Below, in pieces: positions 1 to 64,000 of a stretch of 64,000 nucleotides of DNA (positions are counted from its first letter, which is position 1; each line of letters starts with the position of its first letter). The notes below the pieces were generated by a model. The model saw only the letters and a program-made list of their open reading frames with translations, had not been told where the DNA came from and made no database searches. Made by a program: the position numbers and the translations under genes. This DNA is from Streptomonospora alba (lineage in GTDB: Bacteria; Actinomycetota; Actinomycetes; Streptosporangiales; Streptosporangiaceae), in NCBI RefSeq assembly GCF_000826685.1, contig NZ_JROO01000014.1, forward strand, positions 62,001 through 126,000, given 5' to 3'.

Positions 1-706
1 GCGCTACATCGAGGGCACGTTCTTCCTGCGCGCCCGCGTCGAGGGCAACGACGTCGGCTACGGCACCATCGCCGCCTCCGGGCCCAACTCCACGACGCTG
101 CACTGGATGCGCAACGACGGCCCGGTGCGCGAGGGCGAGTTGCTGCTGCTGGACGCCGGCGTCGAGACCACCACCCTTTACACCGCCGACGTCACCCGGA
201 CCCTGCCGGTCTCGGGGCGCTTCACCCCCCTTCAGCGCCGCGTCTACGACCTGGTCTACGCCGCCCAGGAGGCCGCGATCGCCGCACTCGCGCCGGGGCG
301 GCCCTTCACCGAGTACCACCGGGTCGCCCAGCGCACGCTGGCCGAGGGGCTGGTCGAGTGGGGCCTGCTGGAGGGCCCGGTCGACCGGGTCGTCGAACTC
401 GGCCTGCAGCGCCGCTACACCCTGCACGGGACCGGGCACATGCTGGGCCTGGACGTCCACGACTGCGCCAAGGCGCGCACCGAGACCCACCTCTACGGCG
501 ACCTGCGGCCGGGCATGGTGCTGACCGTGGAACCCGGCCTGTACTTCCAGCCCGACGACCTCACCGTGCCCGAGGAACTGCGCGGCATCGGCGTGCGCAT
601 CGAGGACGACGTCCTCGTCACGTCCGAGGGCAACCGCGTGCTCTCGGCGGGCCTGCCGCGCACCGCCGACGACGTCGAGGCCTGGCTGGCCCAGCGCCTG
701 CCGTGA
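1..706 (+). CDS. pepP: Xaa-Pro aminopeptidase (M24 family), 3' part
   Basis: The gene enters the window already open and ends at a TGA at 704-706, so only the C-terminal catalytic part is present. It should cleave the N-terminal residue when proline is second. The M24 pita-bread metal site is visible in order: Asp in LLLDAG, Asp in YTADVTRT, His in HGTGHMLGLDVHD, Glu in VEPGLYF and Glu in VRIEDDVLVT. The HW-x-x-N segment ahead of the first Asp is typical of aminopeptidase P. The N-terminal creatinase-like domain lies upstream of the window. A hairpin follows the stop codon, and the next gene converges on it. Family assignment is secure; substrate preference is inferred from the family. Confidence 0.93.
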   Translation, partial: RYIEGTFFLRARVEGNDVGYGTIAASGPNSTTLHWMRNDGPVREGELLLLDAGVETTTLYTADVTRTLPVSGRFTPLQRRVYDLVYAAQEAAIAALAPGRPFTEYHRVAQRTLAEGLVEWGLLEGPVDRVVELGLQRRYTLHGTGHMLGLDVHDCAKARTETHLYGDLRPGMVLTVEPGLYFQPDDLTVPEELRGIGVRIEDDVLVTSEGNRVLSAGLPRTADDVEAWLAQRLP

Positions 707-715
707 CCGCAGCCG

Positions 716-742
716 CCGGCACCCGCACACGCCGGGTGCCGG
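716..742. terminator. Hairpin between convergent genes
   Basis: CCGGCACCCG at 716-725 pairs perfectly with CGGGTGCCGG at 733-742 around a 7-base loop. It sits ten bases after the aminopeptidase stop and between two convergent genes, so it probably serves as a terminator. There is no U-tract, as is common in high-GC actinomycetes. Confidence 0.5.
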
Positions 743-856
743 GGGCGGGACGCGCGGCGCCGCCGCCTCCGTGTGCTCGCCGGCCGCCCGCCGACCGGGG
801 CCGTACCGCGACAGCGGCGGTGTCGGCACCCGGTCGGCCGGGTGCGGAGCCCCTGC

Positions 857-1525
857 TCACTCGTCGACGGCGCGGTCGTTGTAGACCCCGGCCTCCTCCT
901 GGCCCGTCAGGCGCTGGATGGCGGCCATGACCTCATCGGTGACCAACCGGCGCGCGCGGCCGGTCTTGAGGTGGTCGTAGCCGATCGAGAAGTCCAGCGG
1001 GGCGCCGAAGCGCACCGTGATGGGGGCGATGCGCGGCACGCGCGCGCCGATGGGCTGGATGCGCTCGGTGCCGGTGAGCCCCACCGGAACCACGGGCGCG
1101 CCCGAGGCGAGGGCGAGGTGCGCCACGCCGGTGCGGCCGCGGTAGAGCCGCCCGTCCGGCGAGCGGGTGCCCTCGGGGTAGACGGAGAACACGCCGCCGT
1201 CCTTGAGCCAGCGCAGCCCGATGTCGAGCGCCTCCAGCGCCCCGCCGCCGCTGCCGCGCTCCACCGGGACCGCGCCCAGCGCGGTGAAGGTCGCACGCGA
1301 CATCCGGCCCTTGGCGCCCGAGCCGGTGAAGTACTCCGCCTTGGCCAGGAACCGGATGCGGCGCGGCACGACCAGCGGGATCACCACGCTGTCGCAGAAG
1401 GAGAGGTGGTTGGCGGCGAGGATGACCGGACCCGCGGCCGGGATCCGCTCCACCCCTTCGATGCGGGGCCGGTACAGGCCCCGTCCCAGCTGCCTGCCCA
1501 TCGTGCGCACCGCGTCATAGAGCAC
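857..1525 (-). CDS. 1-acyl-glycerol-3-phosphate acyltransferase (PlsC family)
   Basis: This 222-residue membrane-associated enzyme should acylate lysophosphatidate or a related lysophospholipid in phospholipid synthesis. The PlsC/LPLAT motifs are visible: NHLSFCD (the catalytic H-x4-D, near residue 38) and YPEGTRSPDG (substrate-binding block III). The length and start are typical of short actinobacterial PlsC proteins. It is convergent with the proline aminopeptidase and has no obvious operon partner; the DNA upstream holds only gene remnants. The family is certain, the exact acyl acceptor is not. Confidence 0.9.
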   Translation of the reverse strand: MLYDAVRTMGRQLGRGLYRPRIEGVERIPAAGPVILAANHLSFCDSVVIPLVVPRRIRFLAKAEYFTGSGAKGRMSRATFTALGAVPVERGSGGGALEALDIGLRWLKDGGVFSVYPEGTRSPDGRLYRGRTGVAHLALASGAPVVPVGLTGTERIQPIGARVPRIAPITVRFGAPLDFSIGYDHLKTGRARRLVTDEVMAAIQRLTGQEEAGVYNDRAVDE

Positions 1526-1720
1526 GATCCACCCCGCCCGCGCGCCGACACCGTTTCCACGCCAATCTAGCGCTTCGCTGTGCCGTCGGCGTGTGCGGGG
1601 TCACGCTCGACGCGGGAGGCGGCGCCGCGGGAGTGCTTGGAGGCTGCCTCGTGCGCGGCGCCGTCCTCCCGCCCGTCCGTTCGGCCGGGACGCCTGCCGG
1701 CAGATTCCGGTCGGCGGACC

Positions 1721-1960
1721 TCAGGCGCTCTCGGTCTTCGCGGCGGCCGGGGCGGGTCGCTGTCGGCCTGCGCCGACCCGGAGGTTGCCTACGACCAGGC
1801 CTCCCAGCAGCAGAACGCCGGCGACGAGCAGGAACAGACCCCGGGCGTCCATCCCGCGTCCAGCAGCCACCCTGCGGCCAGCGGCGAGATGACGGCCCCG
1901 ATCCGCCCGACGCCGATGCCCCATCCGACGCCGGTCGCCCGCACCGACGGCTCGCCCTGG
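1721..1960 (-). pseudogene. MFS transporter (AAHS-type) C-terminal remnant, frameshifted
   Basis: Reading leftward, one frame gives PSVRATGVGWGIGVGRIG and then LAAGWLLDAGW, the conserved C-terminal region of aromatic-acid/H+ symporter MFS proteins. Near 1850 homology moves to another frame and continues as RGLFLLVAGVLLLGGLVVG, a last transmembrane helix, followed by a basic tail and stop at 1721. This means a one-base frameshift plus loss of about 300 upstream residues. The remnant begins at about 1960, where sequence related to an IclR regulator on the opposite strand starts. It cannot encode a working transporter. The remnant call is inferred from recognisable family motifs split between frames. 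Confidence 0.7.
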
Positions 1961-1965
1961 CCCAC

Positions 1966-2484
1966 ATGGGCGACCTGCAGTCGGTGGCGGGCCACTCGAC
2001 CCAGTTGGGCGTGCTGGAGGAAGACGAGGTGCTGTTCGTGGAGCGGCTCACCGCGCCCGGATCGGTCGTCAACATCACCAAGATCGCGGGGCGCCTGCCG
2101 TTGCACGCCTCGTCGGCGGGTCCGGTCCTGCTGGCCCACGCACCGAGCGGGCCGCGCGAACGCGTGCTCCAGGGCCCCTTCGCCTCCTACACCGAGCACA
2201 CCATCAGCGACGAACGTGCTTTGCGCGCCGAACTGGCGGAGGTCCGGCAGCGCGGATTCGCCTTCTGCCGAGGCCACATCCACCCCGACGCGGCGGGGGT
2301 GGCGGTGCCGGTACGCAAGGACCGCCGCGTGGTCGCCGCGATGGGCCTGGTCGTCCCCAACGACGACGGCGCGTGGTCCTTCGCCCGGCCGCTCATGCTC
2401 GCCGGCCTGTCCTTGAGCCGTGCCCTCAGCGGCACCGCCGAATCGACGACGGAGGAAGCGCCCCGCTCGGGCACCGGCGAGTGA
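1966..2484 (+). pseudogene. IclR-family regulator, effector-domain remnant lacking the HTH
   Basis: From ATG 1966 the translation is an IclR effector-binding domain: GDLQSVAGHSTQLGVLEEDE, then VERLTAPGSVVNITKIAG, and the hallmark RLPLHASSAGPVLLA, continuing to a natural C-terminus. A complete IclR protein has about 250 residues with an N-terminal winged helix; here about 172 remain and no helix-turn-helix is seen upstream. The open frame runs further left to 1591, but that part overlaps the MFS remnant on the other strand and is not IclR-like. It might be translated from 1966 as an orphan domain, but it cannot bind DNA alone. IclR regulators and AAHS transporters are common neighbours, so both may descend from one lost catabolic locus. 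Confidence 0.72.
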
Positions 2485-2710
2485 TCCGGCACGGCGGCCC
2501 GGGTCGACGGGCGCGGGCGCTGCGGCGGGCCGGGCGGTCTCGGCGCCCGCCGCCCGGGTCAGCTCACTGGCATGCCGGCGACCCGGGCGCCGACGCGGCA
2601 CCGTTCGGCGGCGACCAGGTACGACAAGCGGGCCGCGCTCTTCGACGGGACGGTCCACGTCGCCGCGATCCGGATCCGGCTGCGCGATCTCACCCGTTCG
2701 AAAGCAGAAC

Positions 2711-3640
2711 CTAGCCCTGCGGGGTCCAGGAGGCGTTGGCCCCGCAGACGACCAGGCAGGGGTGGTCGCCGGGCACCCGGCCGGACAGCCAGGCCGCGAA
2801 GGGGACGGCCGCCGCGGGCTCCGCTGCGATGCGGAACTCCTCCCACAGCCGGTCGCGGGCCGCGGTGATCTCGGCGTCGGTGACCAGCGCGGTGTCGACG
2901 GGGTACTCGCGCAGCACCCCGAAGGGCACGTCGCCCACACGTGTCGCGCCCAGCGCCGAGGAGGCCACCGAGTCCACCGGCGCGTCCACCGGCCCGCCCG
3001 CGGCCAGGGCGGCGTGCAGGCTCTGGCAGCCCTCGGGCTCCGCACCCAGCACACGGCGTCCGCCCGCTCCCAGGCGCACACCGGCCACCAGTCCGCCGCC
3101 GCCCACGGCCACCGCGACGCAGTCGCACTCGGGCGCGTCCTCGGCGATCTCGCGGCCGATCGTGCCCTGGCCGGCCACGACGTCGGGGTCGTCGTAGGCG
3201 TGCAGGTAGCGCAGCCCTTCGCTGTCGGCGCGGGAGCGGGCGGCCTGGGCCGCCTCGGCGTAGTGGGCTCCGATGCGGATCAGTTCGGCCCCCGACTCCT
3301 CCAGCCGGCGCGCCTTGACCTCGGGCACCGTCTCGGGCACGTAGACCAGCGCTTCGGTGCCCAGCATCCGCGCCGCCGCGGCCACACCCAGTCCGTGGTT
3401 TCCTCCCGAGGCCGTCACCACGCGCCGCGGCGCGCCCGCGGCCACCATCGCGTTGAGCGCGCCGCGCAGCTTGAACGCGCCCGTTCGCTGCAGGTGCTCC
3501 AACTTGAGCGTCAGCGGGCGCCCGTCGACGCGCACGGTCAGCACCGGAGTGCGGCGGGCGTAGGGGGCGATGCGCTCGGCGGCGGCCGTGACGTCGGCGG
3601 GCGTGGGCAGGGAGGTCGTGGCTGTCGGCGCGGGTGTCAT
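2711..3640 (-). CDS. Threonine/serine dehydratase-like PLP enzyme
   Basis: This 309-residue fold-type II PLP enzyme should deaminate threonine or serine to the 2-oxoacid, or act on a related hydroxy-amino acid. The PLP lysine lies in GAFKLRGA (about residue 59), the substrate loop is ASGGNHGLG, and the phosphate-binding glycine run is VGGGGLVAGV. It lacks the regulatory ACT domain of biosynthetic IlvA, so a catabolic or scavenging role is likely. It is divergent from a LysR-type gene across a 98-base gap with an inverted repeat, which suggests control by that regulator. Serine racemase or hydroxyaspartate dehydratase activity cannot be excluded. Confidence 0.88.
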   Translation of the reverse strand: MTPAPTATTSLPTPADVTAAAERIAPYARRTPVLTVRVDGRPLTLKLEHLQRTGAFKLRGALNAMVAAGAPRRVVTASGGNHGLGVAAAARMLGTEALVYVPETVPEVKARRLEESGAELIRIGAHYAEAAQAARSRADSEGLRYLHAYDDPDVVAGQGTIGREIAEDAPECDCVAVAVGGGGLVAGVRLGAGGRRVLGAEPEGCQSLHAALAAGGPVDAPVDSVASSALGATRVGDVPFGVLREYPVDTALVTDAEITAARDRLWEEFRIAAEPAAAVPFAAWLSGRVPGDHPCLVVCGANASWTPQG

Positions 3641-3660
3641 GCCTCCACACTGCCTTGCCC

Positions 3661-3704
3661 GATGCTTAAGTTAAAGTTGCGGTTGCTAAGTATGATTAAG
3701 CATC
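3661..3704. promoter_or_regulatory. Inverted repeat between dehydratase and LysR genes
   Basis: GATGCTTAA at 3661-3669 is mirrored exactly by TTAAGCATC at 3696-3704, in an AT-rich stretch of an otherwise GC-rich divergent promoter region. LysR-type regulators bind dyads in such intergenic regions to activate the neighbour and repress themselves. The site is visible; its use by the adjacent LysR protein is inferred from position. Confidence 0.55.
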
Positions 3705-3738
3705 GCTTTGGTCGGGTGCGTGCGGGAGGTGGCTCCGG

Positions 3739-4641
3739 GTGCTGGATGCGGACCGGGTGCGTGTGCTCGTGGAGGTCGCCCACGCCGGATCGATCGCCGC
3801 GGCCGCCGAGAACATGGCCTTCACCGCCCCGGCGCTGTCCCAGCAGCTGACCAAACTGGAGCGGGAACTGGGGTGTGCGCTGGTGGAGCGCTCACGCACC
3901 GGCGTACGGCTGACGCGGGCGGGCCGGGTGCTGCTGGCCTACGGCGAACGGGTCGTGGGCGAGTTGCACGACGCGGAGTCCGCGGTGCGCGCCGCCGCCG
4001 GCGAGGCGCCGGTGCGGCTGTCGCTGGGCGCCTTCGCCAGCGCCGGCAAGCTGCTGGTGCCCCAAGCACTGGCCGCGTTCGGGCAGGCCCACCCCCAGGT
4101 GCGGCTGTCGCTGTCGGACGTGGAGCCGCCCGACGGCTACGGGCAGGTCACCTCCGGCGAGCTCGACCTGCTCATCACGCACCGCTATCCCGGCGTGCAG
4201 GTGCCCGCCGCCGCCGGGCTGCACCGCGAACGCATCCTGGTCGACCCGCTGCTGCTGGTGCTGCCCGAAGGCCATCCGGCCGCGGGGACCGCGCCGCGCC
4301 TGGCCGACCTCGCCGAGCAGGAGTGGATCTGCGGCGCCCCCGGCATCTCCAACCGCATCGCGCTGGAGTCGGCCGCGGCCGCCGAGGGCGTGCGGCCGGC
4401 GGTGGCCTACGAGACCCGCGACTACGAGGTGATGCTGGCGCTGATCCGCGCGGGCGTGGGCATCGGACTGGTCCCGCGGATGATCCTGGACGCCGCGCCC
4501 GCGGAGGGCTGGGTCGCCGAGCCGCCCGGCGGAGCGGCGCCGGCGCGCGAGATCTCCATCGTGCACCGGCGCAGGCCGCCCGCGCCGGTGCCGGCCATGG
4601 TGGACATGCTGCGCCGCTCCGCCCGGTGCCCGCCGTACTGA
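3739..4641 (+). CDS. LysR-family transcriptional regulator
   Basis: This 300-residue protein has the LysR layout. Residues 1-60 form the winged helix-turn-helix (VAHAGSIAAAAENMAFTAPALSQQLTKLERELG, recognised in segments), followed by RTGVRLTRAGRVLL, a linker helix, and a periplasmic-binding-protein-like effector domain from about residue 90. It is transcribed away from the threonine/serine dehydratase gene and probably controls it in response to an amino acid or product. The start at 3739 places the HTH at the expected distance from the N-terminus. The next gene is convergent, only 16 bases from its stop. Confidence 0.92.
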   Translation: MLDADRVRVLVEVAHAGSIAAAAENMAFTAPALSQQLTKLERELGCALVERSRTGVRLTRAGRVLLAYGERVVGELHDAESAVRAAAGEAPVRLSLGAFASAGKLLVPQALAAFGQAHPQVRLSLSDVEPPDGYGQVTSGELDLLITHRYPGVQVPAAAGLHRERILVDPLLLVLPEGHPAAGTAPRLADLAEQEWICGAPGISNRIALESAAAAEGVRPAVAYETRDYEVMLALIRAGVGIGLVPRMILDAAPAEGWVAEPPGGAAPAREISIVHRRRPPAPVPAMVDMLRRSARCPPY

Positions 4642-4657
4642 GGCCCGCGGCGGGTGC

Positions 4658-5581
4658 TCAGCCGTCGGAGGCGCCCACGGGCACCGTCGCGCGGCGTTCG
4701 AGCGCGAGCGCCGCGGCTTCCAGGACCTCGACGACCTCGTGTCCGAATCCGGTGCCGCACTCATCGGCGACGGCGTCGGCGCCCTTCCCGGCTTGGGCCA
4801 GCAGCCGGTCGATCGCCGCCGAGAACGCGGTCACCGGGTCCTGGCCGGCGTCGGGCAGGCAGGCCACGCCGTTCTCGCCGTGGAAGAGGAACTCGCGGCG
4901 AGACCCCGCGGGCGGCGCCTCCAGCGTCAGCGCGAGTGAACTCACGGCGCCCCCGCGGTGGCTCAGCAGCAGATGGGTGGTCTTGTGCGGCCCCGCCACC
5001 GCGGTGACCTCCTCGACCCGCCCCAGGACCGGCAGCAGCACCGACAGGGCGTGCGGGCCGGCGTCCCACAGCCCGCCCCGCTCGCGGCGCCACGGGGACT
5101 GGGCGTAGGGGCTGTCGGTGCTCAGCGCGGAGCCGAGCATGGCCGCCTGCGCACCGTCCCATCCCCCGGCCGCAGCGGTTTCGCGCAGGAACTCCCGGAT
5201 GCGCGGGGAGAAGCGCATGGTGAAGAAGACGACGCCGGCCAGGCCCCGGCGCCGGACCTCGGCGGCGATGGCGCCGGAGGCCTCGGTGGTGAAGGCCACC
5301 GGCTTGTCCAGCAGCAGGTGCCGCCCGGCCCGCGCGGCGCGCAGCGCGGCTTCGGCCTGCACATCGGGCGGCAGCGCGATCGCCACGGCGTCGACGTCGG
5401 CGATGAGGGCGTCGGAGTCGGAGTAGGCGGCCACTCCGTAGAGGTCGGCCAGCGCCCGGGTGCGCTCGGCGTTGCGTCCCCACACGCCGACGAACTCGGC
5501 GTCGGGGTGCGCGGCCAGCGCCGCCCCCTGGGTTTCGCGGGCCCAGTAGCCCGTTCCCAGCAGTCCGATCCTCAAGCCCAT
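4658..5581 (-). CDS. Gfo/Idh/MocA-family NAD(P)-dependent oxidoreductase
   Basis: This 307-residue dehydrogenase has an N-terminal Rossmann fold (IGLLGTGYWA, glycine-rich loop) and the family signature DKPVAFT near residue 95, whose Lys is normally catalytic. A C-terminal alpha/beta domain binds the substrate. Family members oxidise or reduce sugars, inositols and sugar acids. It lies 169 bases downstream of two sugar-type ABC permease genes on the same strand and is probably the last gene of the polyol/sugar uptake operon. A role in converting the ketose or sugar formed by the operon's Zn-dehydrogenase is inferred from position only. Confidence 0.87.
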   Translation of the reverse strand: MGLRIGLLGTGYWARETQGAALAAHPDAEFVGVWGRNAERTRALADLYGVAAYSDSDALIADVDAVAIALPPDVQAEAALRAARAGRHLLLDKPVAFTTEASGAIAAEVRRRGLAGVVFFTMRFSPRIREFLRETAAAGGWDGAQAAMLGSALSTDSPYAQSPWRRERGGLWDAGPHALSVLLPVLGRVEEVTAVAGPHKTTHLLLSHRGGAVSSLALTLEAPPAGSRREFLFHGENGVACLPDAGQDPVTAFSAAIDRLLAQAGKGADAVADECGTGFGHEVVEVLEAAALALERRATVPVGASDG

Positions 5582-5750
5582 GCGGCGTCTCCTCTCCGGC
5601 GGCGCGGCCCCGTGCCCCGTCCTGCGCCATTCTGCCCGGCGGACGCGTGCGGGCGCACAGTGGGGCGGCCGGGTCCGCGCGGCCCTGCCGACCGGCCGCG
5701 CGGCTCCCGGCCGCCCCGTCCCCTGGGGAAGGGCCCCGCGGGGCCCGCGC

Positions 5751-6638
5751 CTACTTGACCGCGCCCATCGACAGCCCGCGGACCAACTGGCGCTGGGCCA
5801 TCCAGCCGATGACCACGATCGGCAGCGACGCCAGCGTGGCCGCGGCGGCCAGCTGCGCCCAGTACAGCCCTTCGCTGGTGATGAACCCGACCAGGTACAC
5901 CGGCACGGTGGCCGCCTGCGACGCCGTCAGGTTCACCGCGAAGAAGAACTCGTTCCACGAGAAGATCATGCAGATCAGCGCCGTCGCGGCGACGCCGGGC
6001 GCCATGATCGGCAGCATCACCGACCACAGGACCCGCGGCAGGCTCGCGCCCTCCATCTGCGCGGCCTCGACGACGCCCGCGGGAACCTCCAGGAAGAACG
6101 AGCGCAGCATCCACACCGCGATCGGCAGGTTCATCGCCGTGTAGAGCACGACCAGCGTCCAGATGTTGTCCAGCATGCCCACCTCGGCCGCCGCGACGTA
6201 GATCGGCACGACCACCGCCACCAGCGGCAGCATCTTGGTGGAGATGAAGAAGAACAGCACGTCCTTGGTGCGTTTGACGGGCCGGATCGACAGCGCGTAG
6301 GCGGCGGGGGTGCCCAGCACCAGCACCAGGGCGGTCGAGGCCAGGGTGGCGATCAGCGAGTTGCCGACATAGGGCATGAAGTCCGCGCCGACGACGTTGC
6401 GGAACTGATCCAGTGTCGGCTGGAACAGCAGCGTGGGCGGATCGGTCTGGGCGATGCCCTCGGTTTTGAAGGCCGTCAGCACCATCCACAGCGCAGGCGA
6501 GACGAACACCAGCGCGATCGCCCAGGTCAGCACGGTCAGGGCGGTCCCGCCCACGCTGCCGCGGCGGCGGCGCGGGGCGGGGCGCGGGGTGGGGACCGCG
6601 GCCGGGCGTGTACGGGGGGCAGGGGCGGTGGCGGTCAC
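5751..6638 (-). CDS. ABC sugar transporter permease (MalG/CUT1 type)
   Basis: This 295-residue inner-membrane permease of a carbohydrate ABC importer has an N-terminal basic, proline-rich tail, about six transmembrane helices and the EAA loop EAAQMEGASLPRVLWSVMLP, which contacts the ATPase. GTG at 6638 is chosen because it overlaps the stop of the preceding permease as GTGA, implying translational coupling. The open frame extends far upstream, but that part is antisense or out of frame to the other permease. No ATPase gene is present nearby, so the system probably uses a shared MsiK-type ATPase encoded elsewhere, as many actinomycete CUT1 importers do. Confidence 0.92.
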   Translation of the reverse strand: MTATAPAPRTRPAAVPTPRPAPRRRRGSVGGTALTVLTWAIALVFVSPALWMVLTAFKTEGIAQTDPPTLLFQPTLDQFRNVVGADFMPYVGNSLIATLASTALVLVLGTPAAYALSIRPVKRTKDVLFFFISTKMLPLVAVVVPIYVAAAEVGMLDNIWTLVVLYTAMNLPIAVWMLRSFFLEVPAGVVEAAQMEGASLPRVLWSVMLPIMAPGVAATALICMIFSWNEFFFAVNLTASQAATVPVYLVGFITSEGLYWAQLAAAATLASLPIVVIGWMAQRQLVRGLSMGAVK

Positions 6639-7585
6639 GACTTCGCCTCCTGGTCGGACATGAAGGTGCGGAAGATCAGCCGCAGCGCCAGTGTCGCCAC
6701 GACGATGGTGCCGATGACCACGATGACGCCCATGGCCGCCGACTGGCCGATGTCGAACCCGAGGAAGGTCCGCTGGTAGATGTAGAACGGCAGGTTGGAG
6801 CTGGCGGTGCCGGGCCCGCCCTGGGTCATCATGTAGATCGTGTCGAAGGTGTTGACCACGTAGATCGACCCCAGCAGCACGCCCAGCTCGATGTAGCGGC
6901 GCAGGTGGGGCAGCGTGACGTTGGTGAACATCTGCCACCGGTTGGCGCCGTCGACCTGGCCGGCCTCGACCACGTCGCGGCTCTGGCTCTGCAGCCCGGC
7001 CAGTACCAGCAGCATCATGAACGGGCTCCACTGCCACACCAGCGCGGTCACCACCGAGACGACCGGGTACTGCGAGACCCAGTTCACGTCGCCCAGCCCG
7101 AAGGGGGTGAGCACGAACCCGAGCAGCCCGAAGACCGGGTCGAACATGGTCGTCTTCCACAGCAGCGCGGTGGCCACCGGGATGATCAGGAACGGTGTGA
7201 TCAGCAGGGTGCGCACCACCCCGCGCCCCAGGAACTTGCGGTCGAGCAGCATCGCGAGCCCGATTCCGACCGCCATCGAGATCAGCACGCACGAGGCCGT
7301 GATGACGACGGTGTTCAGCGCCGCCCCCAGGAACTGGGCGTCGGTGAGCACGTAGGCGTAGTTGTCCAGCCCGGCGAAGGTGCCCGAGTCCGGGCGCAGC
7401 AGGTTCCACGACCGCAGCGAGTAGAAGATCGTGAAGAGGAACGGCAGCTGCGTGACCAGGATCGTGAAGATCAGCGCCGGCAGCAGCGGGGCGCGCAGTG
7501 ACCAGCCGTGGGCGCGCCGTCGGGCCCGCGGCGTGCGGGCGGGAGCCGCCGGGCGCTCCGCGGGGGCGGTGGCGGTCGCGCTCAT
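6635..7585 (-). CDS. ABC sugar transporter permease (MalF/CUT1 type)
   Basis: This is the second membrane subunit, 316 residues, of the same carbohydrate importer. It starts with a basic Pro/Arg-rich N-terminus, then a first helix (LLPALIFTILVTQLPFLFTI), about five further helices and an EAA-type loop (VEAGQVDGANRWQMFTNVTLP). It sits between the solute-binding lipoprotein gene (58 bases upstream) and the second permease (4-base overlap). The order binding protein, MalF-like, MalG-like is the usual CUT1 order. The substrate is not evident from the permease; the operon's Zn-dehydrogenase suggests a sugar alcohol. Confidence 0.92.
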   Translation of the reverse strand: MSATATAPAERPAAPARTPRARRRAHGWSLRAPLLPALIFTILVTQLPFLFTIFYSLRSWNLLRPDSGTFAGLDNYAYVLTDAQFLGAALNTVVITASCVLISMAVGIGLAMLLDRKFLGRGVVRTLLITPFLIIPVATALLWKTTMFDPVFGLLGFVLTPFGLGDVNWVSQYPVVSVVTALVWQWSPFMMLLVLAGLQSQSRDVVEAGQVDGANRWQMFTNVTLPHLRRYIELGVLLGSIYVVNTFDTIYMMTQGGPGTASSNLPFYIYQRTFLGFDIGQSAAMGVIVVIGTIVVATLALRLIFRTFMSDQEAKS

Positions 7586-7643
7586 CGCGGCACCCTCCCC
7601 ACCGCGGGGGCGGCCGTGCAGGGGCGGCCGCGTCGTCGAGTGC

Positions 7644-9014
7644 TCATCGTGTCTCCTTGTAGCTGTCGCCCACCGACTGCGCGTACTGCTGACTCTGCTC
7701 CAGGGCCTCGTCGACGCTGATCTGCCCGGCGACGGCGGCGCTGAGCTGCTGGCTGACCCGGGTGCCCAGGTCCTGGAACTCGGGGATGGCCAGGAACTGG
7801 ACGCCGGTGTAGGGCACGGGGCGCATGCCCGGGTCCTTCGGGTCGGCGTCGGCGATGCCCTCGCGCATCGGCTCGGCGTAGGCCGACGCGACGTCCTGGT
7901 ACTGCGGGTTCTCGAAGGTGGAGATGCGGTTTCCGGGCGGTACGCGCTCCCAGCCGTACTCCTCGGCGACCTTCTCCGTGTATTCCTTGTCGGTCATCCA
8001 CGACAGGAACCGCCAGGCCTCGTCCTTGTGCTCGGAGGTCTCCGGGATGGCCAGCGACCAGGTGTAGAGCCAGCCGCCGTAGTCGGTCTCGGAAACCGGC
8101 GCGGGCGCATAGCCGCTCTTGCCGGCGACCTTGCTGGAGTCGGGGTCCTCGACCGTGCTGACCATCGCCGTCGCGTCGTAGAACATGGCGGTGTTGCCCT
8201 GGCTGTAGCGGGTCAGGCAGTCGCCGAAGCCGCTGTTGGCGGCCCCGGGCTGGCCGTGCTCGCGCACCAGGTTCACGTAGAACTCCGCGGTGCGGCGGAA
8301 CTCGGGCGAGGTGAGCTGGGCGTTCCACTGCTGGTCGTACCAGCGGCCCCCGAAGGTGTTGAGCATGCTGTTGAAGGGGGCCAGCACCTCGCCCCAGCCC
8401 GGCAGACCCCGCAGGCAGATGCCGGCCGTGCCCGACTCGGGATCGTGCAGTTCGGCCGCGAGGTCGGCGACCTCGGCCCAGGTGGGGTCGGCCGGCATCT
8501 CCAGACCGGCCTGGTCGAACAGGTCCTTGCGGTAGGCCAGGAACGACGACTCCCCGTAGAACGGCACGGAGTACATGTCGCCCCGGTAGGAGAGGGACTC
8601 GCGGATGGGCTGCAGGAAGTCGCCCGCATCGTAGCCCTCGGTGGCGTCGATGTGGGGCTGCAGGTTCTCCAGCCACCCGTTCTCGGCCCACATCCGGGTC
8701 TCGTAATTGCTGATCATGACCGCGTCGAACTCGCCGCCGCCGGTGGCGATGGACGTGGTGATCTTGGCGCGGGCCTCGTTCTCGGGAAGTGTGACGAAGC
8801 GCAGGTCGATGCCCGGGTACTCCTCCTCGAAGTCCGAGCGCAGCGAGATGGCGTCCTCCATCTGGGGGTTGGACACGATGGCGACCACCAGCGTCGTGCC
8901 GTCGCCGCCCGCGGCGACGCCGCCCGCGCCCGCGCAGCCCGACACCAGTGACACTGCGGCGCCCAGTGCGCCCAGCGCCGCGAACCGCCCGGGGCGGCCT
9001 TTCGTCCTCGGCAA
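7644..9014 (-). CDS. Sugar-binding lipoprotein of ABC importer
   Basis: This 456-residue extracellular solute-binding protein (family 1, CUT1) delivers its ligand to the two downstream permeases. The N-terminus has a lipoprotein signal: basic residues, a hydrophobic stretch and the lipobox LVSGC, whose Cys would be lipid-anchored. The mature protein opens with TTLVVAIVSNPQMEDA and contains the usual two-lobe motifs. I chose the TTG start at 9014 because GAGGAG lies eight bases upstream; the frame upstream is antisense-like and overlaps the dehydrogenase gene. Composition and neighbours (Zn-dependent polyol dehydrogenase, MocA-like protein, SorC regulator) point to a polyol such as sorbitol or mannitol, by inference. 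Confidence 0.92.
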   Translation of the reverse strand: MPRTKGRPGRFAALGALGAAVSLVSGCAGAGGVAAGGDGTTLVVAIVSNPQMEDAISLRSDFEEEYPGIDLRFVTLPENEARAKITTSIATGGGEFDAVMISNYETRMWAENGWLENLQPHIDATEGYDAGDFLQPIRESLSYRGDMYSVPFYGESSFLAYRKDLFDQAGLEMPADPTWAEVADLAAELHDPESGTAGICLRGLPGWGEVLAPFNSMLNTFGGRWYDQQWNAQLTSPEFRRTAEFYVNLVREHGQPGAANSGFGDCLTRYSQGNTAMFYDATAMVSTVEDPDSSKVAGKSGYAPAPVSETDYGGWLYTWSLAIPETSEHKDEAWRFLSWMTDKEYTEKVAEEYGWERVPPGNRISTFENPQYQDVASAYAEPMREGIADADPKDPGMRPVPYTGVQFLAIPEFQDLGTRVSQQLSAAVAGQISVDEALEQSQQYAQSVGDSYKETR

Positions 9015-9049
9015 CGGGTTCTCCTCCTCGACGGTCGTGCTGTGCGGCC

Positions 9050-10051
9050 TCAGGCCGCGTCGGTGGGTAGGACCTGCACCTTCACGCCGGTTCCGGCGCG
9101 CATCGCCTCCAGGGCGCCGGGGAACTCCGCCAGCGCGAAGGCGTGGGTGAGCAGGTCGTCGGTGCGCACCCGGCCCGCAGCCAGCAGGTCCAGGGCGGCG
9201 CCGTAGCTGTTCAACACGGCCATGGAGCCGACGACGGTGATCTCGTCGTTGTAGATGCGAAACGGTGACAGCGCGACGCGGGCGTCGTCGGGTGCGACGC
9301 CGAAGACCAGCAGCCGCCCGCCGCGGCGCAGCGCGCCGAAGGCCGCCTCGATGGCCGGGGGCGCGCCCGTGGCGTCGGCGGCGGCGTCGAAGCGCTCGTC
9401 GTCGAGTTCGGCCGCGTCGGCGGCGGTGGCTGCGGCGCCCAGCGCCTTGGCCAGCTCCAGGCGTTCGGTGTTGCGGTCGACCACGGTGACCTCGGCGCCG
9501 TTCTGCTGCAGGAGCTGCTGCAGCAGCAGGCCCATGGTCCCGGCGCCCATGAGCAGGAAGCGCTCGGCGGCGTGCACGCCGATGCGGCGTACACCGTGCA
9601 CCGCGCAGGAGAGCGGTTCGACCACGGCGGCCTCGCGGTAGCCCACGTGCTCGGGCAGGCGGTGGCAGTTGACGGCAGGGGCGGCGACGTAATCGGCGAA
9701 GGCGCCGTCGACGGTGTCGCCGATGGCGCCCCAGTTGGCGCACAGGTTGCCGCGGCCGGCGCGGCAGTAGGTGCAGTGGCCGCAGAACAGGGAGGGGTCC
9801 ACGGCCACCCGGTCGCCCTCGCGCAGCCCGCCGGGGGCGTCGGAGCCCACAGCCACCACCTCCCCGGCGAATTCGTGGCCGGGCACCAGCGGGTAGGGGC
9901 TGGGAGGGAACTCTCCGTCGGCGATGTGCAGGTCGGTGCCGCAGACGCCGCAGGCGCCCACGCGCACCACCACGCCGTCGGCGGCGGGAGCGGGATCGGG
10001 ACGGTCTCCCACCGTGACGGTTCCGGGACGTTCGATGATCGCTGCGCGCAC
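9050..10051 (-). CDS. Zinc-dependent polyol/alcohol dehydrogenase (MDR family)
   Basis: This 333-residue medium-chain dehydrogenase is the first gene of the leftward uptake operon. Catalytic zinc ligands are visible in GACGVCGTD (Cys) and GHEFAGEV (His-Glu). The structural zinc site is the four-Cys lobe CGHCTYCRAGRGNLC, and the Rossmann loop is MGAGTMGLLL. It resembles sorbitol, threonine or L-iditol dehydrogenases, so oxidation of an imported polyol to a ketose with NAD+ is the likely role. The GTG start at 10051 is preceded by AAGGAG at good spacing. Its promoter has a near-consensus -35 element and an overlapping inverted repeat. Confidence 0.9.
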   Translation of the reverse strand: MRAAIIERPGTVTVGDRPDPAPAADGVVVRVGACGVCGTDLHIADGEFPPSPYPLVPGHEFAGEVVAVGSDAPGGLREGDRVAVDPSLFCGHCTYCRAGRGNLCANWGAIGDTVDGAFADYVAAPAVNCHRLPEHVGYREAAVVEPLSCAVHGVRRIGVHAAERFLLMGAGTMGLLLQQLLQQNGAEVTVVDRNTERLELAKALGAAATAADAAELDDERFDAAADATGAPPAIEAAFGALRRGGRLLVFGVAPDDARVALSPFRIYNDEITVVGSMAVLNSYGAALDLLAAGRVRTDDLLTHAFALAEFPGALEAMRAGTGVKVQVLPTDAA

Positions 10052-10124
10052 GGCCGCTCCTTGCTCCTCATACGGGTGCCCCTGTACGCGAGCGCACAGG
10101 CATTGGTGCTCGATTGATGCTCAG

Positions 10125-10144
10125 ATGAGCGGTTCGTCGCTCAT
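10125..10144. promoter_or_regulatory. Operator-like inverted repeat for the polyol operon
   Basis: ATGAGCG (10125-10131), six bases, then CGCTCAT (10138-10144) form a perfect dyad. It lies just downstream of the leftward -10 element, where a repressor would block initiation. A related dyad GCTCA-N2-TGAGC (10119-10130) overlaps it, and ATGAGC recurs at 10200 and at the regulator's start codon (10220). Binding by the divergent SorC-family protein is inferred. Confidence 0.55.
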
Positions 10145-10156
10145 GTGATGCGTCAC

Positions 10157-10185
10157 ATTCAAACCCCGCGGAAACGTGCTGTCAA
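10157..10185 (-). promoter_or_regulatory. Promoter of the polyol uptake operon
   Basis: On the minus strand TTGACA (10185-10180) is followed after exactly 17 bases by TTGAAT (10162-10157). This is a good housekeeping-type promoter about 105 bases upstream of the Zn-dehydrogenase start. It directs transcription leftward into the dehydrogenase, binding protein, permeases and MocA-like gene. Confidence 0.6.
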
Positions 10186-10219
10186 CGTATGATTCACGTA
10201 TGAGCGGAACGGTGATCAG

Positions 10220-11227
10220 ATGAGCAGAACGGACGGGGTTCCGCAGGAGGCCCCCGACGCAGCGGCACCACAGCACAGGCCCCCGTTCAAGGGGCCCGCG
10301 GAGCTGGTGCTGGTCTCGACCGTCGCGCGCCGGTTCTACCTGGACGGGCGCTCCAAGGTGGAGATCGCCGACGAATTCGGCATCAGCCGCTTCAAAGTCG
10401 CCCGCGCGCTGGAGACCGCGCGGGAGAGCGGGATCGTGCGGATCTCCATCCGGGTGCCCGCGCGCATCGACCCCGACCTCTCCGACCGGCTGCGCGCGGC
10501 CTTCGGCCTGGAGCGCGCCATCGTCGTCGACGGCTCCGAGGACTCCGCCCAGACCCACCGCCACCTGGGGTCGGTGGCCGCCGACCTGCTCTCCGAGATC
10601 GTCGAGGACGGCGACGTGCTCGGCCTGGCCTGGGGGCGCACCGTCAACGCCGTCGGCGCCGAACTGACCCGGCTGGCGCGCTGCACCACCGTGCAGCTGG
10701 GCGGCGTGGTCTCCCACCGCACCTACGGCGAAGACGCCAGCGAGGGGTCGGTGGAGTCGGTGCAGCGCGCCGCCCAGCTCTCCGGCGGAGCGGCCTATCC
10801 CATCTACGCGCCGCTGATTCTGCCCGACGCCACCACGGCCCGCGCGCTGCGCAGCGATCCCGGCATCGCCGGCGCCCTGTCGCGCTTCGACCGGCTGACC
10901 AAAGCCGTGGTCTCCATCGGCGGCTGGGACGAGCAGAGCTCCACCGTCTACGCCTGCCTGGACGCCCGGGCGCGCGCGGAGCTGCGCACCAAGGGGGTGC
11001 GCGCCGAGATCTCCGCACAGCTGTTCGACTCCGCGGGAACCCGCGTGCACAGCGATCTCGACGAACGCGTGCTGGCCATCACCGACCTCCAGCTGGCGCG
11101 GGTGCCCGACGTGATCGCGGTGGCCGGCGGGCCCGGCAAGGCCGAGGCCATCGGCGTGGTCCTGCGCAGCGGCCTGATATCCACCCTGGTCACCGACGCG
11201 GCCACGGCCACGGAGCTGCTGGGCTGA
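10220..11227 (+). CDS. SorC-family sugar-binding transcriptional regulator
   Basis: This 335-residue regulator has an N-terminal helix-turn-helix (RSKVEIADEFGISRFKVARALETARESG in segments, about residues 45-75). A long C-terminal sugar-phosphate/sugar-binding domain follows, with LGLAWGRTVNAV and the later VAGGPGKAEAIGVVLRSGL typical of SorC/DeoR-like proteins. It is divergent from the polyol uptake operon and probably controls it, with phosphorylated sugar as effector. ATG 10220 is used; a seven-codon reading frame beginning at 10200 ends in a TGA that overlaps this ATG, so coupled translation is possible. Similar ATGAGC repeats surround both starts. Confidence 0.9.
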   Translation: MSRTDGVPQEAPDAAAPQHRPPFKGPAELVLVSTVARRFYLDGRSKVEIADEFGISRFKVARALETARESGIVRISIRVPARIDPDLSDRLRAAFGLERAIVVDGSEDSAQTHRHLGSVAADLLSEIVEDGDVLGLAWGRTVNAVGAELTRLARCTTVQLGGVVSHRTYGEDASEGSVESVQRAAQLSGGAAYPIYAPLILPDATTARALRSDPGIAGALSRFDRLTKAVVSIGGWDEQSSTVYACLDARARAELRTKGVRAEISAQLFDSAGTRVHSDLDERVLAITDLQLARVPDVIAVAGGPGKAEAIGVVLRSGLISTLVTDAATATELLG

Positions 11228-11330
11228 GGGCGCGGGCCCCGGCCGCCGGGCGACCGCCGCGCGGGCCCCGACCCCGGCGCCGACGCCCTGGTCGGGCGCG
11301 GGTTACAGTCTGTGCCCTGGCCGTACGCGG

Positions 11331-11354
11331 CGCCGGGCCGCGCGCGGCCCGGCG
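11331..11354 (+). other. Hairpin in the leader of the carboxyltransferase gene
   Basis: CGCCGGGCCGC at 11331-11341 pairs with GCGGCCCGGCG at 11344-11354, ending about 20 bases before the ATG at 11376 and just before its ribosome-binding site. It could be the terminator of the SorC gene or a leader structure; the sequence does not decide. Confidence 0.35.
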
Positions 11355-11375
11355 ACTGCCGACGGAGGGGGTGCG

Positions 11376-12872
11376 ATGGGCCGCAGGTACGGTGCCCACG
11401 AGCTGCTCGACAAGACGCTGGACGCGGGCTCGTTCAGCTCCTGGGACAGTGAACCGCTGGACGTCGCGGCCGATCCCGGCTACGCCGCCGAACTGGCCGC
11501 CGCGCGCGAGCGCAGCGGCTGCGACGAGGCCGTCGTCACCGGTGAAGGCCTGCTGCGCGGCCGCCGCGTGGCCGTGCTCGCCTGCGAATTCGGTTTCCTC
11601 GCCGGGTCGGTCGGGGTGGCCGCCGCCGAACGCCTGACCGCAGCCGTCGAACGCGCAACGGCCGAGCGCCTGCCCCTGCTGGCCGCCCCCGCATCCGGCG
11701 GAACCCGCATGCAGGAGGGCACCGTCGCCTTCCTGACCATGGTCAAGATCTCCGCCGCCATCGCCGCGCACAAGGCGGCGGGTCTGCCCTATCTCGTCTA
11801 CCTGCGCCACCCCACCACCGGCGGCGTCCTGGCCTCCTGGGGCTCCCAAGGCCACGTCACCGTCGCCGAACCCGGCGCGCTCATCGGATTCCTCGGCCCC
11901 CGCGTCTACGAGCAGCTCTACGGCCGGCCCTTCCCCGAGGGAGTGCAGTCGGCGGAGAACCTCTACCGGCGCGGCCTCGTCGACGCCGTACTCGGCGTCG
12001 AGGACCTGCCCGCCACCGCCGAGCGGGCCCTCAACGTGCTGCTGGCCCGTGCCGACACGCTGCCCGCGGTCCCCGCGCCGGTCGAGGAGCCCCTGGGCGA
12101 GGTCTCCGCCTGGGAGTCGATCACCCGCTCGCGGCGCCGCGACCGCCCCGGCGTGCGCGACCTGCTGCGGCGCGCCGCCGGCGACGTCGTGCCCCTCAAG
12201 GGCACCGGCGAGGGCGAGGCCGACCCCGGGCTGCTGCTCGCCCTGGCCCGCTTCGGCGGTGCCCCCTGCGTGCTGCTGGGCCAGGACCGCTCCCGTCAGA
12301 CCAGCGAGCACCCTCTGGGCCCCGCCGCGCTGCGCGAGGCCCGCCGCGGCATGCGCATCGCCGAGGAACTGAACCTGCCCCTGGTCACCGTCATCGACAC
12401 CCCCGGTGCCGCGCTCTCGCGGGAAGCCGAGGAGCAGGGCATGGCCGGCCAGATCTCCCGCTGCCTGACCGAGCTGGTCACACTGCGCGCCCCGACCCTG
12501 GCGGTGCTGCTGGGCCAGGGCACCGGGGGAGGGGCGCTCGCGCTGATTCCGGGCGACCGCGTCGTCGCCGCCGAGCACGCGTGGCTGTCGCCGCTACCGC
12601 CCGAGGGCGCCAGCGCCATCGTGCACCGCACCACCGACCGCGCCGCCGAACTGGCCGAGCTGCAAGGCGTGCGCTCGGCGCGGCTGCGCGAGGACGGCAT
12701 CGTCGACAGGATCGTGGCCGAGCGCGGCGACGCCGCAGACGAGCCCGAAGCCTTCTGCGCCCGCATGGGCGCCGCCCTGCGCCACGAACTCGCCGCCCTG
12801 CTGCACACCGACCCCGAGCGGCGCCTGGGCAGCCGCCACGACCGCTATAGGCGTCTGGGCCTGCCCGGATGA
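11376..12872 (+). CDS. Carboxyl transferase, fused AccD/AccA-like subunit
   Basis: This 498-residue protein carries both halves of an acyl-CoA carboxyltransferase. An AccD-like half has PLLAAPASGGTRMQEGTVAF; an AccA-like half from about residue 260 has LNLPLVTVIDTPGAALSREAEE and GQGTGGGALALIPGDRV. It should transfer a carboxyl group from biotin-BCCP to an acyl-CoA. The N-terminal zinc finger of bacterial AccD is absent, as is usual for the fused acyl-CoA carboxylase beta subunits. The ATG at 11376 has a GGAGGGGG-like ribosome site. No biotin carboxylase gene is adjacent. The CoA-transferase gene 163 bases downstream on the same strand suggests a joint role in an acyl-CoA pathway; the substrate is unknown. 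Confidence 0.87.
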   Translation: MGRRYGAHELLDKTLDAGSFSSWDSEPLDVAADPGYAAELAAARERSGCDEAVVTGEGLLRGRRVAVLACEFGFLAGSVGVAAAERLTAAVERATAERLPLLAAPASGGTRMQEGTVAFLTMVKISAAIAAHKAAGLPYLVYLRHPTTGGVLASWGSQGHVTVAEPGALIGFLGPRVYEQLYGRPFPEGVQSAENLYRRGLVDAVLGVEDLPATAERALNVLLARADTLPAVPAPVEEPLGEVSAWESITRSRRRDRPGVRDLLRRAAGDVVPLKGTGEGEADPGLLLALARFGGAPCVLLGQDRSRQTSEHPLGPAALREARRGMRIAEELNLPLVTVIDTPGAALSREAEEQGMAGQISRCLTELVTLRAPTLAVLLGQGTGGGALALIPGDRVVAAEHAWLSPLPPEGASAIVHRTTDRAAELAELQGVRSARLREDGIVDRIVAERGDAADEPEAFCARMGAALRHELAALLHTDPERRLGSRHDRYRRLGLPG

Positions 12873-13035
12873 GCGGCGCACACCGCCGCGCACGCGTGAA
12901 GGCGGGGCCGCCGCAGCAGCGCATCCACCGCATCGGCACAATGTCGAAACATCCAACCCCACGACATCGGACGGCGCCGGGGACACCGGAGTCGACGGCA
13001 CGGTCGGCGAAGAGCGAACCAAGGGGGCTCCTCAC

Positions 13036-14244
13036 GTGGCGGAGCAAGCGAGCAGTTCCGAAGGGCCGTTGAGCGGCATCGTCGTCGTCGACCTGTCACG
13101 CGCGCTGGCGGGGCCGCACGCCGCCATGCTGCTGGGCGACCTCGGCGCGCGGGTGATCAAGGTCGAGCAGCCCGGCACCGGCGACGACACCCGCAGCTGG
13201 GGGCCGCCGTTCGTCGGCCCCGAAGACGAGCGGATCAGCACCTACTTCCTCTCCTGCAACCGCAACAAGGAGTCCGTCGAACTCGATCTGAAGTCCCCGG
13301 AGGGGGCCGCGGTGCTCACCCGCCTGGTGCGGGCCGCCGACGTGCTCGTGGAGAACTTCCGCCCCGGCGTGCTGGACCGCCTCGGCTTCACCGCCGAGCG
13401 CATGGCCGAACTCAACCCGCGCCTGGTGCAGTGCTCCATCAGCGGCTTCGGCCACGACGGTCCCGAGGGCGGCCGCGCCGGCTACGACCAGATCGCCCAG
13501 GGCGAGGCCGGGCTGATGAGTCTCACCGGGCCCGACCACGAGACCCCCACCAAGGTGGGCGTGCCCATCGGCGACCTTCTCGCGGGGATGAACGCCGCCT
13601 ACGGCGCGCTCAGCGCCCTCTACGAGCGCCAGCGCACCGGCCGCGGCCGGGTGGTGCGCACCTCGCTGCTGTCCTCCATCGTGGGGGTGCACGCCTTCCA
13701 GGGCACCCGCTGGACCGTGGCCGGGGAGGTACCCGGGGCCATCGGCAACCACCATCCCTCCATCGCCCCGTACGGCTCCTACACCTGCGCCGACGGCATG
13801 CTGCAGGTCGCCGTCGCCAGCCAGGGCCAGTGGCAGAAGTTCGCCGGTCTGCTGGGCATCGATGCCGACGACCCCCGCTTCGCCGACAACGCCGCGCGGG
13901 TGGCCAACCGGCCCGCGCTCAACGAGGCGATCGAAGCGGCACTGGCGGAGGACGGACGCGAGGCCTGGCTGGAGCGCATCGGCGCGGTCGGAGTCCCCTG
14001 CGGCGCCGTCCGCACGCTCGACCAGGTCTATGAGTCCGACCAGGTCCGCTCCCAGGGCCTGCTCGCCGAGGTCGACCACCCGGTCCTGGGCGGCATCGAA
14101 CTGCCCGGATCGGCCGTGCGCTTCAGCGACCCCGCCGACCCCGACTCGGAAACCCCGCCCGACCACCGCCCCCCGCCCCGCCTCGGCGAACACAACGACA
14201 CGGTCCGGGCCTGGCTGGACACCCTCGACGAGTCCGGCTCCTGA
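13036..14244 (+). CDS. Class III CoA-transferase (CaiB/BaiF family)
   Basis: This 402-residue enzyme moves CoA between carboxylic acids without ping-pong thioester release. The N-terminal motif GIVVVDLSRALAGPHAAMLLGDLGARVIKVE (seen in parts) and the catalytic Asp region GYDQIAQGEAGLMSLTG are characteristic of the family. The protein starts with GTG 13036. It follows the carboxyltransferase gene on the same strand and precedes a strong hairpin. Family is clear; acyl substrates (for example carnitine, oxalate or succinyl groups) cannot be told from the sequence. Confidence 0.9.
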   Translation: MAEQASSSEGPLSGIVVVDLSRALAGPHAAMLLGDLGARVIKVEQPGTGDDTRSWGPPFVGPEDERISTYFLSCNRNKESVELDLKSPEGAAVLTRLVRAADVLVENFRPGVLDRLGFTAERMAELNPRLVQCSISGFGHDGPEGGRAGYDQIAQGEAGLMSLTGPDHETPTKVGVPIGDLLAGMNAAYGALSALYERQRTGRGRVVRTSLLSSIVGVHAFQGTRWTVAGEVPGAIGNHHPSIAPYGSYTCADGMLQVAVASQGQWQKFAGLLGIDADDPRFADNAARVANRPALNEAIEAALAEDGREAWLERIGAVGVPCGAVRTLDQVYESDQVRSQGLLAEVDHPVLGGIELPGSAVRFSDPADPDSETPPDHRPPPRLGEHNDTVRAWLDTLDESGS

Positions 14245-14259
14245 GCCGGGCACACGAAA

Positions 14260-14289
14260 GGGGCCGGGCCCTCGTGCGAGCCCGGCCCC
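14260..14289. terminator. Bidirectional terminator hairpin
   Basis: GGGGCCGGG at 14260-14268 pairs with CCCGGCCCC at 14281-14289; the loop contains a further CTC/GAG pair. It lies between the convergent CoA-transferase and SPW-protein genes, so it can terminate both. Confidence 0.7.
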
Positions 14290-14313
14290 TGCTCGGTCGC
14301 GGGGAGGGATGCC

Positions 14314-14763
14314 TCAGCCGCGGGATCCGAAGCGGCTCGGGCTCTTGCCCATGCCCAGGCTCGTGATGAACAGGGCCAGGAGCGCGGCAAGCGCGCCGGC
14401 GACGACGTTGCTGACGACGGTGCCGCCGGCCGCCGGCGGGCCCACGACCGCCCAGGGCGCGATGACCGTCCACACCCCGATGCCGACCGCCGCCCAGCTC
14501 ATGCCGTGGGTCCGCTCGAATGCGGAACCGAAGTCCACCAGCATGACCATGAAGGCCGGGCCGACGATCAGGTTGGTGATCGCCAGGTTGGTGCTGAGGC
14601 CGAACCCGACGATCCAGGGAGACGCGGCGATGTAGAGGCCGGTGAGAAGGGCCGGCCCTTCGGCGGCCTGGGCCGCGGGGTTGGTCAGGGCGGCCTCCGA
14701 ACCGGCACGCATGGCCGCGATGTCCGGGTGCTGCTCGATGGTGGAGTTGGCCGACTCGACCAT
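14314..14763 (-). CDS. SPW-repeat membrane protein
   Basis: This 149-residue predicted membrane protein has two SPW-type repeats: YIAASPWIVGF and WTVIAPWAVVG, each Ser/Ala-Pro-Trp inside a hydrophobic segment, with about four transmembrane helices. The family is common in actinomycetes and has no established function. The ATG at 14763 is preferred over the GTG at 14772 because GGAGGT lies at the right distance before it and overlaps the GTG. It stands alone, divergent from the ThuA-like gene across a region with no other gene. Confidence 0.85.
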   Translation of the reverse strand: MVESANSTIEQHPDIAAMRAGSEAALTNPAAQAAEGPALLTGLYIAASPWIVGFGLSTNLAITNLIVGPAFMVMLVDFGSAFERTHGMSWAAVGIGVWTVIAPWAVVGPPAAGGTVVSNVVAGALAALLALFITSLGMGKSPSRFGSRG

Positions 14764-14981
14764 GGTTAGCACCTCCTACGAGACGGTGTTCGTCTTCGCG
14801 GAGTCCGCTAGCCCGCCGCGCGGGTACGCGTGCACCTAAAGCAGAAATACAATCCTCGGACTCGGGGCGAGCGCGGCGATCGCGTCCACGCGTGGTGCCC
14901 GGCGGCGGGCGGGACCCCGCACCGCCCGCCGCCGGGCCGTCGGGCCGCCCCGCGGGCGCCCGCCGGTTAGGGTGCTGTCGC

Positions 14982-15638
14982 ATGGAACGTGTACTCGTGT
15001 TCAGCCGCACCACCGGATACCGCCACGACTCCATCCCCGCGGGCGTCGCCGCGCTGGAGGAGCTGGGCCGCCGCCACGGGTTCGAGGCCGAGGCCACCGA
15101 GGACCCCGCCGTCCTGAGCGGCGGCGCGCTCGGCCGATACAGCGCCGTGGTCTTCCTGAGCACCTCCGGCCAGGTCCTCGACGGCGCCGGACGGGCCGCG
15201 CTGGCCGACTACGTCACCTCCGGCGGCGGCTTCTGCGGCATCCACGCCGCCTCCACCGCCGAGCCCGACTGGCCCTTCTACGCCGAGCTGGTCGGCGCCC
15301 GGTTCACCCGCCACCCCGAGGTCCAGCAGGCGAGGGTGCGCGTGGAGGACGGCGTCCATCCCGCCACCGCCCACCTGGGCGAGTCCTGGACGCTCACCGA
15401 CGAGTGGTACGACTTCGACCGCGATCCCCGCGGCGGCGGCGCCCGCGTTCTGCTCTCGGTCGAGGAGGACACCTACAACGGCGGCGGCATGGGCCCCGAC
15501 CATCCCCTCGCCTGGTGCCGCGACGTGGGGGCCGGCCGCTGCTTCTACACCGCCCTGGGCCACCCTTCCTCCGCCTATTCCGACCCGGACTTCCGCTCCC
15601 ACCTGCTCGGCGGTATACGCTATGCCGCCGCGTGGTAG
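14982..15638 (+). CDS. ThuA-like domain protein
   Basis: This 218-residue protein has the trehalose-utilisation ThuA fold, a class I glutamine-amidotransferase-like domain. Visible family features are VLVFSRTTGYRHDSI at the start, the GGGFCGIHAAST elbow, TDEWYDF, and the terminal GRCFYTALGHPSSAY...LLGGIRYA region. ThuA proteins act in sugar or disaccharide metabolism, although the catalytic role is poorly defined. ATG 14982 is used since the preceding 30 codons show no family similarity. The following DUF1989 gene starts 52 bases after its stop on the same strand and may be co-transcribed. Confidence 0.86.
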   Translation: MERVLVFSRTTGYRHDSIPAGVAALEELGRRHGFEAEATEDPAVLSGGALGRYSAVVFLSTSGQVLDGAGRAALADYVTSGGGFCGIHAASTAEPDWPFYAELVGARFTRHPEVQQARVRVEDGVHPATAHLGESWTLTDEWYDFDRDPRGGGARVLLSVEEDTYNGGGMGPDHPLAWCRDVGAGRCFYTALGHPSSAYSDPDFRSHLLGGIRYAAAW

Positions 15639-15690
15639 CCGCCGACACCCGCAGCCGCACGGCACAGCGCCGGACGAGGGGAGCGCACCG

Positions 15691-16542
15691 ATGGCATCAC
15701 CGCCCGCCGCCTACCAGGCCGGCCCCGGAGGCGCACTGGATGTGGACCGCGCCTTCTACGCGCGCCTCGCCCGGGCCGCCGGCGGCCGCGAGACCGTCGA
15801 GGCCTTCACCGTGCCCATCCGCTCGGGCCGCGCCTGGGAGGTGCCCGTCGGCCACCTGTGCCGGATCGGCACCCCCGAGGGGCCGCAGGTGGGCGATCTC
15901 AACATCTGGAACCGGCACGACCCCCGCGAGCGCCTCTGGGCATCGCGCACCCGCCAGTTGCAGGCCGCGCACGTCACCACCTACGACCGCCTCTGGTCGA
16001 CGCTGCCCTTCCTGCGCCCGCTGGCCACCGTCACCGCCGACACCCTCGCCGACTACGGCACCGACGCCGAGGGAGGCCGTGTCCACGACCTGCTGGGCAC
16101 CCGCTGCGACCCCTACGTCAACCGCATGCTCACCGGCGAGGACTTCGACTTCCACTGCCACTCCAACCTCACCCGCGCGGTCATGGGCTACGGGCTCACC
16201 GAGTTCGACGTGCACGACGTCCTCAACGTCTTCCAATGCACCGGGCTCAACGACGAGGACCGGTACTTCATGAAGGCCAGTCCCGCCCGCGCCGGCGACC
16301 ACATCGAGTTCTTCGCCGAGACCGACCTGCTGATGGCGCTGTCGACGTGCCCGGGCGGTGACCTGTCGGTGGACCTGTGGGGGCCCGAGGCCGGCGACCC
16401 GCTCGCGGTGTGCCGTCCCCTGTCCGTGGAGGTGCTGCGCCCGCCCCGGGACGTGCTCGAGGGCTGGTCGCCGCCGCAGACGGCCGCCTACGCCGGGATG
16501 CACGGCCTGCGCCGCCCCCAGTGGGGCGAGGACGCCTTCTAG
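15691..16542 (+). CDS. DUF1989 (urea carboxylase-associated) family protein
   Basis: This 283-residue protein of the DUF1989 family is often found beside urea amidolyase or amino-alcohol utilisation genes. Visible blocks are GDLNIWNRHDPRERLWASRTRQ, the DVLNVFQCTGLN region and the Cys-containing ALSTCPGGDLS near the C-terminus; conserved His and Cys residues suggest a metal site. The start at ATG 15691 follows GAGGGGAG; the frame also opens earlier but overlaps the ThuA gene. No urea carboxylase is in the window, so the local role is unclear. The next gene encodes an S-methyltransferase. Confidence 0.83.
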   Translation: MASPPAAYQAGPGGALDVDRAFYARLARAAGGRETVEAFTVPIRSGRAWEVPVGHLCRIGTPEGPQVGDLNIWNRHDPRERLWASRTRQLQAAHVTTYDRLWSTLPFLRPLATVTADTLADYGTDAEGGRVHDLLGTRCDPYVNRMLTGEDFDFHCHSNLTRAVMGYGLTEFDVHDVLNVFQCTGLNDEDRYFMKASPARAGDHIEFFAETDLLMALSTCPGGDLSVDLWGPEAGDPLAVCRPLSVEVLRPPRDVLEGWSPPQTAAYAGMHGLRRPQWGEDAF

Positions 16543-16637
16543 GCGACCGGGCTTTCCCCCGTTGACCGTAGGTACAAGATCAACGCTGATGCGTAGCGCC
16601 GCCGGGAGCGGGCTGGGCGGCCGCATAGGCTGGGGCC

Positions 16638-17528
16638 ATGGACGCCGTGCGCGAAGAGGGCCCCACCCTCGTGCTGGACGGCGGGCTGGCCACCCGGCTG
16701 GAGGAGCTCGGCTGCGACCTCAGCGACGAGCTGTGGTCGGCGCGGCTGCTGCACGAGGACCCCGACATGATCCGCCGGGCCCACCGCGACTTCTTCGCCG
16801 CCGGTGCCGACGTGGCCATCACCGCCTCCTACCAGGCCTCCGTCGACGGGTTCACCGCCCGCGGCCTGACCCGCGCCCAGGCCCGCACCCTGATCGCCTC
16901 CTCGGTGGGCCTGGCCGCCCAGGCCCGCGACGAGTCCGGCGGCGGGATCGTCGCCGCCGGCATCGGCCCCTACGGTGCGGCCCTGGCCGACGGCTCGGAG
17001 TACACCGGCGACTACGGCCCCGGCATCGGCGCCGACGCCCTGGCCGACTGGCACCGGCAACGCTGGCACCTGCTCGCCGAAAGCGGCGCCGACCTGCTGG
17101 CCTGCGAGACCATCCCCTCCTACACCGAGGCGCAGGCCCTGGTCCGGCTGCTGGAGGAGACTCCCGGCGTGCGGGCCTGGTTCAGCTTCAGCTGCGCCGA
17201 CGCCGAGCACATCAGCGACGGCACCCCGCTGGCGCGCTGCGCCGAGTTGCTGGCCGACCGCGAACAGGTGGTGGCCGTGGGCGCCAACTGCACCGCCCCG
17301 AGCCGCATCGGCGGCCTCATCGCCCGGGTGCGGGGCGCACCCGCGGTGGTCTACCCCAACTCCGGCGAGACCTGGGACGCCGCCGCGGGCACCTGGCGCG
17401 GCAGCAGCGACCCCGAGGCCTTCGGCGCGGCCGCACGGCGATGGCAGCAGGCCGGAGCGCGCTTGATCGGCGGCTGCTGCCGCACCACCCCCGAGCACAT
17501 CCGGCGGATCCGCGCTCACCTGGACTGA
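16638..17528 (+). CDS. mmuM: Homocysteine S-methyltransferase
   Basis: This 296-residue enzyme should methylate homocysteine to methionine using S-methylmethionine or SAM. The zinc-binding cysteines are visible as VGANCTAP (about residue 215) and GGCCRTTP near the C-terminus. The N-terminal LDGGLATRLEELG motif is typical, and the length matches MmuM. It sits 95 bases after the DUF1989 gene with its own possible promoter containing TTGACC. The sulfotransferase gene on the other strand converges, with 10 bases between stops. Confidence in the family is high; the methyl donor is inferred. Confidence 0.92.
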   Translation: MDAVREEGPTLVLDGGLATRLEELGCDLSDELWSARLLHEDPDMIRRAHRDFFAAGADVAITASYQASVDGFTARGLTRAQARTLIASSVGLAAQARDESGGGIVAAGIGPYGAALADGSEYTGDYGPGIGADALADWHRQRWHLLAESGADLLACETIPSYTEAQALVRLLEETPGVRAWFSFSCADAEHISDGTPLARCAELLADREQVVAVGANCTAPSRIGGLIARVRGAPAVVYPNSGETWDAAAGTWRGSSDPEAFGAAARRWQQAGARLIGGCCRTTPEHIRRIRAHLD

Positions 17529-17538
17529 CGCCCGCACC

Positions 17539-18222
17539 TCAGGAGAACGGCGTCGTCACCTTGCGCCCGGCCGCGAGGTCGGCCACGACCCCGTGCATCG
17601 CCTCGGTGTCGTTGAGGTGCGGAAAAGCCGTGTCGGGCTCGGCCGCACCCAGGAATTCGCACAGCGGCCCCCAGCCCTGGCCGAGCTCGTAGACCAGCAG
17701 CCGCTCGGCCGGCACGGCCTCGACGACCGCGGCGCGGTGCCGCCGGAACGCCGTGACGGCCTCCTGCTCGTCGGGCTCGTGGTCGCACTGGCCGAACAGC
17801 GACGTCCACAGAATGCGCATCATCGCGATCATGCGGTCCATGTCCATCCACCCCTCGTCGGGCGAGGGCATCGCGACGTCGCCGCGCAGCGTGGCGACGA
17901 AGCCGAACATGGTGCTGGACATGCTGGTGTACCAGCTGTGCGGGTCGCGGTCGTTGAGCACGACCTTCGCCTGCGGATAGGCGGCGGCGAGTTCGCGCCA
18001 GAAGTAGGAGAAGGGCCAGTCGACGCCCGAGCCGTAGCCCTGCAGGACGTAGTCCCAGTCGACGGGGTCGTCGTAGACCGCGTGGCTCCACCGGGGCATG
18101 TGCTCGGGATGGGAGAGGAACTCGAACATGTGGTAGGTGGGGCCGAAGCCCAGTCGCTCCAGCGCCGCCTTCATCGAGCTCGTGCCGGTGCGCGGCAGCC
18201 CCGCGCCGATGACCTGGACCAT
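17539..18222 (-). CDS. Sulfotransferase-family protein
   Basis: This 227-residue protein has an N-terminal PAPS-binding P-loop GLPRTGTSSMKAAL and the downstream KVVLNDRDPHSWYTSMSST block that contacts the 3'-phosphate of PAPS. It should sulfonate a hydroxyl of an unidentified small molecule, glycolipid or peptide. The start at 18222 is preceded by a GGAAGGCGG-like ribosome site. It stands alone, convergent with mmuM. It is distinct from the second, longer sulfotransferase at 28.2 kb. Confidence 0.86.
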   Translation of the reverse strand: MVQVIGAGLPRTGTSSMKAALERLGFGPTYHMFEFLSHPEHMPRWSHAVYDDPVDWDYVLQGYGSGVDWPFSYFWRELAAAYPQAKVVLNDRDPHSWYTSMSSTMFGFVATLRGDVAMPSPDEGWMDMDRMIAMMRILWTSLFGQCDHEPDEQEAVTAFRRHRAAVVEAVPAERLLVYELGQGWGPLCEFLGAAEPDTAFPHLNDTEAMHGVVADLAAGRKVTTPFS

Positions 18223-18568
18223 GCGATCCGCCTTCCGTTGTGCGCTCGGACTCGTGGCCTTCCTCGGGTTCGCGCCGACCGCGATTCTCGCCCCGCACCG
18301 CGCGCTCGGCCAGAGCCGCCGCGGGACCGGATCGGGCCACCCGCGCGCGGTGGAGCGCATCCGGGCCCCTCCACGCCTGCCGCCTGCGGCAACCCGCGGT
18401 GGATCCCGATCAGGTCCAAATGCACACGCGATCCGCGCGCCCGACTGGGTAGCGGGACGGTGACACGAGCGGCACCGCCCGCACGCCCACGGCGGGACCC
18501 GCGCGGCGGCACGGCCGGCGCGTCCCCGCCCGCCGGCGGCCGGCGACACACGGAAAGGCAGAGGCGCT
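18223..18568. other. Intergenic region without a recognised gene
   Basis: These 346 bases separate the divergent sulfotransferase and NmrA-like genes and should carry both promoters. Reading frames are open on both strands only because of high GC content; none resembles a known protein. No clear -35/-10 pair stood out. Confidence 0.5.
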
Positions 18569-19216
18569 ATGGCCGACATCGCCGTCTTCGGCGGCAGCGG
18601 AATGATCGGATCCCGCATCGTCGACGAGGCGCTCCACCGCGGACACACTGTCACCGCTCTGGCCCGCGACCGCACGCGGCTGCCCCACGAAGACGAGCGG
18701 CTGCGGGTGGCCGACGCCGACGTGCTCGACCCCAGCGCCGTCACCGCCGCCGCACGCGGCCGGGACGTACTGGTCAGCGCGGTCGGCGGCGGCGACGGCA
18801 GCGGCCACCGCAGACTCGTCGAGCCCTCGGCCCGCACGATCGTGGCGGCGCTGCGCGACCTTCGGGAGCCGCCCCGCTTCATCATGGTCGGCGGCGCCGG
18901 AAGCCTGGAGACGGTCCCGGGCAAGCAGGTGTGGGACACCCCCGGGCTGCCCGAGGACGTCCTCGAGACCATGCACGCCCACGGCGACGCGCTGGAGTTC
19001 CTGCGCGGCGTCACCGACCTCGACTGGACCAACCTCAGCCCGCCGGCGGTGATCGAGCCGGGCGAGCGCACCGGCGGCTACCGCACCGACACCGACCGGC
19101 TCGTCGCCGACGGCCGGGGAAACAGCCGCATCAGCGCCGAGGACTACGCGGTGGCGCTGGTCGACGAGATCGAGTCGCCGCGCCACCGCAACGAGCGCTT
19201 CACCGTGGGGGACTAG
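18569..19216 (+). CDS. NAD(P)-binding atypical SDR (NmrA/YwnB-like)
   Basis: This 215-residue single-domain Rossmann protein has the glycine motif VFGGSGMIGSRIVDEAL at the N-terminus, VADADVLDP and the strand VGGAGSLETV. It lacks the Tyr-x3-Lys dyad of classical short-chain dehydrogenases, as expected for the NmrA/flavin-reductase-like group. It may be an NAD(P)H-dependent reductase or a redox-sensing binder. The start is preceded by GGAAAGG. The next gene on the same strand starts 83 bases later. Confidence 0.84.
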   Translation: MADIAVFGGSGMIGSRIVDEALHRGHTVTALARDRTRLPHEDERLRVADADVLDPSAVTAAARGRDVLVSAVGGGDGSGHRRLVEPSARTIVAALRDLREPPRFIMVGGAGSLETVPGKQVWDTPGLPEDVLETMHAHGDALEFLRGVTDLDWTNLSPPAVIEPGERTGGYRTDTDRLVADGRGNSRISAEDYAVALVDEIESPRHRNERFTVGD

Positions 19217-19299
19217 CACGCGGGACCGCCCGGCCCGCGGGCCCGGCGCGGTCCGCGCTCGGCAGGACGCACAGCACAGCAGTCAGGGAGGAGGCCGCC

Positions 19300-19953
19300 A
19301 TGGCCGCCGAACGCGAGAAGGACATCGCCCAGCAGGTGCTCAGCGAGGTCGGGGGAACGATGGCCCGGGAGGCGGGCATCGGTCTGGCCGACCGGCCCGC
19401 GCCGCTGTGGCAGCTGCTGGTCCTGGTCAACCTGGTCTCGACACGCATCTCCGCCGACATCGCCGTCGCCGCCGCGCGCGAGCTGAACGAGGCCGGCGGC
19501 ACCACGCCCCAGGGGATGGCGGAGCTGACCTGGCAGCAGCGCGTGGACGCGCTGGGGCGCGGACACTACGTCCGCTACGACGAGAGCACCGCGACCAGGC
19601 TGGGCGAGTGTGCCGAGTTCGCCCGCGAGCGCTACGGGGGAGACCTGCGCCGGCTCGCCGAGGAGGCCGAGGGCAAACGCACCGCCCTGACCAAGGCCCT
19701 GCAGGAGTTCACGGGCGTGGGGCCCACCGGAGCCGACATCTTCTGCCGCGAGGTCCAAGAGGTCTGGCCGTGGCTGCGGCCCTACGTGGACAAGCTCGCC
19801 CGCAAGGGCGCCGACCGGGTGGGCCTGCCGGCCTCCCGGGACAAGCTGGCCGCGCTGGTCGACGGCGACGACCTGGCCGCCTTCTGCGGCGGGCTGGTGC
19901 GTGTCGCCCGCCAGCGGGAGCTGGCCGAGAAGGTGACCGCTCAGGCGGCCTGA
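19300..19953 (+). CDS. Endonuclease III-like HhH protein without Fe-S cluster
   Basis: This 217-residue all-helical protein resembles the endonuclease III/HhH-GPD superfamily. It has a QQRVDALGRGHYVRYDESTATRL segment and a helix-hairpin-helix loop FTGVGPTGADIF near residue 142. The catalytic lysine that normally follows the HhH loop in endonuclease III is replaced (GPTG instead of GRKT), and the C-terminal four-cysteine 4Fe-4S loop is missing. It may bind DNA without base-excision activity, or use another mechanism. ATG 19300 follows GGAGGAGG. The flanking genes give no functional hint. Confidence 0.72.
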   Translation: MAAEREKDIAQQVLSEVGGTMAREAGIGLADRPAPLWQLLVLVNLVSTRISADIAVAAARELNEAGGTTPQGMAELTWQQRVDALGRGHYVRYDESTATRLGECAEFARERYGGDLRRLAEEAEGKRTALTKALQEFTGVGPTGADIFCREVQEVWPWLRPYVDKLARKGADRVGLPASRDKLAALVDGDDLAAFCGGLVRVARQRELAEKVTAQAA

Positions 19954-20006
19954 TCGGCGGGAACGCCCACGCGCAGGATGTCGGCGGTGCGGCGTAGCGT
20001 AGAGCC

Positions 20007-20291
20007 ATGTGCCGAAACATCCGCCGCCTGCACAACTACGAACCGCCCACCACCGAGGCCGAGATCCGCGAGGCCGCCCTGCAGTACGTCCGGAAGGTCA
20101 GCGGCAGCACGCATCCCTCGGCAGCCAACAGCGAGGCCTTCGACCGCGCGGTCGAGGCGGTGGCCGCCGCGACCGGCGAGTTGCTGGACTCCCTGGTCAC
20201 CTCGGCGCCGCCGCGTTCGCGCGAGCAGGACGCCGCCCGCGCGAAGGAGCGCGCCCGCATACGCTACGAGAACGCTCCGCCGCCCGCCTGA
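20007..20291 (+). CDS. DUF2277 family protein
   Basis: This 94-residue cytoplasmic protein matches the DUF2277 pattern from its first residues (MCRNIRRLHNYEPPTTEAEI), through ALQYVRKVSGSTHPS and LLDSLVTSAPPRSRE. The family is widespread in actinobacteria and proteobacteria and has no assigned function. The gene follows the HhH protein gene by 53 bases and precedes a palindromic hairpin. The start is fixed by the conserved N-terminus. Confidence 0.9.
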   Translation: MCRNIRRLHNYEPPTTEAEIREAALQYVRKVSGSTHPSAANSEAFDRAVEAVAAATGELLDSLVTSAPPRSREQDAARAKERARIRYENAPPPA

Positions 20292-20369
20292 CCCGACGGT
20301 CCCCGAGCCCCGGTGCGCCCGCCGGTCGCGGACGGCGCCCCGCACGCCGCCGCCGGTGTGGCCGGCATG

Positions 20370-20388
20370 GGCGCCGGTAACCGGCGCC
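20370..20388. terminator. Palindromic hairpin between convergent genes
   Basis: GGCGCCGGT at 20370-20378 and ACCGGCGCC at 20380-20388 form a near-continuous palindrome. It lies between the DUF2277 gene and the convergent P450 gene, fitting a shared terminator. Confidence 0.5.
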
Positions 20389-20426
20389 GGCGCGCGGGCC
20401 GACCTGCCGCCGCGGTGCCGCGCCGC

Positions 20427-21638
20427 TCACCACCGCACGTCCAGGCGCTCGGGGGAGCGGTGGATCATGGTGGGCAGCATGCGCACGCGGGCCTCCGGGG
20501 CCAGGCGGGCGCCCGGCAGGCGCCGTGTCAGTTCGTGCAGCACCGTCGTCAGCTGTGCACGGGCCAGGCGCGCCCCCGGGCAGGCGTGCACCCCGTGCCC
20601 GAACCCGAGGTGGCCCCGTGGGCGGCGGGTGACGTCGAGGCGATCGGGCCGGGCGAACCGCGCGGGGGCGCGGTTGGCGGCGCCGAAGGAGACGAACACG
20701 ACGGCGCCTTGCGGCAGCCGCGTGCCGCCCAGGGAGGTGTCGGCGGCGGCCCGGCGGCGGAAGCCCTGGATGGGGGAGTCGAACCGGGCGCACTCCTCCA
20801 CGGCGTCGGGGATCAGCTCGGGGCGCGCGCACAGCGCCTCCCACTGCTCGCGGTGGCGCAGCAGGTGCAGCAGCATCGAGGCCATCAGCGCGCTGGTGGT
20901 CAGGTGTCCGGCCAGCAGCAGGTTCTGCAGCGAGGAGACGCACTCGCCGCGCTGCTCGCGGGTGAGCTCCCGGGCGCCGGCGGGGGCCAGCGCACTCACG
21001 AACTCGGTGATCAGGTCGTCGCGCGGCTCGGCGTGGCGGCTGCGCACGTAGTCGTCCATCCGGTGCTGAAGCCGCGCGATCTCCCGCGCGGCCGCGACCT
21101 GGTCCTCGGCCTCCATCGGGCGAAACGCCAGTTCGGTGGCACGGTAGCCGCCGCGTACCACCGCCGGCACGTCCTGGGCCTCCAGCCCCAGCAGACGCCC
21201 GATCACCTCCCCGGGAAGCCGCCGCGCCAGGTTCTCCACCAGGTCGGCACCGTCCTCGGCGGCCAGGCCGTCGACGATGCGCGCCGTGCGCTCGCCGATG
21301 AAGTCCTGCACCGACGCGACGCGGGCCGCCGAGAGGCCGCGGGTGTGGGGCGCGCGGTAGCGGTGGTGGGCCTCGCCGTCGGAGGACAGGACGACGCCGC
21401 CCCCGCCCACGCCCTTGGCCATCTCCGCCCGGGCTCGGGGCACCGGGGTCGCGTCGGGCCGCAGGGCTCCGGCCGAGGACAGGTCCTCAGGGCGGGACAG
21501 CGCTTCGCGGACGTCGGAGTAGCGCGTCACCAGCCACGCGTCCAGCTCCGCGGAGAATACGAGCCCCGGTTCGCGGCGCGCCCGCGCGTAGTGGGGATAC
21601 GGGTCGCGCTGGAAGGCGTCGAGCGCGGCGAGGTCCAT
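20427..21638 (-). CDS. Cytochrome P450
   Basis: This 403-residue soluble bacterial P450 has the oxygen-binding I-helix LLLAGHLTTSALM, the K-helix E-x-x-R in VEECARFDSP, and the heme loop FGHGVHACPGARLARAQ with its axial Cys near residue 350. It would hydroxylate an unknown substrate with external ferredoxin; none is encoded adjacent. ATG 21638 is used; the open frame extends to 21872 but that part overlaps the exporter promoter on the other strand. It is divergent from the drug-type ABC exporter operon, so it may modify the compound exported. Confidence 0.92.
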   Translation of the reverse strand: MDLAALDAFQRDPYPHYARARREPGLVFSAELDAWLVTRYSDVREALSRPEDLSSAGALRPDATPVPRARAEMAKGVGGGGVVLSSDGEAHHRYRAPHTRGLSAARVASVQDFIGERTARIVDGLAAEDGADLVENLARRLPGEVIGRLLGLEAQDVPAVVRGGYRATELAFRPMEAEDQVAAAREIARLQHRMDDYVRSRHAEPRDDLITEFVSALAPAGARELTREQRGECVSSLQNLLLAGHLTTSALMASMLLHLLRHREQWEALCARPELIPDAVEECARFDSPIQGFRRRAAADTSLGGTRLPQGAVVFVSFGAANRAPARFARPDRLDVTRRPRGHLGFGHGVHACPGARLARAQLTTVLHELTRRLPGARLAPEARVRMLPTMIHRSPERLDVRW

Positions 21639-21785
21639 GCGGCTCCCTGCGGCTGTGGCGGCGTGCGGGTGGTTACCTGCGGTGATGATGGCCGAGCCGG
21701 CGCCGGGCGGACAAGGCTCGGTGCCGGTTGTGGCCAGCGGCCTCCGCGGGGTCGCACCCCCGTGGTCTGCGCGTTCTCGTACGTG

Positions 21786-21815
21786 TTGGCAAGAATGTAG
21801 TAGGAGTGCTATAAA
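21786..21815 (+). promoter_or_regulatory. Promoter of the ABC exporter operon
   Basis: TTGGCA (21786-21791), an 18-base spacer and TATAAA (21810-21815) form a clear promoter in a local AT-rich island. The -10 region lies within a small palindrome, CTATAAAAAATAG, and a CCG-N5-CGG dyad follows, either of which could be an operator for the Xre regulator at the end of the operon. Confidence 0.65.
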
Positions 21816-21849
21816 AAATAGTGTCCGCAATACGGAAGGTAGGAAGGTT

Positions 21850-22821
21850 ATGGCATTGGTGGAGGAGGACACGCACGCGCCGGCCGCGCACGGCGGCGCC
21901 GACGGGCCCGGCGCCGCCGTCGAGGTCTCGGGGCTGCGGATGCGCTACGGCGACAGCGAGGTGCTCGCCGGGGTCGACCTGCACGTCCGCTCCGGCGAGG
22001 TCGTGGTGCTGCTGGGGCCCAACGGCGCCGGCAAGACCACCACCGTGGAGATCCTCGAGGGGTTCCGGGCACGCTCGGCCGGCGACGTCCGCGTGCTGGG
22101 CGCCGACCCCGCCACGGCCGACGAGCGCTGGCGGGCGCGGCTGGGCGTGGTCATGCAGTCCTGGCGCGACCACGGCCGCTGGCGCGTCGAGGAGTTGCTG
22201 TCCCACCTCGCCGGCTTCTACGCCCCCTACGCCGAACCGGGGCGGCCCAAGCCGCGGGCCGTGCCCGAACTGCTGGAGACCGTGGGGCTGAGCGACTACG
22301 CCCGCCGCAGGATCAACACCCTCTCCGGCGGGCAGCGGCGCCGGCTCGACGTCGCCATCGGCATCGTCGGCAGGCCCGAGGTGCTGTTTCTGGACGAGCC
22401 CACGGCCGGCTTCGACCCCGAGGCGCGCCGCGGCTTCCACGACCTCGTGCACGGCCTGGCCGACGAGAACACCGCGATCCTGCTGACCACCCACGACCTC
22501 GACGAGGCGGAGAAGCTCGCCGATCGCATCCTCATCCTCGCCGGCGGCCGTGTGGCGGCCGAAGGCAGCGCCGAGCAGCTGGCCGGGCGGGTGTCCGCCG
22601 ACGCCGAGGTCAAGTGGACCCGCGGCGGGCAGCGGTTCGTGCACTCCACGCCCGACGCCACCGCCTTCCTGCGCGGGCTGTTCGCCGACTACGGCGACGA
22701 GGTCGCCGACCTGGAGGTGCGCCGCGCCGGCCTCGAAGACGCCTACATCAGCCTGGTGAACCGCTACGAGGCGGGCGGCGCCCACGAGGCCGCGTCCGCC
22801 TTCGCCGAGGAGATCCGATGA
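21850..22821 (+). CDS. ABC exporter ATP-binding protein (DrrA-like)
   Basis: This 323-residue ATPase has Walker A GPNGAGKTTT, signature LSGGQRRRLDVAIG, Walker B VLFLDEPTAGFD and the H-loop LTTHDLDEAEKLAD. A C-terminal extension of about 80 residues is typical of DrrA-type drug or lipid exporters. It pairs with the ABC-2 permease gene that starts inside its stop codon (ATGA overlap). The start at ATG 21850 follows GGAAGG. Expression probably depends on the promoter just upstream and on the operon's Xre regulator. Confidence 0.93.
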   Translation: MALVEEDTHAPAAHGGADGPGAAVEVSGLRMRYGDSEVLAGVDLHVRSGEVVVLLGPNGAGKTTTVEILEGFRARSAGDVRVLGADPATADERWRARLGVVMQSWRDHGRWRVEELLSHLAGFYAPYAEPGRPKPRAVPELLETVGLSDYARRRINTLSGGQRRRLDVAIGIVGRPEVLFLDEPTAGFDPEARRGFHDLVHGLADENTAILLTTHDLDEAEKLADRILILAGGRVAAEGSAEQLAGRVSADAEVKWTRGGQRFVHSTPDATAFLRGLFADYGDEVADLEVRRAGLEDAYISLVNRYEAGGAHEAASAFAEEIR

Positions 22822-23672
22822 ACGCCCCGTCCATGACCGCCCTGCGCGCCGGCTTCAGCCGGGGCCTGATCGAGTACCGCCACACGCTCTCCAGCAAAGG
22901 CGATCTCTTCGCCCACTTCGGCACGATCACCGTCTTCATCGTCGTCTCGCTGATCATGAGCGGCCAGGACATCGACGGCACCGACGTGCCCATCGCCAAC
23001 ATGTGGATGCCGGGACTGATGGGCCTCACCGTGTGCATGAGCGGGCTGTTGACCGTCGCCTCCACCCTGGCCACCGACCGCGAGGACGGGACCCTGCTGC
23101 GGGCCAAGGCGGTGCCCGATGGGATGATCGGCTACCTCATCGGCAAGGCCGTGCACATCGCACTCGTCACCGCCTCGGTCGTCGCCGTGCTGATCGTCGC
23201 GGCCACGCTGCTGCTCGACGGTTTCGACCCGGGAGGTCCGGCCGACTGGGCGACGGTCGCCTGGGTGCTGGTCCTGGGGCTCCTCGCGACAGCGCCGCTG
23301 GGCGCGATCGCGGGCTCGCTCATCTCCAGCCCGCGCGCGGTGATGGCCGTGCTGGTCCTGCCGTTCATGGCGGTGATGGGCGTGTCCGGCATCTTCTATC
23401 AAGCCGGCGCCCTGCCCGAATGGATGCAGTGGATCGCCCAGGCTCTGCCCCTGTACTGGATCGGGCTGGGCATGCGTTCGGCGTTCCTGCCCGATACGTT
23501 GCTGGCCGTGGAGATCACCGAATCCTGGCGCCTGGACCAGGCAGCCCTGGTGCTCACCGCGTGGGCCGTCGTCGGCTTCCTGGTGGCGGTGCCCATCCTG
23601 CGGCGCATGGCCCGGCGCGAGTCCGGAGCCCGGGTCGAGGCCGGCCGCCGGAGGGCGATGCAGCGTGGCTAA
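22818..23672 (+). CDS. ABC-2 type exporter permease (DrrB-like)
   Basis: This 284-residue integral membrane subunit has about six transmembrane helices and the ABC-2 family segment ATDREDGTLLRAKAVPDGMIGY, followed by helices rich in Val, Leu and Ala. It partners the ATPase upstream, with which it overlaps by four bases. The small Xre regulator gene begins eight bases before its stop, so the three genes are one transcript. Substrate is unknown; the divergent P450 suggests a hydrophobic natural product or toxic compound. Confidence 0.92.
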   Translation: MNAPSMTALRAGFSRGLIEYRHTLSSKGDLFAHFGTITVFIVVSLIMSGQDIDGTDVPIANMWMPGLMGLTVCMSGLLTVASTLATDREDGTLLRAKAVPDGMIGYLIGKAVHIALVTASVVAVLIVAATLLLDGFDPGGPADWATVAWVLVLGLLATAPLGAIAGSLISSPRAVMAVLVLPFMAVMGVSGIFYQAGALPEWMQWIAQALPLYWIGLGMRSAFLPDTLLAVEITESWRLDQAALVLTAWAVVGFLVAVPILRRMARRESGARVEAGRRRAMQRG

Positions 23673-24009
23673 GGCACGGCACGAGGACGAGCGGACGGCG
23701 TCGGCGGGAGAGGACGGTCCCGCCGAGGCCGCCGACGGCTCCGGCACCGGGCACAAGGGCGGCACCCGCGGCGGTGCGGCAGCCGACGCCGAGCGCATCC
23801 ACAACCGGATCGCGGTGCTGCGCGCCGAACGCGGCGTATCCCGCCGCCAGCTCGCCCAGGCGCTGGGAGTGCACTATCAGACCGTGGGCTACCTGGAGCG
23901 CGGCGAGTACAACCCCAGCCTGCACCTGGCGCTGCGCATCGCGAAGTACTTCGAGGTCCCCGTCGAGATCGTCTTCTCCACCGAGCCCTTCCCCAGAATC
24001 GGCGGCTGA
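23665..24009 (+). CDS. Small Xre-family transcriptional regulator
   Basis: This 114-residue protein has a disordered, Gly/Ala/acid-rich N-terminus of about 45 residues and a Cro/C1-type helix-turn-helix: RIAVLRAERGVSRRQLAQALGVHYQTVGYLERGEYNPSLHLALRIAKYF (seen in parts). The form without an effector domain matches the small repressors often placed next to bacitracin- or drug-type ABC operons. GTG 23665 overlaps the permease stop. It likely controls the exporter operon and possibly the divergent P450, by inference from position. Confidence 0.88.
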   Translation: MAKARHEDERTASAGEDGPAEAADGSGTGHKGGTRGGAAADAERIHNRIAVLRAERGVSRRQLAQALGVHYQTVGYLERGEYNPSLHLALRIAKYFEVPVEIVFSTEPFPRIGG

Positions 24010-24339
24010 CCGCCCCGGCGGGTACGGGCTCCGCTCCTGCGGTTCAGCGCCCGTGCTTTGCACGCAGGCGGCGTCGGCGTCGAAGCCGTAGGCGTTGGGC
24101 TCGCACGGGTCGAGCCCGGGCGGCCGGTGGAACGGGTCCGTCGGCTGAGCGGCCGGGCCGTCTGCGGGCGGCGGGTCGGGTGGGAGCAGCGGTTGGGACA
24201 CGGTGGCGGCTGAGGAGCTTCTGGCGTTCGGCGTCCGGCCGCGCGACCGGGGGACGGCGCCGATCGTGTTGCGGCCCCTGTCAGCGTGTGCGGGGAGGCC
24301 GAGGTCGGTGCTGCGGTAGGTGTGCGCAAGACTGCGGGC
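24010..24339. other. Intergenic region with a doubtful minus-strand frame
   Basis: These 330 bases lie between the Xre gene and the DUF418 gene. A minus-strand frame across about 24030-24200 reads as a Pro-rich tail followed by LDPCEPNAYGFDADAACVQ, which has a protein-like composition, but I find no start with a ribosome site and no relative. It may be a gene remnant. The promoter for the DUF418 gene should lie here. Confidence 0.35.
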
Positions 24340-25341
24340 ATGCGACGCGACACAGCAGAGGCCGGGACCGCCGAGCCGCTCACGCCCCGCAGCCCCGACC
24401 GCATCACCGCCCTGGACGCCCTGCGGGGCTTCGCGCTGTGCGGGATCGTGTTCATCAACATCCCGCAGACCATGGAGATGTACGCCCACGCCGGGCAGAT
24501 GCCCTTCGAGCTCCGGTTCTTCGTGTTCGGACGCTTCTACCCGATCTTCTACCTCCTCTTCGGCCTGGGCTTCGGCATCTTCCTGCGCTCGGCCGAGCGC
24601 CGCTGGGACAAACCGCGGCTGCTGCTCGTGCGCCGCTTCACCGCGCTGGCGGTGCTGGGCGGGCTCCTGCACCTGATCCAGCCCGGTGAGGTGCTGCTGC
24701 CCTTCGCCGTGGCGGGTTTCCTCGTCCTGCTGCCGGTGAGCTACCTGCCCCGGCGCGGTGTCGTGGCCGCCGGCCTGGTACTGACGACGGTTGGCGTCCT
24801 CGCCGGCGTGGGCGGCTTCGGGCTGCTTCCGGGGCTGTTCGCGCTCGGGTTCGCACTGGCGGAGCTGCGCGTCGCTCAGACCCTGCACCGGCGCGCGGCG
24901 CAGTCGGCCGTACTGGCGGCGGCGGCCGCCGCCGCGGCCGCCGCGTCCGTGGGCCTGGTCGCACTGGAACTGCCCGCACCGGCCCAGCCCCGAATCGGGC
25001 TGCTGCTGTCGGTGTCGATGGCTGCCTGCTACGTAGGACTGTTCCTGCTGCTGATGCGCACCCCGGCCGCGCGGCCGCTGGACGCGGTCCTTGGACCGAT
25101 GGGGCGGATGGCGCTGACCAACTACGTCACCGCGGCGCTGCTGTTCGTCCCGATCGGACTCGCGATGGGACTGCACGGCTCCTCGCTGTGGGCGCAGGCG
25201 GCGGCGCTGGGTGCGGGCATTCTCCTGCTGCAGGCGGTGTGGAGCGCGCTGTGGCTGCGGGCGTTCGCCTACGGCCCGCTGGAGTGGCTGTGGCGATGCG
25301 TCACCTACGGAAAGCTCCTTCCGATCAAGGAGCGCGCCTAG
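24340..25341 (+). CDS. DUF418 family membrane protein
   Basis: This 333-residue polytopic membrane protein starts with the family motif RITALDALRGFALCGIVFINIP, continues with several hydrophobic helices including an alanine run, and ends with the DUF418 signature YGPLEWLWRCVTYGKLLPI. Relatives include YeiB; a transport or acyltransferase-like role has been suggested but not proven. ATG 24340 is chosen over an upstream in-frame ATG because the extra 18 residues are not family-like. It converges with the DyP gene, with 40 bases between stops. Confidence 0.88.
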   Translation: MRRDTAEAGTAEPLTPRSPDRITALDALRGFALCGIVFINIPQTMEMYAHAGQMPFELRFFVFGRFYPIFYLLFGLGFGIFLRSAERRWDKPRLLLVRRFTALAVLGGLLHLIQPGEVLLPFAVAGFLVLLPVSYLPRRGVVAAGLVLTTVGVLAGVGGFGLLPGLFALGFALAELRVAQTLHRRAAQSAVLAAAAAAAAAASVGLVALELPAPAQPRIGLLLSVSMAACYVGLFLLLMRTPAARPLDAVLGPMGRMALTNYVTAALLFVPIGLAMGLHGSSLWAQAAALGAGILLLQAVWSALWLRAFAYGPLEWLWRCVTYGKLLPIKERA

Positions 25342-25381
25342 CCGACCCGCACGGGCAACCCGGCCGCCGCCACCGGCCGCC

Positions 25382-26713
25382 CTAACCCTCCAGCAGTGCC
25401 CGGCCGATGTAGTCCCCCTCGGACGCGGCCCGAGGGACGGCGAACAGAGCACTGCCCTCGTGGCGGGTGTACTCGTTGAGCGCGTCGCCGCTGTCGGCGA
25501 GGTTCTGCTGGACCGGCACGAAGCCCCGGGCCGGGTCGGCCTGCCAGGCCATGAACAGAAGCCCCGCATCACGGGTGCCGTCGCCGCGCCAGCCCTCGTC
25601 GAAGCTGTAGCCGCGGCGCAGCATGCGGGCGCCGAGGTTGTTCTGCGGACCGGCCAGGCGGATGTGGGCGTGGTCGGGAACGGCCGGGCGGCCGTCGGCG
25701 CCCGTGGCGCCCAGGTCGACCTCGGCATCAGGGCCGTGCCGGCCGAGCGGGGCCCCGGTGGCCAGGTCGCGTCCGATCACGCGCTCCCGGTGGTCCACAC
25801 CGGTGTCGAACCAGTCCTCCAGCAGCATCCGGATGCGTCGGACGACCACGTAGCTGCCGCCCGCCATCCAGTCCGGCCCGGCGCCCGGCCGCGCCTGCAC
25901 GGTGCGCGCCAGCAGCGAGGAGCCCGCCGCCGGGTTGTTCGTGCCGTCGATCTGGCCCATCAGGTTGCGCGGCGTGGCCGCGGGATCCTCGGCCGCCGCC
26001 GAGGTGCGCCGGAATCCCCGCACCGACCAGCGCACACGCGTATGCTCGCGCGCCCGGGCGAGCAGGTGCTGCACGGCCGCGGCCGCGACCATGGGATCCT
26101 CCGCGCCGACCTGCACCAGCAGGTCCCCGCCGCACCACTGCTCGCGCAGCGCATCGGTGGCGAACTCCGGCAGGTCGGCCATCGCCTCGGGGCGCGCGTC
26201 GCGGCGGCCGACCGCTTCCAGCAGCGAAGCCCCCACGCCGACGGTGACCCCCAGTGAGGCGGGCAGCAGATCGGCCGAAGCGGCGCCGGGCACGACGGCG
26301 GCGGGCCCCTCCCGGTGCAGCCGGTCGGCGGCCGCCGACCACTCCCGCAGCACGGCCGCCGCCCGCTCGCGGGCACCCTCGGCCGAGTCGCCGCCTCCTC
26401 CGCCTGAACCGGATCCGGCAAGGTCCAGCGCGACGACGTGAGCGAAGGCCGGCGGGGGGCCGGTGATCCCGGGCTGCAACCGGTCGGGCCCGCCCCGCGG
26501 CGCGTGCGCGCCGGCCATCCGCAGCCGCGGCGGCGCGGCGGTGTCGGCGGCGGTGTCGGTGGGCGGCGACAGCGCCTCGCCCGCCCCGAGGCCGGTGCCC
26601 GCACCGATGAGCGCCGCTGCGCCCACCCGGGCCAGCAGCCCGCGCCGCGACACGCCGCCGCCGAATCGCTGTTGCTGCGGGCCGTCGTCGGGCCCCGGCC
26701 TGCCGTGGGTCAT
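25382..26713 (-). CDS. DyP-type heme peroxidase, Tat-exported
   Basis: This 443-residue peroxidase has a twin-arginine signal (SRRGLLARVGAAALIGAG, about residues 22-40). The DyP motif GxxDG appears as MGQIDGTNN near residue 252, with its distal Asp, and the proximal heme His is in PDHAHIRLAGP. It should be exported folded by Tat. In Streptomyces the same set Sco, PCu(A)C chaperone and DyP (DtpA) serves copper-radical oxidase and cytochrome oxidase maturation; this three-gene order on the minus strand matches. A stem-loop lies between the chaperone gene and this gene, so levels may differ. GAGGAG is 14 bases before ATG 26713, a rather long gap, so the start is slightly uncertain. Confidence 0.9.
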   Translation of the reverse strand: MTHGRPGPDDGPQQQRFGGGVSRRGLLARVGAAALIGAGTGLGAGEALSPPTDTAADTAAPPRLRMAGAHAPRGGPDRLQPGITGPPPAFAHVVALDLAGSGSGGGGGDSAEGARERAAAVLREWSAAADRLHREGPAAVVPGAASADLLPASLGVTVGVGASLLEAVGRRDARPEAMADLPEFATDALREQWCGGDLLVQVGAEDPMVAAAAVQHLLARAREHTRVRWSVRGFRRTSAAAEDPAATPRNLMGQIDGTNNPAAGSSLLARTVQARPGAGPDWMAGGSYVVVRRIRMLLEDWFDTGVDHRERVIGRDLATGAPLGRHGPDAEVDLGATGADGRPAVPDHAHIRLAGPQNNLGARMLRRGYSFDEGWRGDGTRDAGLLFMAWQADPARGFVPVQQNLADSGDALNEYTRHEGSALFAVPRAASEGDYIGRALLEG

Positions 26714-26754
26714 CGCTCGTGCATACTCCTCGTTCCCGCCGCACTCCGCGCCGG

Positions 26755-26786
26755 CCCCTCCCCGCACCGCCCGATGCGGGGAGGGG
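26755..26786 (-). other. Intercistronic 12-bp stem-loop in the copper operon
   Basis: CCCCTCCCCGCA (26755-26766) and TGCGGGGAGGGG (26775-26786) are perfectly complementary around an 8-base loop, between the PCu(A)C and DyP genes. It has no U-tract. It could partially terminate transcription or stabilise the upstream message. Confidence 0.5.
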
Positions 26787-26799
26787 CGGTGGCCCAGGA

Positions 26800-27342
26800 T
26801 CAGCGGGTGTCGTTTCGCTTCAGAACCGGGGCCCGGACCTCGACCTCGGTGCCGCTGCCGAATTCCAGGGTCAGCTCCACGGCCTCGCCCGCGGTCGGCG
26901 CCTCGGGGATGTCCATGAGCATCAGGTGGTAGCCGCCGGACTCCAGGCGCGCGCTGCCGCCGGCGGGCACCGGCACCTCGTCGGCCTCCTTCATCACCTG
27001 GGCACCGCTGTCGGAGGCCTCGGTGATGTGGATGCCGGTCTCGGAGGAGACGCTGCTGGAGGCCGCGACCAGCGCGTCGTCCTCCTCGCCGCTGTTGCGG
27101 ACGGTCATGTAGGCGGCGCCCACGTCGGGCCGGGCAGGTTCGGGCACCCATGCGCCGACGACGCTGATGTCGCCGCTGGAGGCGCTGCCCTTGTCGCGGC
27201 CGGCGGCTGCACCGTCGGCGGTCGCGGCGGTCGCGGACGGTGCAGCCGCGCCACCCGAGCCGCCGCCGCACCCGGCCAGGGCGGCGACGGCCAGCGCGGC
27301 GGCGCCGAGCGCGAACCCGCGGCGCGCGGCCGCCGGACTCAC
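26800..27342 (-). CDS. PCu(A)C-type extracytoplasmic copper chaperone
   Basis: This 180-residue lipoprotein has the lipobox LAGC followed by a Gly/Ala linker. Its PCu(A)C domain contains the Cu(I) ligand pattern His (GIHITEA), Met (AQVMKEA), then His and Met (GGYHLMLMD). It should accept copper and pass it to Sco or to a cuproenzyme outside the membrane. The GTG start at 27342 overlaps the stop of the upstream Sco gene as GTGA. This mirrors the ECuC protein of Streptomyces copper-trafficking operons. Confidence 0.9.
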   Translation of the reverse strand: MSPAAARRGFALGAAALAVAALAGCGGGSGGAAAPSATAATADGAAAGRDKGSASSGDISVVGAWVPEPARPDVGAAYMTVRNSGEEDDALVAASSSVSSETGIHITEASDSGAQVMKEADEVPVPAGGSARLESGGYHLMLMDIPEAPTAGEAVELTLEFGSGTEVEVRAPVLKRNDTR

Positions 27343-27983
27343 AGCCGCTCCTCGGCGAGCTGCGCGAGCACCCCGCCCATCTCCTCCGGCGCGGTCCCCT
27401 CGTCGAAGAAGCCCACGGCGGCGCCGTCGCCGTCGAGCACGGCCACCCGCTCGCCGTGGCTGACCTGGTAGTCGCCTTCGGTCTTCTTGGACTTCTCGAT
27501 CGGGATGCCGTAGGCCTCTGCCGCCGTGACGACGTCGTCGATCGGCCCGCGCACGCCGGTGAACTCCGGGTCGAACGAGTCGAGCCAGCCGCGCAGCTGC
27601 TCGGCGGTGTCGCGCTCGGGGTCGGTGCTGACCATGACCACGTCGAAGTCGTCCGCTGCGGCGCCGGTGCCCTGAAGCGCGGCGGCCACGTCGGCCATGG
27701 TGGTCGGGCATACGTCCGGGCAGCTGGTGTATCCGAAGTACAGCAGCGTCAGCTTGTCGTCGGCGACGTCGCCGAAGGCCCACGGCTTCCCCCGGGCCGT
27801 GGAGAACTCGAAGGGCGGCGCGGGCATCGCGCTCGCCGAGACCTCCATGAAAGGGCCCTCGCGCTGCTGGGGCTCCTGCGACTGGCCGGTGCCGCCGCAT
27901 CCGGCCAGGGCCGCCGCGGCTGCGGCCGCGAGCCCCGTCGCAAGGAGCCTGCCGCGCAGGGCTCCGCTGTGCCGCTCACTCAT
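27339..27983 (-). CDS. Sco1/SenC copper metallochaperone
   Basis: This 214-residue lipoprotein (lipobox LAGC) with a thioredoxin-like fold has the copper-binding CxxxC in TSCPDVCPTT and the distal His in YQVSHGERVAV. It assembles the CuA site of cytochrome oxidase and, in Streptomyces, supplies copper for development. It is the first gene of the leftward three-gene copper operon. ATG 27983 is used because AGGAGAGG lies upstream; the open frame extends much further right but is not Sco-like. Confidence 0.92.
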   Translation of the reverse strand: MSERHSGALRGRLLATGLAAAAAAALAGCGGTGQSQEPQQREGPFMEVSASAMPAPPFEFSTARGKPWAFGDVADDKLTLLYFGYTSCPDVCPTTMADVAAALQGTGAAADDFDVVMVSTDPERDTAEQLRGWLDSFDPEFTGVRGPIDDVVTAAEAYGIPIEKSKKTEGDYQVSHGERVAVLDGDGAAVGFFDEGTAPEEMGGVLAQLAEERL

Positions 27984-28243
27984 CGTCGAGCGCCTCTCCT
28001 CACCACATCCGACCCCGGTGCGAACAGGACGCGCTTTCGCCGACGCCCGGCCGCGCCGAGCGCGCCCGTGCTCGATCGGGCGGAGTCCCGCGGGGGAGGC
28101 GGGCGGCAAGCGGCGCGGTCGCAGCGCCGTCCCGGCAGCGCAGCGCGTTCCAGCTGCGCTGCGCCGCGATGCGCGCGGCCCGGTGCCGACGCTACCCCCG
28201 GCCTGCGGCACCGGTGATCGGGGGTCGCCTCAGCCGCCCGCGG

Positions 28244-29329
28244 CTATCCGCCGGCCGCATCGGGCGCGGTGCGCGCCGCACCCGCGCCGGCGCGGGTGCC
28301 GGCGGGGAAACCGATCCGCTGCAAGGCGCGGCGCCCCGGTTCGCAGGCCTGTTCCAGTTCCCGCCGTTCGGCCCCGTCCAGGGCTTCCGATGCGGTCGCG
28401 CGGCGCTGGATGAGGGCGGTCGCGCCCTCCAGCCACAGCGGCTCGGCGGCCACTCCGGTGAACCGTGCTATGCGGGCGAGTTCGGGGGCCGGATCGCTCA
28501 GCACGTCCTCGTAGCGCACGTGCAGCAGCCGGTCGGAGGGAAGCGCGCTCAGGGAGGGGACCGCGTTCTCGATCATCGACGACCACGCCATGGCGAAGGC
28601 GGCCGCGGGGATGGGCTCCTCCATCAGCGCTCGGGCGTCGAACTCCTCGGGCAGGTAGCGGCGCAGGTGCTCCGGCAACCGCTCGGCGTCGCCGGGCTCG
28701 GGCGCGTCGAAGGGGTCGTGCCCGAGGACGCCTTGCATCTCCAGGGAACGGAACACGAGCCGGAAGGAGGGGTGGCGGCTCATCGACAGGGCGCAGTCCA
28801 CGCCGTCGCGGTAGAGGTGGACGAACCTGGCCTCGGGGAAGGAGGAGACGAGCTCGTCGGCCAGCATCAGCGAGGCGCCCGACCGCTCGAAGACCGCGGT
28901 GCGCTCCCACATGCGGGCGAGGGAGGAGAACAGGGCGCGGTAATGCTCGGCGATCGGACGCCGCGGCCAGACGCTGACGAGGTCGCGGACCTCGTCGTGG
29001 AGGCTGTCGGGGTCGCCGCTCAAGTGCGGCAGGCAGATGAAGGAGATCGCGGGGATCCCCGTCTCGGCGGTGAAGGCTCCCCGCCCGAGCGGGTAGCCGA
29101 ACTCCGGCGAGGGGATGCCGTTGCGCACCAGGAGGTTGGGTTTGGGGCGCGGGGTGCTGAGGATCTCCCAGAACTCCGCGCCGGTCAGCGGGGCCTGCGG
29201 GAACGCGTCGGGAACCAGCGAGCGGAACAGTTCGCTGAGGCTGAGGACCTCGGGATGGCGGACCATGATGCGCGAGAGCATCGTGGAACCGCAGCGTCCC
29301 GTCCCCAAGACGATCGTCGTTTCCGGCAC
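28244..29329 (-). CDS. Sulfotransferase (PAPS-dependent)
   Basis: This 361-residue sulfotransferase has the 5'-phosphosulfate loop VLGTGRCGSTMLSRIM at the very N-terminus and the 3'-phosphate block FVHLYRDGVDCALSMSRHPSF near residue 170. The length suggests a small-molecule or lipid substrate. It follows the DedA gene by 16 bases on the same strand, and the pair is divergent from the biosynthetic operon that starts at 30316. A tailoring role in that pathway is possible but unproven; it may equally be a boundary gene. Confidence 0.88.
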   Translation of the reverse strand: MPETTIVLGTGRCGSTMLSRIMVRHPEVLSLSELFRSLVPDAFPQAPLTGAEFWEILSTPRPKPNLLVRNGIPSPEFGYPLGRGAFTAETGIPAISFICLPHLSGDPDSLHDEVRDLVSVWPRRPIAEHYRALFSSLARMWERTAVFERSGASLMLADELVSSFPEARFVHLYRDGVDCALSMSRHPSFRLVFRSLEMQGVLGHDPFDAPEPGDAERLPEHLRRYLPEEFDARALMEEPIPAAAFAMAWSSMIENAVPSLSALPSDRLLHVRYEDVLSDPAPELARIARFTGVAAEPLWLEGATALIQRRATASEALDGAERRELEQACEPGRRALQRIGFPAGTRAGAGAARTAPDAAGG

Positions 29330-29345
29330 GGTCGGTCTCCCTCTG

Positions 29346-30008
29346 TCAGTTCGGTTGCCGGGCGGGTGCGGGCGGCTCGGCGCGGCGCTTGGCGCGCGAT
29401 GCGCGCAGCCGGAGGCAGACGACCGCGATCATCACCGCGACGACGGCCAGTGGAAGGAGCGTGATCCAGTCGGTGACGTATGCGTAGGACAGTCCCGCCA
29501 GATATCCGGCGGTGGCCAGGACCGCCGCCCAGACGAGCGCGCCGGCGGCGTTGTAGAGGAGGAACCGCGCGAGGCTGATCCGCGACATTCCCGCGAGCAG
29601 CGGCACCGCGGAGCGGAAGAACGCCGTCCAGCGGAGCAGGAATATCGCCCAGACGCCCTTGTCGTCCATGAATTTCCGCGCCGCCTCGATCCGTTCCGCG
29701 CGCCGCTGCGCGAATGTGCTCCGCAGCACCCTGTCGCCGACGGCCCGGCCGAGAAGGAAACCGAAAGTGTCACCGGTGAACGATCCGGTGAACGCGGCGG
29801 CGATCATCAACGGCAGGCTGCCCGGTCCGATCTGCGCCAGAACTCCGCCGAGAACGACGGAGACTTCGCCCGGTAGCAGGAATCCGACGAGTACCGCCGA
29901 CTCCGCGAATGTCATCAGGCCCACGCACAGGTAGCCGTAGGCCGCGTCCAGGCCCAGCACGAAGTCGTTGAACCCGGACAGCGGATTCTGAATCCCAGCC
30001 ACGTCCAT
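29346..30008 (-). CDS. DedA family membrane protein
   Basis: This 220-residue polytopic membrane protein has DedA/VTT features: GFLLPGEVSVVLGGVLA, the conserved FTGSFTGDTFGFLLGRAVGDR, and RWTAFFRSAVPLLAGMSRISLARFLLYNAAGALVWA (recognised in pieces). DedA proteins are involved in lipid flipping and membrane homeostasis. ATG 30008 is listed; GTG 30023 is an alternative, and neither has a strong ribosome site. The sulfotransferase gene follows in the same transcript. It is divergent from the fatty acyl-AMP ligase gene across a 300-base promoter region. Confidence 0.88.
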   Translation of the reverse strand: MDVAGIQNPLSGFNDFVLGLDAAYGYLCVGLMTFAESAVLVGFLLPGEVSVVLGGVLAQIGPGSLPLMIAAAFTGSFTGDTFGFLLGRAVGDRVLRSTFAQRRAERIEAARKFMDDKGVWAIFLLRWTAFFRSAVPLLAGMSRISLARFLLYNAAGALVWAAVLATAGYLAGLSYAYVTDWITLLPLAVVAVMIAVVCLRLRASRAKRRAEPPAPARQPN

Positions 30009-30106
30009 AGGCTCAGTCTGCACGGAGCAAGGGGAGAAGTCGACGCCGCCGGCGGGTTCGTGCGGACGCGCTTAAGGTCGGATATGGCTGCACTCTTGGA
30101 TTTTCC

Positions 30107-30151
30107 GTTCCGGGTGTTCTCCGTTTCCGTGGAAGACACCGGTTCCGGGTG
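30107..30151 (+). promoter_or_regulatory. Direct repeats upstream of the biosynthetic operon
   Basis: GTTCCGGGTG occurs at 30107-30116 and 30142-30151, and TTCCGT occurs twice 22 bases apart (30103 and 30125), which is two helical turns. SARP activators bind short direct repeats in phase with the helix near -35. I propose this as a SARP-responsive control region for the operon starting at 30316; it is not proven. Confidence 0.4.
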
Positions 30152-30315
30152 CGGCCTGGCTATGACCTGCGAATTTAGGTCGGCTTCAGTCCGCCCGGGG
30201 GGCACGGGAAAGCCTTTATACAGGATCCGCTGCCATTGTTGGCGACGGATTCGGAGGACGTGGTGGCACATCCTGGTAGCCACCGCGGCGGCGGGCCCCG
30301 GCGAAAGGGATTTCG

Positions 30316-32079
30316 GTGGCTGGAGAGCTGACTTTCTCGGCACTTCTACAAGACCGCCTGGCGGTCTTCGGCGATACGGGGAGATTCGTCTTCGCGGGCC
30401 GGGACCGGGACGGGGGCGACGACACCGTCGTCGGCTACGCGGCGCTGGACCGCAAAGCGCGCGCGATCGCGCACCTGCTGCTGGAACGCGGCCTCACCGG
30501 AAGATCGGTACTCCTCAGCTATCCCGGCGCCCAGGAGTTCCTGCCCGCCTTCATCGGCTGCCTCTTTGCGGGCGCCGTCGCGGTCCCCACGCCCCTTCCG
30601 GACCGCTCGCCGGACAGCCTGGAGCGCATCACCCGGATCGCCGACGACGCGCCGGCTCTGGGCGCCGTGCTCACCGGCGGCGCCGATGCCGACTTCTTCC
30701 GCTCCCGGCTGGAGGGCGGCCGCCTGCCCGCAGGCGTGGAGTGCCTGGCCACCGACACCGGGCTCCAAACCGCACCGGCGGCCGCACCTTTGCCCGAAGT
30801 CCGGCCCGAGGACACGGCCCTGCTGCAGTACACCTCGGGATCGACAAGCGAGCCCAAGGGGGTGCGCATCACCCAGGCCAACCTCCTGCACAACCACCGC
30901 GACATCGTCGAGCGCACCGGCGTCAGCCCGGACTCCGTAGGGGTGGGGTGGCTGCCCTACTACCACGACATGGGCCTGGTGGGGCTGCTGCTGACGCCCT
31001 TCCACTACGGCACGCCCTGCGTGGTGCTGGACCCCATGGCCTTCCTCAAGCGCCCGCGCCGGTGGCTGGAGCTGATCACCCGCCACCGCGCAACCCACAC
31101 TGTGGCCCCCAACTTCGGCTATGAGCTGTGCCTGCGGCGCGTGGGCGAGAACGACCTCGACGGCCTTGACCTCAGCAGCTGGCGCGTGGCGCTCAACGGC
31201 GCCGAGTTCGTCAGCGCCGAGGTCGTCGAAGGCTTCACCGAGCGATTCGGCCGTGCGGGGTTCCGCCCCGAAACCTTCACCCCCTGCTACGGCATGGCCG
31301 AGACCACCCTGCTGGTCACCTGCTCGCCGCCGGAGGATCCGCCCACGGTCCTGGACGTCGATCCCGCGGCCCTGGAACGCCACGAGTTCCGCCCGCCGCA
31401 GGAGCCGCGGCAGGCCCGCAGGCTCGTGGGCTGCGGCACGGCGGTCTCCCTGGACGTGCGTGTCGTCGGCGGCGGTTCCGCCGACCCGCGACCGGAGGGC
31501 GCCGTCGGCGAAGTATGGGTGCGCGGCGCGAGCGTCGCGGCAGGCTACAGCGGCCGACGCAGCGCCACGGCCGAGACGTTCGAGGCCTACACCACCGGTG
31601 GGGAGGGTCCGTTCCTGCGCACCGGCGATCTCGGTTTCCTGCATGCCGGGGAACTCTTCATCACCGGGCGGGCCAAGGAGGTCGTCATCCAGAACGGCCG
31701 CAACCTCTACCCGCAGGACCTGGAGGCCGACGTCCGCCGGGCGCTGCCCGAGCGTGCCTGCGGCACGTGCGCGGTCTTCGGCACCGGCCCGCACGGCGAC
31801 GACGTCGTCGTGGTCCAGGAAGTGCGCGCGGCGGCCCTGGGCGAGATGTCGCTGGAGGAGGCCTCGCGCGACATCCGCTCGGCGCTGGCCCGGTTTCACC
31901 GCCTCACGCCCGCTCACGTGGTGCTGGTGCCCTTCTCCCAGGTGCCGCGGACGACCAGCGGCAAGGTGCGGCGCGGCGACACCCGCTCGCTGCACGGCAG
32001 CGGCGGCTTGAGCGTGCTGCACGCCTGGCCGCCGGCGGCCGCCGAACCCCTCGCCCGGACCGCGCCGGCGGAGGCCTGA
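30316..32079 (+). CDS. Fatty acyl-AMP ligase (FAAL)
   Basis: This 587-residue ANL-superfamily ligase would activate a free fatty acid as acyl-AMP and load it on an ACP. Motifs: LLQYTSGSTSEPKGV (AMP-binding P-loop, about residue 170), WLPYYHDMGLVG typical of FAALs, CYGMAETTLLVT, LRTGDLGFLHAGELFITGRAKEV, and the C-terminal Lys in TTSGKVRRG. It groups with FAALs rather than acyl-CoA ligases by the LPYYHDMGL block. The GTG start at 30316 follows AAAGGGA. It is the first gene of a tightly packed operon with two dehydrogenase-like genes and an ACP, so it likely provides the starter unit. Confidence 0.93.
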   Translation: MAGELTFSALLQDRLAVFGDTGRFVFAGRDRDGGDDTVVGYAALDRKARAIAHLLLERGLTGRSVLLSYPGAQEFLPAFIGCLFAGAVAVPTPLPDRSPDSLERITRIADDAPALGAVLTGGADADFFRSRLEGGRLPAGVECLATDTGLQTAPAAAPLPEVRPEDTALLQYTSGSTSEPKGVRITQANLLHNHRDIVERTGVSPDSVGVGWLPYYHDMGLVGLLLTPFHYGTPCVVLDPMAFLKRPRRWLELITRHRATHTVAPNFGYELCLRRVGENDLDGLDLSSWRVALNGAEFVSAEVVEGFTERFGRAGFRPETFTPCYGMAETTLLVTCSPPEDPPTVLDVDPAALERHEFRPPQEPRQARRLVGCGTAVSLDVRVVGGGSADPRPEGAVGEVWVRGASVAAGYSGRRSATAETFEAYTTGGEGPFLRTGDLGFLHAGELFITGRAKEVVIQNGRNLYPQDLEADVRRALPERACGTCAVFGTGPHGDDVVVVQEVRAAALGEMSLEEASRDIRSALARFHRLTPAHVVLVPFSQVPRTTSGKVRRGDTRSLHGSGGLSVLHAWPPAAAEPLARTAPAEA

Positions 32080-32080
32080 G

Positions 32081-33829
32081 ATGCGCTACCCGCCGCTGGC
32101 CCTGGCCGAGGAGCTGGAGGCCCGCATGGGGCCCGCCCAGGCTCCCGGCTCGCCGCTCTCCTACAGGGCCGCCTGCGACCACGACGACCGCGGTGCCTAC
32201 CCGTGGCAGGCCTCGGAGCGGCTTGAGGAATGGGGGCTGGCCGACTACGCGGTGCCCGCCGCTCACGGCGGCCGCCTTGAGGGCATCGACCGGGCGACCC
32301 ACATGATGCGGGCCGTGGCCAGGCGCGATCTGACCCTGGCGATCGGCCACGGACGCACCTTCCTCGGCGCGGTGTCGGTGTGGCTGGACGGCCGGCCCGA
32401 GCAGGCGCGCGACCTGGCGAAGCGGCTGGCGGCCGGCGAGCGGATCTGCTGGGGACTGACCGAGCGGGCCCACGGCAGCGACCTGCTCAGCGGCGAGCTG
32501 TCCGCCACCGCCGAAGGCTCCGGCTACGTCCTCGACGGTGAGAAATGGCTGATCAACGGCGCCACCGACAGCGGTCTGGCATGCGTGTTGGCGCGCACCG
32601 CGCCTGAGGCGGGCCCGCGCGGGTTCGGCGCGTTCCTCGTGGACAAGGCCGAGTTGGGCGCCGGGGAGTACCGGTGCCTGCCCAAGGTGCCCACCTACGG
32701 GATCCGCGGCGCCGACATCAGCGGAATCGCCTTCCACCGGGCCCGCCTCCCGCGGACCGCGGTCATCGGGTCGCCCGACCGGGGTGTCGAAACCGTGCTC
32801 AAGGGCCTGCAGCTGACCCGCACGCTGTGCACGGCGCTGTCCCTGGGCGCGGGCGACAGCGCCCTGCGGTTGGCCGCGCACGCGATCCGCGGGAGCGGCC
32901 GCGCGCCGGGCCCGCCCCACGAGGCGGGGTTGCGCCTGGCCCTGGCCCGCGCCTACGCCGACCACCTCCTCGGCGAAGCGGTGTCCATCGCCGCGGCACG
33001 CGCCGTCACCGTGCTGCCCGGCGAGTCCAGCATCACCTCCGCGGTGGCCAAGTTCCTCGTCCCGCACACCGCCGATACCGCTGTCGCCCGGCTGGCCCCG
33101 GTCGTGGACTGGTGCGCGCCGCCCGAGGACACCGCCCGCGCCTTCGCCAAGACCCGGCGCGACAACCGCATCGTCGGCCTGTTCGACGGCAACAGCGTGA
33201 TCAACCAGCACGCCGTGATCAACCAGTTCCCCACACTGGCACGCGCCGAGACCAAGCAGCGGGTGAGCCCCGACGCCGGGGACGTCTTCGCCCTGAGCAC
33301 ACCGGCCCCGCCCATCGCGCCCGAGCGGATGAGCCTGGCGGCGCTGCACGGCAGCAGCGTGGTGCAGGCCCTGCCGACCCTGGTGGAGCGGGTCGGCGCC
33401 GTCACCGCCGAGGGAGCCCGGCCGGGCGCCGGCGCGGTGGCCGAGGCCGCGCGGCGCCTGGGGCGGGCGCACGAGCGGGTGCGCGTCGAGCTGGCCGCCT
33501 ACCGCCCGGTGGCCCTGCACGCCCCGCCCGAGGCCTTCGACCTGGCCCGCCGCTACGCCCTGTGCTTCGCCGGAGCCGCGTGCCTGTGGCTGTGGCTGGA
33601 CAACTCCGACGGCACCGGCACGGCCGGCGCCGACAGCGTCGACCGCGCCGAGGCGCTGTGGGCCGACGCGCTGTGGGCGCGCGCCGCGCTGGCGCGGGTC
33701 CTGGAGCGCCTGGGCGACCCGGTGCCGGAGGACCCCGCGGCCGGAGACGCCCTCGCGGGCGCGATGTGGGAGCAGTTCGCCGGCGGACGGCTCTTCTCCC
33801 TGCTGGAGTGCCGAGTGGAGGACGAGTGA
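32081..33829 (+). CDS. Acyl-CoA dehydrogenase-like flavoenzyme (starter desaturation)
   Basis: This 582-residue protein has the acyl-CoA dehydrogenase fold: an N-terminal helical domain, the beta domain with GERICWGLTERAHGSDLLSG and EKWLINGATDSG, then the C-terminal helical domain. The usual active-site Glu context (Y/F-E-G-T/N) reads LFDGNSVIN, so the base position appears to be Asp (about residue 369). It starts two bases after the FAAL stop with GGAGG before ATG 32081. FAAL plus paired dehydrogenases occur in lipopeptide clusters such as enduracidin and ramoplanin, where they introduce double bonds into the ACP-bound acyl chain. A similar role is inferred here. Confidence 0.87.
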   Translation: MRYPPLALAEELEARMGPAQAPGSPLSYRAACDHDDRGAYPWQASERLEEWGLADYAVPAAHGGRLEGIDRATHMMRAVARRDLTLAIGHGRTFLGAVSVWLDGRPEQARDLAKRLAAGERICWGLTERAHGSDLLSGELSATAEGSGYVLDGEKWLINGATDSGLACVLARTAPEAGPRGFGAFLVDKAELGAGEYRCLPKVPTYGIRGADISGIAFHRARLPRTAVIGSPDRGVETVLKGLQLTRTLCTALSLGAGDSALRLAAHAIRGSGRAPGPPHEAGLRLALARAYADHLLGEAVSIAAARAVTVLPGESSITSAVAKFLVPHTADTAVARLAPVVDWCAPPEDTARAFAKTRRDNRIVGLFDGNSVINQHAVINQFPTLARAETKQRVSPDAGDVFALSTPAPPIAPERMSLAALHGSSVVQALPTLVERVGAVTAEGARPGAGAVAEAARRLGRAHERVRVELAAYRPVALHAPPEAFDLARRYALCFAGAACLWLWLDNSDGTGTAGADSVDRAEALWADALWARAALARVLERLGDPVPEDPAAGDALAGAMWEQFAGGRLFSLLECRVEDE

Positions 33830-34962
33830 ACGCACCGACGACCGGCGCGGCCGCCGCGGCGCCCCGCGCAGAGGCGACGCGCGTGGAGCGCATGGAGCGC
33901 CTGCTGGGCGCCCCGCACGACCCCGCCAACCCGTTGGGTTTCCCGGCGATCGCCGCCGCCGGGCCCGGCTCGCCGGCCCAGGGCTGGGAGACCGTCCTCG
34001 ACCCCGCCGAGCGCGTCGCGCTGTTCGTGCCCCCTGACCTGGGAGGCGGGTTCTGCGGAGTCGCGGAGCTGATAGCGCGGCTGCGGCCCGTCTACCGCCG
34101 CGACCCCGCCACCGGCCGGGCCTTCGCCGGCCCCGCCCTCGCCCGAGCGCCCCTGTTGTGGGACGAGGCGGCACCCCGCGAGAGCCGGCTGCAGGCGGCC
34201 CGGGAACTGCGCTCCGAGCGGCCGGCACCCCAAGAACCGCCTCGGACGGGACCGGGGCATCCCGCGGGTCTGGTGCGCGCCGCTATGGCGATGGCGGCCA
34301 TGGACACAGCCCTGCGCCTGACCCTCGACTTCGCGCGTGACCGGCGCCTCTACCATGGCACGGTCACCGACCTGCCGCACGCGCGCGCGGCCCTGGCCGA
34401 CGCCTTCGCCCGCCTGCTGCGCGCCGACGCCCTGGTCGCCGCGGCCGCCCGCGCCCGCCCCGAGGGGAACGCAGCCCCGACCGCCTGCGCCGATGCGGCC
34501 GCCCTGACCGACGCCGCGCAGACGGCGGTCTCCACCGTGCTGCGCCCGGCCGTGGAGGACCTCGGCGTCGTCTTGGGCGCGCGCTCCTACCTGCACGAAG
34601 GACGCCACGCCGCCTTCGCCCGCATCTACGCCGAGGTGGACGCCCTGGACCCCGGACGCGACCCCTCCGTCGGCCGCCTGCTGCTCCGGCGTCTGCAGAC
34701 CACCGACGCACAGGCGCCGGTCGGCGGTGCACTCTCCGCCCTCGCCGACGCCCCGCTGTGGGTCGGCGATCCACAGGCGGACCGCGCCGTGCGCGCCTGT
34801 GCCGGCCTGATGGCGCGAACCGCCGCCGCGGCCCGCCCCGTCACCGAGGCGGCGCCGGCGGGGGCCGCCGCTGAGGAGCGCGAAGCGTTCTTCACCGAAC
34901 TCGCCGACCGATTCGCCGACTCCCGGAGCTTCACCACCGAGCGCAGCCCGCTGCTGTGGTGA
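33826..34962 (+). CDS. Truncated acyl-CoA dehydrogenase-like protein
   Basis: This 378-residue protein has a short N-terminal piece (VPPDLGGGFCGVAELIARL) joined almost directly to an acyl-CoA dehydrogenase-type C-terminal helical domain (ARDRRLYHGTVTDLPHARAALADAFARLL in parts; LGARSYLHEGRHAAFARIY). The middle beta-barrel that holds much of the flavin site is not apparent. GTG 33826 overlaps the previous gene's stop as GTGA, implying coupled synthesis. It may form a mixed complex with the full-length dehydrogenase, like the two-gene heteromeric dehydrogenases of steroid degradation; this is inference. Independent catalysis looks doubtful. Confidence 0.75.
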   Translation: MNAPTTGAAAAAPRAEATRVERMERLLGAPHDPANPLGFPAIAAAGPGSPAQGWETVLDPAERVALFVPPDLGGGFCGVAELIARLRPVYRRDPATGRAFAGPALARAPLLWDEAAPRESRLQAARELRSERPAPQEPPRTGPGHPAGLVRAAMAMAAMDTALRLTLDFARDRRLYHGTVTDLPHARAALADAFARLLRADALVAAAARARPEGNAAPTACADAAALTDAAQTAVSTVLRPAVEDLGVVLGARSYLHEGRHAAFARIYAEVDALDPGRDPSVGRLLLRRLQTTDAQAPVGGALSALADAPLWVGDPQADRAVRACAGLMARTAAAARPVTEAAPAGAAAEEREAFFTELADRFADSRSFTTERSPLLW

Positions 34963-34999
34963 CCCGCCGCGATCCGAAGCCGAGGAAAGGGACTGGACT

Positions 35000-35284
35000 A
35001 TGACCGCTGGATCGGGCCTGCCCGAACAGTCCGAGATCGAGCTGTGGCTTCTGGGCCGCCTCGCGTTCTACCTGCAATGCTCCGAAGACGACATCGACCC
35101 CGGTGCGCCGCTGGCCGAAATGGGGATGGACTCCGTCTACGCGGTCACGCTCGCCGGCGACATCGAGGACGCCTACTCCCTCGAAGTCGACCCGACCCTG
35201 GCCTGGGACTACCCCACCGCGCGCGCCATCGCCGGGTTCCTGCACGGGAACCTGACCGCAGCCGCGGTCGAGGACGTCCGATGA
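35000..35284 (+). CDS. Acyl carrier protein (starter-unit ACP)
   Basis: This 94-residue ACP has the phosphopantetheine attachment Ser in EMGMDSVYAVTLAGDIEDAY (Ser 45). The upstream acidic helix and the DYPTARAIAGFL segment match type I-like ACPs. It starts after AGGAAAGGG and overlaps the PKS start by ATGA. The position between the FAAL/dehydrogenase genes and the PKS suggests it carries the activated fatty acyl chain during desaturation and delivers it to the ketosynthase. Confidence 0.92.
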   Translation: MTAGSGLPEQSEIELWLLGRLAFYLQCSEDDIDPGAPLAEMGMDSVYAVTLAGDIEDAYSLEVDPTLAWDYPTARAIAGFLHGNLTAAAVEDVR

Positions 35285-38200
35285 GCGGCCGGGACCCGAT
35301 CGCCGTCGTCGGAATGGACCTGCGGTTTCCCGGTGCCGAAGGCAAGGACGCCTTCTTCGACCTCCTGCTGTCCTCGGGAGACGGCATCGGCCCCGTCCCG
35401 GCCGACCGGTGGGACCCCGCCGAGTTCACCCGCGAACACGACGGCGCGGCCCGGATGAACACCGCCGACGGCGGATTCCTCGCCGACGTCTCCTCCTTCG
35501 ACAACGCCTTCTTCGGCGTCTCGCCGGCCGAGGCCGCCCAACTCGACCCCCAGCAGCGCCAGCTGCTGCAGAGTACGTGGCGCGCCCTGGAGGACAGCGG
35601 ACGCGACCCGGCCGCGATGGCGGGCTCGCGCACCGGCGTCTACGTCGGTGTGATGGGCAACGAATGGGCCCAGCTGCACCTGACCGACTACGCCAACATC
35701 ACCGCTCAGGCGGCGTCGGGCAACGGCTACTACATGACCGCCAACCGGCTCTCCTACCAGTTCGACTTCACCGGCCCCAGCCAGGCGATCGACACCGCAT
35801 GCTCCTCCTCGCTCGTGGCGCTGCACACCGCCTGCGGCGCGCTGCGGACAGGGGAGTGCGACACCGCGATCGCGGCGGGCGTGAACATCATCCTGGTCCC
35901 CACCTCGCACCTGTTCTACGCCCAGGCCGGCCTTTCCGCGCCGGACGGGCGCTGCAAGCCCTTCAGCGCAGACGCCGACGGCATCGGCCGCTCCGAGGGC
36001 GTGGCGGTGCTCGTACTGCGCCGCCTCGACGACGCCCTGGCCGAGGGCGCTCCCGTCTACGCCGTGGTGCGGGGCAGCGCAGTCAACCACGACGGCCGCA
36101 GCAACGGGCTGACGGCGCCCAACCGGTGGGCCCAGGAACGGGTACTGGCCGAGGCCTACCACAGAGCCGGCGTCGCCCCCGCCGAGGTGGACCTCGTCGA
36201 GGGGCACGGCACCGGCACCCTGCTCGGCGACATGATCGAGGTGCGCGCGCTGGGCACCCACTACGGCACCCGCGGACTCCCCAGCGCGTTCGGCTCGGTC
36301 AAGGGCAACGTCGGCCACTGCGAGGGCGCGGCCGGACTCGCCGGAGTGGCCAAGGCCGTGCTGGCGCTGAACCGCCGCGTCGCTCCGCCCAGCCGCTATT
36401 CCGAGTCCGAAAACCCCGAACTTGACCTGCACGCCGCTGGACTGCGCCTTCTGCGGGCACCCAGGCGGCTCGCCGACGGGGCGATCGCCGCGGTCAGCAG
36501 CTTCGGCCTGGGGGGCACCAACGCCCACGCGGTGTTGCAGGCGGCACCGGCCCCGCGCCGCGGCGGCCGCCGCGGCGCGGGGCCCGCCGACGGCTCCGTC
36601 GGCGTCTTCACCGCCTCGTCCGACTCCGCCGAAGGGCTGCGCCGCAATCTGGAGGGCCTGGCCGACTGGGTGTCGCGCAGCCGCGAGCATCCCGCCCGGC
36701 TCGCCTGGACCAGCAACCGCGTCAAGGCCGGGCTGCGCCACCGCTTCGCCGCGGTCGCTGACGACCGCGACATCCTGGCCGCCTCCCTGCGCGCCGCCGC
36801 CCGCGGCGAGCGGCCCACCGGGCGGCGCTCGGCCCGGGGCCCCCGCGTGGGGCTGCTGTTCCCCGGGCAGGGGGCGCAGTATCCCGCGATGACCCACCGG
36901 CTCTACCGGGCCTGTCCGCCCTACCGGGAGGCGCTCGACGAGGTCGACACGTGCCTGGAGCCCCACCTCGGCCGGTCCGTGCGGGCCGCGCTGGCAGAAG
37001 CCGACGAGGACGTGCACCACACCTCGTTGACCCAGCCGGCGCTGTTCGCCGTCGAGTACGCCATGGCCACCGTCCTCACCCGCACCGGAGTGCGCCCGGA
37101 CTGGCTGATCGGCCACAGCGTCGGCGAGTACGCGGCCGCCTGCGTGGCCGAAGCGCTGAGCCTCGAAGACGCCTGCCGGCTGGTGGCCGCACGCGCCCGC
37201 CTCATCGGCTCCCTGCCCGAAGGCGGCGCCATGCTCAACGTCTCGGCGGGCCCCGACCTGCTGCGCGGCATCGCCGAGTCCGACCCGCGCGTCGACGTCG
37301 CCGCGATCAACGCGCCCCGCTCCGGAGTCCTCTCCGGCGACGCCGACGCCTTGCAGCGCCACGCCGCCGACCTGGCGGCCGCCGGCGTGGCCCACCGGTG
37401 GCTGAAGGTCTCGCACGCCTTCCACTCGGCGCGCATGGACCCGGTGCTGGAGGAGTTCGGCCGTATCGCCGACGAGGTCGCCCCCGCCCGGCCCGCGGTG
37501 CCGATCTACTCCACGCTGCTGGGGCGCCGGGTCGACGAGGACAAGCTCGACGGCGCCTACTGGCGCGACCAGATCCGCGGCACCGTCCGCTTCGCCGAAG
37601 CGGCCGAGGCCGCCCTGGCCGCCGCCCCCACGCACCTGGTCGAGGCCGGTCCCCGACCGGTGCTGACCGCCTTGTTCCAGCGCATCCGCCCCGGACTGGA
37701 GGCCAAGGCGCTCAGCCCGTGCCCCGGCCCCCGGGCCGACGGGAACGAACTCGCGGGGGCGCTGGCCGCCCTCTACAACGACGGCGCCGCTGTCGACCCC
37801 GAGCCGCTGTACGCGCCGGGCGGGCGCCGGACGGTGCGGCCGCACCCCTACGTCTTCGACACGTCGCGGCACTTCCCCGCCGCGGCCCGATACCGGCCGA
37901 CCCTCGCCCCTCGGTCGCCGGGCGGCGGTTCCGGCGCGGCTGCGGCGGAACCCGCGACCGGTGCGGCCGAAGTGCCGGTGCCGAAGGCGTCGGGAACCGG
38001 CGCCGGGGCGGTGCGGGATGCGGCTCCCCACACCGACGAGATCGTGGAGCTGGTGGCCGAAGCCGGCGGATACGCCGCCGCCGAGGTCGACCGCGGAGCC
38101 CGGCTCTTCGAGGACCTGGGGTTCGACTCCATCGTGCTGGCGCGCGTCCTCAGCGAGGTCGAGCAGCGCTGGCCGCACCTGGCCCCGCTGCCGGTGGAGG

Positions 38201-38289
38201 ACGTCCTGGCCAGCGCGACGAGCCTGAACACGCTCACCGACTACATGGCCCAGCGTCTCGGCGAGCCGCGGCGAAACGAGGAGGGCTGA
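35281..38289 (+). CDS. Single-module type I PKS, KS-AT-ACP
   Basis: This 1002-residue synthase has domains in this order. KS covers about 5-430, with Cys174 in DTACSSSLVALHT, His309 in EGHGTGT (usually EAHGTGT) and His346 in GNVGHCEGAAG. AT covers about 520-830, with Ser613 in GHSVGEYAAA and SHAFHS, a malonyl-CoA signature. ACP covers about 910-995, with Ser950 in LGFDSIVLA. There is no KR, DH, ER or TE. It would extend an ACP-bound fatty acyl chain once with malonate and leave a beta-ketoacyl-ACP, the substrate needed for tetronate formation. ATG 35281 is taken since it aligns with the KS N-terminus (DPIAVVGMDLRFPG); the frame extends further left across the ACP gene but is not coding there. 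Confidence 0.95.
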   Translation: MSGRDPIAVVGMDLRFPGAEGKDAFFDLLLSSGDGIGPVPADRWDPAEFTREHDGAARMNTADGGFLADVSSFDNAFFGVSPAEAAQLDPQQRQLLQSTWRALEDSGRDPAAMAGSRTGVYVGVMGNEWAQLHLTDYANITAQAASGNGYYMTANRLSYQFDFTGPSQAIDTACSSSLVALHTACGALRTGECDTAIAAGVNIILVPTSHLFYAQAGLSAPDGRCKPFSADADGIGRSEGVAVLVLRRLDDALAEGAPVYAVVRGSAVNHDGRSNGLTAPNRWAQERVLAEAYHRAGVAPAEVDLVEGHGTGTLLGDMIEVRALGTHYGTRGLPSAFGSVKGNVGHCEGAAGLAGVAKAVLALNRRVAPPSRYSESENPELDLHAAGLRLLRAPRRLADGAIAAVSSFGLGGTNAHAVLQAAPAPRRGGRRGAGPADGSVGVFTASSDSAEGLRRNLEGLADWVSRSREHPARLAWTSNRVKAGLRHRFAAVADDRDILAASLRAAARGERPTGRRSARGPRVGLLFPGQGAQYPAMTHRLYRACPPYREALDEVDTCLEPHLGRSVRAALAEADEDVHHTSLTQPALFAVEYAMATVLTRTGVRPDWLIGHSVGEYAAACVAEALSLEDACRLVAARARLIGSLPEGGAMLNVSAGPDLLRGIAESDPRVDVAAINAPRSGVLSGDADALQRHAADLAAAGVAHRWLKVSHAFHSARMDPVLEEFGRIADEVAPARPAVPIYSTLLGRRVDEDKLDGAYWRDQIRGTVRFAEAAEAALAAAPTHLVEAGPRPVLTALFQRIRPGLEAKALSPCPGPRADGNELAGALAALYNDGAAVDPEPLYAPGGRRTVRPHPYVFDTSRHFPAAARYRPTLAPRSPGGGSGAAAAEPATGAAEVPVPKASGTGAGAVRDAAPHTDEIVELVAEAGGYAAAEVDRGARLFEDLGFDSIVLARVLSEVEQRWPHLAPLPVEDVLASATSLNTLTDYMAQRLGEPRRNEEG

Positions 38290-38290
38290 G

Positions 38291-38620
38291 GTGGCCGCGA
38301 CCGACTCCCCCTTCGCCGGGGCCCGCCGCGAGCCGCGGATCTGGGTGGGCAGCGTCTCCCGCCGCGAACTGCACACGATGATCGCCCGCGGCCGCACCGG
38401 CACCGTCGCGGCCCACACCCGCCTCGCCGACCTGGGGCTCGACAGCGCCGGAGTGCGGGAGCTGCTGGCAGACGTCGAGCGGCGCTGGCCGCACCTCGCT
38501 CCGCTGCCCCACCAGGCCGTCGCCGACCGCGCCGCCACGGTTTCCGAGCTCGTCGACTGCCTCGTCCGACTGGACTTCAGCACCCTCGACCTTTGGAGGA
38601 CCGATACATGGCTGACGTGA
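38291..38620 (+). CDS. Second acyl carrier protein, PKS-ACP-like
   Basis: This 109-residue protein has an ACP core: LADLGLDSAGVRELLADVE with Ser 52 in the attachment motif. The segment RWPHLAPLP after it is identical to the same stretch in the PKS C-terminal ACP, so it looks like a duplicate of that domain freed from the PKS. It begins with GTG two bases after the PKS stop and overlaps the KAS III gene by 13 bases. It could hold the extended beta-ketoacyl chain for the KAS III enzyme or raise flux as a tandem ACP; its first 35 residues are unusual. Confidence 0.82.
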   Translation: MAATDSPFAGARREPRIWVGSVSRRELHTMIARGRTGTVAAHTRLADLGLDSAGVRELLADVERRWPHLAPLPHQAVADRAATVSELVDCLVRLDFSTLDLWRTDTWLT

Positions 38621-39648
38621 CCCCGCACGCCGCCGCGATCGCGGGCACCGGGGCCTCGCTGCCCGGGGAGCCGATCGACAACACCGCCCTGGGGGAGTTC
38701 CTCGGCGTCGCGCCGGAGTGGATCTCCCGGTTCGTCGGCACCGAGCAGCGCCACCTGGCCATGGACCTCAAGACCGGCGAGGTGTACCGGAGCCTGGCCG
38801 ACATGGCCACCGACGCGGCGCTGGAGGCCCTGGACACGGCCGAGACGGCCCCCGGCGCCCTCGACTTCGTCGTAATGGGCACCGCCACCCCCGACGAGCT
38901 GATGCCGGCGACGGTCAACCACGTCGCCGACCGCCTCGGCGTCGAGCACATTCCCACCTACCAGGTCCAGTCGGGCTGCGCGGGTGCCGTGCAGGCGCTG
39001 AGCCTGGCCGAGCGCCTGCTGACGCTGCCCGGGCACACCACCGGCCTGGTGATCGGCGGCGAGACCTGCGTCAAGCACTGTGTCACCGGCCGTTCCCCCG
39101 GTGAGATCGGCTCCTCCGAGCTCGTCAACTACATGCTCTTCGGAGACGGTGCCGGCGCTGCTGTGCTCACCGGCCGCCCCGAGCCGGGTGACCTGCGCAT
39201 ACGCGCGATCCTCAACCAGTTCACCGGCGCGGGCAAACCGGCCGGTCAGACCGTGCGGTGGTTCGGCCAAGCCGACCGCGACTCCGGCGAACCCCCGTTC
39301 TCCGAGGATTACAAGGCCATCGAGGAGCGGGTACCCGAGATGGCCGCGGAGATCCTGTGGCAGTTGCTGGAGACCACCGGCTGGCGCCCCGAGGACGTCG
39401 GCCACGTCCTGCCCCCGCAGCTGTCGGGCCGGATGACGCCCCGGATCACCGAGCGCCTGGCCCTGCCCGCGGCCCGAGAGGTGAACTGCGTGCACCAGAC
39501 GGGCAACAACGCCAACGCCCTGCCGTTCCTCCAGCTCGACCGGCTGATGCGCAAGGAGGACCCGGAGAGCATCGGCACGGTCGTGGGGATCGCGGTGGAG
39601 TCCAGCAAGTGGCTCAAGGCCGGGTTCGCACTGGAAAGGCAGGAGTGA
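38608..39648 (+). CDS. KAS III-like ketosynthase, tetronate-forming type
   Basis: This 346-residue thiolase-fold enzyme of the FabH-like group has nucleophile Cys124 in VQSGCAGAVQAL and the C-terminal TGNNANAL segment corresponding to the GN-T/N Asn. The usual HQAN histidine motif reads LPPQLSG, so that His is replaced. Homologues in tetronate clusters (AbyA1, RkD type) join the beta-ketoacyl chain with glyceryl-ACP to close the tetronate ring. It heads the same five-gene order as abyA1-A5. ATG 38608 is supported by GGAGG at -9; an earlier TTG in the same frame overlaps that site. Confidence 0.88.
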   Translation: MADVTPHAAAIAGTGASLPGEPIDNTALGEFLGVAPEWISRFVGTEQRHLAMDLKTGEVYRSLADMATDAALEALDTAETAPGALDFVVMGTATPDELMPATVNHVADRLGVEHIPTYQVQSGCAGAVQALSLAERLLTLPGHTTGLVIGGETCVKHCVTGRSPGEIGSSELVNYMLFGDGAGAAVLTGRPEPGDLRIRAILNQFTGAGKPAGQTVRWFGQADRDSGEPPFSEDYKAIEERVPEMAAEILWQLLETTGWRPEDVGHVLPPQLSGRMTPRITERLALPAAREVNCVHQTGNNANALPFLQLDRLMRKEDPESIGTVVGIAVESSKWLKAGFALERQE

Positions 39649-39653
39649 GCACC

Positions 39654-41594
39654 GTGACCGCCACCGGTACCGAACGGGCCGCCGAACCCGCCGCCCCCGT
39701 CGAAAGGCTGCGTGCGCTGCACCGGGGCGGAGAGCTGGCGCGCTCCTTTCCCGCAGCGACCGATCTGCTGCGGCGGATCCCCATAGCCGAGCTGGACACC
39801 GTCGCCCGCCTCTTCGGCGGGCTCGACGCCGACGAGGTCGCCGAGCACCACCCCGCGACCCCGGCGGTGCGCGTCGACGTGTGCGCCAACGGGACCGCGG
39901 CGGAGCTGATCCCGCTGCTGGGCGCCCACCTCGCCCGCTCGGGGATGTCGATGCGGGCGCATTCGGCCCCCTACACCCGCGACCACACCCGCGTCCCCTG
40001 GTCGGAGCCGCCTGCCGAGGACGAGGGCCCTCGGCTGCGACTGCTCCTGCTCGACGCCCACGCCGTGGTCGAGGAGCTCGCCGTGCCCTGGGACGTAGCC
40101 GCGGTCGAGACCGCCCTCGGCGACCTGCTCGGGCGTATCGAGGCGCTCGCGGCCGCACAACGCGCGGCCGCGGGCTCCACGCTGGTGCTCAACACGCTCC
40201 CGCTGCCCGCGCGGTTGGTCGACCAGCTGGTGGACATCGGCTCCCGTACGCGGTTGGGCATCGCCTGGCGGGAGTTCAACACGGGGCTGCTGCGCATCGC
40301 CGAGGCCGAGCCGGGAACCGTCGCCGTCGACACCGCGCCCATCCTCGCCGAGACCGGACCGCTGTACGACGACCGGCTCGCCTGCTACGCCCGCGTGCAC
40401 CTGGGCACGGAGTTCCTGTCCGGCTACGCGCGCGAGGTCGCCGCCACCGTGCGAGCGCTCAGCGGACGCGCCAGGAAGGCCCTCGCCCTGGACCTGGACG
40501 GCACCCTGTGGGGAGGCGTGCTCGGCGAGGACGGCCCCGAGGGCATCGAGGTCGCGGGCGGCTCGCGGGGCGTGGCCTACCAGGAGTTCCAGCGGGTCCT
40601 GGCCCAGCTGGGCGCCCAAGGCGTGCTGCTGACCGTGTGCAGCAGGAACGAGACGGAACCGGTCGAGCGGGCGCTGTCGGACCACCCCGAGATGGCCCTT
40701 CGGCGCGAGGACTTCGTCGCGCTGGCGGCCAACCGACGTCCCAAACCCGACAACGTCGCCGAGATCGCCCGCCTACTCGGTCTGGGCCGCGACGCCTTCG
40801 TCTTCGTCGACGACACCGCCACCGAGGCCGGTGCCATGCGCGACCTGCTGCCCGAGGTCGGCGTGGTGCACGTGGCCGGCGATCCCGCGCTGCACCCGAG
40901 GCGGCTGCTGGAAGAGGCGTGGTTCCGCACCCTGGAGACCACCGAAGAAGACCGGACGCGCCGGGAACGCTACCGCGGCGAGGCCCGCCGCGAGGAACTG
41001 CGCCAAGCCTCCGGGTCGACCGTCGACTACCTGCGCCACCTGGGGGTCGAGGTCGAGCTGCTGCGCCCCGCACCCGAGGCGGTTGCGCGGCTGGCCCAAC
41101 TCACCCAGCGCACCAACCAGTTCAACCTCACCACCGAGCGGCTCGGCGCCGACGAGGTCCGCGACCGGCTCGCCGCCCCCGACCACTGGGTGGTGGCCGT
41201 GCGCTCGCGCGACCGCTTCGGCGAGCACGGCGTCGTCGGCGCCGTCTTCGCCCGCCGCGAGGAGGACCGGCTCACCGTCGACAACATGCTGCTCAGCTGC
41301 CGGGTGTTCGACCGCGGCATCGAGACCGCCTGCCTGAGGGCGCTGCTGGTGGAGGCGCGCGAGCAGGGATGCACCGAGGTCGTGGGCCGCTACCGGCCCA
41401 GCCCCCGCAACGGGCGCTTCGCCGCGCTCTACACCGACCACGGCTTCACCGAGCGGAACCCGGGCGGAACCGCGGACGGCGGCGCCGGCACCCGGGTGTT
41501 CGCCCACCGCCTGACCGCAGCCCAGGGGTGCGGACCCGACGCACTACCCGACCATCCCGACCACATCCGCCTGTTGAGCCCCTCCCGCGGCTGA
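39654..41594 (+). CDS. FkbH-like glyceryl-ACP synthase
   Basis: This 646-residue protein has three parts. The N-terminal region (1-270) is typical of FkbH proteins. A HAD-type phosphatase domain follows, with ALDLDGTLWGGVLGEDG (Asp280 and Asp282), the RRPKPDN lysine motif and FVFVDDTATE. A C-terminal GNAT-like region (about 480-620) has TQRTNQFNLTT, a family hallmark. FkbH enzymes take 1,3-bisphosphoglycerate, dephosphorylate it and load glyceryl onto an ACP. In tetronate clusters the partner is the small ACP gene downstream (41743). GTG 39654 follows AGGAG; GTG 39645, overlapping the previous stop, is an alternative. Confidence 0.93.
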   Translation: MTATGTERAAEPAAPVERLRALHRGGELARSFPAATDLLRRIPIAELDTVARLFGGLDADEVAEHHPATPAVRVDVCANGTAAELIPLLGAHLARSGMSMRAHSAPYTRDHTRVPWSEPPAEDEGPRLRLLLLDAHAVVEELAVPWDVAAVETALGDLLGRIEALAAAQRAAAGSTLVLNTLPLPARLVDQLVDIGSRTRLGIAWREFNTGLLRIAEAEPGTVAVDTAPILAETGPLYDDRLACYARVHLGTEFLSGYAREVAATVRALSGRARKALALDLDGTLWGGVLGEDGPEGIEVAGGSRGVAYQEFQRVLAQLGAQGVLLTVCSRNETEPVERALSDHPEMALRREDFVALAANRRPKPDNVAEIARLLGLGRDAFVFVDDTATEAGAMRDLLPEVGVVHVAGDPALHPRRLLEEAWFRTLETTEEDRTRRERYRGEARREELRQASGSTVDYLRHLGVEVELLRPAPEAVARLAQLTQRTNQFNLTTERLGADEVRDRLAAPDHWVVAVRSRDRFGEHGVVGAVFARREEDRLTVDNMLLSCRVFDRGIETACLRALLVEAREQGCTEVVGRYRPSPRNGRFAALYTDHGFTERNPGGTADGGAGTRVFAHRLTAAQGCGPDALPDHPDHIRLLSPSRG

Positions 41595-41603
41595 AACCGG
41601 GGC

Positions 41604-41641
41604 GGGCCCACCCGGCCCCGGCGCTCGGACCGGGTGGGCCC
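41604..41641 (+). terminator. Strong hairpin inside the biosynthetic operon
   Basis: GGGCCCACCCGG (41604-41615) pairs perfectly with CCGGGTGGGCCC (41630-41641) around a 14-base loop, directly after the FkbH stop. Two 24-base imperfect copies (20 matches) flank it at 41579 and 41639. It may attenuate transcription into the last four genes; the 148-base gap is the widest in the operon. Confidence 0.55.
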
Positions 41642-41742
41642 CTCTCGCGGCCGCAGCCGGGGAGGCGACCGGGCCCGCGGCACAGGCCGAGGCCCCGCGC
41701 CGCGACAGAGCCGATCCCGCCCACGTCGAAAGGCACAGCACC

Positions 41743-41982
41743 GTGAACAGCAGAAACGAACTTCTCCGGATCATCGACACCGAACTAGCGCTTCCGCTGG
41801 CGCCGGAGCACCTCGACGTCGAGTTCGACCGCCTCGAAGGCTGGGACTCGGTGCACATGGTGCGGCTCATCTCGGCCGTGGAGCGCGCGACCGGCAGGCA
41901 GGTCGACGTCTCCGCGGCCCTGGAGAGCCGCAACCTCGCCGAGTTCCTCACCCTGGCCGCCGCCCTCGGCGAAACCGCCTGA
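41743..41982 (+). CDS. Glyceryl-carrying ACP
   Basis: This 79-residue discrete ACP has Ser 36 in LEGWDSVHMVRLISAVE. The W-D-S form of the motif and the small size match the ACPs that carry glyceryl units in tetronate clusters (AbyA3, RkF). It follows the FkbH gene and ends two bases before the acyltransferase start. The GTG start has AAAGG upstream. The assignment as the partner of the FkbH enzyme rests on gene order and family. Confidence 0.9.
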   Translation: MNSRNELLRIIDTELALPLAPEHLDVEFDRLEGWDSVHMVRLISAVERATGRQVDVSAALESRNLAEFLTLAAALGETA

Positions 41983-41983
41983 G

Positions 41984-42760
41984 GTGGCCGCCGCCCTCGG
42001 CGCCCGCGTCACCGCACTCGAACCGCAGCGGCGCCACACCCTGCACTTCCTCGCGTTCGCCCGGCAGGCCAGCCCCGTCCACCTCGACACCGAGGTCGAC
42101 ATGCGCGCCGTGCTCGCCCATCGGGGCGGGAACGGCGCCGCCCTGCGCTACTCGGTGGTCAGCTACGTCATGCTCGCCGGAGCGCGTGCCCTCGCCCGCC
42201 ACCCCGACGCCAACGCAGCCGTCACCGGGCGCCTGCGCCCGCGCGTCGCCCGCTACCCGGCCGTGGACGTCAAGCTGGCGCTGGACAAGCGGGTGGACGG
42301 CAGGCGGGTGGTGCTCACCGTGCCGATCCCCGGCGTCGATCGTCGGAGCCTGCCCGAACTGCAGGAGGCCGTGGACCGGCTGCGCGACACCGACGCCGCC
42401 GTCCTGCCCGAGGCGGACGGGGCGCGAACGCTGATGCGGCTGCCCTTCGCCCTCGGCGGCGCCGGATTCCGCCTGGCCCTGTCCCGGCTGCGCAACCGGC
42501 CCCGCTACATGGGCACCCTGGCCGTCTCCAGCCTCGGCCACCGTCCGGTCGACGGCTTCCATTCCTACGGCGGCACCGCGGTGACGCTCGGGGTGGGGCG
42601 CATCCGCGACCTGCCGCGCGCCGAGGCCGGCGCCGTGGCGATCGTGCCGACCATGCGCCTCAGCCTCACCTTCGACCACCGCGTGGTCGACGGGGCGACG
42701 GCGGCCGACGTCCTCGCCGACGTACGCGAGAACTTGGAGGACTGCCGTGGCATGGGATGA
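41984..42760 (+). CDS. E2-like acetyltransferase of the tetronate cassette
   Basis: This 258-residue protein matches the catalytic domain of 2-oxoacid dehydrogenase E2 components, without lipoyl or subunit-binding domains. The active-site motif is LTFDHRVVDGA with His232, and the preceding region (GTLAVSSLG, GGTAVTLGVG) is typical. AbyA4/Agg4-type homologues acetylate the primary hydroxyl of the tetronate using acetyl-CoA. The gene starts with GTG two bases after the ACP stop and overlaps the hydrolase gene by 14 bases. Function is inferred from the AbyA4-like position and size. Confidence 0.88.
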   Translation: MAAALGARVTALEPQRRHTLHFLAFARQASPVHLDTEVDMRAVLAHRGGNGAALRYSVVSYVMLAGARALARHPDANAAVTGRLRPRVARYPAVDVKLALDKRVDGRRVVLTVPIPGVDRRSLPELQEAVDRLRDTDAAVLPEADGARTLMRLPFALGGAGFRLALSRLRNRPRYMGTLAVSSLGHRPVDGFHSYGGTAVTLGVGRIRDLPRAEAGAVAIVPTMRLSLTFDHRVVDGATAADVLADVRENLEDCRGMG

Positions 42761-43883
42761 CGCTCACCCCCCGGCCGACCCGGCTGCGCAGGACGACCCG
42801 CAGCGGCGCCTGGCCGAGCTGCGGGACTTCGCCCTGCTGCACGCCCGCGCCCAGGGCATCTCTCGGCGGGAGTGCCGTGATGTAGGGGCCGAAGCGGCCA
42901 CCGAATCGGACTGGGTAGCCGGCTGGAGCGACCGCGCCCGCGCGCTGCGGCGGCGGGGCGACCCCCTGGGGGCCTGCCGCCGGTACGGCATGGCCCGGTT
43001 CCCCTACGTCGACGGCCCCGAGCGCGCCCGGGCGCTCGGCGAGTGCATCGCCTCCTTCGACGACTGGCGCTGCCGGCGCGGCATCGAGCGGTTGGAGGTC
43101 GAGGGAGCCGGCCGTCGCTTCGCCTGCTGGACCGCCGGACTGGGCGGGCGGCGCCCCCTCGTCGTCGTCCTCGGCGGAATCGTCAGCATCAAGGAGCAGT
43201 GGGCCCAGTTCATCCCCGCGGCGCGTCGGTTGGGTTACGCCGTGGCCGTGACCGAGATGCCCGGGGTGGGGGAGAACCCGCTGGACTACGGCCCCGGCAG
43301 CGAGGACGTGCTCACGGCCGTGCTCGACGCCTGCGCCCAGCGGATGGAGGTGCGCACCGCACACGTCGTCGGCATGAGCTTCGGCGGCCACCTGGCGCTG
43401 CGCTGCGCCTTGGGCGACGGACGCGTGCGAGGGCTGGTCACCGTCGGAGCGCCCGTCCGGGCGCCGTTCGAAGCCCTCGTCGATCGGCGAGGGCTTCCCG
43501 GGCTGACCGCGCGCACGCTCGCCCACGTCTGCGGCGCCGGCGACGACCGCCTCCCCGCCATCCTGGCGGGCATGGCGCTCGACGCCGACCGCCTCGCCCG
43601 CCTCGACCTGCCGCTCCACTACCTGGAGAGTCTGCGCGACGAGGTCATCCCGCGTTCCGACGTCGATCTCGTGCACCGGCACGTGCGCGGCCGACGCATC
43701 GTCAGCTGCGACGACGTGCACGGCTCGCCGGCCAACGTCAATCGCACGCGTGTGTGGATGTTCGGATCGCTGCTGGCGCTGCGCGGCGCCGGCACCCGGG
43801 CCCGCGCGCTGCACGCACTGTCGGGACTGCCCGTCCGCCCGGACGACGGCTCCGGACGGACCCGAACCGGGAGCACACGATGA
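42747..43883 (+). CDS. Alpha/beta-hydrolase, eliminating enzyme of the tetronate cassette
   Basis: This 378-residue protein has a helical N-terminal third and an alpha/beta-hydrolase core with LVVVLGGIVSIKEQW, the nucleophile elbow GMSFGGHLAL (Ser211) and a late Asp-His region (CDDVHGSP). Homologues AbyA5/Agg5 eliminate acetate from the acetylated tetronate to give an exocyclic double bond. GTG 42747 follows GGAGG. It overlaps the thioesterase gene by four bases (ATGA). The resemblance to AbyA5 is by length, fold and gene order; the elimination role is inferred. Confidence 0.87.
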   Translation: MAWDDAHPPADPAAQDDPQRRLAELRDFALLHARAQGISRRECRDVGAEAATESDWVAGWSDRARALRRRGDPLGACRRYGMARFPYVDGPERARALGECIASFDDWRCRRGIERLEVEGAGRRFACWTAGLGGRRPLVVVLGGIVSIKEQWAQFIPAARRLGYAVAVTEMPGVGENPLDYGPGSEDVLTAVLDACAQRMEVRTAHVVGMSFGGHLALRCALGDGRVRGLVTVGAPVRAPFEALVDRRGLPGLTARTLAHVCGAGDDRLPAILAGMALDADRLARLDLPLHYLESLRDEVIPRSDVDLVHRHVRGRRIVSCDDVHGSPANVNRTRVWMFGSLLALRGAGTRARALHALSGLPVRPDDGSGRTRTGSTR

Positions 43884-44713
43884 CCGAGAGGCGATCCGCG
43901 GCCATGCCGGAACCGGCCGCCGCGGTGGCAGAGCCCGCCGGAGTATCGCCGCGCCCGGCACACGGCGGCGCCTACCTCGGCCCCGAGGCCTACGAGGGCG
44001 GACTGCGGGTGGTCTGCTTCCACCACGCCGGCGGCGGCGCCTCGGGGTTTCGCGCCTGGCGCGGCGCTTTCGGCCCCGACGTCGCGGTCTGCCCCGTCCA
44101 GCTGCCGGGCCGGGAGAGCCGGCGCCGCGAGCGGCCCTTCACCGATATCGGCGCCCTCGTGGCCGAACTCGACCGTGAACTGGACGAGGTGCTGGAAGAA
44201 CCGCACCTGCTCTTCGGCCACAGCATGGGGGCGCTGGTGGCCTACCGGCTCGCGCTGCGCCGTATGCGCCGCGGCGCCCGACCGGCCCTGGGGCTGGCGG
44301 CGGCCTGCTACCCCGCGCCGAGGCGGGCGGCCTCGGGCGGCATCGGTACCTGGGCCCTGGCCGACGACGAGACGCTGGCCGGCCTCCTCGCCGACGCGGG
44401 CGGTGTCCCCGCCGAGCTGCTCCGGCACCGTTCCCTGCTGCGCGCGCTACTCGGCGCGGTGCGCGCCGACCTTGGGGTGTGCACCACCCACCGGGCGCAG
44501 GACGCGGGGACGCTGGACATCCCCGTGCACGTGTTCGGAGGGCGCGGCGACAGGATCGTGGCTCCGGAAGCGCTGGCCGGATGGGCGCAGTGCACGGCGG
44601 ACCGCTTCACCCTGCGGATGCTGGAGGGTGGCCACTTCTTCCCGGTCCGCACCCCGGGAGAGCTGCTCGCAGAGCTGGGGCCGGTGGTCGCCGCGGCACG
44701 CGCCCGGTCCTGA
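43880..44713 (+). CDS. Type II thioesterase
   Basis: This 277-residue alpha/beta hydrolase of the RifR/GrsT type has LRVVCFHHAGGGASGFRAW, VQLPGRESRRRE, the nucleophile GHSMGALVAYRLAL (Ser115) and a C-terminal GGHFFP with the catalytic His. It should clear misprimed ACPs in the cluster. A Pro/Ala-rich N-terminal extension of about 40 residues is longer than usual. It is the last gene of the rightward operon and is followed by a strong terminator facing the P450 gene. Confidence 0.92.
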   Translation: MTERRSAAMPEPAAAVAEPAGVSPRPAHGGAYLGPEAYEGGLRVVCFHHAGGGASGFRAWRGAFGPDVAVCPVQLPGRESRRRERPFTDIGALVAELDRELDEVLEEPHLLFGHSMGALVAYRLALRRMRRGARPALGLAAACYPAPRRAASGGIGTWALADDETLAGLLADAGGVPAELLRHRSLLRALLGAVRADLGVCTTHRAQDAGTLDIPVHVFGGRGDRIVAPEALAGWAQCTADRFTLRMLEGGHFFPVRTPGELLAELGPVVAAARARS

Positions 44714-44795
44714 CGGCGAGCCCCGGCGGTGAGCCCTGACGGCGCCGGAGCGTGGGCTCCGACGCCGCCGGCGCGCTGGGAAGAGGCCGCGTACC

Positions 44796-44832
44796 GTCCG
44801 GCGCCGCCGTTGTGTCAGCGGCGGCGCCGGAC
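44796..44832. terminator. Terminator between convergent thioesterase and P450
   Basis: GTCCGGCGCCGCCG (44796-44809) pairs perfectly with CGGCGGCGCCGGAC (44819-44832) around a 9-base loop. It lies between the end of the biosynthetic operon and the convergent P450 gene. Confidence 0.75.
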
Positions 44833-44840
44833 CGCGGCGG

Positions 44841-46037
44841 TCACCACGAGACCGGGAGTTCGCGCAGACTGTGCACCATCATCCCGCGGGTCATCTCCAG
44901 CTCGTCCGCCTCGGCGTCGAGTGCGAGCCCGGGGAAGCGGCGAAAGAGCGTGCTCAGCGAGATCTGCAGCTCGGCCCGCGCGAGGGCGGCCCCGATGCAG
45001 TAGTGCACGCCGTGGCCGAAGGCGATGTGCTGCTGGTCGGGCCGGTCGATGTCGAAGGAGTGGGGGTCGTCGAAACGCCGGTGGTCGTGGTTGGCCCCGG
45101 GGACCGAGGCGACGACGGCCGCCCCCGCGGGGATCGTGGTACCGGCGACCTCGACATCCTCCAGGGTGACCCGCAGCGGCCCGCCGTCGCCGATCGGGTT
45201 GACCCGCAGGATCTCCTCGACGATGTCGTCGATGCGCTCGGGCGACTCCTTCAGAGTCCGGACGGCGCCGGGGTGCAGCAGGAGGCTGAGGGCCCCGCTG
45301 CCGATGACCGTGGCCGTGGTCTCGTGCCCGGCGACCAGCAGCGTCATCCCCATCATCATGAGTTCGTGCTCGGAGAGCCGCTCCTCTTCCTCGGCCCGCA
45401 CCAATGCGCTGATCAGGTCGTCCCCGGTACCGTCGGCGCGTTTGGCCGCGATGAGCTCCTGGAAATAGCCGGCCAGGCTGGCCATGTCGTGCAGCGCCTC
45501 GTCCTCGGTGTGCGAGGTGAGCGAGACGATGCCCTCGGACCACTTCTGGAACTTGTCGTGGTCGGCGAAGGGTACGCCCAGCAGTTCGCAGATGACCCGC
45601 ACCGGCAGCGGGAACGCCAGGGATCCGATCAACTCGGCGGGCGGGCCCTGCTTCTCCATCGCGTCGAGGAGTTCGTCGGTGATGCGCTGGATGTGGGTGC
45701 GCAGGCCGTTGATGCGCCGGGCGGTGAACTCCTTGGCCACCAGGCGGCGCAGGCGCGTGTGCTCGGGGGGATCCATGGTGAACAGCCCGCCGCTGACCGG
45801 GCGCGCCGACGTGAGCCGGGGCGCGTCCGGCTCGGCCGTGGCGGCGCGGCTGAACCTCGGGTCGGCCAGCACGGAGTAGACGTCGTCGAACCGGCTGACC
45901 ACCCAGCCCTCGTCGCCGCTGGGGAAGGCCGCGCGGGCGACCGGCTCCTTCTCGCGCAGGTGCCGGTAGATCGGAGGGATCTCGGTGACGGAGTACCGCG
46001 TGAAGGGGTAGGGGTGCGGTTTCTGCTCGTGTTCCAT
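44841..46037 (-). CDS. Cytochrome P450, cluster tailoring enzyme
   Basis: This 398-residue P450 has the I-helix LLVAGHETTATVIG, the E-x-x-R in VEEILRVNPIG, and the heme loop FGHGVHYCIGAALARAE with its Cys near residue 347. The N-terminus and length suit a CYP105/107-like macrolide or polyketide hydroxylase. It is the last gene of the leftward group SARP, flavin monooxygenase, P450, starting 13 bases after the monooxygenase stop. It probably oxidises the tetronate product; the site is unknown. Confidence 0.93.
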   Translation of the reverse strand: MEHEQKPHPYPFTRYSVTEIPPIYRHLREKEPVARAAFPSGDEGWVVSRFDDVYSVLADPRFSRAATAEPDAPRLTSARPVSGGLFTMDPPEHTRLRRLVAKEFTARRINGLRTHIQRITDELLDAMEKQGPPAELIGSLAFPLPVRVICELLGVPFADHDKFQKWSEGIVSLTSHTEDEALHDMASLAGYFQELIAAKRADGTGDDLISALVRAEEEERLSEHELMMMGMTLLVAGHETTATVIGSGALSLLLHPGAVRTLKESPERIDDIVEEILRVNPIGDGGPLRVTLEDVEVAGTTIPAGAAVVASVPGANHDHRRFDDPHSFDIDRPDQQHIAFGHGVHYCIGAALARAELQISLSTLFRRFPGLALDAEADELEMTRGMMVHSLRELPVSW

Positions 46038-46050
46038 GCTGCCCTCCGAG

Positions 46051-47283
46051 TCAGGCGTGGACGGATCGGTGCTTGTGCTGGCGCTGGATCCGGAAGTAGA
46101 TCCGGCGGAAGACGGCGTCGCGCAGTGCCGTCACCCGCTCGGCCGTGCGGTACAGGCGCTGGCGCAGCAGCACCAGGGCCGGATTGCCCAGCGTGAACGC
46201 CTTCTCTTGGCGCAGCTGGAGCGAGCGGGTGGTGCGTACCTCGGCTTCGCGGTCGCGCTGGAACGCGGCCGTGGCGTGGTCCGCGGCCTCGCGGGCGTCG
46301 GCCCCCCGCAGGGCCCGGGCGAGCCGCGGAGCGAGATCGACGGCGTCGACGATCGCGTGGTTGACGCCCTGGCCGAGGATCGGGGAGAAGGTGTGCGCCG
46401 CGTCGCCGACCACCGCGAACCCGGGGCGCTGCCACGTGGGCACGACGGTGGTGAAGATGTCGAGCACGCTGGTGGCCGACCACGAGTCGACCTCGGAGCG
46501 CACGATCGACTTCAACTCGGGCGCGAGCTCGTCGAGCCGTTCGTGCAGCCCGCCGATACCGCTGCGCCGGATCTCCTTCAGCCCGCCCTTGGGGATGTTG
46601 AAACCGACGCGCACCATGTCCGGGTAGGTCGGCAGGAACACGCCGTTGCGGTCGCCCCGCAGCCGGATCCGGTAGGTGCTGCGCTCCCACTCGTCGGGAA
46701 AGGGGGTCTTCAGCCAGACCACGTCGCGGTCCTGAGGGATCGTGCGGAAGTCGAGGCCGGCCATCGCGCGCAGCTTGCTGTAGCGGCCGTCGGCGGCCAC
46801 GGTGAGCGTCGCGTCGATTTCGACCTCTGAATCCGGGCCCGTGGCCTGGACGCCGCTGACACGGTCGCCGGAATAGCGCAGGCCGGTCACGCGTGTGCGA
46901 GGCAGGAACGTGAAGGACTCGTGCTGTCGGGCCTCGCCCAGCATGGTCTCCAGCAGATTGTGTTGGGGGATCTCCAGCGGGTAGCGCTGGGGGTAGTCGA
47001 AGTCGCCGAAGTCGACGTTGAGAACGCGGCGCCCTCCGTCGTCGATCTCCATCCGGCGCACCTGCAGATATCCGCGATCGCGGGCCTGCTCGAGAACGCC
47101 CATTTCATTCAGCAGGTAGGCGCAGTCCGGCGAGATGGTTTCACCGCGGAACGAACGGTTGAAATGGCCGCTCTGCTCGACGACGGCCACGCGTATGCCG
47201 CTGCGGGCCAGCAGCAGGGCGAGTGAAAGACCTCCCGGGCCGCCGCCCACCACGCACACCTGAGTCGACACCGTCATCGTCAT
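46051..47283 (-). CDS. FAD-dependent monooxygenase (class A type)
   Basis: This 410-residue flavoprotein has the FAD-binding GGGPGGLSLALLLARSG at the N-terminus, the middle VAADGRYSKLRAMAG segment (DG motif) and the GDAAHTFSPILGQGVNHAI motif that binds the flavin ribityl chain. It resembles aromatic hydroxylases and polyketide epoxidases; the SFRGET patch recalls geranylgeranyl-reductase/halogenase relatives, but the tryptophan halogenase WxWxIP motif is absent. ATG 47283 is used. It should oxidise the polyketide together with the P450 downstream. Confidence 0.88.
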   Translation of the reverse strand: MTMTVSTQVCVVGGGPGGLSLALLLARSGIRVAVVEQSGHFNRSFRGETISPDCAYLLNEMGVLEQARDRGYLQVRRMEIDDGGRRVLNVDFGDFDYPQRYPLEIPQHNLLETMLGEARQHESFTFLPRTRVTGLRYSGDRVSGVQATGPDSEVEIDATLTVAADGRYSKLRAMAGLDFRTIPQDRDVVWLKTPFPDEWERSTYRIRLRGDRNGVFLPTYPDMVRVGFNIPKGGLKEIRRSGIGGLHERLDELAPELKSIVRSEVDSWSATSVLDIFTTVVPTWQRPGFAVVGDAAHTFSPILGQGVNHAIVDAVDLAPRLARALRGADAREAADHATAAFQRDREAEVRTTRSLQLRQEKAFTLGNPALVLLRQRLYRTAERVTALRDAVFRRIYFRIQRQHKHRSVHA

Positions 47284-47439
47284 AGGGACCGGCCCTTTCG
47301 CAGCGAATGTCTGGTACCCGATGCTAGGAACGGCGCCTTGGGGCCCCCTTGCCCCACCCCTTGTGTCCGCCTTGCGGGGACCTTGCGGCGGAAGCGGCGG
47401 CCGTGTCACGGAGCGGGCCGGCCATGCGGCGAGGCCGGC

Positions 47440-48183
47440 TCATTCCCCCGCGAGAATCTTCTGCTGCATACCTTGCAACCGCTGCCCCGGGTCCAGTCCC
47501 AATTCATCTCGAAGCAACGATTGCGTGCGATGGTAAACGTCCAGCGCTTCGACCTGGCGTTCGGCCTTGTACAGCGCGAGCATGAGCTGGTATTGGAAGG
47601 TTTCGTGGAAGGGGTGCTCCTCGGACAGGGCGCGGAGCTCGCCGATGATCCTGCTGTAGCGGCCCAGCCGCATCTCCGCCTCGTTGCGAAGTTCGATCAG
47701 CGACAGGCGCGATTCGCGGATCCGGTTCTCCATACCCGAGAGGATGGGGCCGCGCGGAGCGTCGGAGAACGCGTCGTCCCGCCACACGGCCAGTGCGCCG
47801 TCGAACTGCCGGAGCGCCTCGCGGTAGGCCCCCTCCTCGAATTCAGCGCTGCCGGCGCGGTACATCCGCAGGAACTCATGGAAGTCGATGCTCTGCTGCC
47901 CGACCTTCAGCAGGTAGCCGGGATGGCGGGTCTCCAGTGGAAGGCCCCGGCCGCACAGCCGGTTCAATTCCTTGCGGAGTTGCGATACGTATACGTAGAG
48001 AGAGGAATGTGCGCTCTTGGGAGGTTCTTCGCCCCAGAGTTCGGTGACGAGCTGGTCGGTGCTCACCACCCTTCCGGGCAGGGCGAGAAGCGTAGCGAGA
48101 AGCGTCTTGATTTTGGCTGCCGAGGGGGTGTATGTTTCCCCGTCTGCATCGACCTGCACGTTCCCGAGTATCTTGAACCGCAC
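47440..48183 (-). CDS. SARP-family transcriptional activator
   Basis: This 247-residue activator has an N-terminal OmpR-like winged helix (MRFKILGNVQVDADGETYTPSAAKIKTLLATLL in parts; ELWGEEPPKSAHSSLYVYVSQLRKEL). The bacterial transcriptional activation domain follows (ERQVEALDVYHRTQSLLRDELGLDPG). The size matches small SARPs such as ActII-ORF4 and RedD, without ATPase or TPR extensions. GTG 48183 has GGGAG upstream. It heads the leftward tailoring genes and probably activates both operons of the cluster. Its coding sequence is visibly less GC-rich than its neighbours. Confidence 0.93.
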   Translation of the reverse strand: MRFKILGNVQVDADGETYTPSAAKIKTLLATLLALPGRVVSTDQLVTELWGEEPPKSAHSSLYVYVSQLRKELNRLCGRGLPLETRHPGYLLKVGQQSIDFHEFLRMYRAGSAEFEEGAYREALRQFDGALAVWRDDAFSDAPRGPILSGMENRIRESRLSLIELRNEAEMRLGRYSRIIGELRALSEEHPFHETFQYQLMLALYKAERQVEALDVYHRTQSLLRDELGLDPGQRLQGMQQKILAGE

Positions 48184-48518
48184 TGAGCACTCCCGTCGGG
48201 TTGTGGGTTGCCATCCTCAGCCGCGACTGCACGGAGACCCGTCGTCGGCAGCATCGGCCATCCGGGTTAAGTGATTATTAATTCCGTGTTTCAGGCGGCA
48301 TGGAAACGACCGCCCGACAAAAACAATTACATATTCGAACCGCGCGGGTACAGAGCGTGACGGTGCGTTGCTCGACTTAAGGATATTGTTTGGCGGGGGC
48401 CAAGACAAACCCCCGAATCCAGCTCTAGTATTCATTTGGCCGGTCTTAAGCACGGGAAACGGCCCGCAGCGGCGCCGGTGTTCACCGCATCTTTATTCAG
48501 TTTTTTCAGGGAGAGCGA
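48184..48518. promoter_or_regulatory. AT-rich divergent promoter region of the SARP gene
   Basis: These 335 bases are clearly poorer in G+C than the rest of the window, with runs such as GTGATTATTAATTCC and AACAATTACATATTCG. They separate the SARP gene from the divergent small membrane-protein gene and contain no gene I recognise. Inverted elements include GTTTG...CAAAC and GGGGG...CCCCC around 48390-48412. The region probably integrates signals that start cluster expression. Confidence 0.5.
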
Positions 48519-48974
48519 ATGAAAAATGAAACCCCTTCGCGTTCTTCGGTCGCACCGGCGGCGCGGCGCACGACCGCGGCGCGCGTGCTGATGGGGGTGG
48601 CGAGTGCGAGTGCCCTGGCGGCAGCGGCAGCGGCGGTGCCGGCCGTCTTCGAGGCGGGAGGCGACCGGCTGATGGCCGAGACCTGGCGCCTCTACGGCTT
48701 CCTCGTCTTCGCCGCCCTGTTCGCGCTGCTGGCATGGCGCCCGCTGCACTACCGGTGGGTGTGGGAGATCGTGATCGCCAACAAGGCGCTGCTGGCCCTG
48801 ACGGCGACCGCGTTCGCCGCCGGGGCACTCGGCCCGGGCGAGGTCGCCGGGGCCGCCGCCGCAGCGATCGCCGACAGCGTCCTGGCCGTGGTCGCCGCCA
48901 CCGCCTACGTCCTCTGCCGCGGCTGGCGGGCCGGTCCCCGCGGCACGGCCCCGGTCGGCGCACCGCCGGTCTGA
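48519..48974 (+). CDS. Small membrane protein of unknown function
   Basis: I do not recognise this 151-residue protein. It has a basic, Ser/Arg-rich N-terminus and about four hydrophobic segments (VLMGVASASALAAAAAA, LYGFLVFAALFALLAW, ALLALTATAFAAGAL, IADSVLAVVAATAYVLC), suggesting a small integral membrane protein. ATG 48519 follows GGGAGAG. It is divergent from the SARP gene and may share its regulatory region. Its stop codon lies inside a 19-base perfect hairpin. A link to the cluster (export or immunity) is possible but has no support beyond position. Confidence 0.7.
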   Translation: MKNETPSRSSVAPAARRTTAARVLMGVASASALAAAAAAVPAVFEAGGDRLMAETWRLYGFLVFAALFALLAWRPLHYRWVWEIVIANKALLALTATAFAAGALGPGEVAGAAAAAIADSVLAVVAATAYVLCRGWRAGPRGTAPVGAPPV

Positions 48975-49008
48975 GGCCGCCCGGCGCCGCGCCGGGCGGC
49001 CTCAGACC
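48968..49008 (+). terminator. 19-bp perfect hairpin over the stop codon
   Basis: The arm at 48968-48986 (GGTCTGAGGCCGCCCGGCG) is exactly complementary to 48990-49008, with a 3-base loop. The stop codon of the membrane-protein gene (48972-48974) lies inside the left arm. It likely terminates transcription at the right border of the cluster region. Confidence 0.7.
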
Positions 49009-49151
49009 CTGTGCGGGAGCGGCGGCGGTGGGGGAGCGGTGCGCTGCACAGACGCAGGAAGGGCGCTACGATCGCCGCGCGGGAGCCCGGCGCCGCGCCG
49101 CGCCGCGCGCTCAACCGCGCACATCCGCCGCCGAGACCCCACGCTGATTCC

Positions 49152-50336
49152 ATGACCACTGACTCCGCAGACGCTCCCTGGCGGGGGATCGCCCGCCCCG
49201 CCGACCGCCGCTCCGAGGTCGGACCGATCGAGCTCTTCTTCGACCTGGTCTACGTCTTCGCCATCATCCAGCTCTCGCACGTGCTCGTGGCCCATCTGAG
49301 CTGGCAGGGCTTCGCCGAGACCGCCGTCGTCTTCGCCGCCGTGTGGTGGGGGTGGAACTACACCGCGTGGGCGATGAACTGGCTGAACCCCTCCAACACC
49401 CGCGTCCAGCTACTCAACGCCGTGCTCATGCTGGCCGCGCTGGGCATGGCCGTGGCCATCCCCGGCGCCTTCGGCGACTCCGGTCTGCTGTTCGCCGGCT
49501 GCTTCGTCTTCATGGGGATCCTGCGGCCGGTCTTCATGATCGTCGGGTTCACGGGGCGCCGGCTCGCGTCGAACTACACCGCCCTGCTGGCCTTCTCCGC
49601 GCTGGCCGGCGCCGCCTGGATCGCCGGCGCACTTCTGCCGCCGGACGTACGGCTGTGGGTGTGGCTGCTGGCGGTCGCCATCGACTACGCGGGCCCGCTG
49701 GTCAACTTCCGCATCCCCGGTGTGGTCAGCGCGCCGATGGAGCGCTGGGACACCGATCCCGACCACCTCGCCGAGCGCAATCGGCTCGTGTTCATCATCG
49801 CCCTGGGCGAGTCGATTCTGATGATGGGCGGTGCCCTGGCCGACGAAGGGGTGCTGGAGGCGGGCAACCTGATCAGCCTGCTGCTGGGCTTCGCCGGGCT
49901 GACCGTGCTGTGGTGGAACTACTTCGCGCTGGCCGGGCACGAGGTCACCGGCCGCCACGGCGGGACGGGAGCGCTGCGCTTCGCCTTCGCCTATGCGCAC
50001 GCGCTGATGGTCCTGGGCGCCATCGTGGTCGCGGTCTCCATGGAGCTGCGGCTCACCCACGACCACCTCACGCCCTCCCTTGTGCTCGTGGCGGTGGGCG
50101 GGCCGCTGATCTACCTGGCGGGCAACCTGCTGTTCCTGCGCTCGCGCTTCGGCCGGATGGCCCGCTCCCGCTTCGTCGCCGCCGCTTTGCTGGTCGTCAT
50201 CGGCGCTGCCGGGATCATCTTCTACGAGGACCTGCCCGTCACGGCGGTCACCCTGCCGGTGCTGCTTGTGATGGCCTCCCTGGCGGTCCTCACGGCCCGC
50301 TCCCGCGCGGCGGGAGGCGGTGCGCCCTCGCATTGA
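49152..50336 (+). CDS. LtrA-type low-temperature requirement membrane protein
   Basis: This 394-residue polytopic membrane protein has the LtrA signature near the N-terminus (VGPIELFFDLVYVFAIIQLSH) followed by about ten hydrophobic helices, the WWGWNYTAWAMNWL block and LVFIIALGESILMMG. LtrA was linked to growth at low temperature in Listeria; the biochemical role is unknown. ATG 49152 is chosen because the 47 upstream codons are Arg-rich and unlike the family. It converges with the DUF1697 gene. Confidence 0.9.
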   Translation: MTTDSADAPWRGIARPADRRSEVGPIELFFDLVYVFAIIQLSHVLVAHLSWQGFAETAVVFAAVWWGWNYTAWAMNWLNPSNTRVQLLNAVLMLAALGMAVAIPGAFGDSGLLFAGCFVFMGILRPVFMIVGFTGRRLASNYTALLAFSALAGAAWIAGALLPPDVRLWVWLLAVAIDYAGPLVNFRIPGVVSAPMERWDTDPDHLAERNRLVFIIALGESILMMGGALADEGVLEAGNLISLLLGFAGLTVLWWNYFALAGHEVTGRHGGTGALRFAFAYAHALMVLGAIVVAVSMELRLTHDHLTPSLVLVAVGGPLIYLAGNLLFLRSRFGRMARSRFVAAALLVVIGAAGIIFYEDLPVTAVTLPVLLVMASLAVLTARSRAAGGGAPSH

Positions 50337-50459
50337 AGCCGAAGCGGTCCCGGGACCGCGCGGCCGCGCGCCGTTAGCGGCGGGAGCGCTCAGCGCGAGG
50401 CCGCGGCCGGAAACCGTCCGCGGGCGCCCCGGTGGGACTCCGCCGGTGCGCCCGCGGAT

Positions 50460-50999
50460 TCACGCCGACCGGCCGGCGACCAGCTCCAGCAGTCGGGTGA
50501 CGGTGTTCCAGTTGCGCACGGTGGCCGGGGCGGGCACGTGGCGCTCCAGCAGCGGGGTGAGCTTGGCGCGGCCCAGGCCGTCGGGGAAGTACATGTAGAG
50601 CTCACGTTCGCCCGGCACCAGCTCCTCGGGAGCGTAGCGGGCCGGGTCGAGACCGGCGAGGCGTTCGCGGTCGACGGGGGCGTTGAGGAAGGCCACCGCG
50701 CACTTGGCCGGGTCGCGCACCGGGAACGGGAGGCCGTCGACGACCCGTCGCAGGTCCGCGGCGCTGCGCACCACCACCGCGACCGTGACGCCCAGTTCGT
50801 CGCGAAGCGCGTCCTCGATCGCGGCGCCGAGCGCGGAGGCGTCGGTTCCCCGGGCGGTGAACGCGGCATTGCCGCTCTGCAGCAGCGTCGCCGTGTCGGT
50901 GCAGCCCAGGCCGCTCAGCAGCGCACGCAGGTCGGCCATGCGGACCTTGTTGCGACCGCCCACGTTGATGCCCCGCAGCAGTGCCGCGTATCCGGTCAT
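50460..50999 (-). CDS. DUF1697 family protein
   Basis: This 179-residue cytoplasmic protein matches DUF1697: YAALLRGINVGGRNKVRMADLRALL at the start, LLQSGNAAFTARG, and MYFPDGLGRAKLTPLLE towards the end. No function is established. ATG 50999 follows GAGGGGAAG; an upstream in-frame codon would add ten non-conserved residues. A copy of an 18-base motif lies about 400 bases upstream, but there is no direct sign that it controls this gene. Confidence 0.9.
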   Translation of the reverse strand: MTGYAALLRGINVGGRNKVRMADLRALLSGLGCTDTATLLQSGNAAFTARGTDASALGAAIEDALRDELGVTVAVVVRSAADLRRVVDGLPFPVRDPAKCAVAFLNAPVDRERLAGLDPARYAPEELVPGERELYMYFPDGLGRAKLTPLLERHVPAPATVRNWNTVTRLLELVAGRSA

Positions 51000-51360
51000 C
51001 GGCTGCTTCCCCTCACGGGTTTCGCGCACCGCCGGCCGGCGGTGCGCGACGGCAGCTTACCGGGCGAAACCGGCGAGAGGAGGCCGCCTCGGTGCGGCCG
51101 TCGGACCAGGTCCGTGCGCCCGTCGAGGCGGCTGTGTGTCCCGGGCGGGCGGCGTGGTGCCGGGGGTCGGCGCATGGCCGGGGGCACTGCGGCCGGGGGC
51201 ACGGGGAGTCCCGCAGGAGTGGGACGGGCGATCGGGGCGCCCGGCACGGCGGTGGCGGCGAGAATGCGGGCAGGGCCCAGGCGCCGGGCCGCGACCGCGG
51301 CGGAGGACGAATCGTAGGCGGTCGCGCCCGTGCGCGGGCGTTTCGGAGACGGCCTCGGGG

Positions 51361-51380
51361 CCGGAGCACGCGCGCTCCGG
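51361..51380 (-). terminator. Hairpin downstream of the enolase-like gene
   Basis: CCGGAGC (51361-51367) pairs with GCTCCGG (51374-51380) around a 6-base loop. It is about 75 bases beyond the stop of the leftward FAD/Fe-S-enolase operon, just past the 18-base motif, and may end that transcript. Confidence 0.4.
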
Positions 51381-51394
51381 AGTGCCGGTATCTG

Positions 51395-51412
51395 TAATCT
51401 ACGTTGTAAAGG
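51395..51412. repeat. 18-base motif copy 1, TAATCTACGTTGTAAAGG
   Basis: Identical over 18 bases and in the same orientation to the copy at 55919-55936; 16 bases recur at 63671-63686. It contains an imperfect dyad TCTAC-GTT-GTAAA. It lies 42 bases after the end of the enolase-like gene. Function unknown; a repressor-binding site is the simplest reading. Confidence 0.75.
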
Positions 51413-51453
51413 CGCTGGTGTGAAACGTCGCCATCCTCTCGCCGCGGCTCCGC

Positions 51454-52563
51454 TCAGGCGACCCGGTAGGGCTCCGCATCCGCCTCCCGCAGTTCCACGC
51501 CGTGGCCGGGCCGCTGCGGATCCAGGGGCAGCGATCCCGATTGCGGTGCGTCGGCGCCGTCGAAGAACCGGCGCTCGATGCGCACGTGGTCGTGGAACCA
51601 CTCGACGTGGCGCAGCCGCGGCGCCGCCGCCGCGACATGCCGGTGCAGGTAGGGGGCGCAGTGAGCGGAGTTGTCCAGGCCGTGGGCCGCCGCCACGGCG
51701 CACACGCGCAAGAACTCCAGCACCCCGCCGCAGCGGGTGACGTCGATCTGCGGGCAGTCCACCGCCCCGGCGGCGCACATGTGCTCGAAGTAGGCCACGG
51801 TGCAGCCGTACTCGCCGGCCGTCACGTCCATCGGGACCCCCTCGCGCACCCGGCGCAGCCCGCTCAGGTCCTCGGAGGAGACCGGCTCCTCCAGCCACCT
51901 CACTCCGGCCGCGTCCAGACCGCGCGCCACCCGCATCGCCTGCTTGGCGGAATAGGCGCCGTTGGCGTCGACGAACAGCTCCGCCTCCGCCCCGACCACA
52001 GCGCGGGCCAGCTCCACGCGCTCCAGGTCGCGCCGCTCGCGCGTGCCCCACGACTCGCCGATCTTGATCTTGACGCGGCCGAAGCCCTCCTCATGCACCC
52101 ACCCCTGCAGCTGGCGCCGCAGCTGCGCATCGTCGTAGGAGGTCAGGCCGCCGCTGCCGTACAGCGGCACCTCATCGCGCATCGCCCCCAGCAGCCGGTA
52201 CAGCGGCAGCCCCAGCAGGCGCGCCTTCAGGTCCCACAGCGCCGTCTCCACGGCCGAGATCGCATAGCCGACCGCGCCGGGCCGTCCGGCGTTGCGTACC
52301 GCCCGCACCATGGCCTCCAGCGCGGCGGACACATCCAGTACGGGGCGGCCCGACACCGCAGGAGCGAGCTGGTCGCGCACGACGGCGGCGCACGCCGGCG
52401 GGCCGTAGGTCCAGCCGATCCCCTCGTCGCCGCCGCCTGCGACCCGCACCACCACGATCGTGGTCGCGTCCCAGGAGAGGGTGCCGTCGGCGGAGTGCCG
52501 GTCGGTGGGCACGGTGTAGGCGGCCGCATGCACCCCCGTGATCTCCGGGTCTGCGTAGCCCAT
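51454..52563 (-). CDS. Enolase-superfamily dehydratase/racemase (mandelate racemase-like)
   Basis: This 369-residue protein has a capping domain and a TIM barrel with the enolase-superfamily residues: the K-x-K base in GRVKIKIGES, metal ligands Asp in DANGAYS, Glu in WLEEPVSSED and Glu in TAGEYGC, and a late NSAHCAPYLH segment that may hold the His base of the mandelate racemase group. It probably dehydrates a sugar acid or epimerises a hydroxyacid. It begins six bases after the stop of the large FAD/Fe-S dehydrogenase, so both act together; the substrate cannot be named from sequence alone. Confidence 0.88.
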   Translation of the reverse strand: MGYADPEITGVHAAAYTVPTDRHSADGTLSWDATTIVVVRVAGGGDEGIGWTYGPPACAAVVRDQLAPAVSGRPVLDVSAALEAMVRAVRNAGRPGAVGYAISAVETALWDLKARLLGLPLYRLLGAMRDEVPLYGSGGLTSYDDAQLRRQLQGWVHEEGFGRVKIKIGESWGTRERRDLERVELARAVVGAEAELFVDANGAYSAKQAMRVARGLDAAGVRWLEEPVSSEDLSGLRRVREGVPMDVTAGEYGCTVAYFEHMCAAGAVDCPQIDVTRCGGVLEFLRVCAVAAAHGLDNSAHCAPYLHRHVAAAAPRLRHVEWFHDHVRIERRFFDGADAPQSGSLPLDPQRPGHGVELREADAEPYRVA

Positions 52564-52569
52564 CGCCTG

Positions 52570-55500
52570 TCACACGCCTCCGCCGGTGCCGCCCGCCCCG
52601 GTGGCGAAGGTGCCCGAGCGGCCCGCCTCCATCGCCTGCTCGCGGATCCGCGCGGTGTCGTAGGCAGGCGCCCGCCTCCGCTCGGTCGTGCGCGCCGCGC
52701 CCTCCTCGGGGTGGCGGCGGGGGCCGCCGCCGCGTTGGGCCATGTCCAGCGCCTGGGCGAGGTGCAGGGCCTCGCGTCCGACGCCGGCGTGCTCGATCTG
52801 CGTCCGGCAGCTGAACCCGTCGGCCAGTACCACCGCCTCGGGGTCGGCGTCGCGCACCGCGGGCAGCAGCCCGTCCTCCGCGCAGGCCATGGAAACGGCG
52901 TAATGGCCGTCCTCGAAACCGAAGTTGCCGGCCAGCCCGCAGCAGCCGGCGTCGAGCACCTGCGCCTGGGCACCGGCCCGCTCCAGCAGGCGCCGGTCGG
53001 CGGAGAAGCCCATGATCGCGTGGTGGTGGCAGTGCGGCTGGGCCAGCGCCGCCCGTTCGATGCGCGGCGGTTCCCAGTCGGGCGCGTGTGAGTCGAGGAA
53101 TTCGGCCAGGGTGAACGTCTGCTCGCGCAGCCGCGCCACATCCTCGTCGTGCGGGAACATCTCGGGGACGTCGGCGCGGAAGACGGCTGTGCAGGAGGGC
53201 TCCAGCCCGACCACGGGCACCCCCGCCCGTACGTTCTCGCGCAGCGCCGCGAACGTGCGGGCGATCACCCGCCGCGCCGTGTCCAGCTGCCCGGTGCTGA
53301 TCCAGGTCAGCCCGCAGCACAGGGTGCGCTGCGGCATCCGTACCTCGAAGCCGGCGCTCTCCAGCACCCGCACCGCCGCCGCACCCACCTCGGGCTGGAA
53401 GTTGTCGGTGAAGGTGTCGGGCCACAGCACGACGGGGCCGCGTGTGCTCGACGCGGTGCGCCCGGCGCGTCGGCTGCGCCTGCGGAAGGCGTCGCGCAGC
53501 CGCACCGGCGCGAACGCGGGGATGGGGCGGTCCTCGGCGATGCCGCCGAGGCGTTTGGCCAGTCGCTGCACGCCGGGCGCGGCGCTGAGCGCGTTGGCCG
53601 GGCCGGGGGCGACCGAGGCCAGCCGCGCCCACAGCGGCAGCCACCCCATCGAGTAATGGGATCCCGGCCGCACGCGCCCGGAGTAGTGGTGGGACAGGAA
53701 CTCCGCCTTGTAGGTGGCCATGTCCACGTTGACCGGGCAGTCGCTCTTGCAGCCCTTGCACGCCAGGCACAGGTCCAAGGCGTCGTCGACCTCGGGGGAG
53801 CGCCATCCGTCGCTGATCACGTCGCCGCGCAGCATGTCGTTGAGGATGCGGGCGCGTCCGCGGGTGGAGTGCGCCTCCTCGCGGGTGACCCGGTAACTGG
53901 GGCACATGACCCCGCCGCTGTCGCTGCGGCAGGAGCCCACCCCTACGCACCGCAGCGTGGCGCGGTGGAAGTCGCCGTCGTCCTCGGGATAGCCGAAGGC
54001 GGTCTGCGGGTGCGCGGGGGAGTAGGAGGCGCCCAGCCGCAGATGCTCGTCGAGGCGCTCGGGCTCCTGCCCGCCGGGACGGATCAGCTTGCCGGGGTTC
54101 ATCCGCTCCTGGGGATCGAAGATCCGCTTCAGCTCGGCGAAGGCCGGCATCAGCTCGCGGCCGAACTGCCGCGGCCACAGCTCGCCGCGCGCCTGCCCGT
54201 CGCCGTGCTCGCCGGAGAAGGACCCGCCGTAGCCGGCGGCCAGGTCGGCGGCACGCTCGACGAAACTCCGGTAGTCGGCGATTCCCCGGGCGGTGGTCAA
54301 CTCGAAGGGGATGCGTGTGTGCAGGCAACCGTGGCCGAAGTGGCCGTAGAACGCCGAGCGCCGCGCGTAGCCGAACTGCTCCATCAGCGCGTGCAGGTCC
54401 CGCAGATAGTCGCCGAAGCGCTCCGGCGGTACCGCCGAGTCCTCCCAGCCGGGCCAGGTGTCCCCCTCGCCCGGCACTCGCGCCGTAGCGCCCAGCCCCG
54501 CCTCGCGCACCGTCCACATCGCCGCCGCGGATTCGGCGTCCTCATAGACCTCCACCAACGGTGCGTCGTCGCCGTCGGAAAGAGCCCACTCGAACTCCCG
54601 CGCCCGCTGGAGCGACTCCTCGCCGGTCTCGCCGCCGAACTGCACCATCAGCCAGCCGGCGCCCTCCGGCAGCTTGCTCAGCGCCTGGCGGTTGCGCTTC
54701 TCGCGCTCCTGGAAACCGACGAGTTTGTCGTCGAGCCCTTCCAGCGCCATCGGCTCGAACTCCAGGATGCGCGGCACCGCGTCGGCCGCGGCGAAGACGT
54801 CGTGGAACGCGCACATCACCAGGGTGCGCGCCGGCGGCTCGGGGCACAGCCGCAATCGGGCGCGCAGCACCGTGGCCAGGGTGCCCTCGGAGCCGACGAG
54901 GGCACGCGCGGGGTCGAAGCCGTTCTCGGGCAGCAGTGCGTCCAGGCTGTAGCCCGTTACCCGGCGGGGGATGTCGGGGAAGCGGCGCCGCACCGTCTGC
55001 TCGTAGCGCTGGACCAGCTCGCGCAGCTCCCCGTAGATCTCGGCGCGCCGGCCGCCCTCGGCCCGGATGCGCGCGTACTCCTCGTCGTCGGTGGGGCCCA
55101 CCCACATCCGGCAGCCGTCGTAGGTGAGGATCTCCAGGCTCACGACGTTGTCGGAGGTCTTTCCGTACGCCTGGGCGGTGGAGCCGCAGGAGTCGTTGCC
55201 GATCATGCCGCCGAGTGTGCAGCGGTCGTGCGTGGAGGGCTGCGGTCCGAAGATCACCCCGCCTGCCTCGCGCGTACGCGCGTTGAGCTCGTCGAGCACG
55301 ATCCCGGGTTCGACGGTGGCCGTGCGCTGCTCCAGGTCGATCTCCAGCACCCGGTTGCAGTGTTTGGACCAGTCGATGACCACCGCCGTGTTGCAGCACT
55401 GCCCGGCCAGGCTGGTGCCGCCGCCGCGGGAGAGCAGCGGCGCGCCGTGTTCGCGGCAGACGGCCACCGCCTCCGCGCCCGCCTCCACGGTGCGCGGGAT

Positions 55501-55686
55501 GACCGCCCCGATGGGGATCCGGCGGTAGTTGGAGGCGTCGGTGGCGTAGATCGACCGAGTGCCGTCGTCGAAGCGGACCTCGCCGTCGACCCGGTCGAGA
55601 AGGTCCCTGCGCAGGGCTTCGACGTCGACGGACTCGGCGGCGTCCGAATCGGAGGTTCGGGTCGTCTGGGTGTCGTGCGCGGTCAC
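52570..55686 (-). CDS. FAD-linked oxidase fused to Fe-S CCG-domain protein (YdiJ-like)
   Basis: This 1038-residue protein is a fusion. An N-terminal FAD_binding_4 domain has RGGGTSLAGQCCN, PGIVLDELNA and LGGMIGNDSCGS. A GlcD-type C-terminal cap follows (GHFGHGCLHTRIPFE, SGEHGDGQARGELW). Then come a ferredoxin-type 4Fe-4S region (CLACKGCKSDCPVNVD, about residue 640) and two CCG cysteine-rich domains (LCCGLTW, GCCGLAGNFGFE). E. coli YdiJ, a D-2-hydroxyglutarate dehydrogenase, has the same size and layout. It should oxidise a D-2-hydroxyacid and pass electrons to the membrane. The enolase-like gene follows; the 18-base motif lies 233 bases upstream. Confidence 0.93.
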   Translation of the reverse strand: MTAHDTQTTRTSDSDAAESVDVEALRRDLLDRVDGEVRFDDGTRSIYATDASNYRRIPIGAVIPRTVEAGAEAVAVCREHGAPLLSRGGGTSLAGQCCNTAVVIDWSKHCNRVLEIDLEQRTATVEPGIVLDELNARTREAGGVIFGPQPSTHDRCTLGGMIGNDSCGSTAQAYGKTSDNVVSLEILTYDGCRMWVGPTDDEEYARIRAEGGRRAEIYGELRELVQRYEQTVRRRFPDIPRRVTGYSLDALLPENGFDPARALVGSEGTLATVLRARLRLCPEPPARTLVMCAFHDVFAAADAVPRILEFEPMALEGLDDKLVGFQEREKRNRQALSKLPEGAGWLMVQFGGETGEESLQRAREFEWALSDGDDAPLVEVYEDAESAAAMWTVREAGLGATARVPGEGDTWPGWEDSAVPPERFGDYLRDLHALMEQFGYARRSAFYGHFGHGCLHTRIPFELTTARGIADYRSFVERAADLAAGYGGSFSGEHGDGQARGELWPRQFGRELMPAFAELKRIFDPQERMNPGKLIRPGGQEPERLDEHLRLGASYSPAHPQTAFGYPEDDGDFHRATLRCVGVGSCRSDSGGVMCPSYRVTREEAHSTRGRARILNDMLRGDVISDGWRSPEVDDALDLCLACKGCKSDCPVNVDMATYKAEFLSHHYSGRVRPGSHYSMGWLPLWARLASVAPGPANALSAAPGVQRLAKRLGGIAEDRPIPAFAPVRLRDAFRRRSRRAGRTASSTRGPVVLWPDTFTDNFQPEVGAAAVRVLESAGFEVRMPQRTLCCGLTWISTGQLDTARRVIARTFAALRENVRAGVPVVGLEPSCTAVFRADVPEMFPHDEDVARLREQTFTLAEFLDSHAPDWEPPRIERAALAQPHCHHHAIMGFSADRRLLERAGAQAQVLDAGCCGLAGNFGFEDGHYAVSMACAEDGLLPAVRDADPEAVVLADGFSCRTQIEHAGVGREALHLAQALDMAQRGGGPRRHPEEGAARTTERRRAPAYDTARIREQAMEAGRSGTFATGAGGTGGGV

Positions 55687-56176
55687 CGGGTCCCCTTTCC
55701 GCAGAGCCGCCGCGGGCGGGCACCGCGGCGGCTACGGGCGGCGGCCCGGACTCCTGCGGGCGCGCCGCCGGACATGCTCGGACGACGGAAGCCGGCGCGG
55801 CACTGCCCGGGGCGGCGAGCCGACCGGCACGGCGCGGTCGCAGACTCCCACGAACGCGGCTGACCGCACCGCATCGCGGCAAACCCGCCGATGGGGAGAG
55901 CGGTAAGGCGGGATAATTTAATCTACGTTGTAAAGGTAGCCGTTCGAGTCACTCTCAACCGCAGCCAGACGCCCTTACAACGGCGTCGGCGCCGCGGGGG
56001 AGGAAGGACCCGCGGCGATCGGAGCGGGCGTCGTGCGAAAGGGGCGCAGACCGTTGCCGCAGAGTCTTGTCATAGGGGGTCGCTAGCGTAAGGATTGTCG
56101 ATATCACCAGCGCAGACACCGCGCGGCGCCCGGGCGCAAGCGGTGGTCGCGTCTCGGTCTCACAGAGGAGACTCCC
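55687..56176. promoter_or_regulatory. Divergent regulatory region of the FAD/Fe-S operon and sigma gene
   Basis: These 490 bases hold the promoters of the leftward dehydrogenase operon and the rightward ECF sigma gene. An AT-rich patch (GGGATAATTTAATC, about 55910-55923) abuts the 18-base motif. A related half-site, CCCTTACAAC at 55972-55981, is oriented oppositely 36 bases away. No coding frame is convincing. Confidence 0.55.
55919..55936. repeat. 18-base motif copy 2, TAATCTACGTTGTAAAGG
   Basis: This exact 18-base match to the copy at 51395 lies in the promoter region of the FAD/Fe-S dehydrogenase operon. On the operon's strand it reads CCTTTACAACGTAGATTA and could overlap a -10 element TAGATT. 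With the CCCTTACAAC half-site at 55972 it could form a looping operator pair. Confidence 0.75.
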
Positions 56177-57205
56177 ATGAGCGATCTCGCCGCCAGACCT
56201 CAGGAATCCGCCTCCGCGGACGCCGCCGCGACGGGCGACATCGAGCAGCGGCTGGAGGCCTACCGCCCCGAACTCACGGGGTACTGCTATCGGATGCTGG
56301 GTTCGGCCTTCGAGGCCGAGGACGCCGTCCAGGAGGCCATGGTGCGTGCGTGGCGCAGCATCGACCGCTTCGAGGGGCGCTCCTCGCTGCGGTCGTGGCT
56401 GTACCGCATCGCCACCAACACCTGCCTGGACGCCCTCAACGGCCGTTCGCGGCGCGCCCGGCCCGTGGACATGGGTCCGGCCCAGGGCACCGACGCCGTG
56501 CTTGGGCCCGCCTACGCCGACAGCGCCTGGGTCGAGCCCTTCCCCGACGCCCGGGCCCTGCCCGCTCTCGACGACCCCGCCGAGCAGGCCGCGTTGCGCG
56601 ACACCGTGCGGCTGGCCTTCGTCGCCGCTCTGCAGCACCTCGCCCCTCGCCAGCGGGCGGTGCTGATCCTGCGCGAGGTGCTGGCCTGGCACGCCCAGGA
56701 GGTCGCCGACCTGCTCGACACCACCGTCGCCTCGGTCAACAGCGCCCTGCAGCGCGCCCGCGCCACCATGGCCGCGGCGGGCGACACCCGGGCCACCGAC
56801 CCGCTGCGGCCCGACGACAGCGTCCAGCGCGACCTGCTGGACCGCTATGTCGAGGCATTCGAGAACTACGACATGGAGGCGCTCGCCTCGCTGCTCCGCG
56901 AGGACGCCGCGATGTCCATGCCGCCCTACGCGCTGTGGCTCCAGGGGACCGAGGCGATCGCCGCCTGGATGACCGGCCCCGGCCACGGATGCCGCGGATC
57001 CAAGCTGGTGCCCGTCGTCGCCAACGGCACCGCCGCCTTCGGCCAGTACCGCCCCAGCGGTCCCGGCGGTGCTTTCGAGCCCTGGTCCCTGCAGGTCATC
57101 GAGACCGTGGGCGACAGCATCGTCGGCGTCACCAACTACCTCGACACCGAGCGGATGTTCCCGCTGTTCGGGCTGCCTACCGACCCGGGGCCGCGGAGCG
57201 CCTGA
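56177..57205 (+). CDS. ECF sigma factor with SnoaL-like C-terminal domain (SigG-like)
   Basis: This 342-residue sigma factor has region 2 at about 25-95 ([27 protein letters not shown] in parts; [17 protein letters not shown]) and region 4 at about 145-190 ([18 protein letters not shown], then [19 protein letters not shown]). A SnoaL-like domain at about 215-330 starts at [18 protein letters not shown]. This layout is shared with mycobacterial SigG and the SigJ/ECF41 type, where the C-terminal domain modulates activity. No anti-sigma gene is nearby. A DoxX gene follows on the same strand by 107 bases and is a candidate target. Confidence 0.9.
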
Positions 57206-57312
57206 GGACCGCGGCCGGCGCCGGGCGGCACGGCCGGACTGCGGCAGGCGATGAATCGGGCGGGCCGGGCCGGTCTACCCCGGTAGTGCCGCACACAGTC
57301 AGGAGACCGCAC

Positions 57313-57759
57313 ATGTCCGAGCCCGTCAGCACCTCCGCAGGCGCCCGGCCCGCCACCGGATCCGCCCGTCCGCGCCGCGCCGTCCACATCGCGCTGTGGG
57401 TCCTGCAGGTCCTCACCGGCCTGTTCTTCGTCGTCGCCAGCGCCCTGCCCAAACTCACCGCCTCCCCCCATGCCGTCGAGATCTTCGAACGCATGGGGGC
57501 GGGCCCGGGGCTGATGTACACCATCGGTGTCCTCGAACTCGCCGGAGGGATCGCGCTGATGGTGCCGATTCTGGCCGGGCTGGCCGGGGTGTGCTTCGTG
57601 GGACTGATGATCGGCGCCTTCGTCGTCCAGGCCGCCTTCCTCGGCGGCGAGAACCTGGCCACCCCGGTGATCCTCGGCGCCATCGCCGCAGCGATCGCCT
57701 GGGGGAGGCGCCGCAGTCTGGGCGACCTCGCTCGGCTGGCGCGGGTGCGGCGCGGCTGA
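57313..57759 (+). CDS. DoxX family membrane protein
   Basis: This 148-residue membrane protein has four hydrophobic helices matching DoxX: ALWVLQVLTGLFFVVASALPKL, MYTIGVLELAGGIALMVPIL, GVCFVGLMIGAFVVQAAFL and a final VILGAIAAAIAW. DoxX proteins take part in redox or thiol stress systems in mycobacteria. ATG 57313 follows AGGAGA. It is 107 bases from the sigma gene and may be co-transcribed or be its target. Confidence 0.87.
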   Translation: MSEPVSTSAGARPATGSARPRRAVHIALWVLQVLTGLFFVVASALPKLTASPHAVEIFERMGAGPGLMYTIGVLELAGGIALMVPILAGLAGVCFVGLMIGAFVVQAAFLGGENLATPVILGAIAAAIAWGRRRSLGDLARLARVRRG

Positions 57760-58078
57760 ACCGCCCGCCCGTCGGCCGGACCGGTGCCGGAACGGCTGTG
57801 CGCAGGGGAGACGCACAGGCGGGCGCTGCCGGCCGGGCCGATCACGTCGGCCCGGCCGGCGCCGCCTCCTGCGTGACACACGACACACCGCACACAGCCA
57901 TGACCGGTGCTACTATGGATGCAGGGTTGCAGCAGTCTTGATTTCGCATGATCCACGTACGATCGCCCAGCGGAGTTTTTGACCGGCGGGCATTTTTCAT
58001 TCCAGAGAAAGGTTCGCGGCACCCGCAGACACCGCAGAGTGCGGGTCTGAATCGATCTCGGGAATGGAGAGATCAGTC
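57760..58078 (+). promoter_or_regulatory. Long 5' leader and promoter region of the cold-shock gene
   Basis: This 319-base region precedes the cold-shock gene without a coding frame. It contains AT-rich islands (GGAGTTTTTGACC, GGCATTTTTCATTCC) that look like promoter and leader elements, and GAATGGAGAG before the start. Long structured leaders control cold-shock mRNAs in other bacteria; a thermosensor here is only a suggestion. Confidence 0.45.
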
Positions 58079-58282
58079 ATGGCACAGGGAACTGTGAAGT
58101 GGTTCAACAGCGAAAAGGGCTTCGGCTTCATCCAGCAGGACGCTGGCGGCCCGGACGTGTTCGTCCACTACAGCAACATCGCGGGCTCCGGCTTCCGCAA
58201 CCTTGAGGAGAACCAGCGCGTCGAGTTCGACGTCACGCAGAGCCCCAAGGGTCCGCAGGCCGAGAACGTCCAGGGCGTCTAA
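58079..58282 (+). CDS. cspA: Cold-shock protein (CspA family)
   Basis: This 67-residue single OB-fold RNA/DNA-binding protein is a typical actinobacterial Csp[18 protein letters not shown] (RNP1), DVFVHYSNI (RNP2) and [11 protein letters not shown] at the C-terminus. It acts as an RNA chaperone during cold shock or growth. ATG 58079 is set by the conserved MAQGTVKWF start, although the frame opens five codons earlier. It is followed by a classic Rho-independent terminator. Confidence 0.96.
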
Positions 58283-58308
58283 GACCCCTGGTCGCATAGC
58301 ACGCGGGC

Positions 58309-58340
58309 GGGGCCCACCGGATCACCGGTGGGCCCCGTTT
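58309..58340 (+). terminator. Rho-independent terminator of the cold-shock gene
   Basis: GGGGCCCACCGG (58309-58320) pairs perfectly with CCGGTGGGCCCC (58325-58336) around the loop ATCA, followed by GTTTTCTG. It is the clearest intrinsic terminator in the window. Confidence 0.93.
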
Positions 58341-58437
58341 TCTGTATGCGCGCCTCCTGCCCCCCACGGCCGGCTCCGCCGGGCGACGTGGCGCGGCGCA
58401 CCGCCGCGATGGGGTCGTATTGGTTAGCATGCCCGAT

Positions 58438-58986
58438 ATGACCTCGCCCCTTGAGCTGCACACCGAGCGGTTGACCATCCGGGACTGGACGCCCGACGAC
58501 GCCGAGGCCGCCCTGCGGATCTACGGCGCCGAGGAAGTCGCGCGCTGGCTGACGCCGGAGATGCGCACCGTCCGCGACGTCGAGGCGATGCGCGCGGTGC
58601 TGCACGCCTGGGTTGAGGCCCAGCCCAACTTCGCGCCGCCCGCCGGGCGCTGGGCGGTCGTGGACCGGCGCGACGGCGACCTGATCGGCGGGCTGTCGCT
58701 GCGCCTGCTGCCTCCTTTCGAGGAGGATTTCGAGCTGAACTGGCAGCTCCGTCCCGACGCCTGGGGCAACGGATACGCCACCGAGGCGAGCAGCGCCATC
58801 GTCGGCTGGGCCTTCGAGGAGGGCATCGAGGAGCTGTTCGCGGTGGCCCGGCCCAGGAACACCCGCGCCATCGCCACCGCGCGCCGCCTGGGGATGGAAT
58901 GGGTCGGTGAGACCGAGAAGTACTACAACCTGCGCCTGCAGGTCTTTCGGATGCGCCCTTCCGACACCGCCGTGCAGACGCGCTGA
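58438..58986 (+). CDS. GNAT-family N-acetyltransferase
   Basis: This 182-residue protein of the RimJ/RimL-like GNAT group (Acetyltransf_3) has LHTERLTIRDWTPDDAEAAL at the start, the ELNWQLRPDAWGNGYATEA acetyl-CoA loop, and ARPRNTRAIATARRLGMEWVGE. It acetylates an unknown amine, protein or antibiotic. No ribosome site precedes either ATG 58429 or ATG 58438; the transcript may be leaderless, and I use 58438. The next gene starts 41 bases after its stop. Confidence 0.87.
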   Translation: MTSPLELHTERLTIRDWTPDDAEAALRIYGAEEVARWLTPEMRTVRDVEAMRAVLHAWVEAQPNFAPPAGRWAVVDRRDGDLIGGLSLRLLPPFEEDFELNWQLRPDAWGNGYATEASSAIVGWAFEEGIEELFAVARPRNTRAIATARRLGMEWVGETEKYYNLRLQVFRMRPSDTAVQTR

Positions 58987-59027
58987 GGCGCACCACACCG
59001 GCGGGACCCCCGCACGAAGGAGGCCCC

Positions 59028-59438
59028 GTGCCCGCCCCCGAACACGACCTGGGCCGCATGCTCGCCGGCCTGGAGCCCCGGCTGCGGCCCGGCACCTACG
59101 TCTTCGCCCGCACCGACGCGGTGCCCGAGGGCCTGAGGCCGGCGGTCACGGTCGCCGAGGACGAGGGCCTGACCGTGGTCTGCACCCGCGAACAGGCTGA
59201 GGCCGCCGGGTTGGAGTCCGGCTTCACCGCCGCCTGGATCACACTGCGGGTGCACTCGGCGCTGGAGGCGGTGGGGCTCACCGCGGCGGTGTCGGCCGCC
59301 CTGGCCGAGGCGGGCCTGGCGTGCAACGTCGTCGCCGGGTACCACCACGACCACCTGTTCGTCTCCGCCGGGGAGGGGGAGCGGGCCGTGGCGCTGCTGC
59401 GCCGGCTCTCCGCAGACGCCGGTGCGGCCGCCGACTGA
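59028..59438 (+). CDS. ACT-domain-like protein
   Basis: This 136-residue protein resembles the stand-alone ACT-like family (ACT_7 type): LRPGTYVFARTDAVPEG, then EGLTVVCTREQAEAAGL, FTAAWITLRVHSALEAVGLTAAVSAALAEAG and CNVVAGYHHDHLFV. ACT-like folds bind amino acids; the function here is unknown. GTG 59028 follows AAGGAGG. It is on the same strand as the acetyltransferase and converges with the SWIM gene, 12 bases from its stop. Confidence 0.8.
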   Translation: MPAPEHDLGRMLAGLEPRLRPGTYVFARTDAVPEGLRPAVTVAEDEGLTVVCTREQAEAAGLESGFTAAWITLRVHSALEAVGLTAAVSAALAEAGLACNVVAGYHHDHLFVSAGEGERAVALLRRLSADAGAAAD

Positions 59439-59450
59439 GGCGCCGACCGC

Positions 59451-60278
59451 TCACTCCTGTGGCGGCTCCGGCTGCTGTGGGCCGATCAGGCGCTGGTACA
59501 GCGGCGCGAGCAGCTCGGCCAGCCCCTCCTGCGGAGCCTCAGCCGCGTACTCCCCGCCGGCATCCGGCGGCTCGGTGATCGCCACCGCCGGGGGAGCGCC
59601 GTCCAGCCGGGGCGGAGCCGGCAGCCGCGGCGCGCGCCAGAAGCCGGCGGCATCGTCCGGCGGATCGGGCTCGGCGACGCCGGGGGCCGGGGGCTCGGCC
59701 AGCGCAGCCGCCGGGTCGGCGGGCGCCGCCGGAGTCCGAGCACGGCGCCGCAGGTCGGCCAGAAGCTCCCCGCGCGGCCTGCCCAGCCACTCCACCAGCA
59801 GCAGCGGATCCGACGCCAGCGCTTCGGCCAGTACGTACAGCGCCGCCGCCGCGTGCTTGCACGGGTGCCCCCAGTCCGGACACGAGCAGCTCAGCACCAG
59901 ATCGCCGAGACCGCCGGGCAGCAGCCGCAGCCCCACGACCTCGAACACCCGCTCCAGCTCCGGCGGGAAACCGCCCGCCAGCAGCGCCGCGCGGAACACC
60001 GGCTGGGAGCCCAGCGCGCGGACGAGCGTCGCCCACTCCTCACCGCCCGGTACCGGCGTGATGACGCTGACCCGGTAGGCCCCCGAGCGCGAGCCCTCCA
60101 CCCGCGCGGTGGCCTCTCCCGGCTCCACCTTCACCCGCGACACGGCGCCCTGGTCGGCATAGACACGGCCGCGGCGGACGCGGGCGGTGTCGCCGTCGCG
60201 TTCCAGCACATCCCGCAGCCGCTGCGCGACCCACCCGGCGTGCGGCCGCGCCCCCGGTGCCGCGCCCGCCCCCGTCAC
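59451..60278 (-). CDS. SWIM zinc-finger protein paired with SNF2 helicase
   Basis: This 275-residue protein has a SWIM zinc finger CSCPDWGHPCKH (CxC...CxH) near residue 132 and a Pro/Ala-rich C-terminal half that looks disordered. Such genes accompany bacterial SNF2 helicase genes; the finger may bind DNA or protein. GTG 60278 overlaps the helicase stop as GTGA, so the two are translationally coupled. The N-terminal part VAQRLRDVLERDGDTARVRRGRVYADQG suits the family. Confidence 0.88.
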   Translation of the reverse strand: MTGAGAAPGARPHAGWVAQRLRDVLERDGDTARVRRGRVYADQGAVSRVKVEPGEATARVEGSRSGAYRVSVITPVPGGEEWATLVRALGSQPVFRAALLAGGFPPELERVFEVVGLRLLPGGLGDLVLSCSCPDWGHPCKHAAAALYVLAEALASDPLLLVEWLGRPRGELLADLRRRARTPAAPADPAAALAEPPAPGVAEPDPPDDAAGFWRAPRLPAPPRLDGAPPAVAITEPPDAGGEYAAEAPQEGLAELLAPLYQRLIGPQQPEPPQE

Positions 60279-63200
60279 GGCGACACCGCCTCGGGCGCCA
60301 GGCGCACGACCTCGCGCAGCCGGTCGGTGGAGAGGTCGCCCAACCAGTCCTCGCCGGCGCCCACCGCGCTGGCGGCCAGCCGCCGCTTGCCCTCGATCAT
60401 CTCGTCGATGCGCTCCTCCAGCGTGCCGACGCAGATCAGCTTGCGGACCTGCACGTCGCGGCGCTGCCCGATGCGGAACGCGCGGTCGGTGGCCTGGTCC
60501 TCCACCGCCGGATTCCACCACCGGTCGATGTGCAGTACGTGGTTGGCGGCGGTGAGGTTCAGCCCGGTTCCCGCCGCCTTCAGCGACAGCAGCAGCACCA
60601 TGGGCTCGGGGCTCGTCTGGAAGCGGTGCGTCATCTCCTCGCGCTGGGCGCGCGGGGTGCCTCCGTGCAGCCACAGCACCTCACGCCCGAGGTGCTGGGC
60701 GAGGTAGGGGGCCAGGCGGCGGCCCAGCGCCGTGTACTGGGTGAAGCACAGCGCCTTGTCGCCCGCCGCCACCACGTGCTCCAGCAGTTCCTGCAGCCTT
60801 TCCAGCTTTCCCGAGCGCCCCGCCAGCGGCGAGCCGTCGCCGAGGAACTGCGCGGGATGGTTGCAGATCTGCTTGAGGCGGGCCATCGCCGCCAACACGA
60901 CGCCCTTGCGCTGGATGCCCTCGGTGCCCTTCAGCCGTTCGGCCATGTCGTCCACGGCCGCCCGGTAGAGACTGGCCTGCTCGGGGGTAAGCGTGCACCA
61001 GGCACGGCTCTCCTGCTTGTCGGGCAGGTCGGAGATGATCGCCGTGTCGGTCTTGAGCCGGCGCAGGATGAACGGCCCGGTGATGCGCCGCAGCTGCGCC
61101 GCACTGTCGTCGCCGGCCTCCGCCGCCGGCGCGCCCTCCGCGGCCGCCCGTTCCACGCGCGCGGCGATGCCGGTGCGAAAGGCCTGCTGGGAGCCGAGCA
61201 GCCCGGGGTTGGCGAACTCCATCACCGACCACAGTTCGTCCAGATTGTTCTCGACCGGAGTTCCGGTCAGCGCGATGCGGGACCGCGCCGCCAGGCGCCG
61301 CACCGCCTGCGCCTGGCGGGTCCCGGCGTTCTTCAGAGCCTGGGCCTCGTCGCAGACCACCCGGTGCCAGGGCATCGCGGCGAGCTCGTCGGCGTCGCGC
61401 AGCACCATTCCGTAGGTCGTCAGGACGAGATCCGCGCCGCCGGCGGCCTTGGCCAGCGCGTTGCCGTGCAACCGGGCCGGACCGTGGTGGACGTGCACGT
61501 CCAGACCGGGAGCGAACCCGGCGGCCTCGCGCTGCCAGTTGCCCACCAGCGACACCGGGCAGACGAGCAGTGTGGGGCCGGGGCGTGGGGCAGCGCCGGC
61601 GCGGCGCTCGTCGGCCAGCAGCGCCAGCAGCTGCACCGTCTTGCCCAGCCCCATGTCGTCGGCCAGCACCGCCCCCAGCCCCAACTCGCCCAGGAAGCGC
61701 AGCCAGGCGGCGCCGCGGCTCTGGTAGGGGCGCAGCTTGCCGGTGAACCCCTCGGGCGCCTCCAGGGGTGCCATACGCGACTCGGCGTCGCCGCCGAAGA
61801 GCGCGCCCAGGGCGCCGTCGGCGTCGACGCCGGTCACCGGAAGCGGGGCGGGGCCGGTGGGGGAGAGGACCATGCGCAGCGCGTCCTCGCGGCGCATGGT
61901 GCCGCTTCCGCGGCGGCGCAGATAGGCCAGCGCGGTACGCACATGGCCGGGGTCGACCTCGATCCAGCGCCCGCGCAGCCGCACCAGCGGCTGCTTGAGC
62001 CGGGCCAGTTCGGCCAGCTCGTCCAGGTCGACGTGCTCGCCGCCGCAGGCGGCCCGCAGGGAGAAGTCGAGCAGGTCGTCGGCGCCGATGCCGCCACCGC
62101 CGGGGCGCTCGCGGGTCGTCAGCTGCAGCTCCAGCGACCGGCGGCCCGACCACTCGGGCAGTACCACGGCGAAGCCCGCGGCGCTGAGCCGCGGTGCGGC
62201 CTCGCGGATGAAGGCGTGCGCGCGGCCGGTCGTCAGTGTCAGCGCCGAGGGAGCGGGCTCGGCTAGGACGTCGCGCAGGGCGGGGTAGTGGCGTGCGGCC
62301 CGGGCGAGGTCTTCGAGGATCGCCGACTCCACGCCGGCGGGCAGGCGGTCGGCGCCGTCGCCCAGCCACAGCGCCGACAGCGCGACCTGCAGGCTGGGGT
62401 CGGCACCCGACTGCACCCAGAACTCCACACGCCACTGCTCGCCGCCCGCCGCTTCACGGTCCTCGGGGTCGGGTTCGACCAGGCGGAAGACCAGCCGGGC
62501 TCCGCCGGCCTCGCGCTGGGCGGCCGTGTGCCAGGCATACAGGCGTGCGGCGATGCCGCCCTCGGCGGTGGCACCGCCGCTGTCGTCGTCGCCCGTGCCG
62601 AGCCGCAGGCGGGCGTCGGGGCCCACGAGCGCGGCCGTCAGCGGGTGGCCGCCGCGGGCCGGGGGCGTCTGGGCTGCCAGCCGGGCACGTGCGCGCGCAT
62701 CGAGCAGGTCGGCCAGGGTGCGGTAGAGGGCTGTGCTCGGCGGTTCCGCGCCGTGCGCCGCGGCGGCCGGCGGCAGGGCCGATACCAGCGCGGCGAAGTG
62801 TTCACCGCCCGCGACGGTGAGGACCGGGCGCCACCGCGCCTGCGGCGGGTCGCCCAGGAGGCGCGGCAGCAGGTGGCCGGCGTCCACCAGGCGGGCGGCG
62901 AAGGAGTCGACGGCTGCCAGGTGGGCGAGATCGGGGCCGATCCGCGTGTCCGGATCGCGGGTGCAGGGCTCGGCGCGGTGCAGCGCCCCTAGCAGCGCGG
63001 GCGCGTGTGCGGCGGGCACCTCCAGGCAGGGCACCTGCCAGGTGCCCCAGACCGCGGACTCGGCCTGCGCGGCACCGCCGGGGGGCGAAGCCGGCTCCGC
63101 GCCCGGGGCAGGGGAGGCCAGGGGGCGGGAGCCGACCGAGGGCAGCTGGAGCGACGCCTCCGCTGCGCCGCAGTCGCGGGCGGAATCGGTGCCGGCGAGT

Positions 63201-63376
63201 GCGGACACGGCGGCGCGCAGCCGCTCGGCCGGGGCGGCGAAGGGATGGGCGGGCGGCGTCGAACCGGGCGCGGGGTCGGCGGCAGGGGAGGGGAGGGGCT
63301 CCTGCTCGGCCCACAGCACGGCCCCGCCGCCGTGCCCGGGAGCCGCAGGGCGCCACCAGCCGTGCAGTTTCAGCAC
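60275..63376 (-). CDS. SNF2-family DEAD/H ATPase (bacterial helicase-like)
   Basis: This 1033-residue protein has an N-terminal SNF2-associated bacterial domain (about 1-500) with low-complexity Pro/Ala stretches. The SNF2 ATPase core follows: motif I DDMGLGKTVQLLALL (about 575), DEAQ box VVCDEAQALKN (about 677), SRIALTGTPVENNLDELWS, and the helicase C region with ALCFTQYTALG and FRIGQRRDVQVRKLICVGTLEERI (about 960). It may remodel protein-DNA complexes in repair or transcription. GTG 63376 follows AAGGAGG; the open frame continues upstream without similarity. It heads the operon with the SWIM protein. Confidence 0.93.
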   Translation of the reverse strand: MLKLHGWWRPAAPGHGGGAVLWAEQEPLPSPAADPAPGSTPPAHPFAAPAERLRAAVSALAGTDSARDCGAAEASLQLPSVGSRPLASPAPGAEPASPPGGAAQAESAVWGTWQVPCLEVPAAHAPALLGALHRAEPCTRDPDTRIGPDLAHLAAVDSFAARLVDAGHLLPRLLGDPPQARWRPVLTVAGGEHFAALVSALPPAAAAHGAEPPSTALYRTLADLLDARARARLAAQTPPARGGHPLTAALVGPDARLRLGTGDDDSGGATAEGGIAARLYAWHTAAQREAGGARLVFRLVEPDPEDREAAGGEQWRVEFWVQSGADPSLQVALSALWLGDGADRLPAGVESAILEDLARAARHYPALRDVLAEPAPSALTLTTGRAHAFIREAAPRLSAAGFAVVLPEWSGRRSLELQLTTRERPGGGGIGADDLLDFSLRAACGGEHVDLDELAELARLKQPLVRLRGRWIEVDPGHVRTALAYLRRRGSGTMRREDALRMVLSPTGPAPLPVTGVDADGALGALFGGDAESRMAPLEAPEGFTGKLRPYQSRGAAWLRFLGELGLGAVLADDMGLGKTVQLLALLADERRAGAAPRPGPTLLVCPVSLVGNWQREAAGFAPGLDVHVHHGPARLHGNALAKAAGGADLVLTTYGMVLRDADELAAMPWHRVVCDEAQALKNAGTRQAQAVRRLAARSRIALTGTPVENNLDELWSVMEFANPGLLGSQQAFRTGIAARVERAAAEGAPAAEAGDDSAAQLRRITGPFILRRLKTDTAIISDLPDKQESRAWCTLTPEQASLYRAAVDDMAERLKGTEGIQRKGVVLAAMARLKQICNHPAQFLGDGSPLAGRSGKLERLQELLEHVVAAGDKALCFTQYTALGRRLAPYLAQHLGREVLWLHGGTPRAQREEMTHRFQTSPEPMVLLLSLKAAGTGLNLTAANHVLHIDRWWNPAVEDQATDRAFRIGQRRDVQVRKLICVGTLEERIDEMIEGKRRLAASAVGAGEDWLGDLSTDRLREVVRLAPEAVSP

Positions 63377-63772
63377 ACCCGCCCTCCTTACGCGTCTCGC
63401 CACCGCAGACGTTATCGCCCGGCGGCGACGGTTCCGGGTGGCCCGGTGCGTACCGGAACCGTCGCGTGCTCGGGGGTGCGGCCCGGCGCACGCACGCGCC
63501 CGTTGCGACCGCCGGGGAGTACGAGCGCGCGTGCCGTCCGTGCATCCGTTATCGCGCCGCGGGCGGTACCGGCCGCCTACGCCCTGGCTTGAGGCCGTGC
63601 CGCGGCGCACCGCTTCGGCCGAAAGAGGACGACAGGAGCCTGTCGGCACGTCACACCGCGACCATTTGAGATCTACGTTGTAAAGGAAGCGGTGGTTCAT
63701 CCTCTACGACTTAAGGTGTGGATGCCGGTCACACCGCGAAAACGGCGACCGACCGGCACCCACCCGAGCCCT
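63377..63772. other. Intergenic region with the third motif copy
   Basis: These 396 bases separate the helicase start from the partial gene at the right edge, both on the minus strand. Apart from the 16-base motif at 63671-63686, I see no gene. The helicase promoter should lie here. Confidence 0.5.
63671..63686. repeat. 16-base motif copy 3, ATCTACGTTGTAAAGG
   Basis: This exact 16-base core of the motif seen at 51395 and 55919 is in the same orientation. It lies 295 bases upstream of the SNF2 gene start and 87 bases past the end of the partial gene at the edge. This is the least clear of the three contexts. Confidence 0.7.
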
Positions 63773-64000
63773 TCAGCGAGAGTGCCCGTTGAGGCGGACA
63801 TGCAGCATGATCCACTGGTCGGGGGAGACGCGGGCGACCACCTCCGTTCGCCCTACGCCGGCTGCCGCCAGCGCCGCGTCCACCCGCCGGCCGGCGTGGC
63901 CGCGGCGCAGCGAGGCCCGCAGACTGCCGCCGACCCCCGAGAAGCCCAGGTCCACCAGCGCGCGGTAGGCGGCGAGCTCGGTGTCGGGCACAAGCGGCCG
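63773..64000 (-). CDS. Hypothetical protein, partial
   Basis: The frame is open to the right edge, so the gene may be truncated; a GTG at 63991 would give a 72-residue protein. The visible sequence ends ALAAAGVGRTEVVARVSPDQ...LHVRLNGHSR and has no family I recognise. The high Ala/Arg/Gly content is normal for this genome. Confidence 0.5.
   Translation of the reverse strand, partial: RPLVPDTELAAYRALVDLGFSGVGGSLRASLRRGHAGRRVDAALAAAGVGRTEVVARVSPDQWIMLHVRLNGHSR

Follow-up and report, generated by a model that had tools for sequence, protein, structure and literature searches.

A putative fatty-acid-primed, single-module gene cluster for a 3-acyl tetronate in Streptomonospora alba

We analyzed a stretch of 64,000 nucleotides from Streptomonospora alba (contig NZ_JROO01000014.1, positions 62,001 to 126,000; here called the window) and found an inserted block of genes that quite likely, judged from its gene content, directs the biosynthesis of a 3-acyl tetronate from a fatty acid, with an enoyl step catalyzed by ACAD1 and a 5-methylene end. 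The predicted route, from a fatty acid through an enoyl thioester and one malonate to a 5-hydroxymethyl tetronate and then a 5-methylene tetronate, is a prediction that homology supports well. The cluster is a variant of the known RK-682/agglomerin tetronate type.

Results

Limits and content of the block. Window positions 25386 to 28009 and 49173 to 50990 align to positions 94012 to 96607 and 97102 to 98866 of contig C22 in congener G047, with 79% and 82% identity. Because this colinear genome of the same genus has an empty site, with about 0.5 kb where the window has about 21.2 kb, the unit can be delimited at approximately 28,010 and 49,172. The original prediction took positions 30316 to 44713 as the unit, and its gene content holds: the twelve genes named are all there, on the + strand and in the claimed order. 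The extent does not hold, as the block is larger, and a cluster confined to those positions is rejected on the evidence of the empty site. Five genes had been overlooked (sulfotransferase, DedA, P450, FMO and SARP), all of which the same alignment places inside the inserted block. Neighboring genes of the operon overlap by 4 to 14 nt or lie no more than 37 nt apart; only FkbH and ACP3 are farther from each other, at 148 nt. The genes are the following.

28244..29329, - strand: sulfotransferase (Sulfotransfer_3), PAPS-type; Pfam 2e-20
29346..30023, - strand: DedA/VTT-family membrane protein; Pfam 5.1e-24, DedA model below its cut-off
30316..32079, + strand: FAAL, fatty acyl-AMP ligase (AMP-binding; FAAL tree), predicted to activate a free fatty acid for ACP1
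32081..33829, + strand: ACAD1, acyl-ACP dehydrogenase; Acyl-CoA_dh_N and _M; Asp (FDGN) at the usual base position
33826..34962, + strand: ACAD2, shortened dehydrogenase-like protein, 378 aa; Acyl-CoA_dh_1 only
35000..35284, + strand: ACP1, loading carrier; PP-binding 6.9e-13
35281..38289, + strand: single KS-AT-ACP PKS module; ketoacyl-synt, Acyl_transf_1 and PP-binding
38291..38620, + strand: ACP2-like protein; LGLDS serine motif, no Pfam match
38608..39648, + strand: KAS III, tetronate-forming, RkD/AbyA1 type; ACP_syn_III; motifs QSGC and GN..N
39645..41594, + strand: FkbH, glyceryl-ACP synthase, RkE/AbyA2 type; TIGR01686; DLDGT motif
41743..41982, + strand: ACP3, stand-alone glyceryl carrier, AbyA3 type; PP-binding 3.5e-6
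41984..42760, + strand: E2-like acyltransferase, Agg4/AbyA4 type; 2-oxoacid_dh 5.9e-22; HRVVDG
42747..43883, + strand: alpha/beta hydrolase (ABH), Agg5/AbyA5 type; Abhydrolase_1; SFGG and DDVHGS
43880..44713, + strand: type II thioesterase (TE); Thioesterase 8.8e-37 on the longer frame 43043-44713; GHSMG
44841..46037, - strand: cytochrome P450, tailoring; p450 2.9e-35
46051..47409, - strand: FAD monooxygenase (FMO), tailoring; FAD_binding_3 9.5e-43
47440..48183, - strand: SARP-family regulator; BTAD 3.3e-42

What was observed directly is the genes, their families and motifs, the clade membership and the limits of the block; catalytic motif patterns were found in KS, AT, KAS III, FkbH, E2, ABH and TE. 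The sister species G026 matches 20 of the 22 window proteins queried at E 1e-10, the two without a match at that level being the ACP2-like protein and the product of one gene outside the block. Most block genes are under purifying selection: between the window and G026, dN/dS lies at 0.15 to 0.38 in 14 of 16 genes, with ACAD2 (0.55) and ACP3 (0.74) as the exceptions.

Starter genes and PKS module. Fatty acyl-AMP ligase models are among the best NCBIfam matches of the FAAL, none of them at its cut-off. The starter cassette holds a FAAL, an FDGN-type ACAD and an ACP in order; a full-length, GHAG-like second ACAD was not found in the window. ACAD1 is intact and keeps FDGN, with a dN/dS of 0.28. 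ACAD2 has neither the GHAG motif of its relatives nor, here and in G026, the middle domain. Because this is the FAD-binding domain, a double desaturation is doubtful; of the original claim that the dehydrogenases act on the ACP-bound chain, the intact ACAD1 is compatible with desaturation as such, and two working enzymes are not supported, since ACAD2 has lost its FAD domain. A full-length ACAD2 occurs, for instance, in Kitasatospora indigofera (L112). Among the full-length relatives of ACAD2, all 39 copies picked by similarity carry GHAG and lack an acidic residue where the base usually lies. Since even these lack the base, ACAD1 may be the catalyst throughout.

The PKS module has a KS with DTACSSS and a malonyl-type AT with GHSVGE and HAFHS. 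A domain and motif scan found no reductive domains in it, which makes it a candidate source of a beta-ketoacyl thioester. Spirotetronates call for a multimodular type I PKS; the block holds one module only, and the spirotetronate reading is rejected on that ground. The ACP2-like protein is probably dispensable, because its ACP core is absent from G026. With ACAD2 missing its FAD domain and ACP2 its Pfam match, part of the assembly line may be decaying.

Tetronate cassette. The best solved-structure match of the KAS III is 5by7 (E 1e-93; the next chain follows at 7.9e-28), whose table label reads only 3-oxoacyl-ACP synthase III and which we take to be AbyA1. Together with the tree described below, this match places the enzyme in the tetronate clade, as had been anticipated. 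FkbH scores 282 bits against TIGR01686 (cut-off, 146.65). A role as a methoxymalonyl extender gene was considered for it and rejected, as its neighbors include the tetronate-type KAS III and the relative of AbyA5; no methoxymalonyl genes were found among the operon genes scanned. The FkbH-like gene, the adjoining stand-alone ACP and the tetronate-clade KAS III point to a 3-acyl tetronate. The Agg4-like E2 and the Agg5/AbyA5-like hydrolase point to a 5-methylene product of the agglomerin type: by homology, the former would acetylate the 5-hydroxymethyl group and the latter would eliminate acetate to leave an exocyclic methylene. The hydrolase matches the AbyA5 structure 4ywf (E 1.9e-71) and keeps the Ser, the acid and the His, to which we presume catalytic roles. 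The thioesterase may have an editing role.

Tailoring genes. The sulfotransferase, which may sulfate the product or an intermediate, is 75% identical to its copy in G026 and has no match at E 1e-20 in G040, G047, G054 and G087. Of these five congeners, only G026 has a homologue of the DedA/VTT protein, which possibly serves lipid handling or export. Because no homologue of either was found at E 1e-5 among the named loci compared, which are the best 80 of 203, what ties the two to the pathway is the limits of the insertion. The P450 is rare among the clade relatives of the window (2 of 51 loci at 150 bits); a homologue with 55% identity adjoins an FMO in L166. The FMO matches the structure 8uiu (E 3.8e-40), and its similarity to PyrE3 (5xgv, E 4.2e-13) is remote and no better than that to several other flavin monooxygenases. 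FMO homologues lie inside the related clusters L033, L098 and L137.

Relatives of the cluster. Genome contigs were scanned and the best 80 of 203 KAS III loci were kept, so that the counts apply to the closest members of the family; presence and absence follow bit-score thresholds that we set, and the trees (KAS III, FAAL and ACAD1) are quick ones with SH-aLRT support only. In the KAS III tree, whose root falls on the very long branch of Escherichia coli FabH, the window lies in a branch of 54 rows (SH-aLRT, 100), apart from the 29 other tetronate-type rows, among them that of Streptomyces abyssomicinicus (L140). Among the 51 named loci that group with the window, 44 have a FAAL, compared to none of the 29 others, and 38 have an ACAD. 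The combination of a FAAL/dehydrogenase starter with the tetronate cassette, which had been thought to look unusual, is thus common among these nearest loci. FkbH was seen in 34 of the 51, a low count that arises partly because this gene sits upstream of FAAL, where the fetched stretch ends. Wherever a KS was seen there is one KS region per locus, in L113 as two adjacent pieces. Six of the FAAL-less loci (L107, L122, L127, L132, L155 and L156) end at contig ends; the seventh, L153 from Solihabitans fulvus, has full flanks, in which neither a FAAL nor a KS was seen within 10 kb. Some members have a FAAL and no ACAD, such as L133, with the order FAAL-ACP-KS/AT/ACP-KASIII-FkbH-ACP. The tetronate label does not form one clade in the FAAL tree, as L033 groups with other contexts and L090, which has no tetronate KAS III nearby, stands among tetronate rows; in the ACAD1 tree the label requires 4 changes. 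Many actinobacteria share the design, as does at least one cyanobacterium, and the copy in the window has some unusual changes.

Discussion

Several known systems share parts of this cluster. We take the RK-682 cluster (rkA-F of Streptomyces sp. 88-682) to be a FAAL-type six-gene set in the same order as L133, with rkA and rkB assigned tentatively. Compared to that presumed set, the window adds the ACADs, E2, FMO, P450 and sulfotransferase. Agglomerin draws on fatty acid biosynthesis, and its pathway is not known to include a FAAL, an ACAD or a PKS module. As far as the available portions of the reports go, RkD and RkE resemble our enzymes in that a KAS III joins the acyl chain to glyceryl-ACP after FkbH-type loading, and the agglomerin pathway of Pantoea, which has homologues in Dickeya, shares FkbH, ACP, FabH, acetylation by Agg4 and elimination by Agg5 to a 5-methylene, but differs in being a set of seven genes in 8 kb. 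Tetronates in general may draw on fatty acid biosynthesis intermediates, as stated in the accessible part of PMC4979870. The gene order of AbyA1 to AbyA5 of abyssomicin (KASIII-FkbH-ACP-E2-ABH), as given in the part of PMC3625739 available, is that of the window, which bears out the original prediction; abyssomicin differs in that its PKS has seven modules and a Diels-Alder step is proposed for it, with no FAAL mentioned in that part. FAAL-ACAD-ACAD-ACP cassettes also occur beside NRPS and other genes; of 19 such loci fetched, 15 keep all four genes in this order. Those 19 loci showed no match to tetronate KAS III, FkbH or E2; by motif patterns, 10 have a condensation-type motif, 7 of these with an adenylation motif as well.

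In the proposed pathway, the FAAL would adenylate a free fatty acid and load it onto ACP1, where ACAD1 would desaturate the chain to at least a 2-enoyl thioester. A further double bond is uncertain in view of the degenerate ACAD2. The KS-AT-ACP module would add one malonate and leave the beta-keto group. By analogy with published homologues, FkbH would convert 1,3-bisphosphoglycerate to glyceryl-ACP3, and the KAS III would join the two intermediates by a C-C and a C-O bond and release a 3-acyl-5-hydroxymethyl tetronate. Its hydroxyl would then be acetylated by the E2-like enzyme, and the AbyA5-like enzyme would remove acetate to give the 5-methylene tetronate. The FMO and P450 would next oxidize the chain or ring, and the product may be sulfated by the sulfotransferase. 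How long and how unsaturated the chain is, in which order tailoring proceeds and that sulfation occurs are all predictions. The starter, the single malonyl-type module, the tetronate closure and the exomethylene, as first proposed, agree with the steps published for homologues in the portions of those reports available.

It is also conceivable, if rather unlikely, that desaturation by the ACAD unit has been lost in this genus, and that the product is a saturated acyl tetronate like agglomerin or RK-682. The truncated and faster-evolving ACAD2 would fit, and the ACAD-free FAAL members of the clade show that such a line is viable, but ACAD1 is intact and under selection with its FDGN, and as GHAG without an acidic base is the rule in full-length ACAD2 relatives, ACAD1 may suffice throughout. 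A dienoyl chain could, together with the exocyclic methylene, undergo dimerization or [4+2] cyclization as in spirotetronates, where E2 and ABH make the dienophile according to the available portions of the literature. We consider this very improbable: a single module implies a short chain, the second desaturation is doubtful, and the remote similarity of the FMO to PyrE3, which could be cited in its favor, is no better than that to several other flavin monooxygenases and falls far below that to 8uiu. About as improbable is a decaying, nonproducing cluster retained by chance. ACAD2 is shortened in both genomes and the ACP2 core is missing in one of the two, but the other core genes have intact frames, dN/dS is low in most genes and the whole block is kept in G026.

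We favor the enoyl 5-methylene tetronate. No report of a FAAL-plus-dehydrogenase tetronate, or of enoyl or dienoyl 5-methylene tetronates from FAAL-primed one-module clusters, was found in the literature searched, which lay mostly outside subscription journals. Class members come from Streptomyces, Kitasatospora, Streptacidiphilus, Actinokineospora, Prauserella, relatives of Actinomadura and one cyanobacterial metagenome-assembled genome. Our tentative and more far-reaching suggestion is that this class is widespread and makes enoyl or dienoyl 5-methylene tetronates, and that the lineage of the window makes a derived, oxidized and sulfated, doubly electrophilic lipid tetronate. ACAD2 would then have lost its catalytic domain and stayed as a coupled subunit, with the sulfotransferase, FMO and P450 acting as tailoring enzymes. 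If the favored reading is right, a fatty-acid starter cassette of the lipopeptide type and a tetronate closing cassette, both well known, are linked in one compact pathway that is met repeatedly among actinobacteria and also in a cyanobacterium. With twelve collinear genes and a single PKS module, it is small enough for transfer to a laboratory Streptomyces. The shortened ACAD2 would offer a natural test of whether the second ACAD paralogue, which lacks the base, acts as an enzyme itself or as a partner subunit.

Results

The gene content and order originally noted for the operon were borne out, with all twelve genes on the forward strand and nearly gapless, in a genome of 5.9 Mb. The operon and its neighbors form a block of about 21 kb:

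30316-44713, + strand: operon of fatty acyl-AMP ligase (FAAL), two dehydrogenase-like genes (ACAD1, ACAD2), ACP1, KS-AT-ACP, ACP2-like, KAS III, FkbH, ACP3, E2-like acyltransferase, AbyA5-like hydrolase, thioesterase
28244-29329, - strand: sulfotransferase
29346-30023, - strand: DedA-type protein
Three further genes in the block, - strand: P450, FAD monooxygenase (FMO), SARP regulator

The alignment with a congeneric genome lacking the block resumes left of window position 28009 (79% identity) and right of 49173 (82%), with about 0.5 kb between, whereas the sister species has about 20.7 kb at the matching site, indicating that about 21 kb was gained or lost as a single block. Homologues of the sulfotransferase and DedA genes are present in the sister species and were not found in the four other congeners searched, and ARAGORN found no tRNA in the 64-kb window. 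The ACP2-like gene (window 38291-38620) has lost its carrier core in the sister species and keeps there the terminal residues DFSTLD.WRT.TWLT.

The KAS III phylogeny placed the window in the tetronate-type group, as had been predicted. Its top solved-structure match is 5by7 (E 1e-93, 318 bits; runner-up chain 101 bits), and in a tree of 84 rows (the window, the sister species G026, genome G112, the best 80 of 203 relative loci, and E. coli FabH) a branch with SH-aLRT 100 groups it with 53 other rows. The rows closest to it make up a branch of 10 (support 85, not starred); an FMO accompanies 8 of them and was not seen in loci L153 and L169. The hydrolase matches AbyA5 (E 1.9e-71) and keeps the catalytic serine, acid, and histidine. 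When open frames were scanned for sequence patterns, LPPQL turned up in the window KAS III (38608-39648) and in 80 of 81 loci (L098-L177 and L033), and an HQAN-type motif in none of the 81. In these sequences, the histidine of the Cys-His-Asn triad typical of KAS III enzymes seems to be replaced. KAS III genes 46-54% identical to that of the window also occur on 14 plasmid records (H1-H14), 9 of them from Streptomyces.

The FAAL-ACAD-ACAD-ACP order recurs unchanged in 15 of 19 loci fetched from relatives in other contexts, none with a hit to a tetronate KAS III. Pattern matching detects a condensation-type motif in 10 of these 19 loci and, in 7 of the 10, an adenylation motif as well. A FAAL tree (46 tetronate and 18 other rows) separates the contexts, with two exceptions. 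The FAAL of locus L090 (G230:C4:89500-97000) groups with that of the window; L090 has an ACAD1, a shortened second ACAD (385-aa frame), and, in the 26 kb examined, a KAS III only 30% identical.

Desaturation of the ACP-bound acid had been predicted; both dehydrogenase-like genes are there, but ACAD2 lacks the middle FAD domain. In ORFs chosen by similarity and not by motif, we scored the usual position of the catalytic base in the ACAD family. Tetronate-group ACAD1 has Asp there in 36/36 cases (FDGN 35, FDGS 1), and tetronate-group ACAD2 has the nonacidic GHAG in 39/39, with the middle domain kept in all 39 (INN 38, VNN 1). Among the 19 other-context loci, 18 have an ACAD1 with Asp and one an ACAD1 with Glu; 15 of 16 second ACADs have no acidic residue, L083 having Asp. 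In both the window and the sister species, the middle FAD domain of ACAD2 is short by 101 alignment columns and C-terminal stretches are missing too; in the window the GHAG residues are absent. An assembly fault is unlikely, because two separate assemblies agree. Between these two genomes, dN/dS is 0.55 for ACAD2 and 0.15 to 0.38 for 14 other block genes; ACP3 (79 aa) is likewise high, at 0.74. ACAD2 may be either a loosely constrained partner subunit or a fading gene.

Discussion

The nearest known systems are those for RK-682 and agglomerin; RK-682 is reportedly made by a FAAL-type gene set. In the portions of the literature searched, with most subscription journals outside its coverage, we found no description of a FAAL-primed tetronate, which is weak evidence, and in the single paper in which 'tetronate' and 'AMP ligase' co-occurred, they stood in unrelated sections.

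In the proposed pathway, FAAL would load ACP1 with a fatty acid and ACAD1 would desaturate the bound chain. The AT motifs of the PKS module are GHSVGE and HAFHS, which we read as malonyl-type, and the module would extend the chain once, with no reduction. According to published work on related systems, FkbH transfers glyceryl from 1,3-bisphosphoglycerate to an ACP, a FabH-like enzyme joins glyceryl-ACP to a beta-ketoacyl thioester, the hydroxymethyl group then receives an acetyl from an Agg4-type enzyme, and an Agg5-type enzyme eliminates acetate (PMC3625739, PMC7489565, PMC4979870, PMC5819245). The expected core product is a 3-(alkenoyl, less surely dienoyl) 5-methylene tetronate, which FMO and P450 may oxidize and which may perhaps be sulfated.

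Variants of the gene set occur. Eight Streptomyces loci (L126, L133, L135, L136, L138, L141, L158, and L161) read FAAL-ACP-KS/AT-KASIII-FkbH-hydrolase-TE, with no match to ACAD or E2-like genes, yet with an AbyA5-like hydrolase of 45-49% identity. A phosphopantetheinyl transferase lies between E2 and hydrolase in L105 (S. scabiei 87.22) and L166, the loci scanned for it, and an AfsA-domain gene lies downstream in L105. The intervals for these observations are:

L105: 12032-12955 and 19078-20157
L166: 13848-14516

Using bit-score thresholds of our own, we scored gene presence in the best 80 of 203 loci, 51 belonging to the KAS III group of the window and 29 outside it. Inside the group, starter and module genes (FAAL 44/51, ACAD 38/51, ACP1 48/51, KS-AT 48/51) occur with tetronate genes (FkbH 34/51, ACP3 40/51, E2 39/51, hydrolase 40/51) and accessory genes (thioesterase 14/51, FMO 7/51, P450 2/51, SARP 28/51). 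Outside it, FAAL, ACAD, and FMO were each found in 0 of the 29. Members include Streptomyces scabiei 87.22, S. ossamyceticus, Kitasatospora indigofera, Actinokineospora iranica, Prauserella endophytica, and a Xenococcaceae cyanobacterium MAG (L137) with a collinear set including FMO. The L137 set has two inserted genes, one polyketide-cyclase-like and one weakly AurF-like (below the cutoff). The view that the combination is unusual is not upheld by these frequencies: since FAAL/ACAD and tetronate genes are common to many loci of the group, their combination is a recurrent design.
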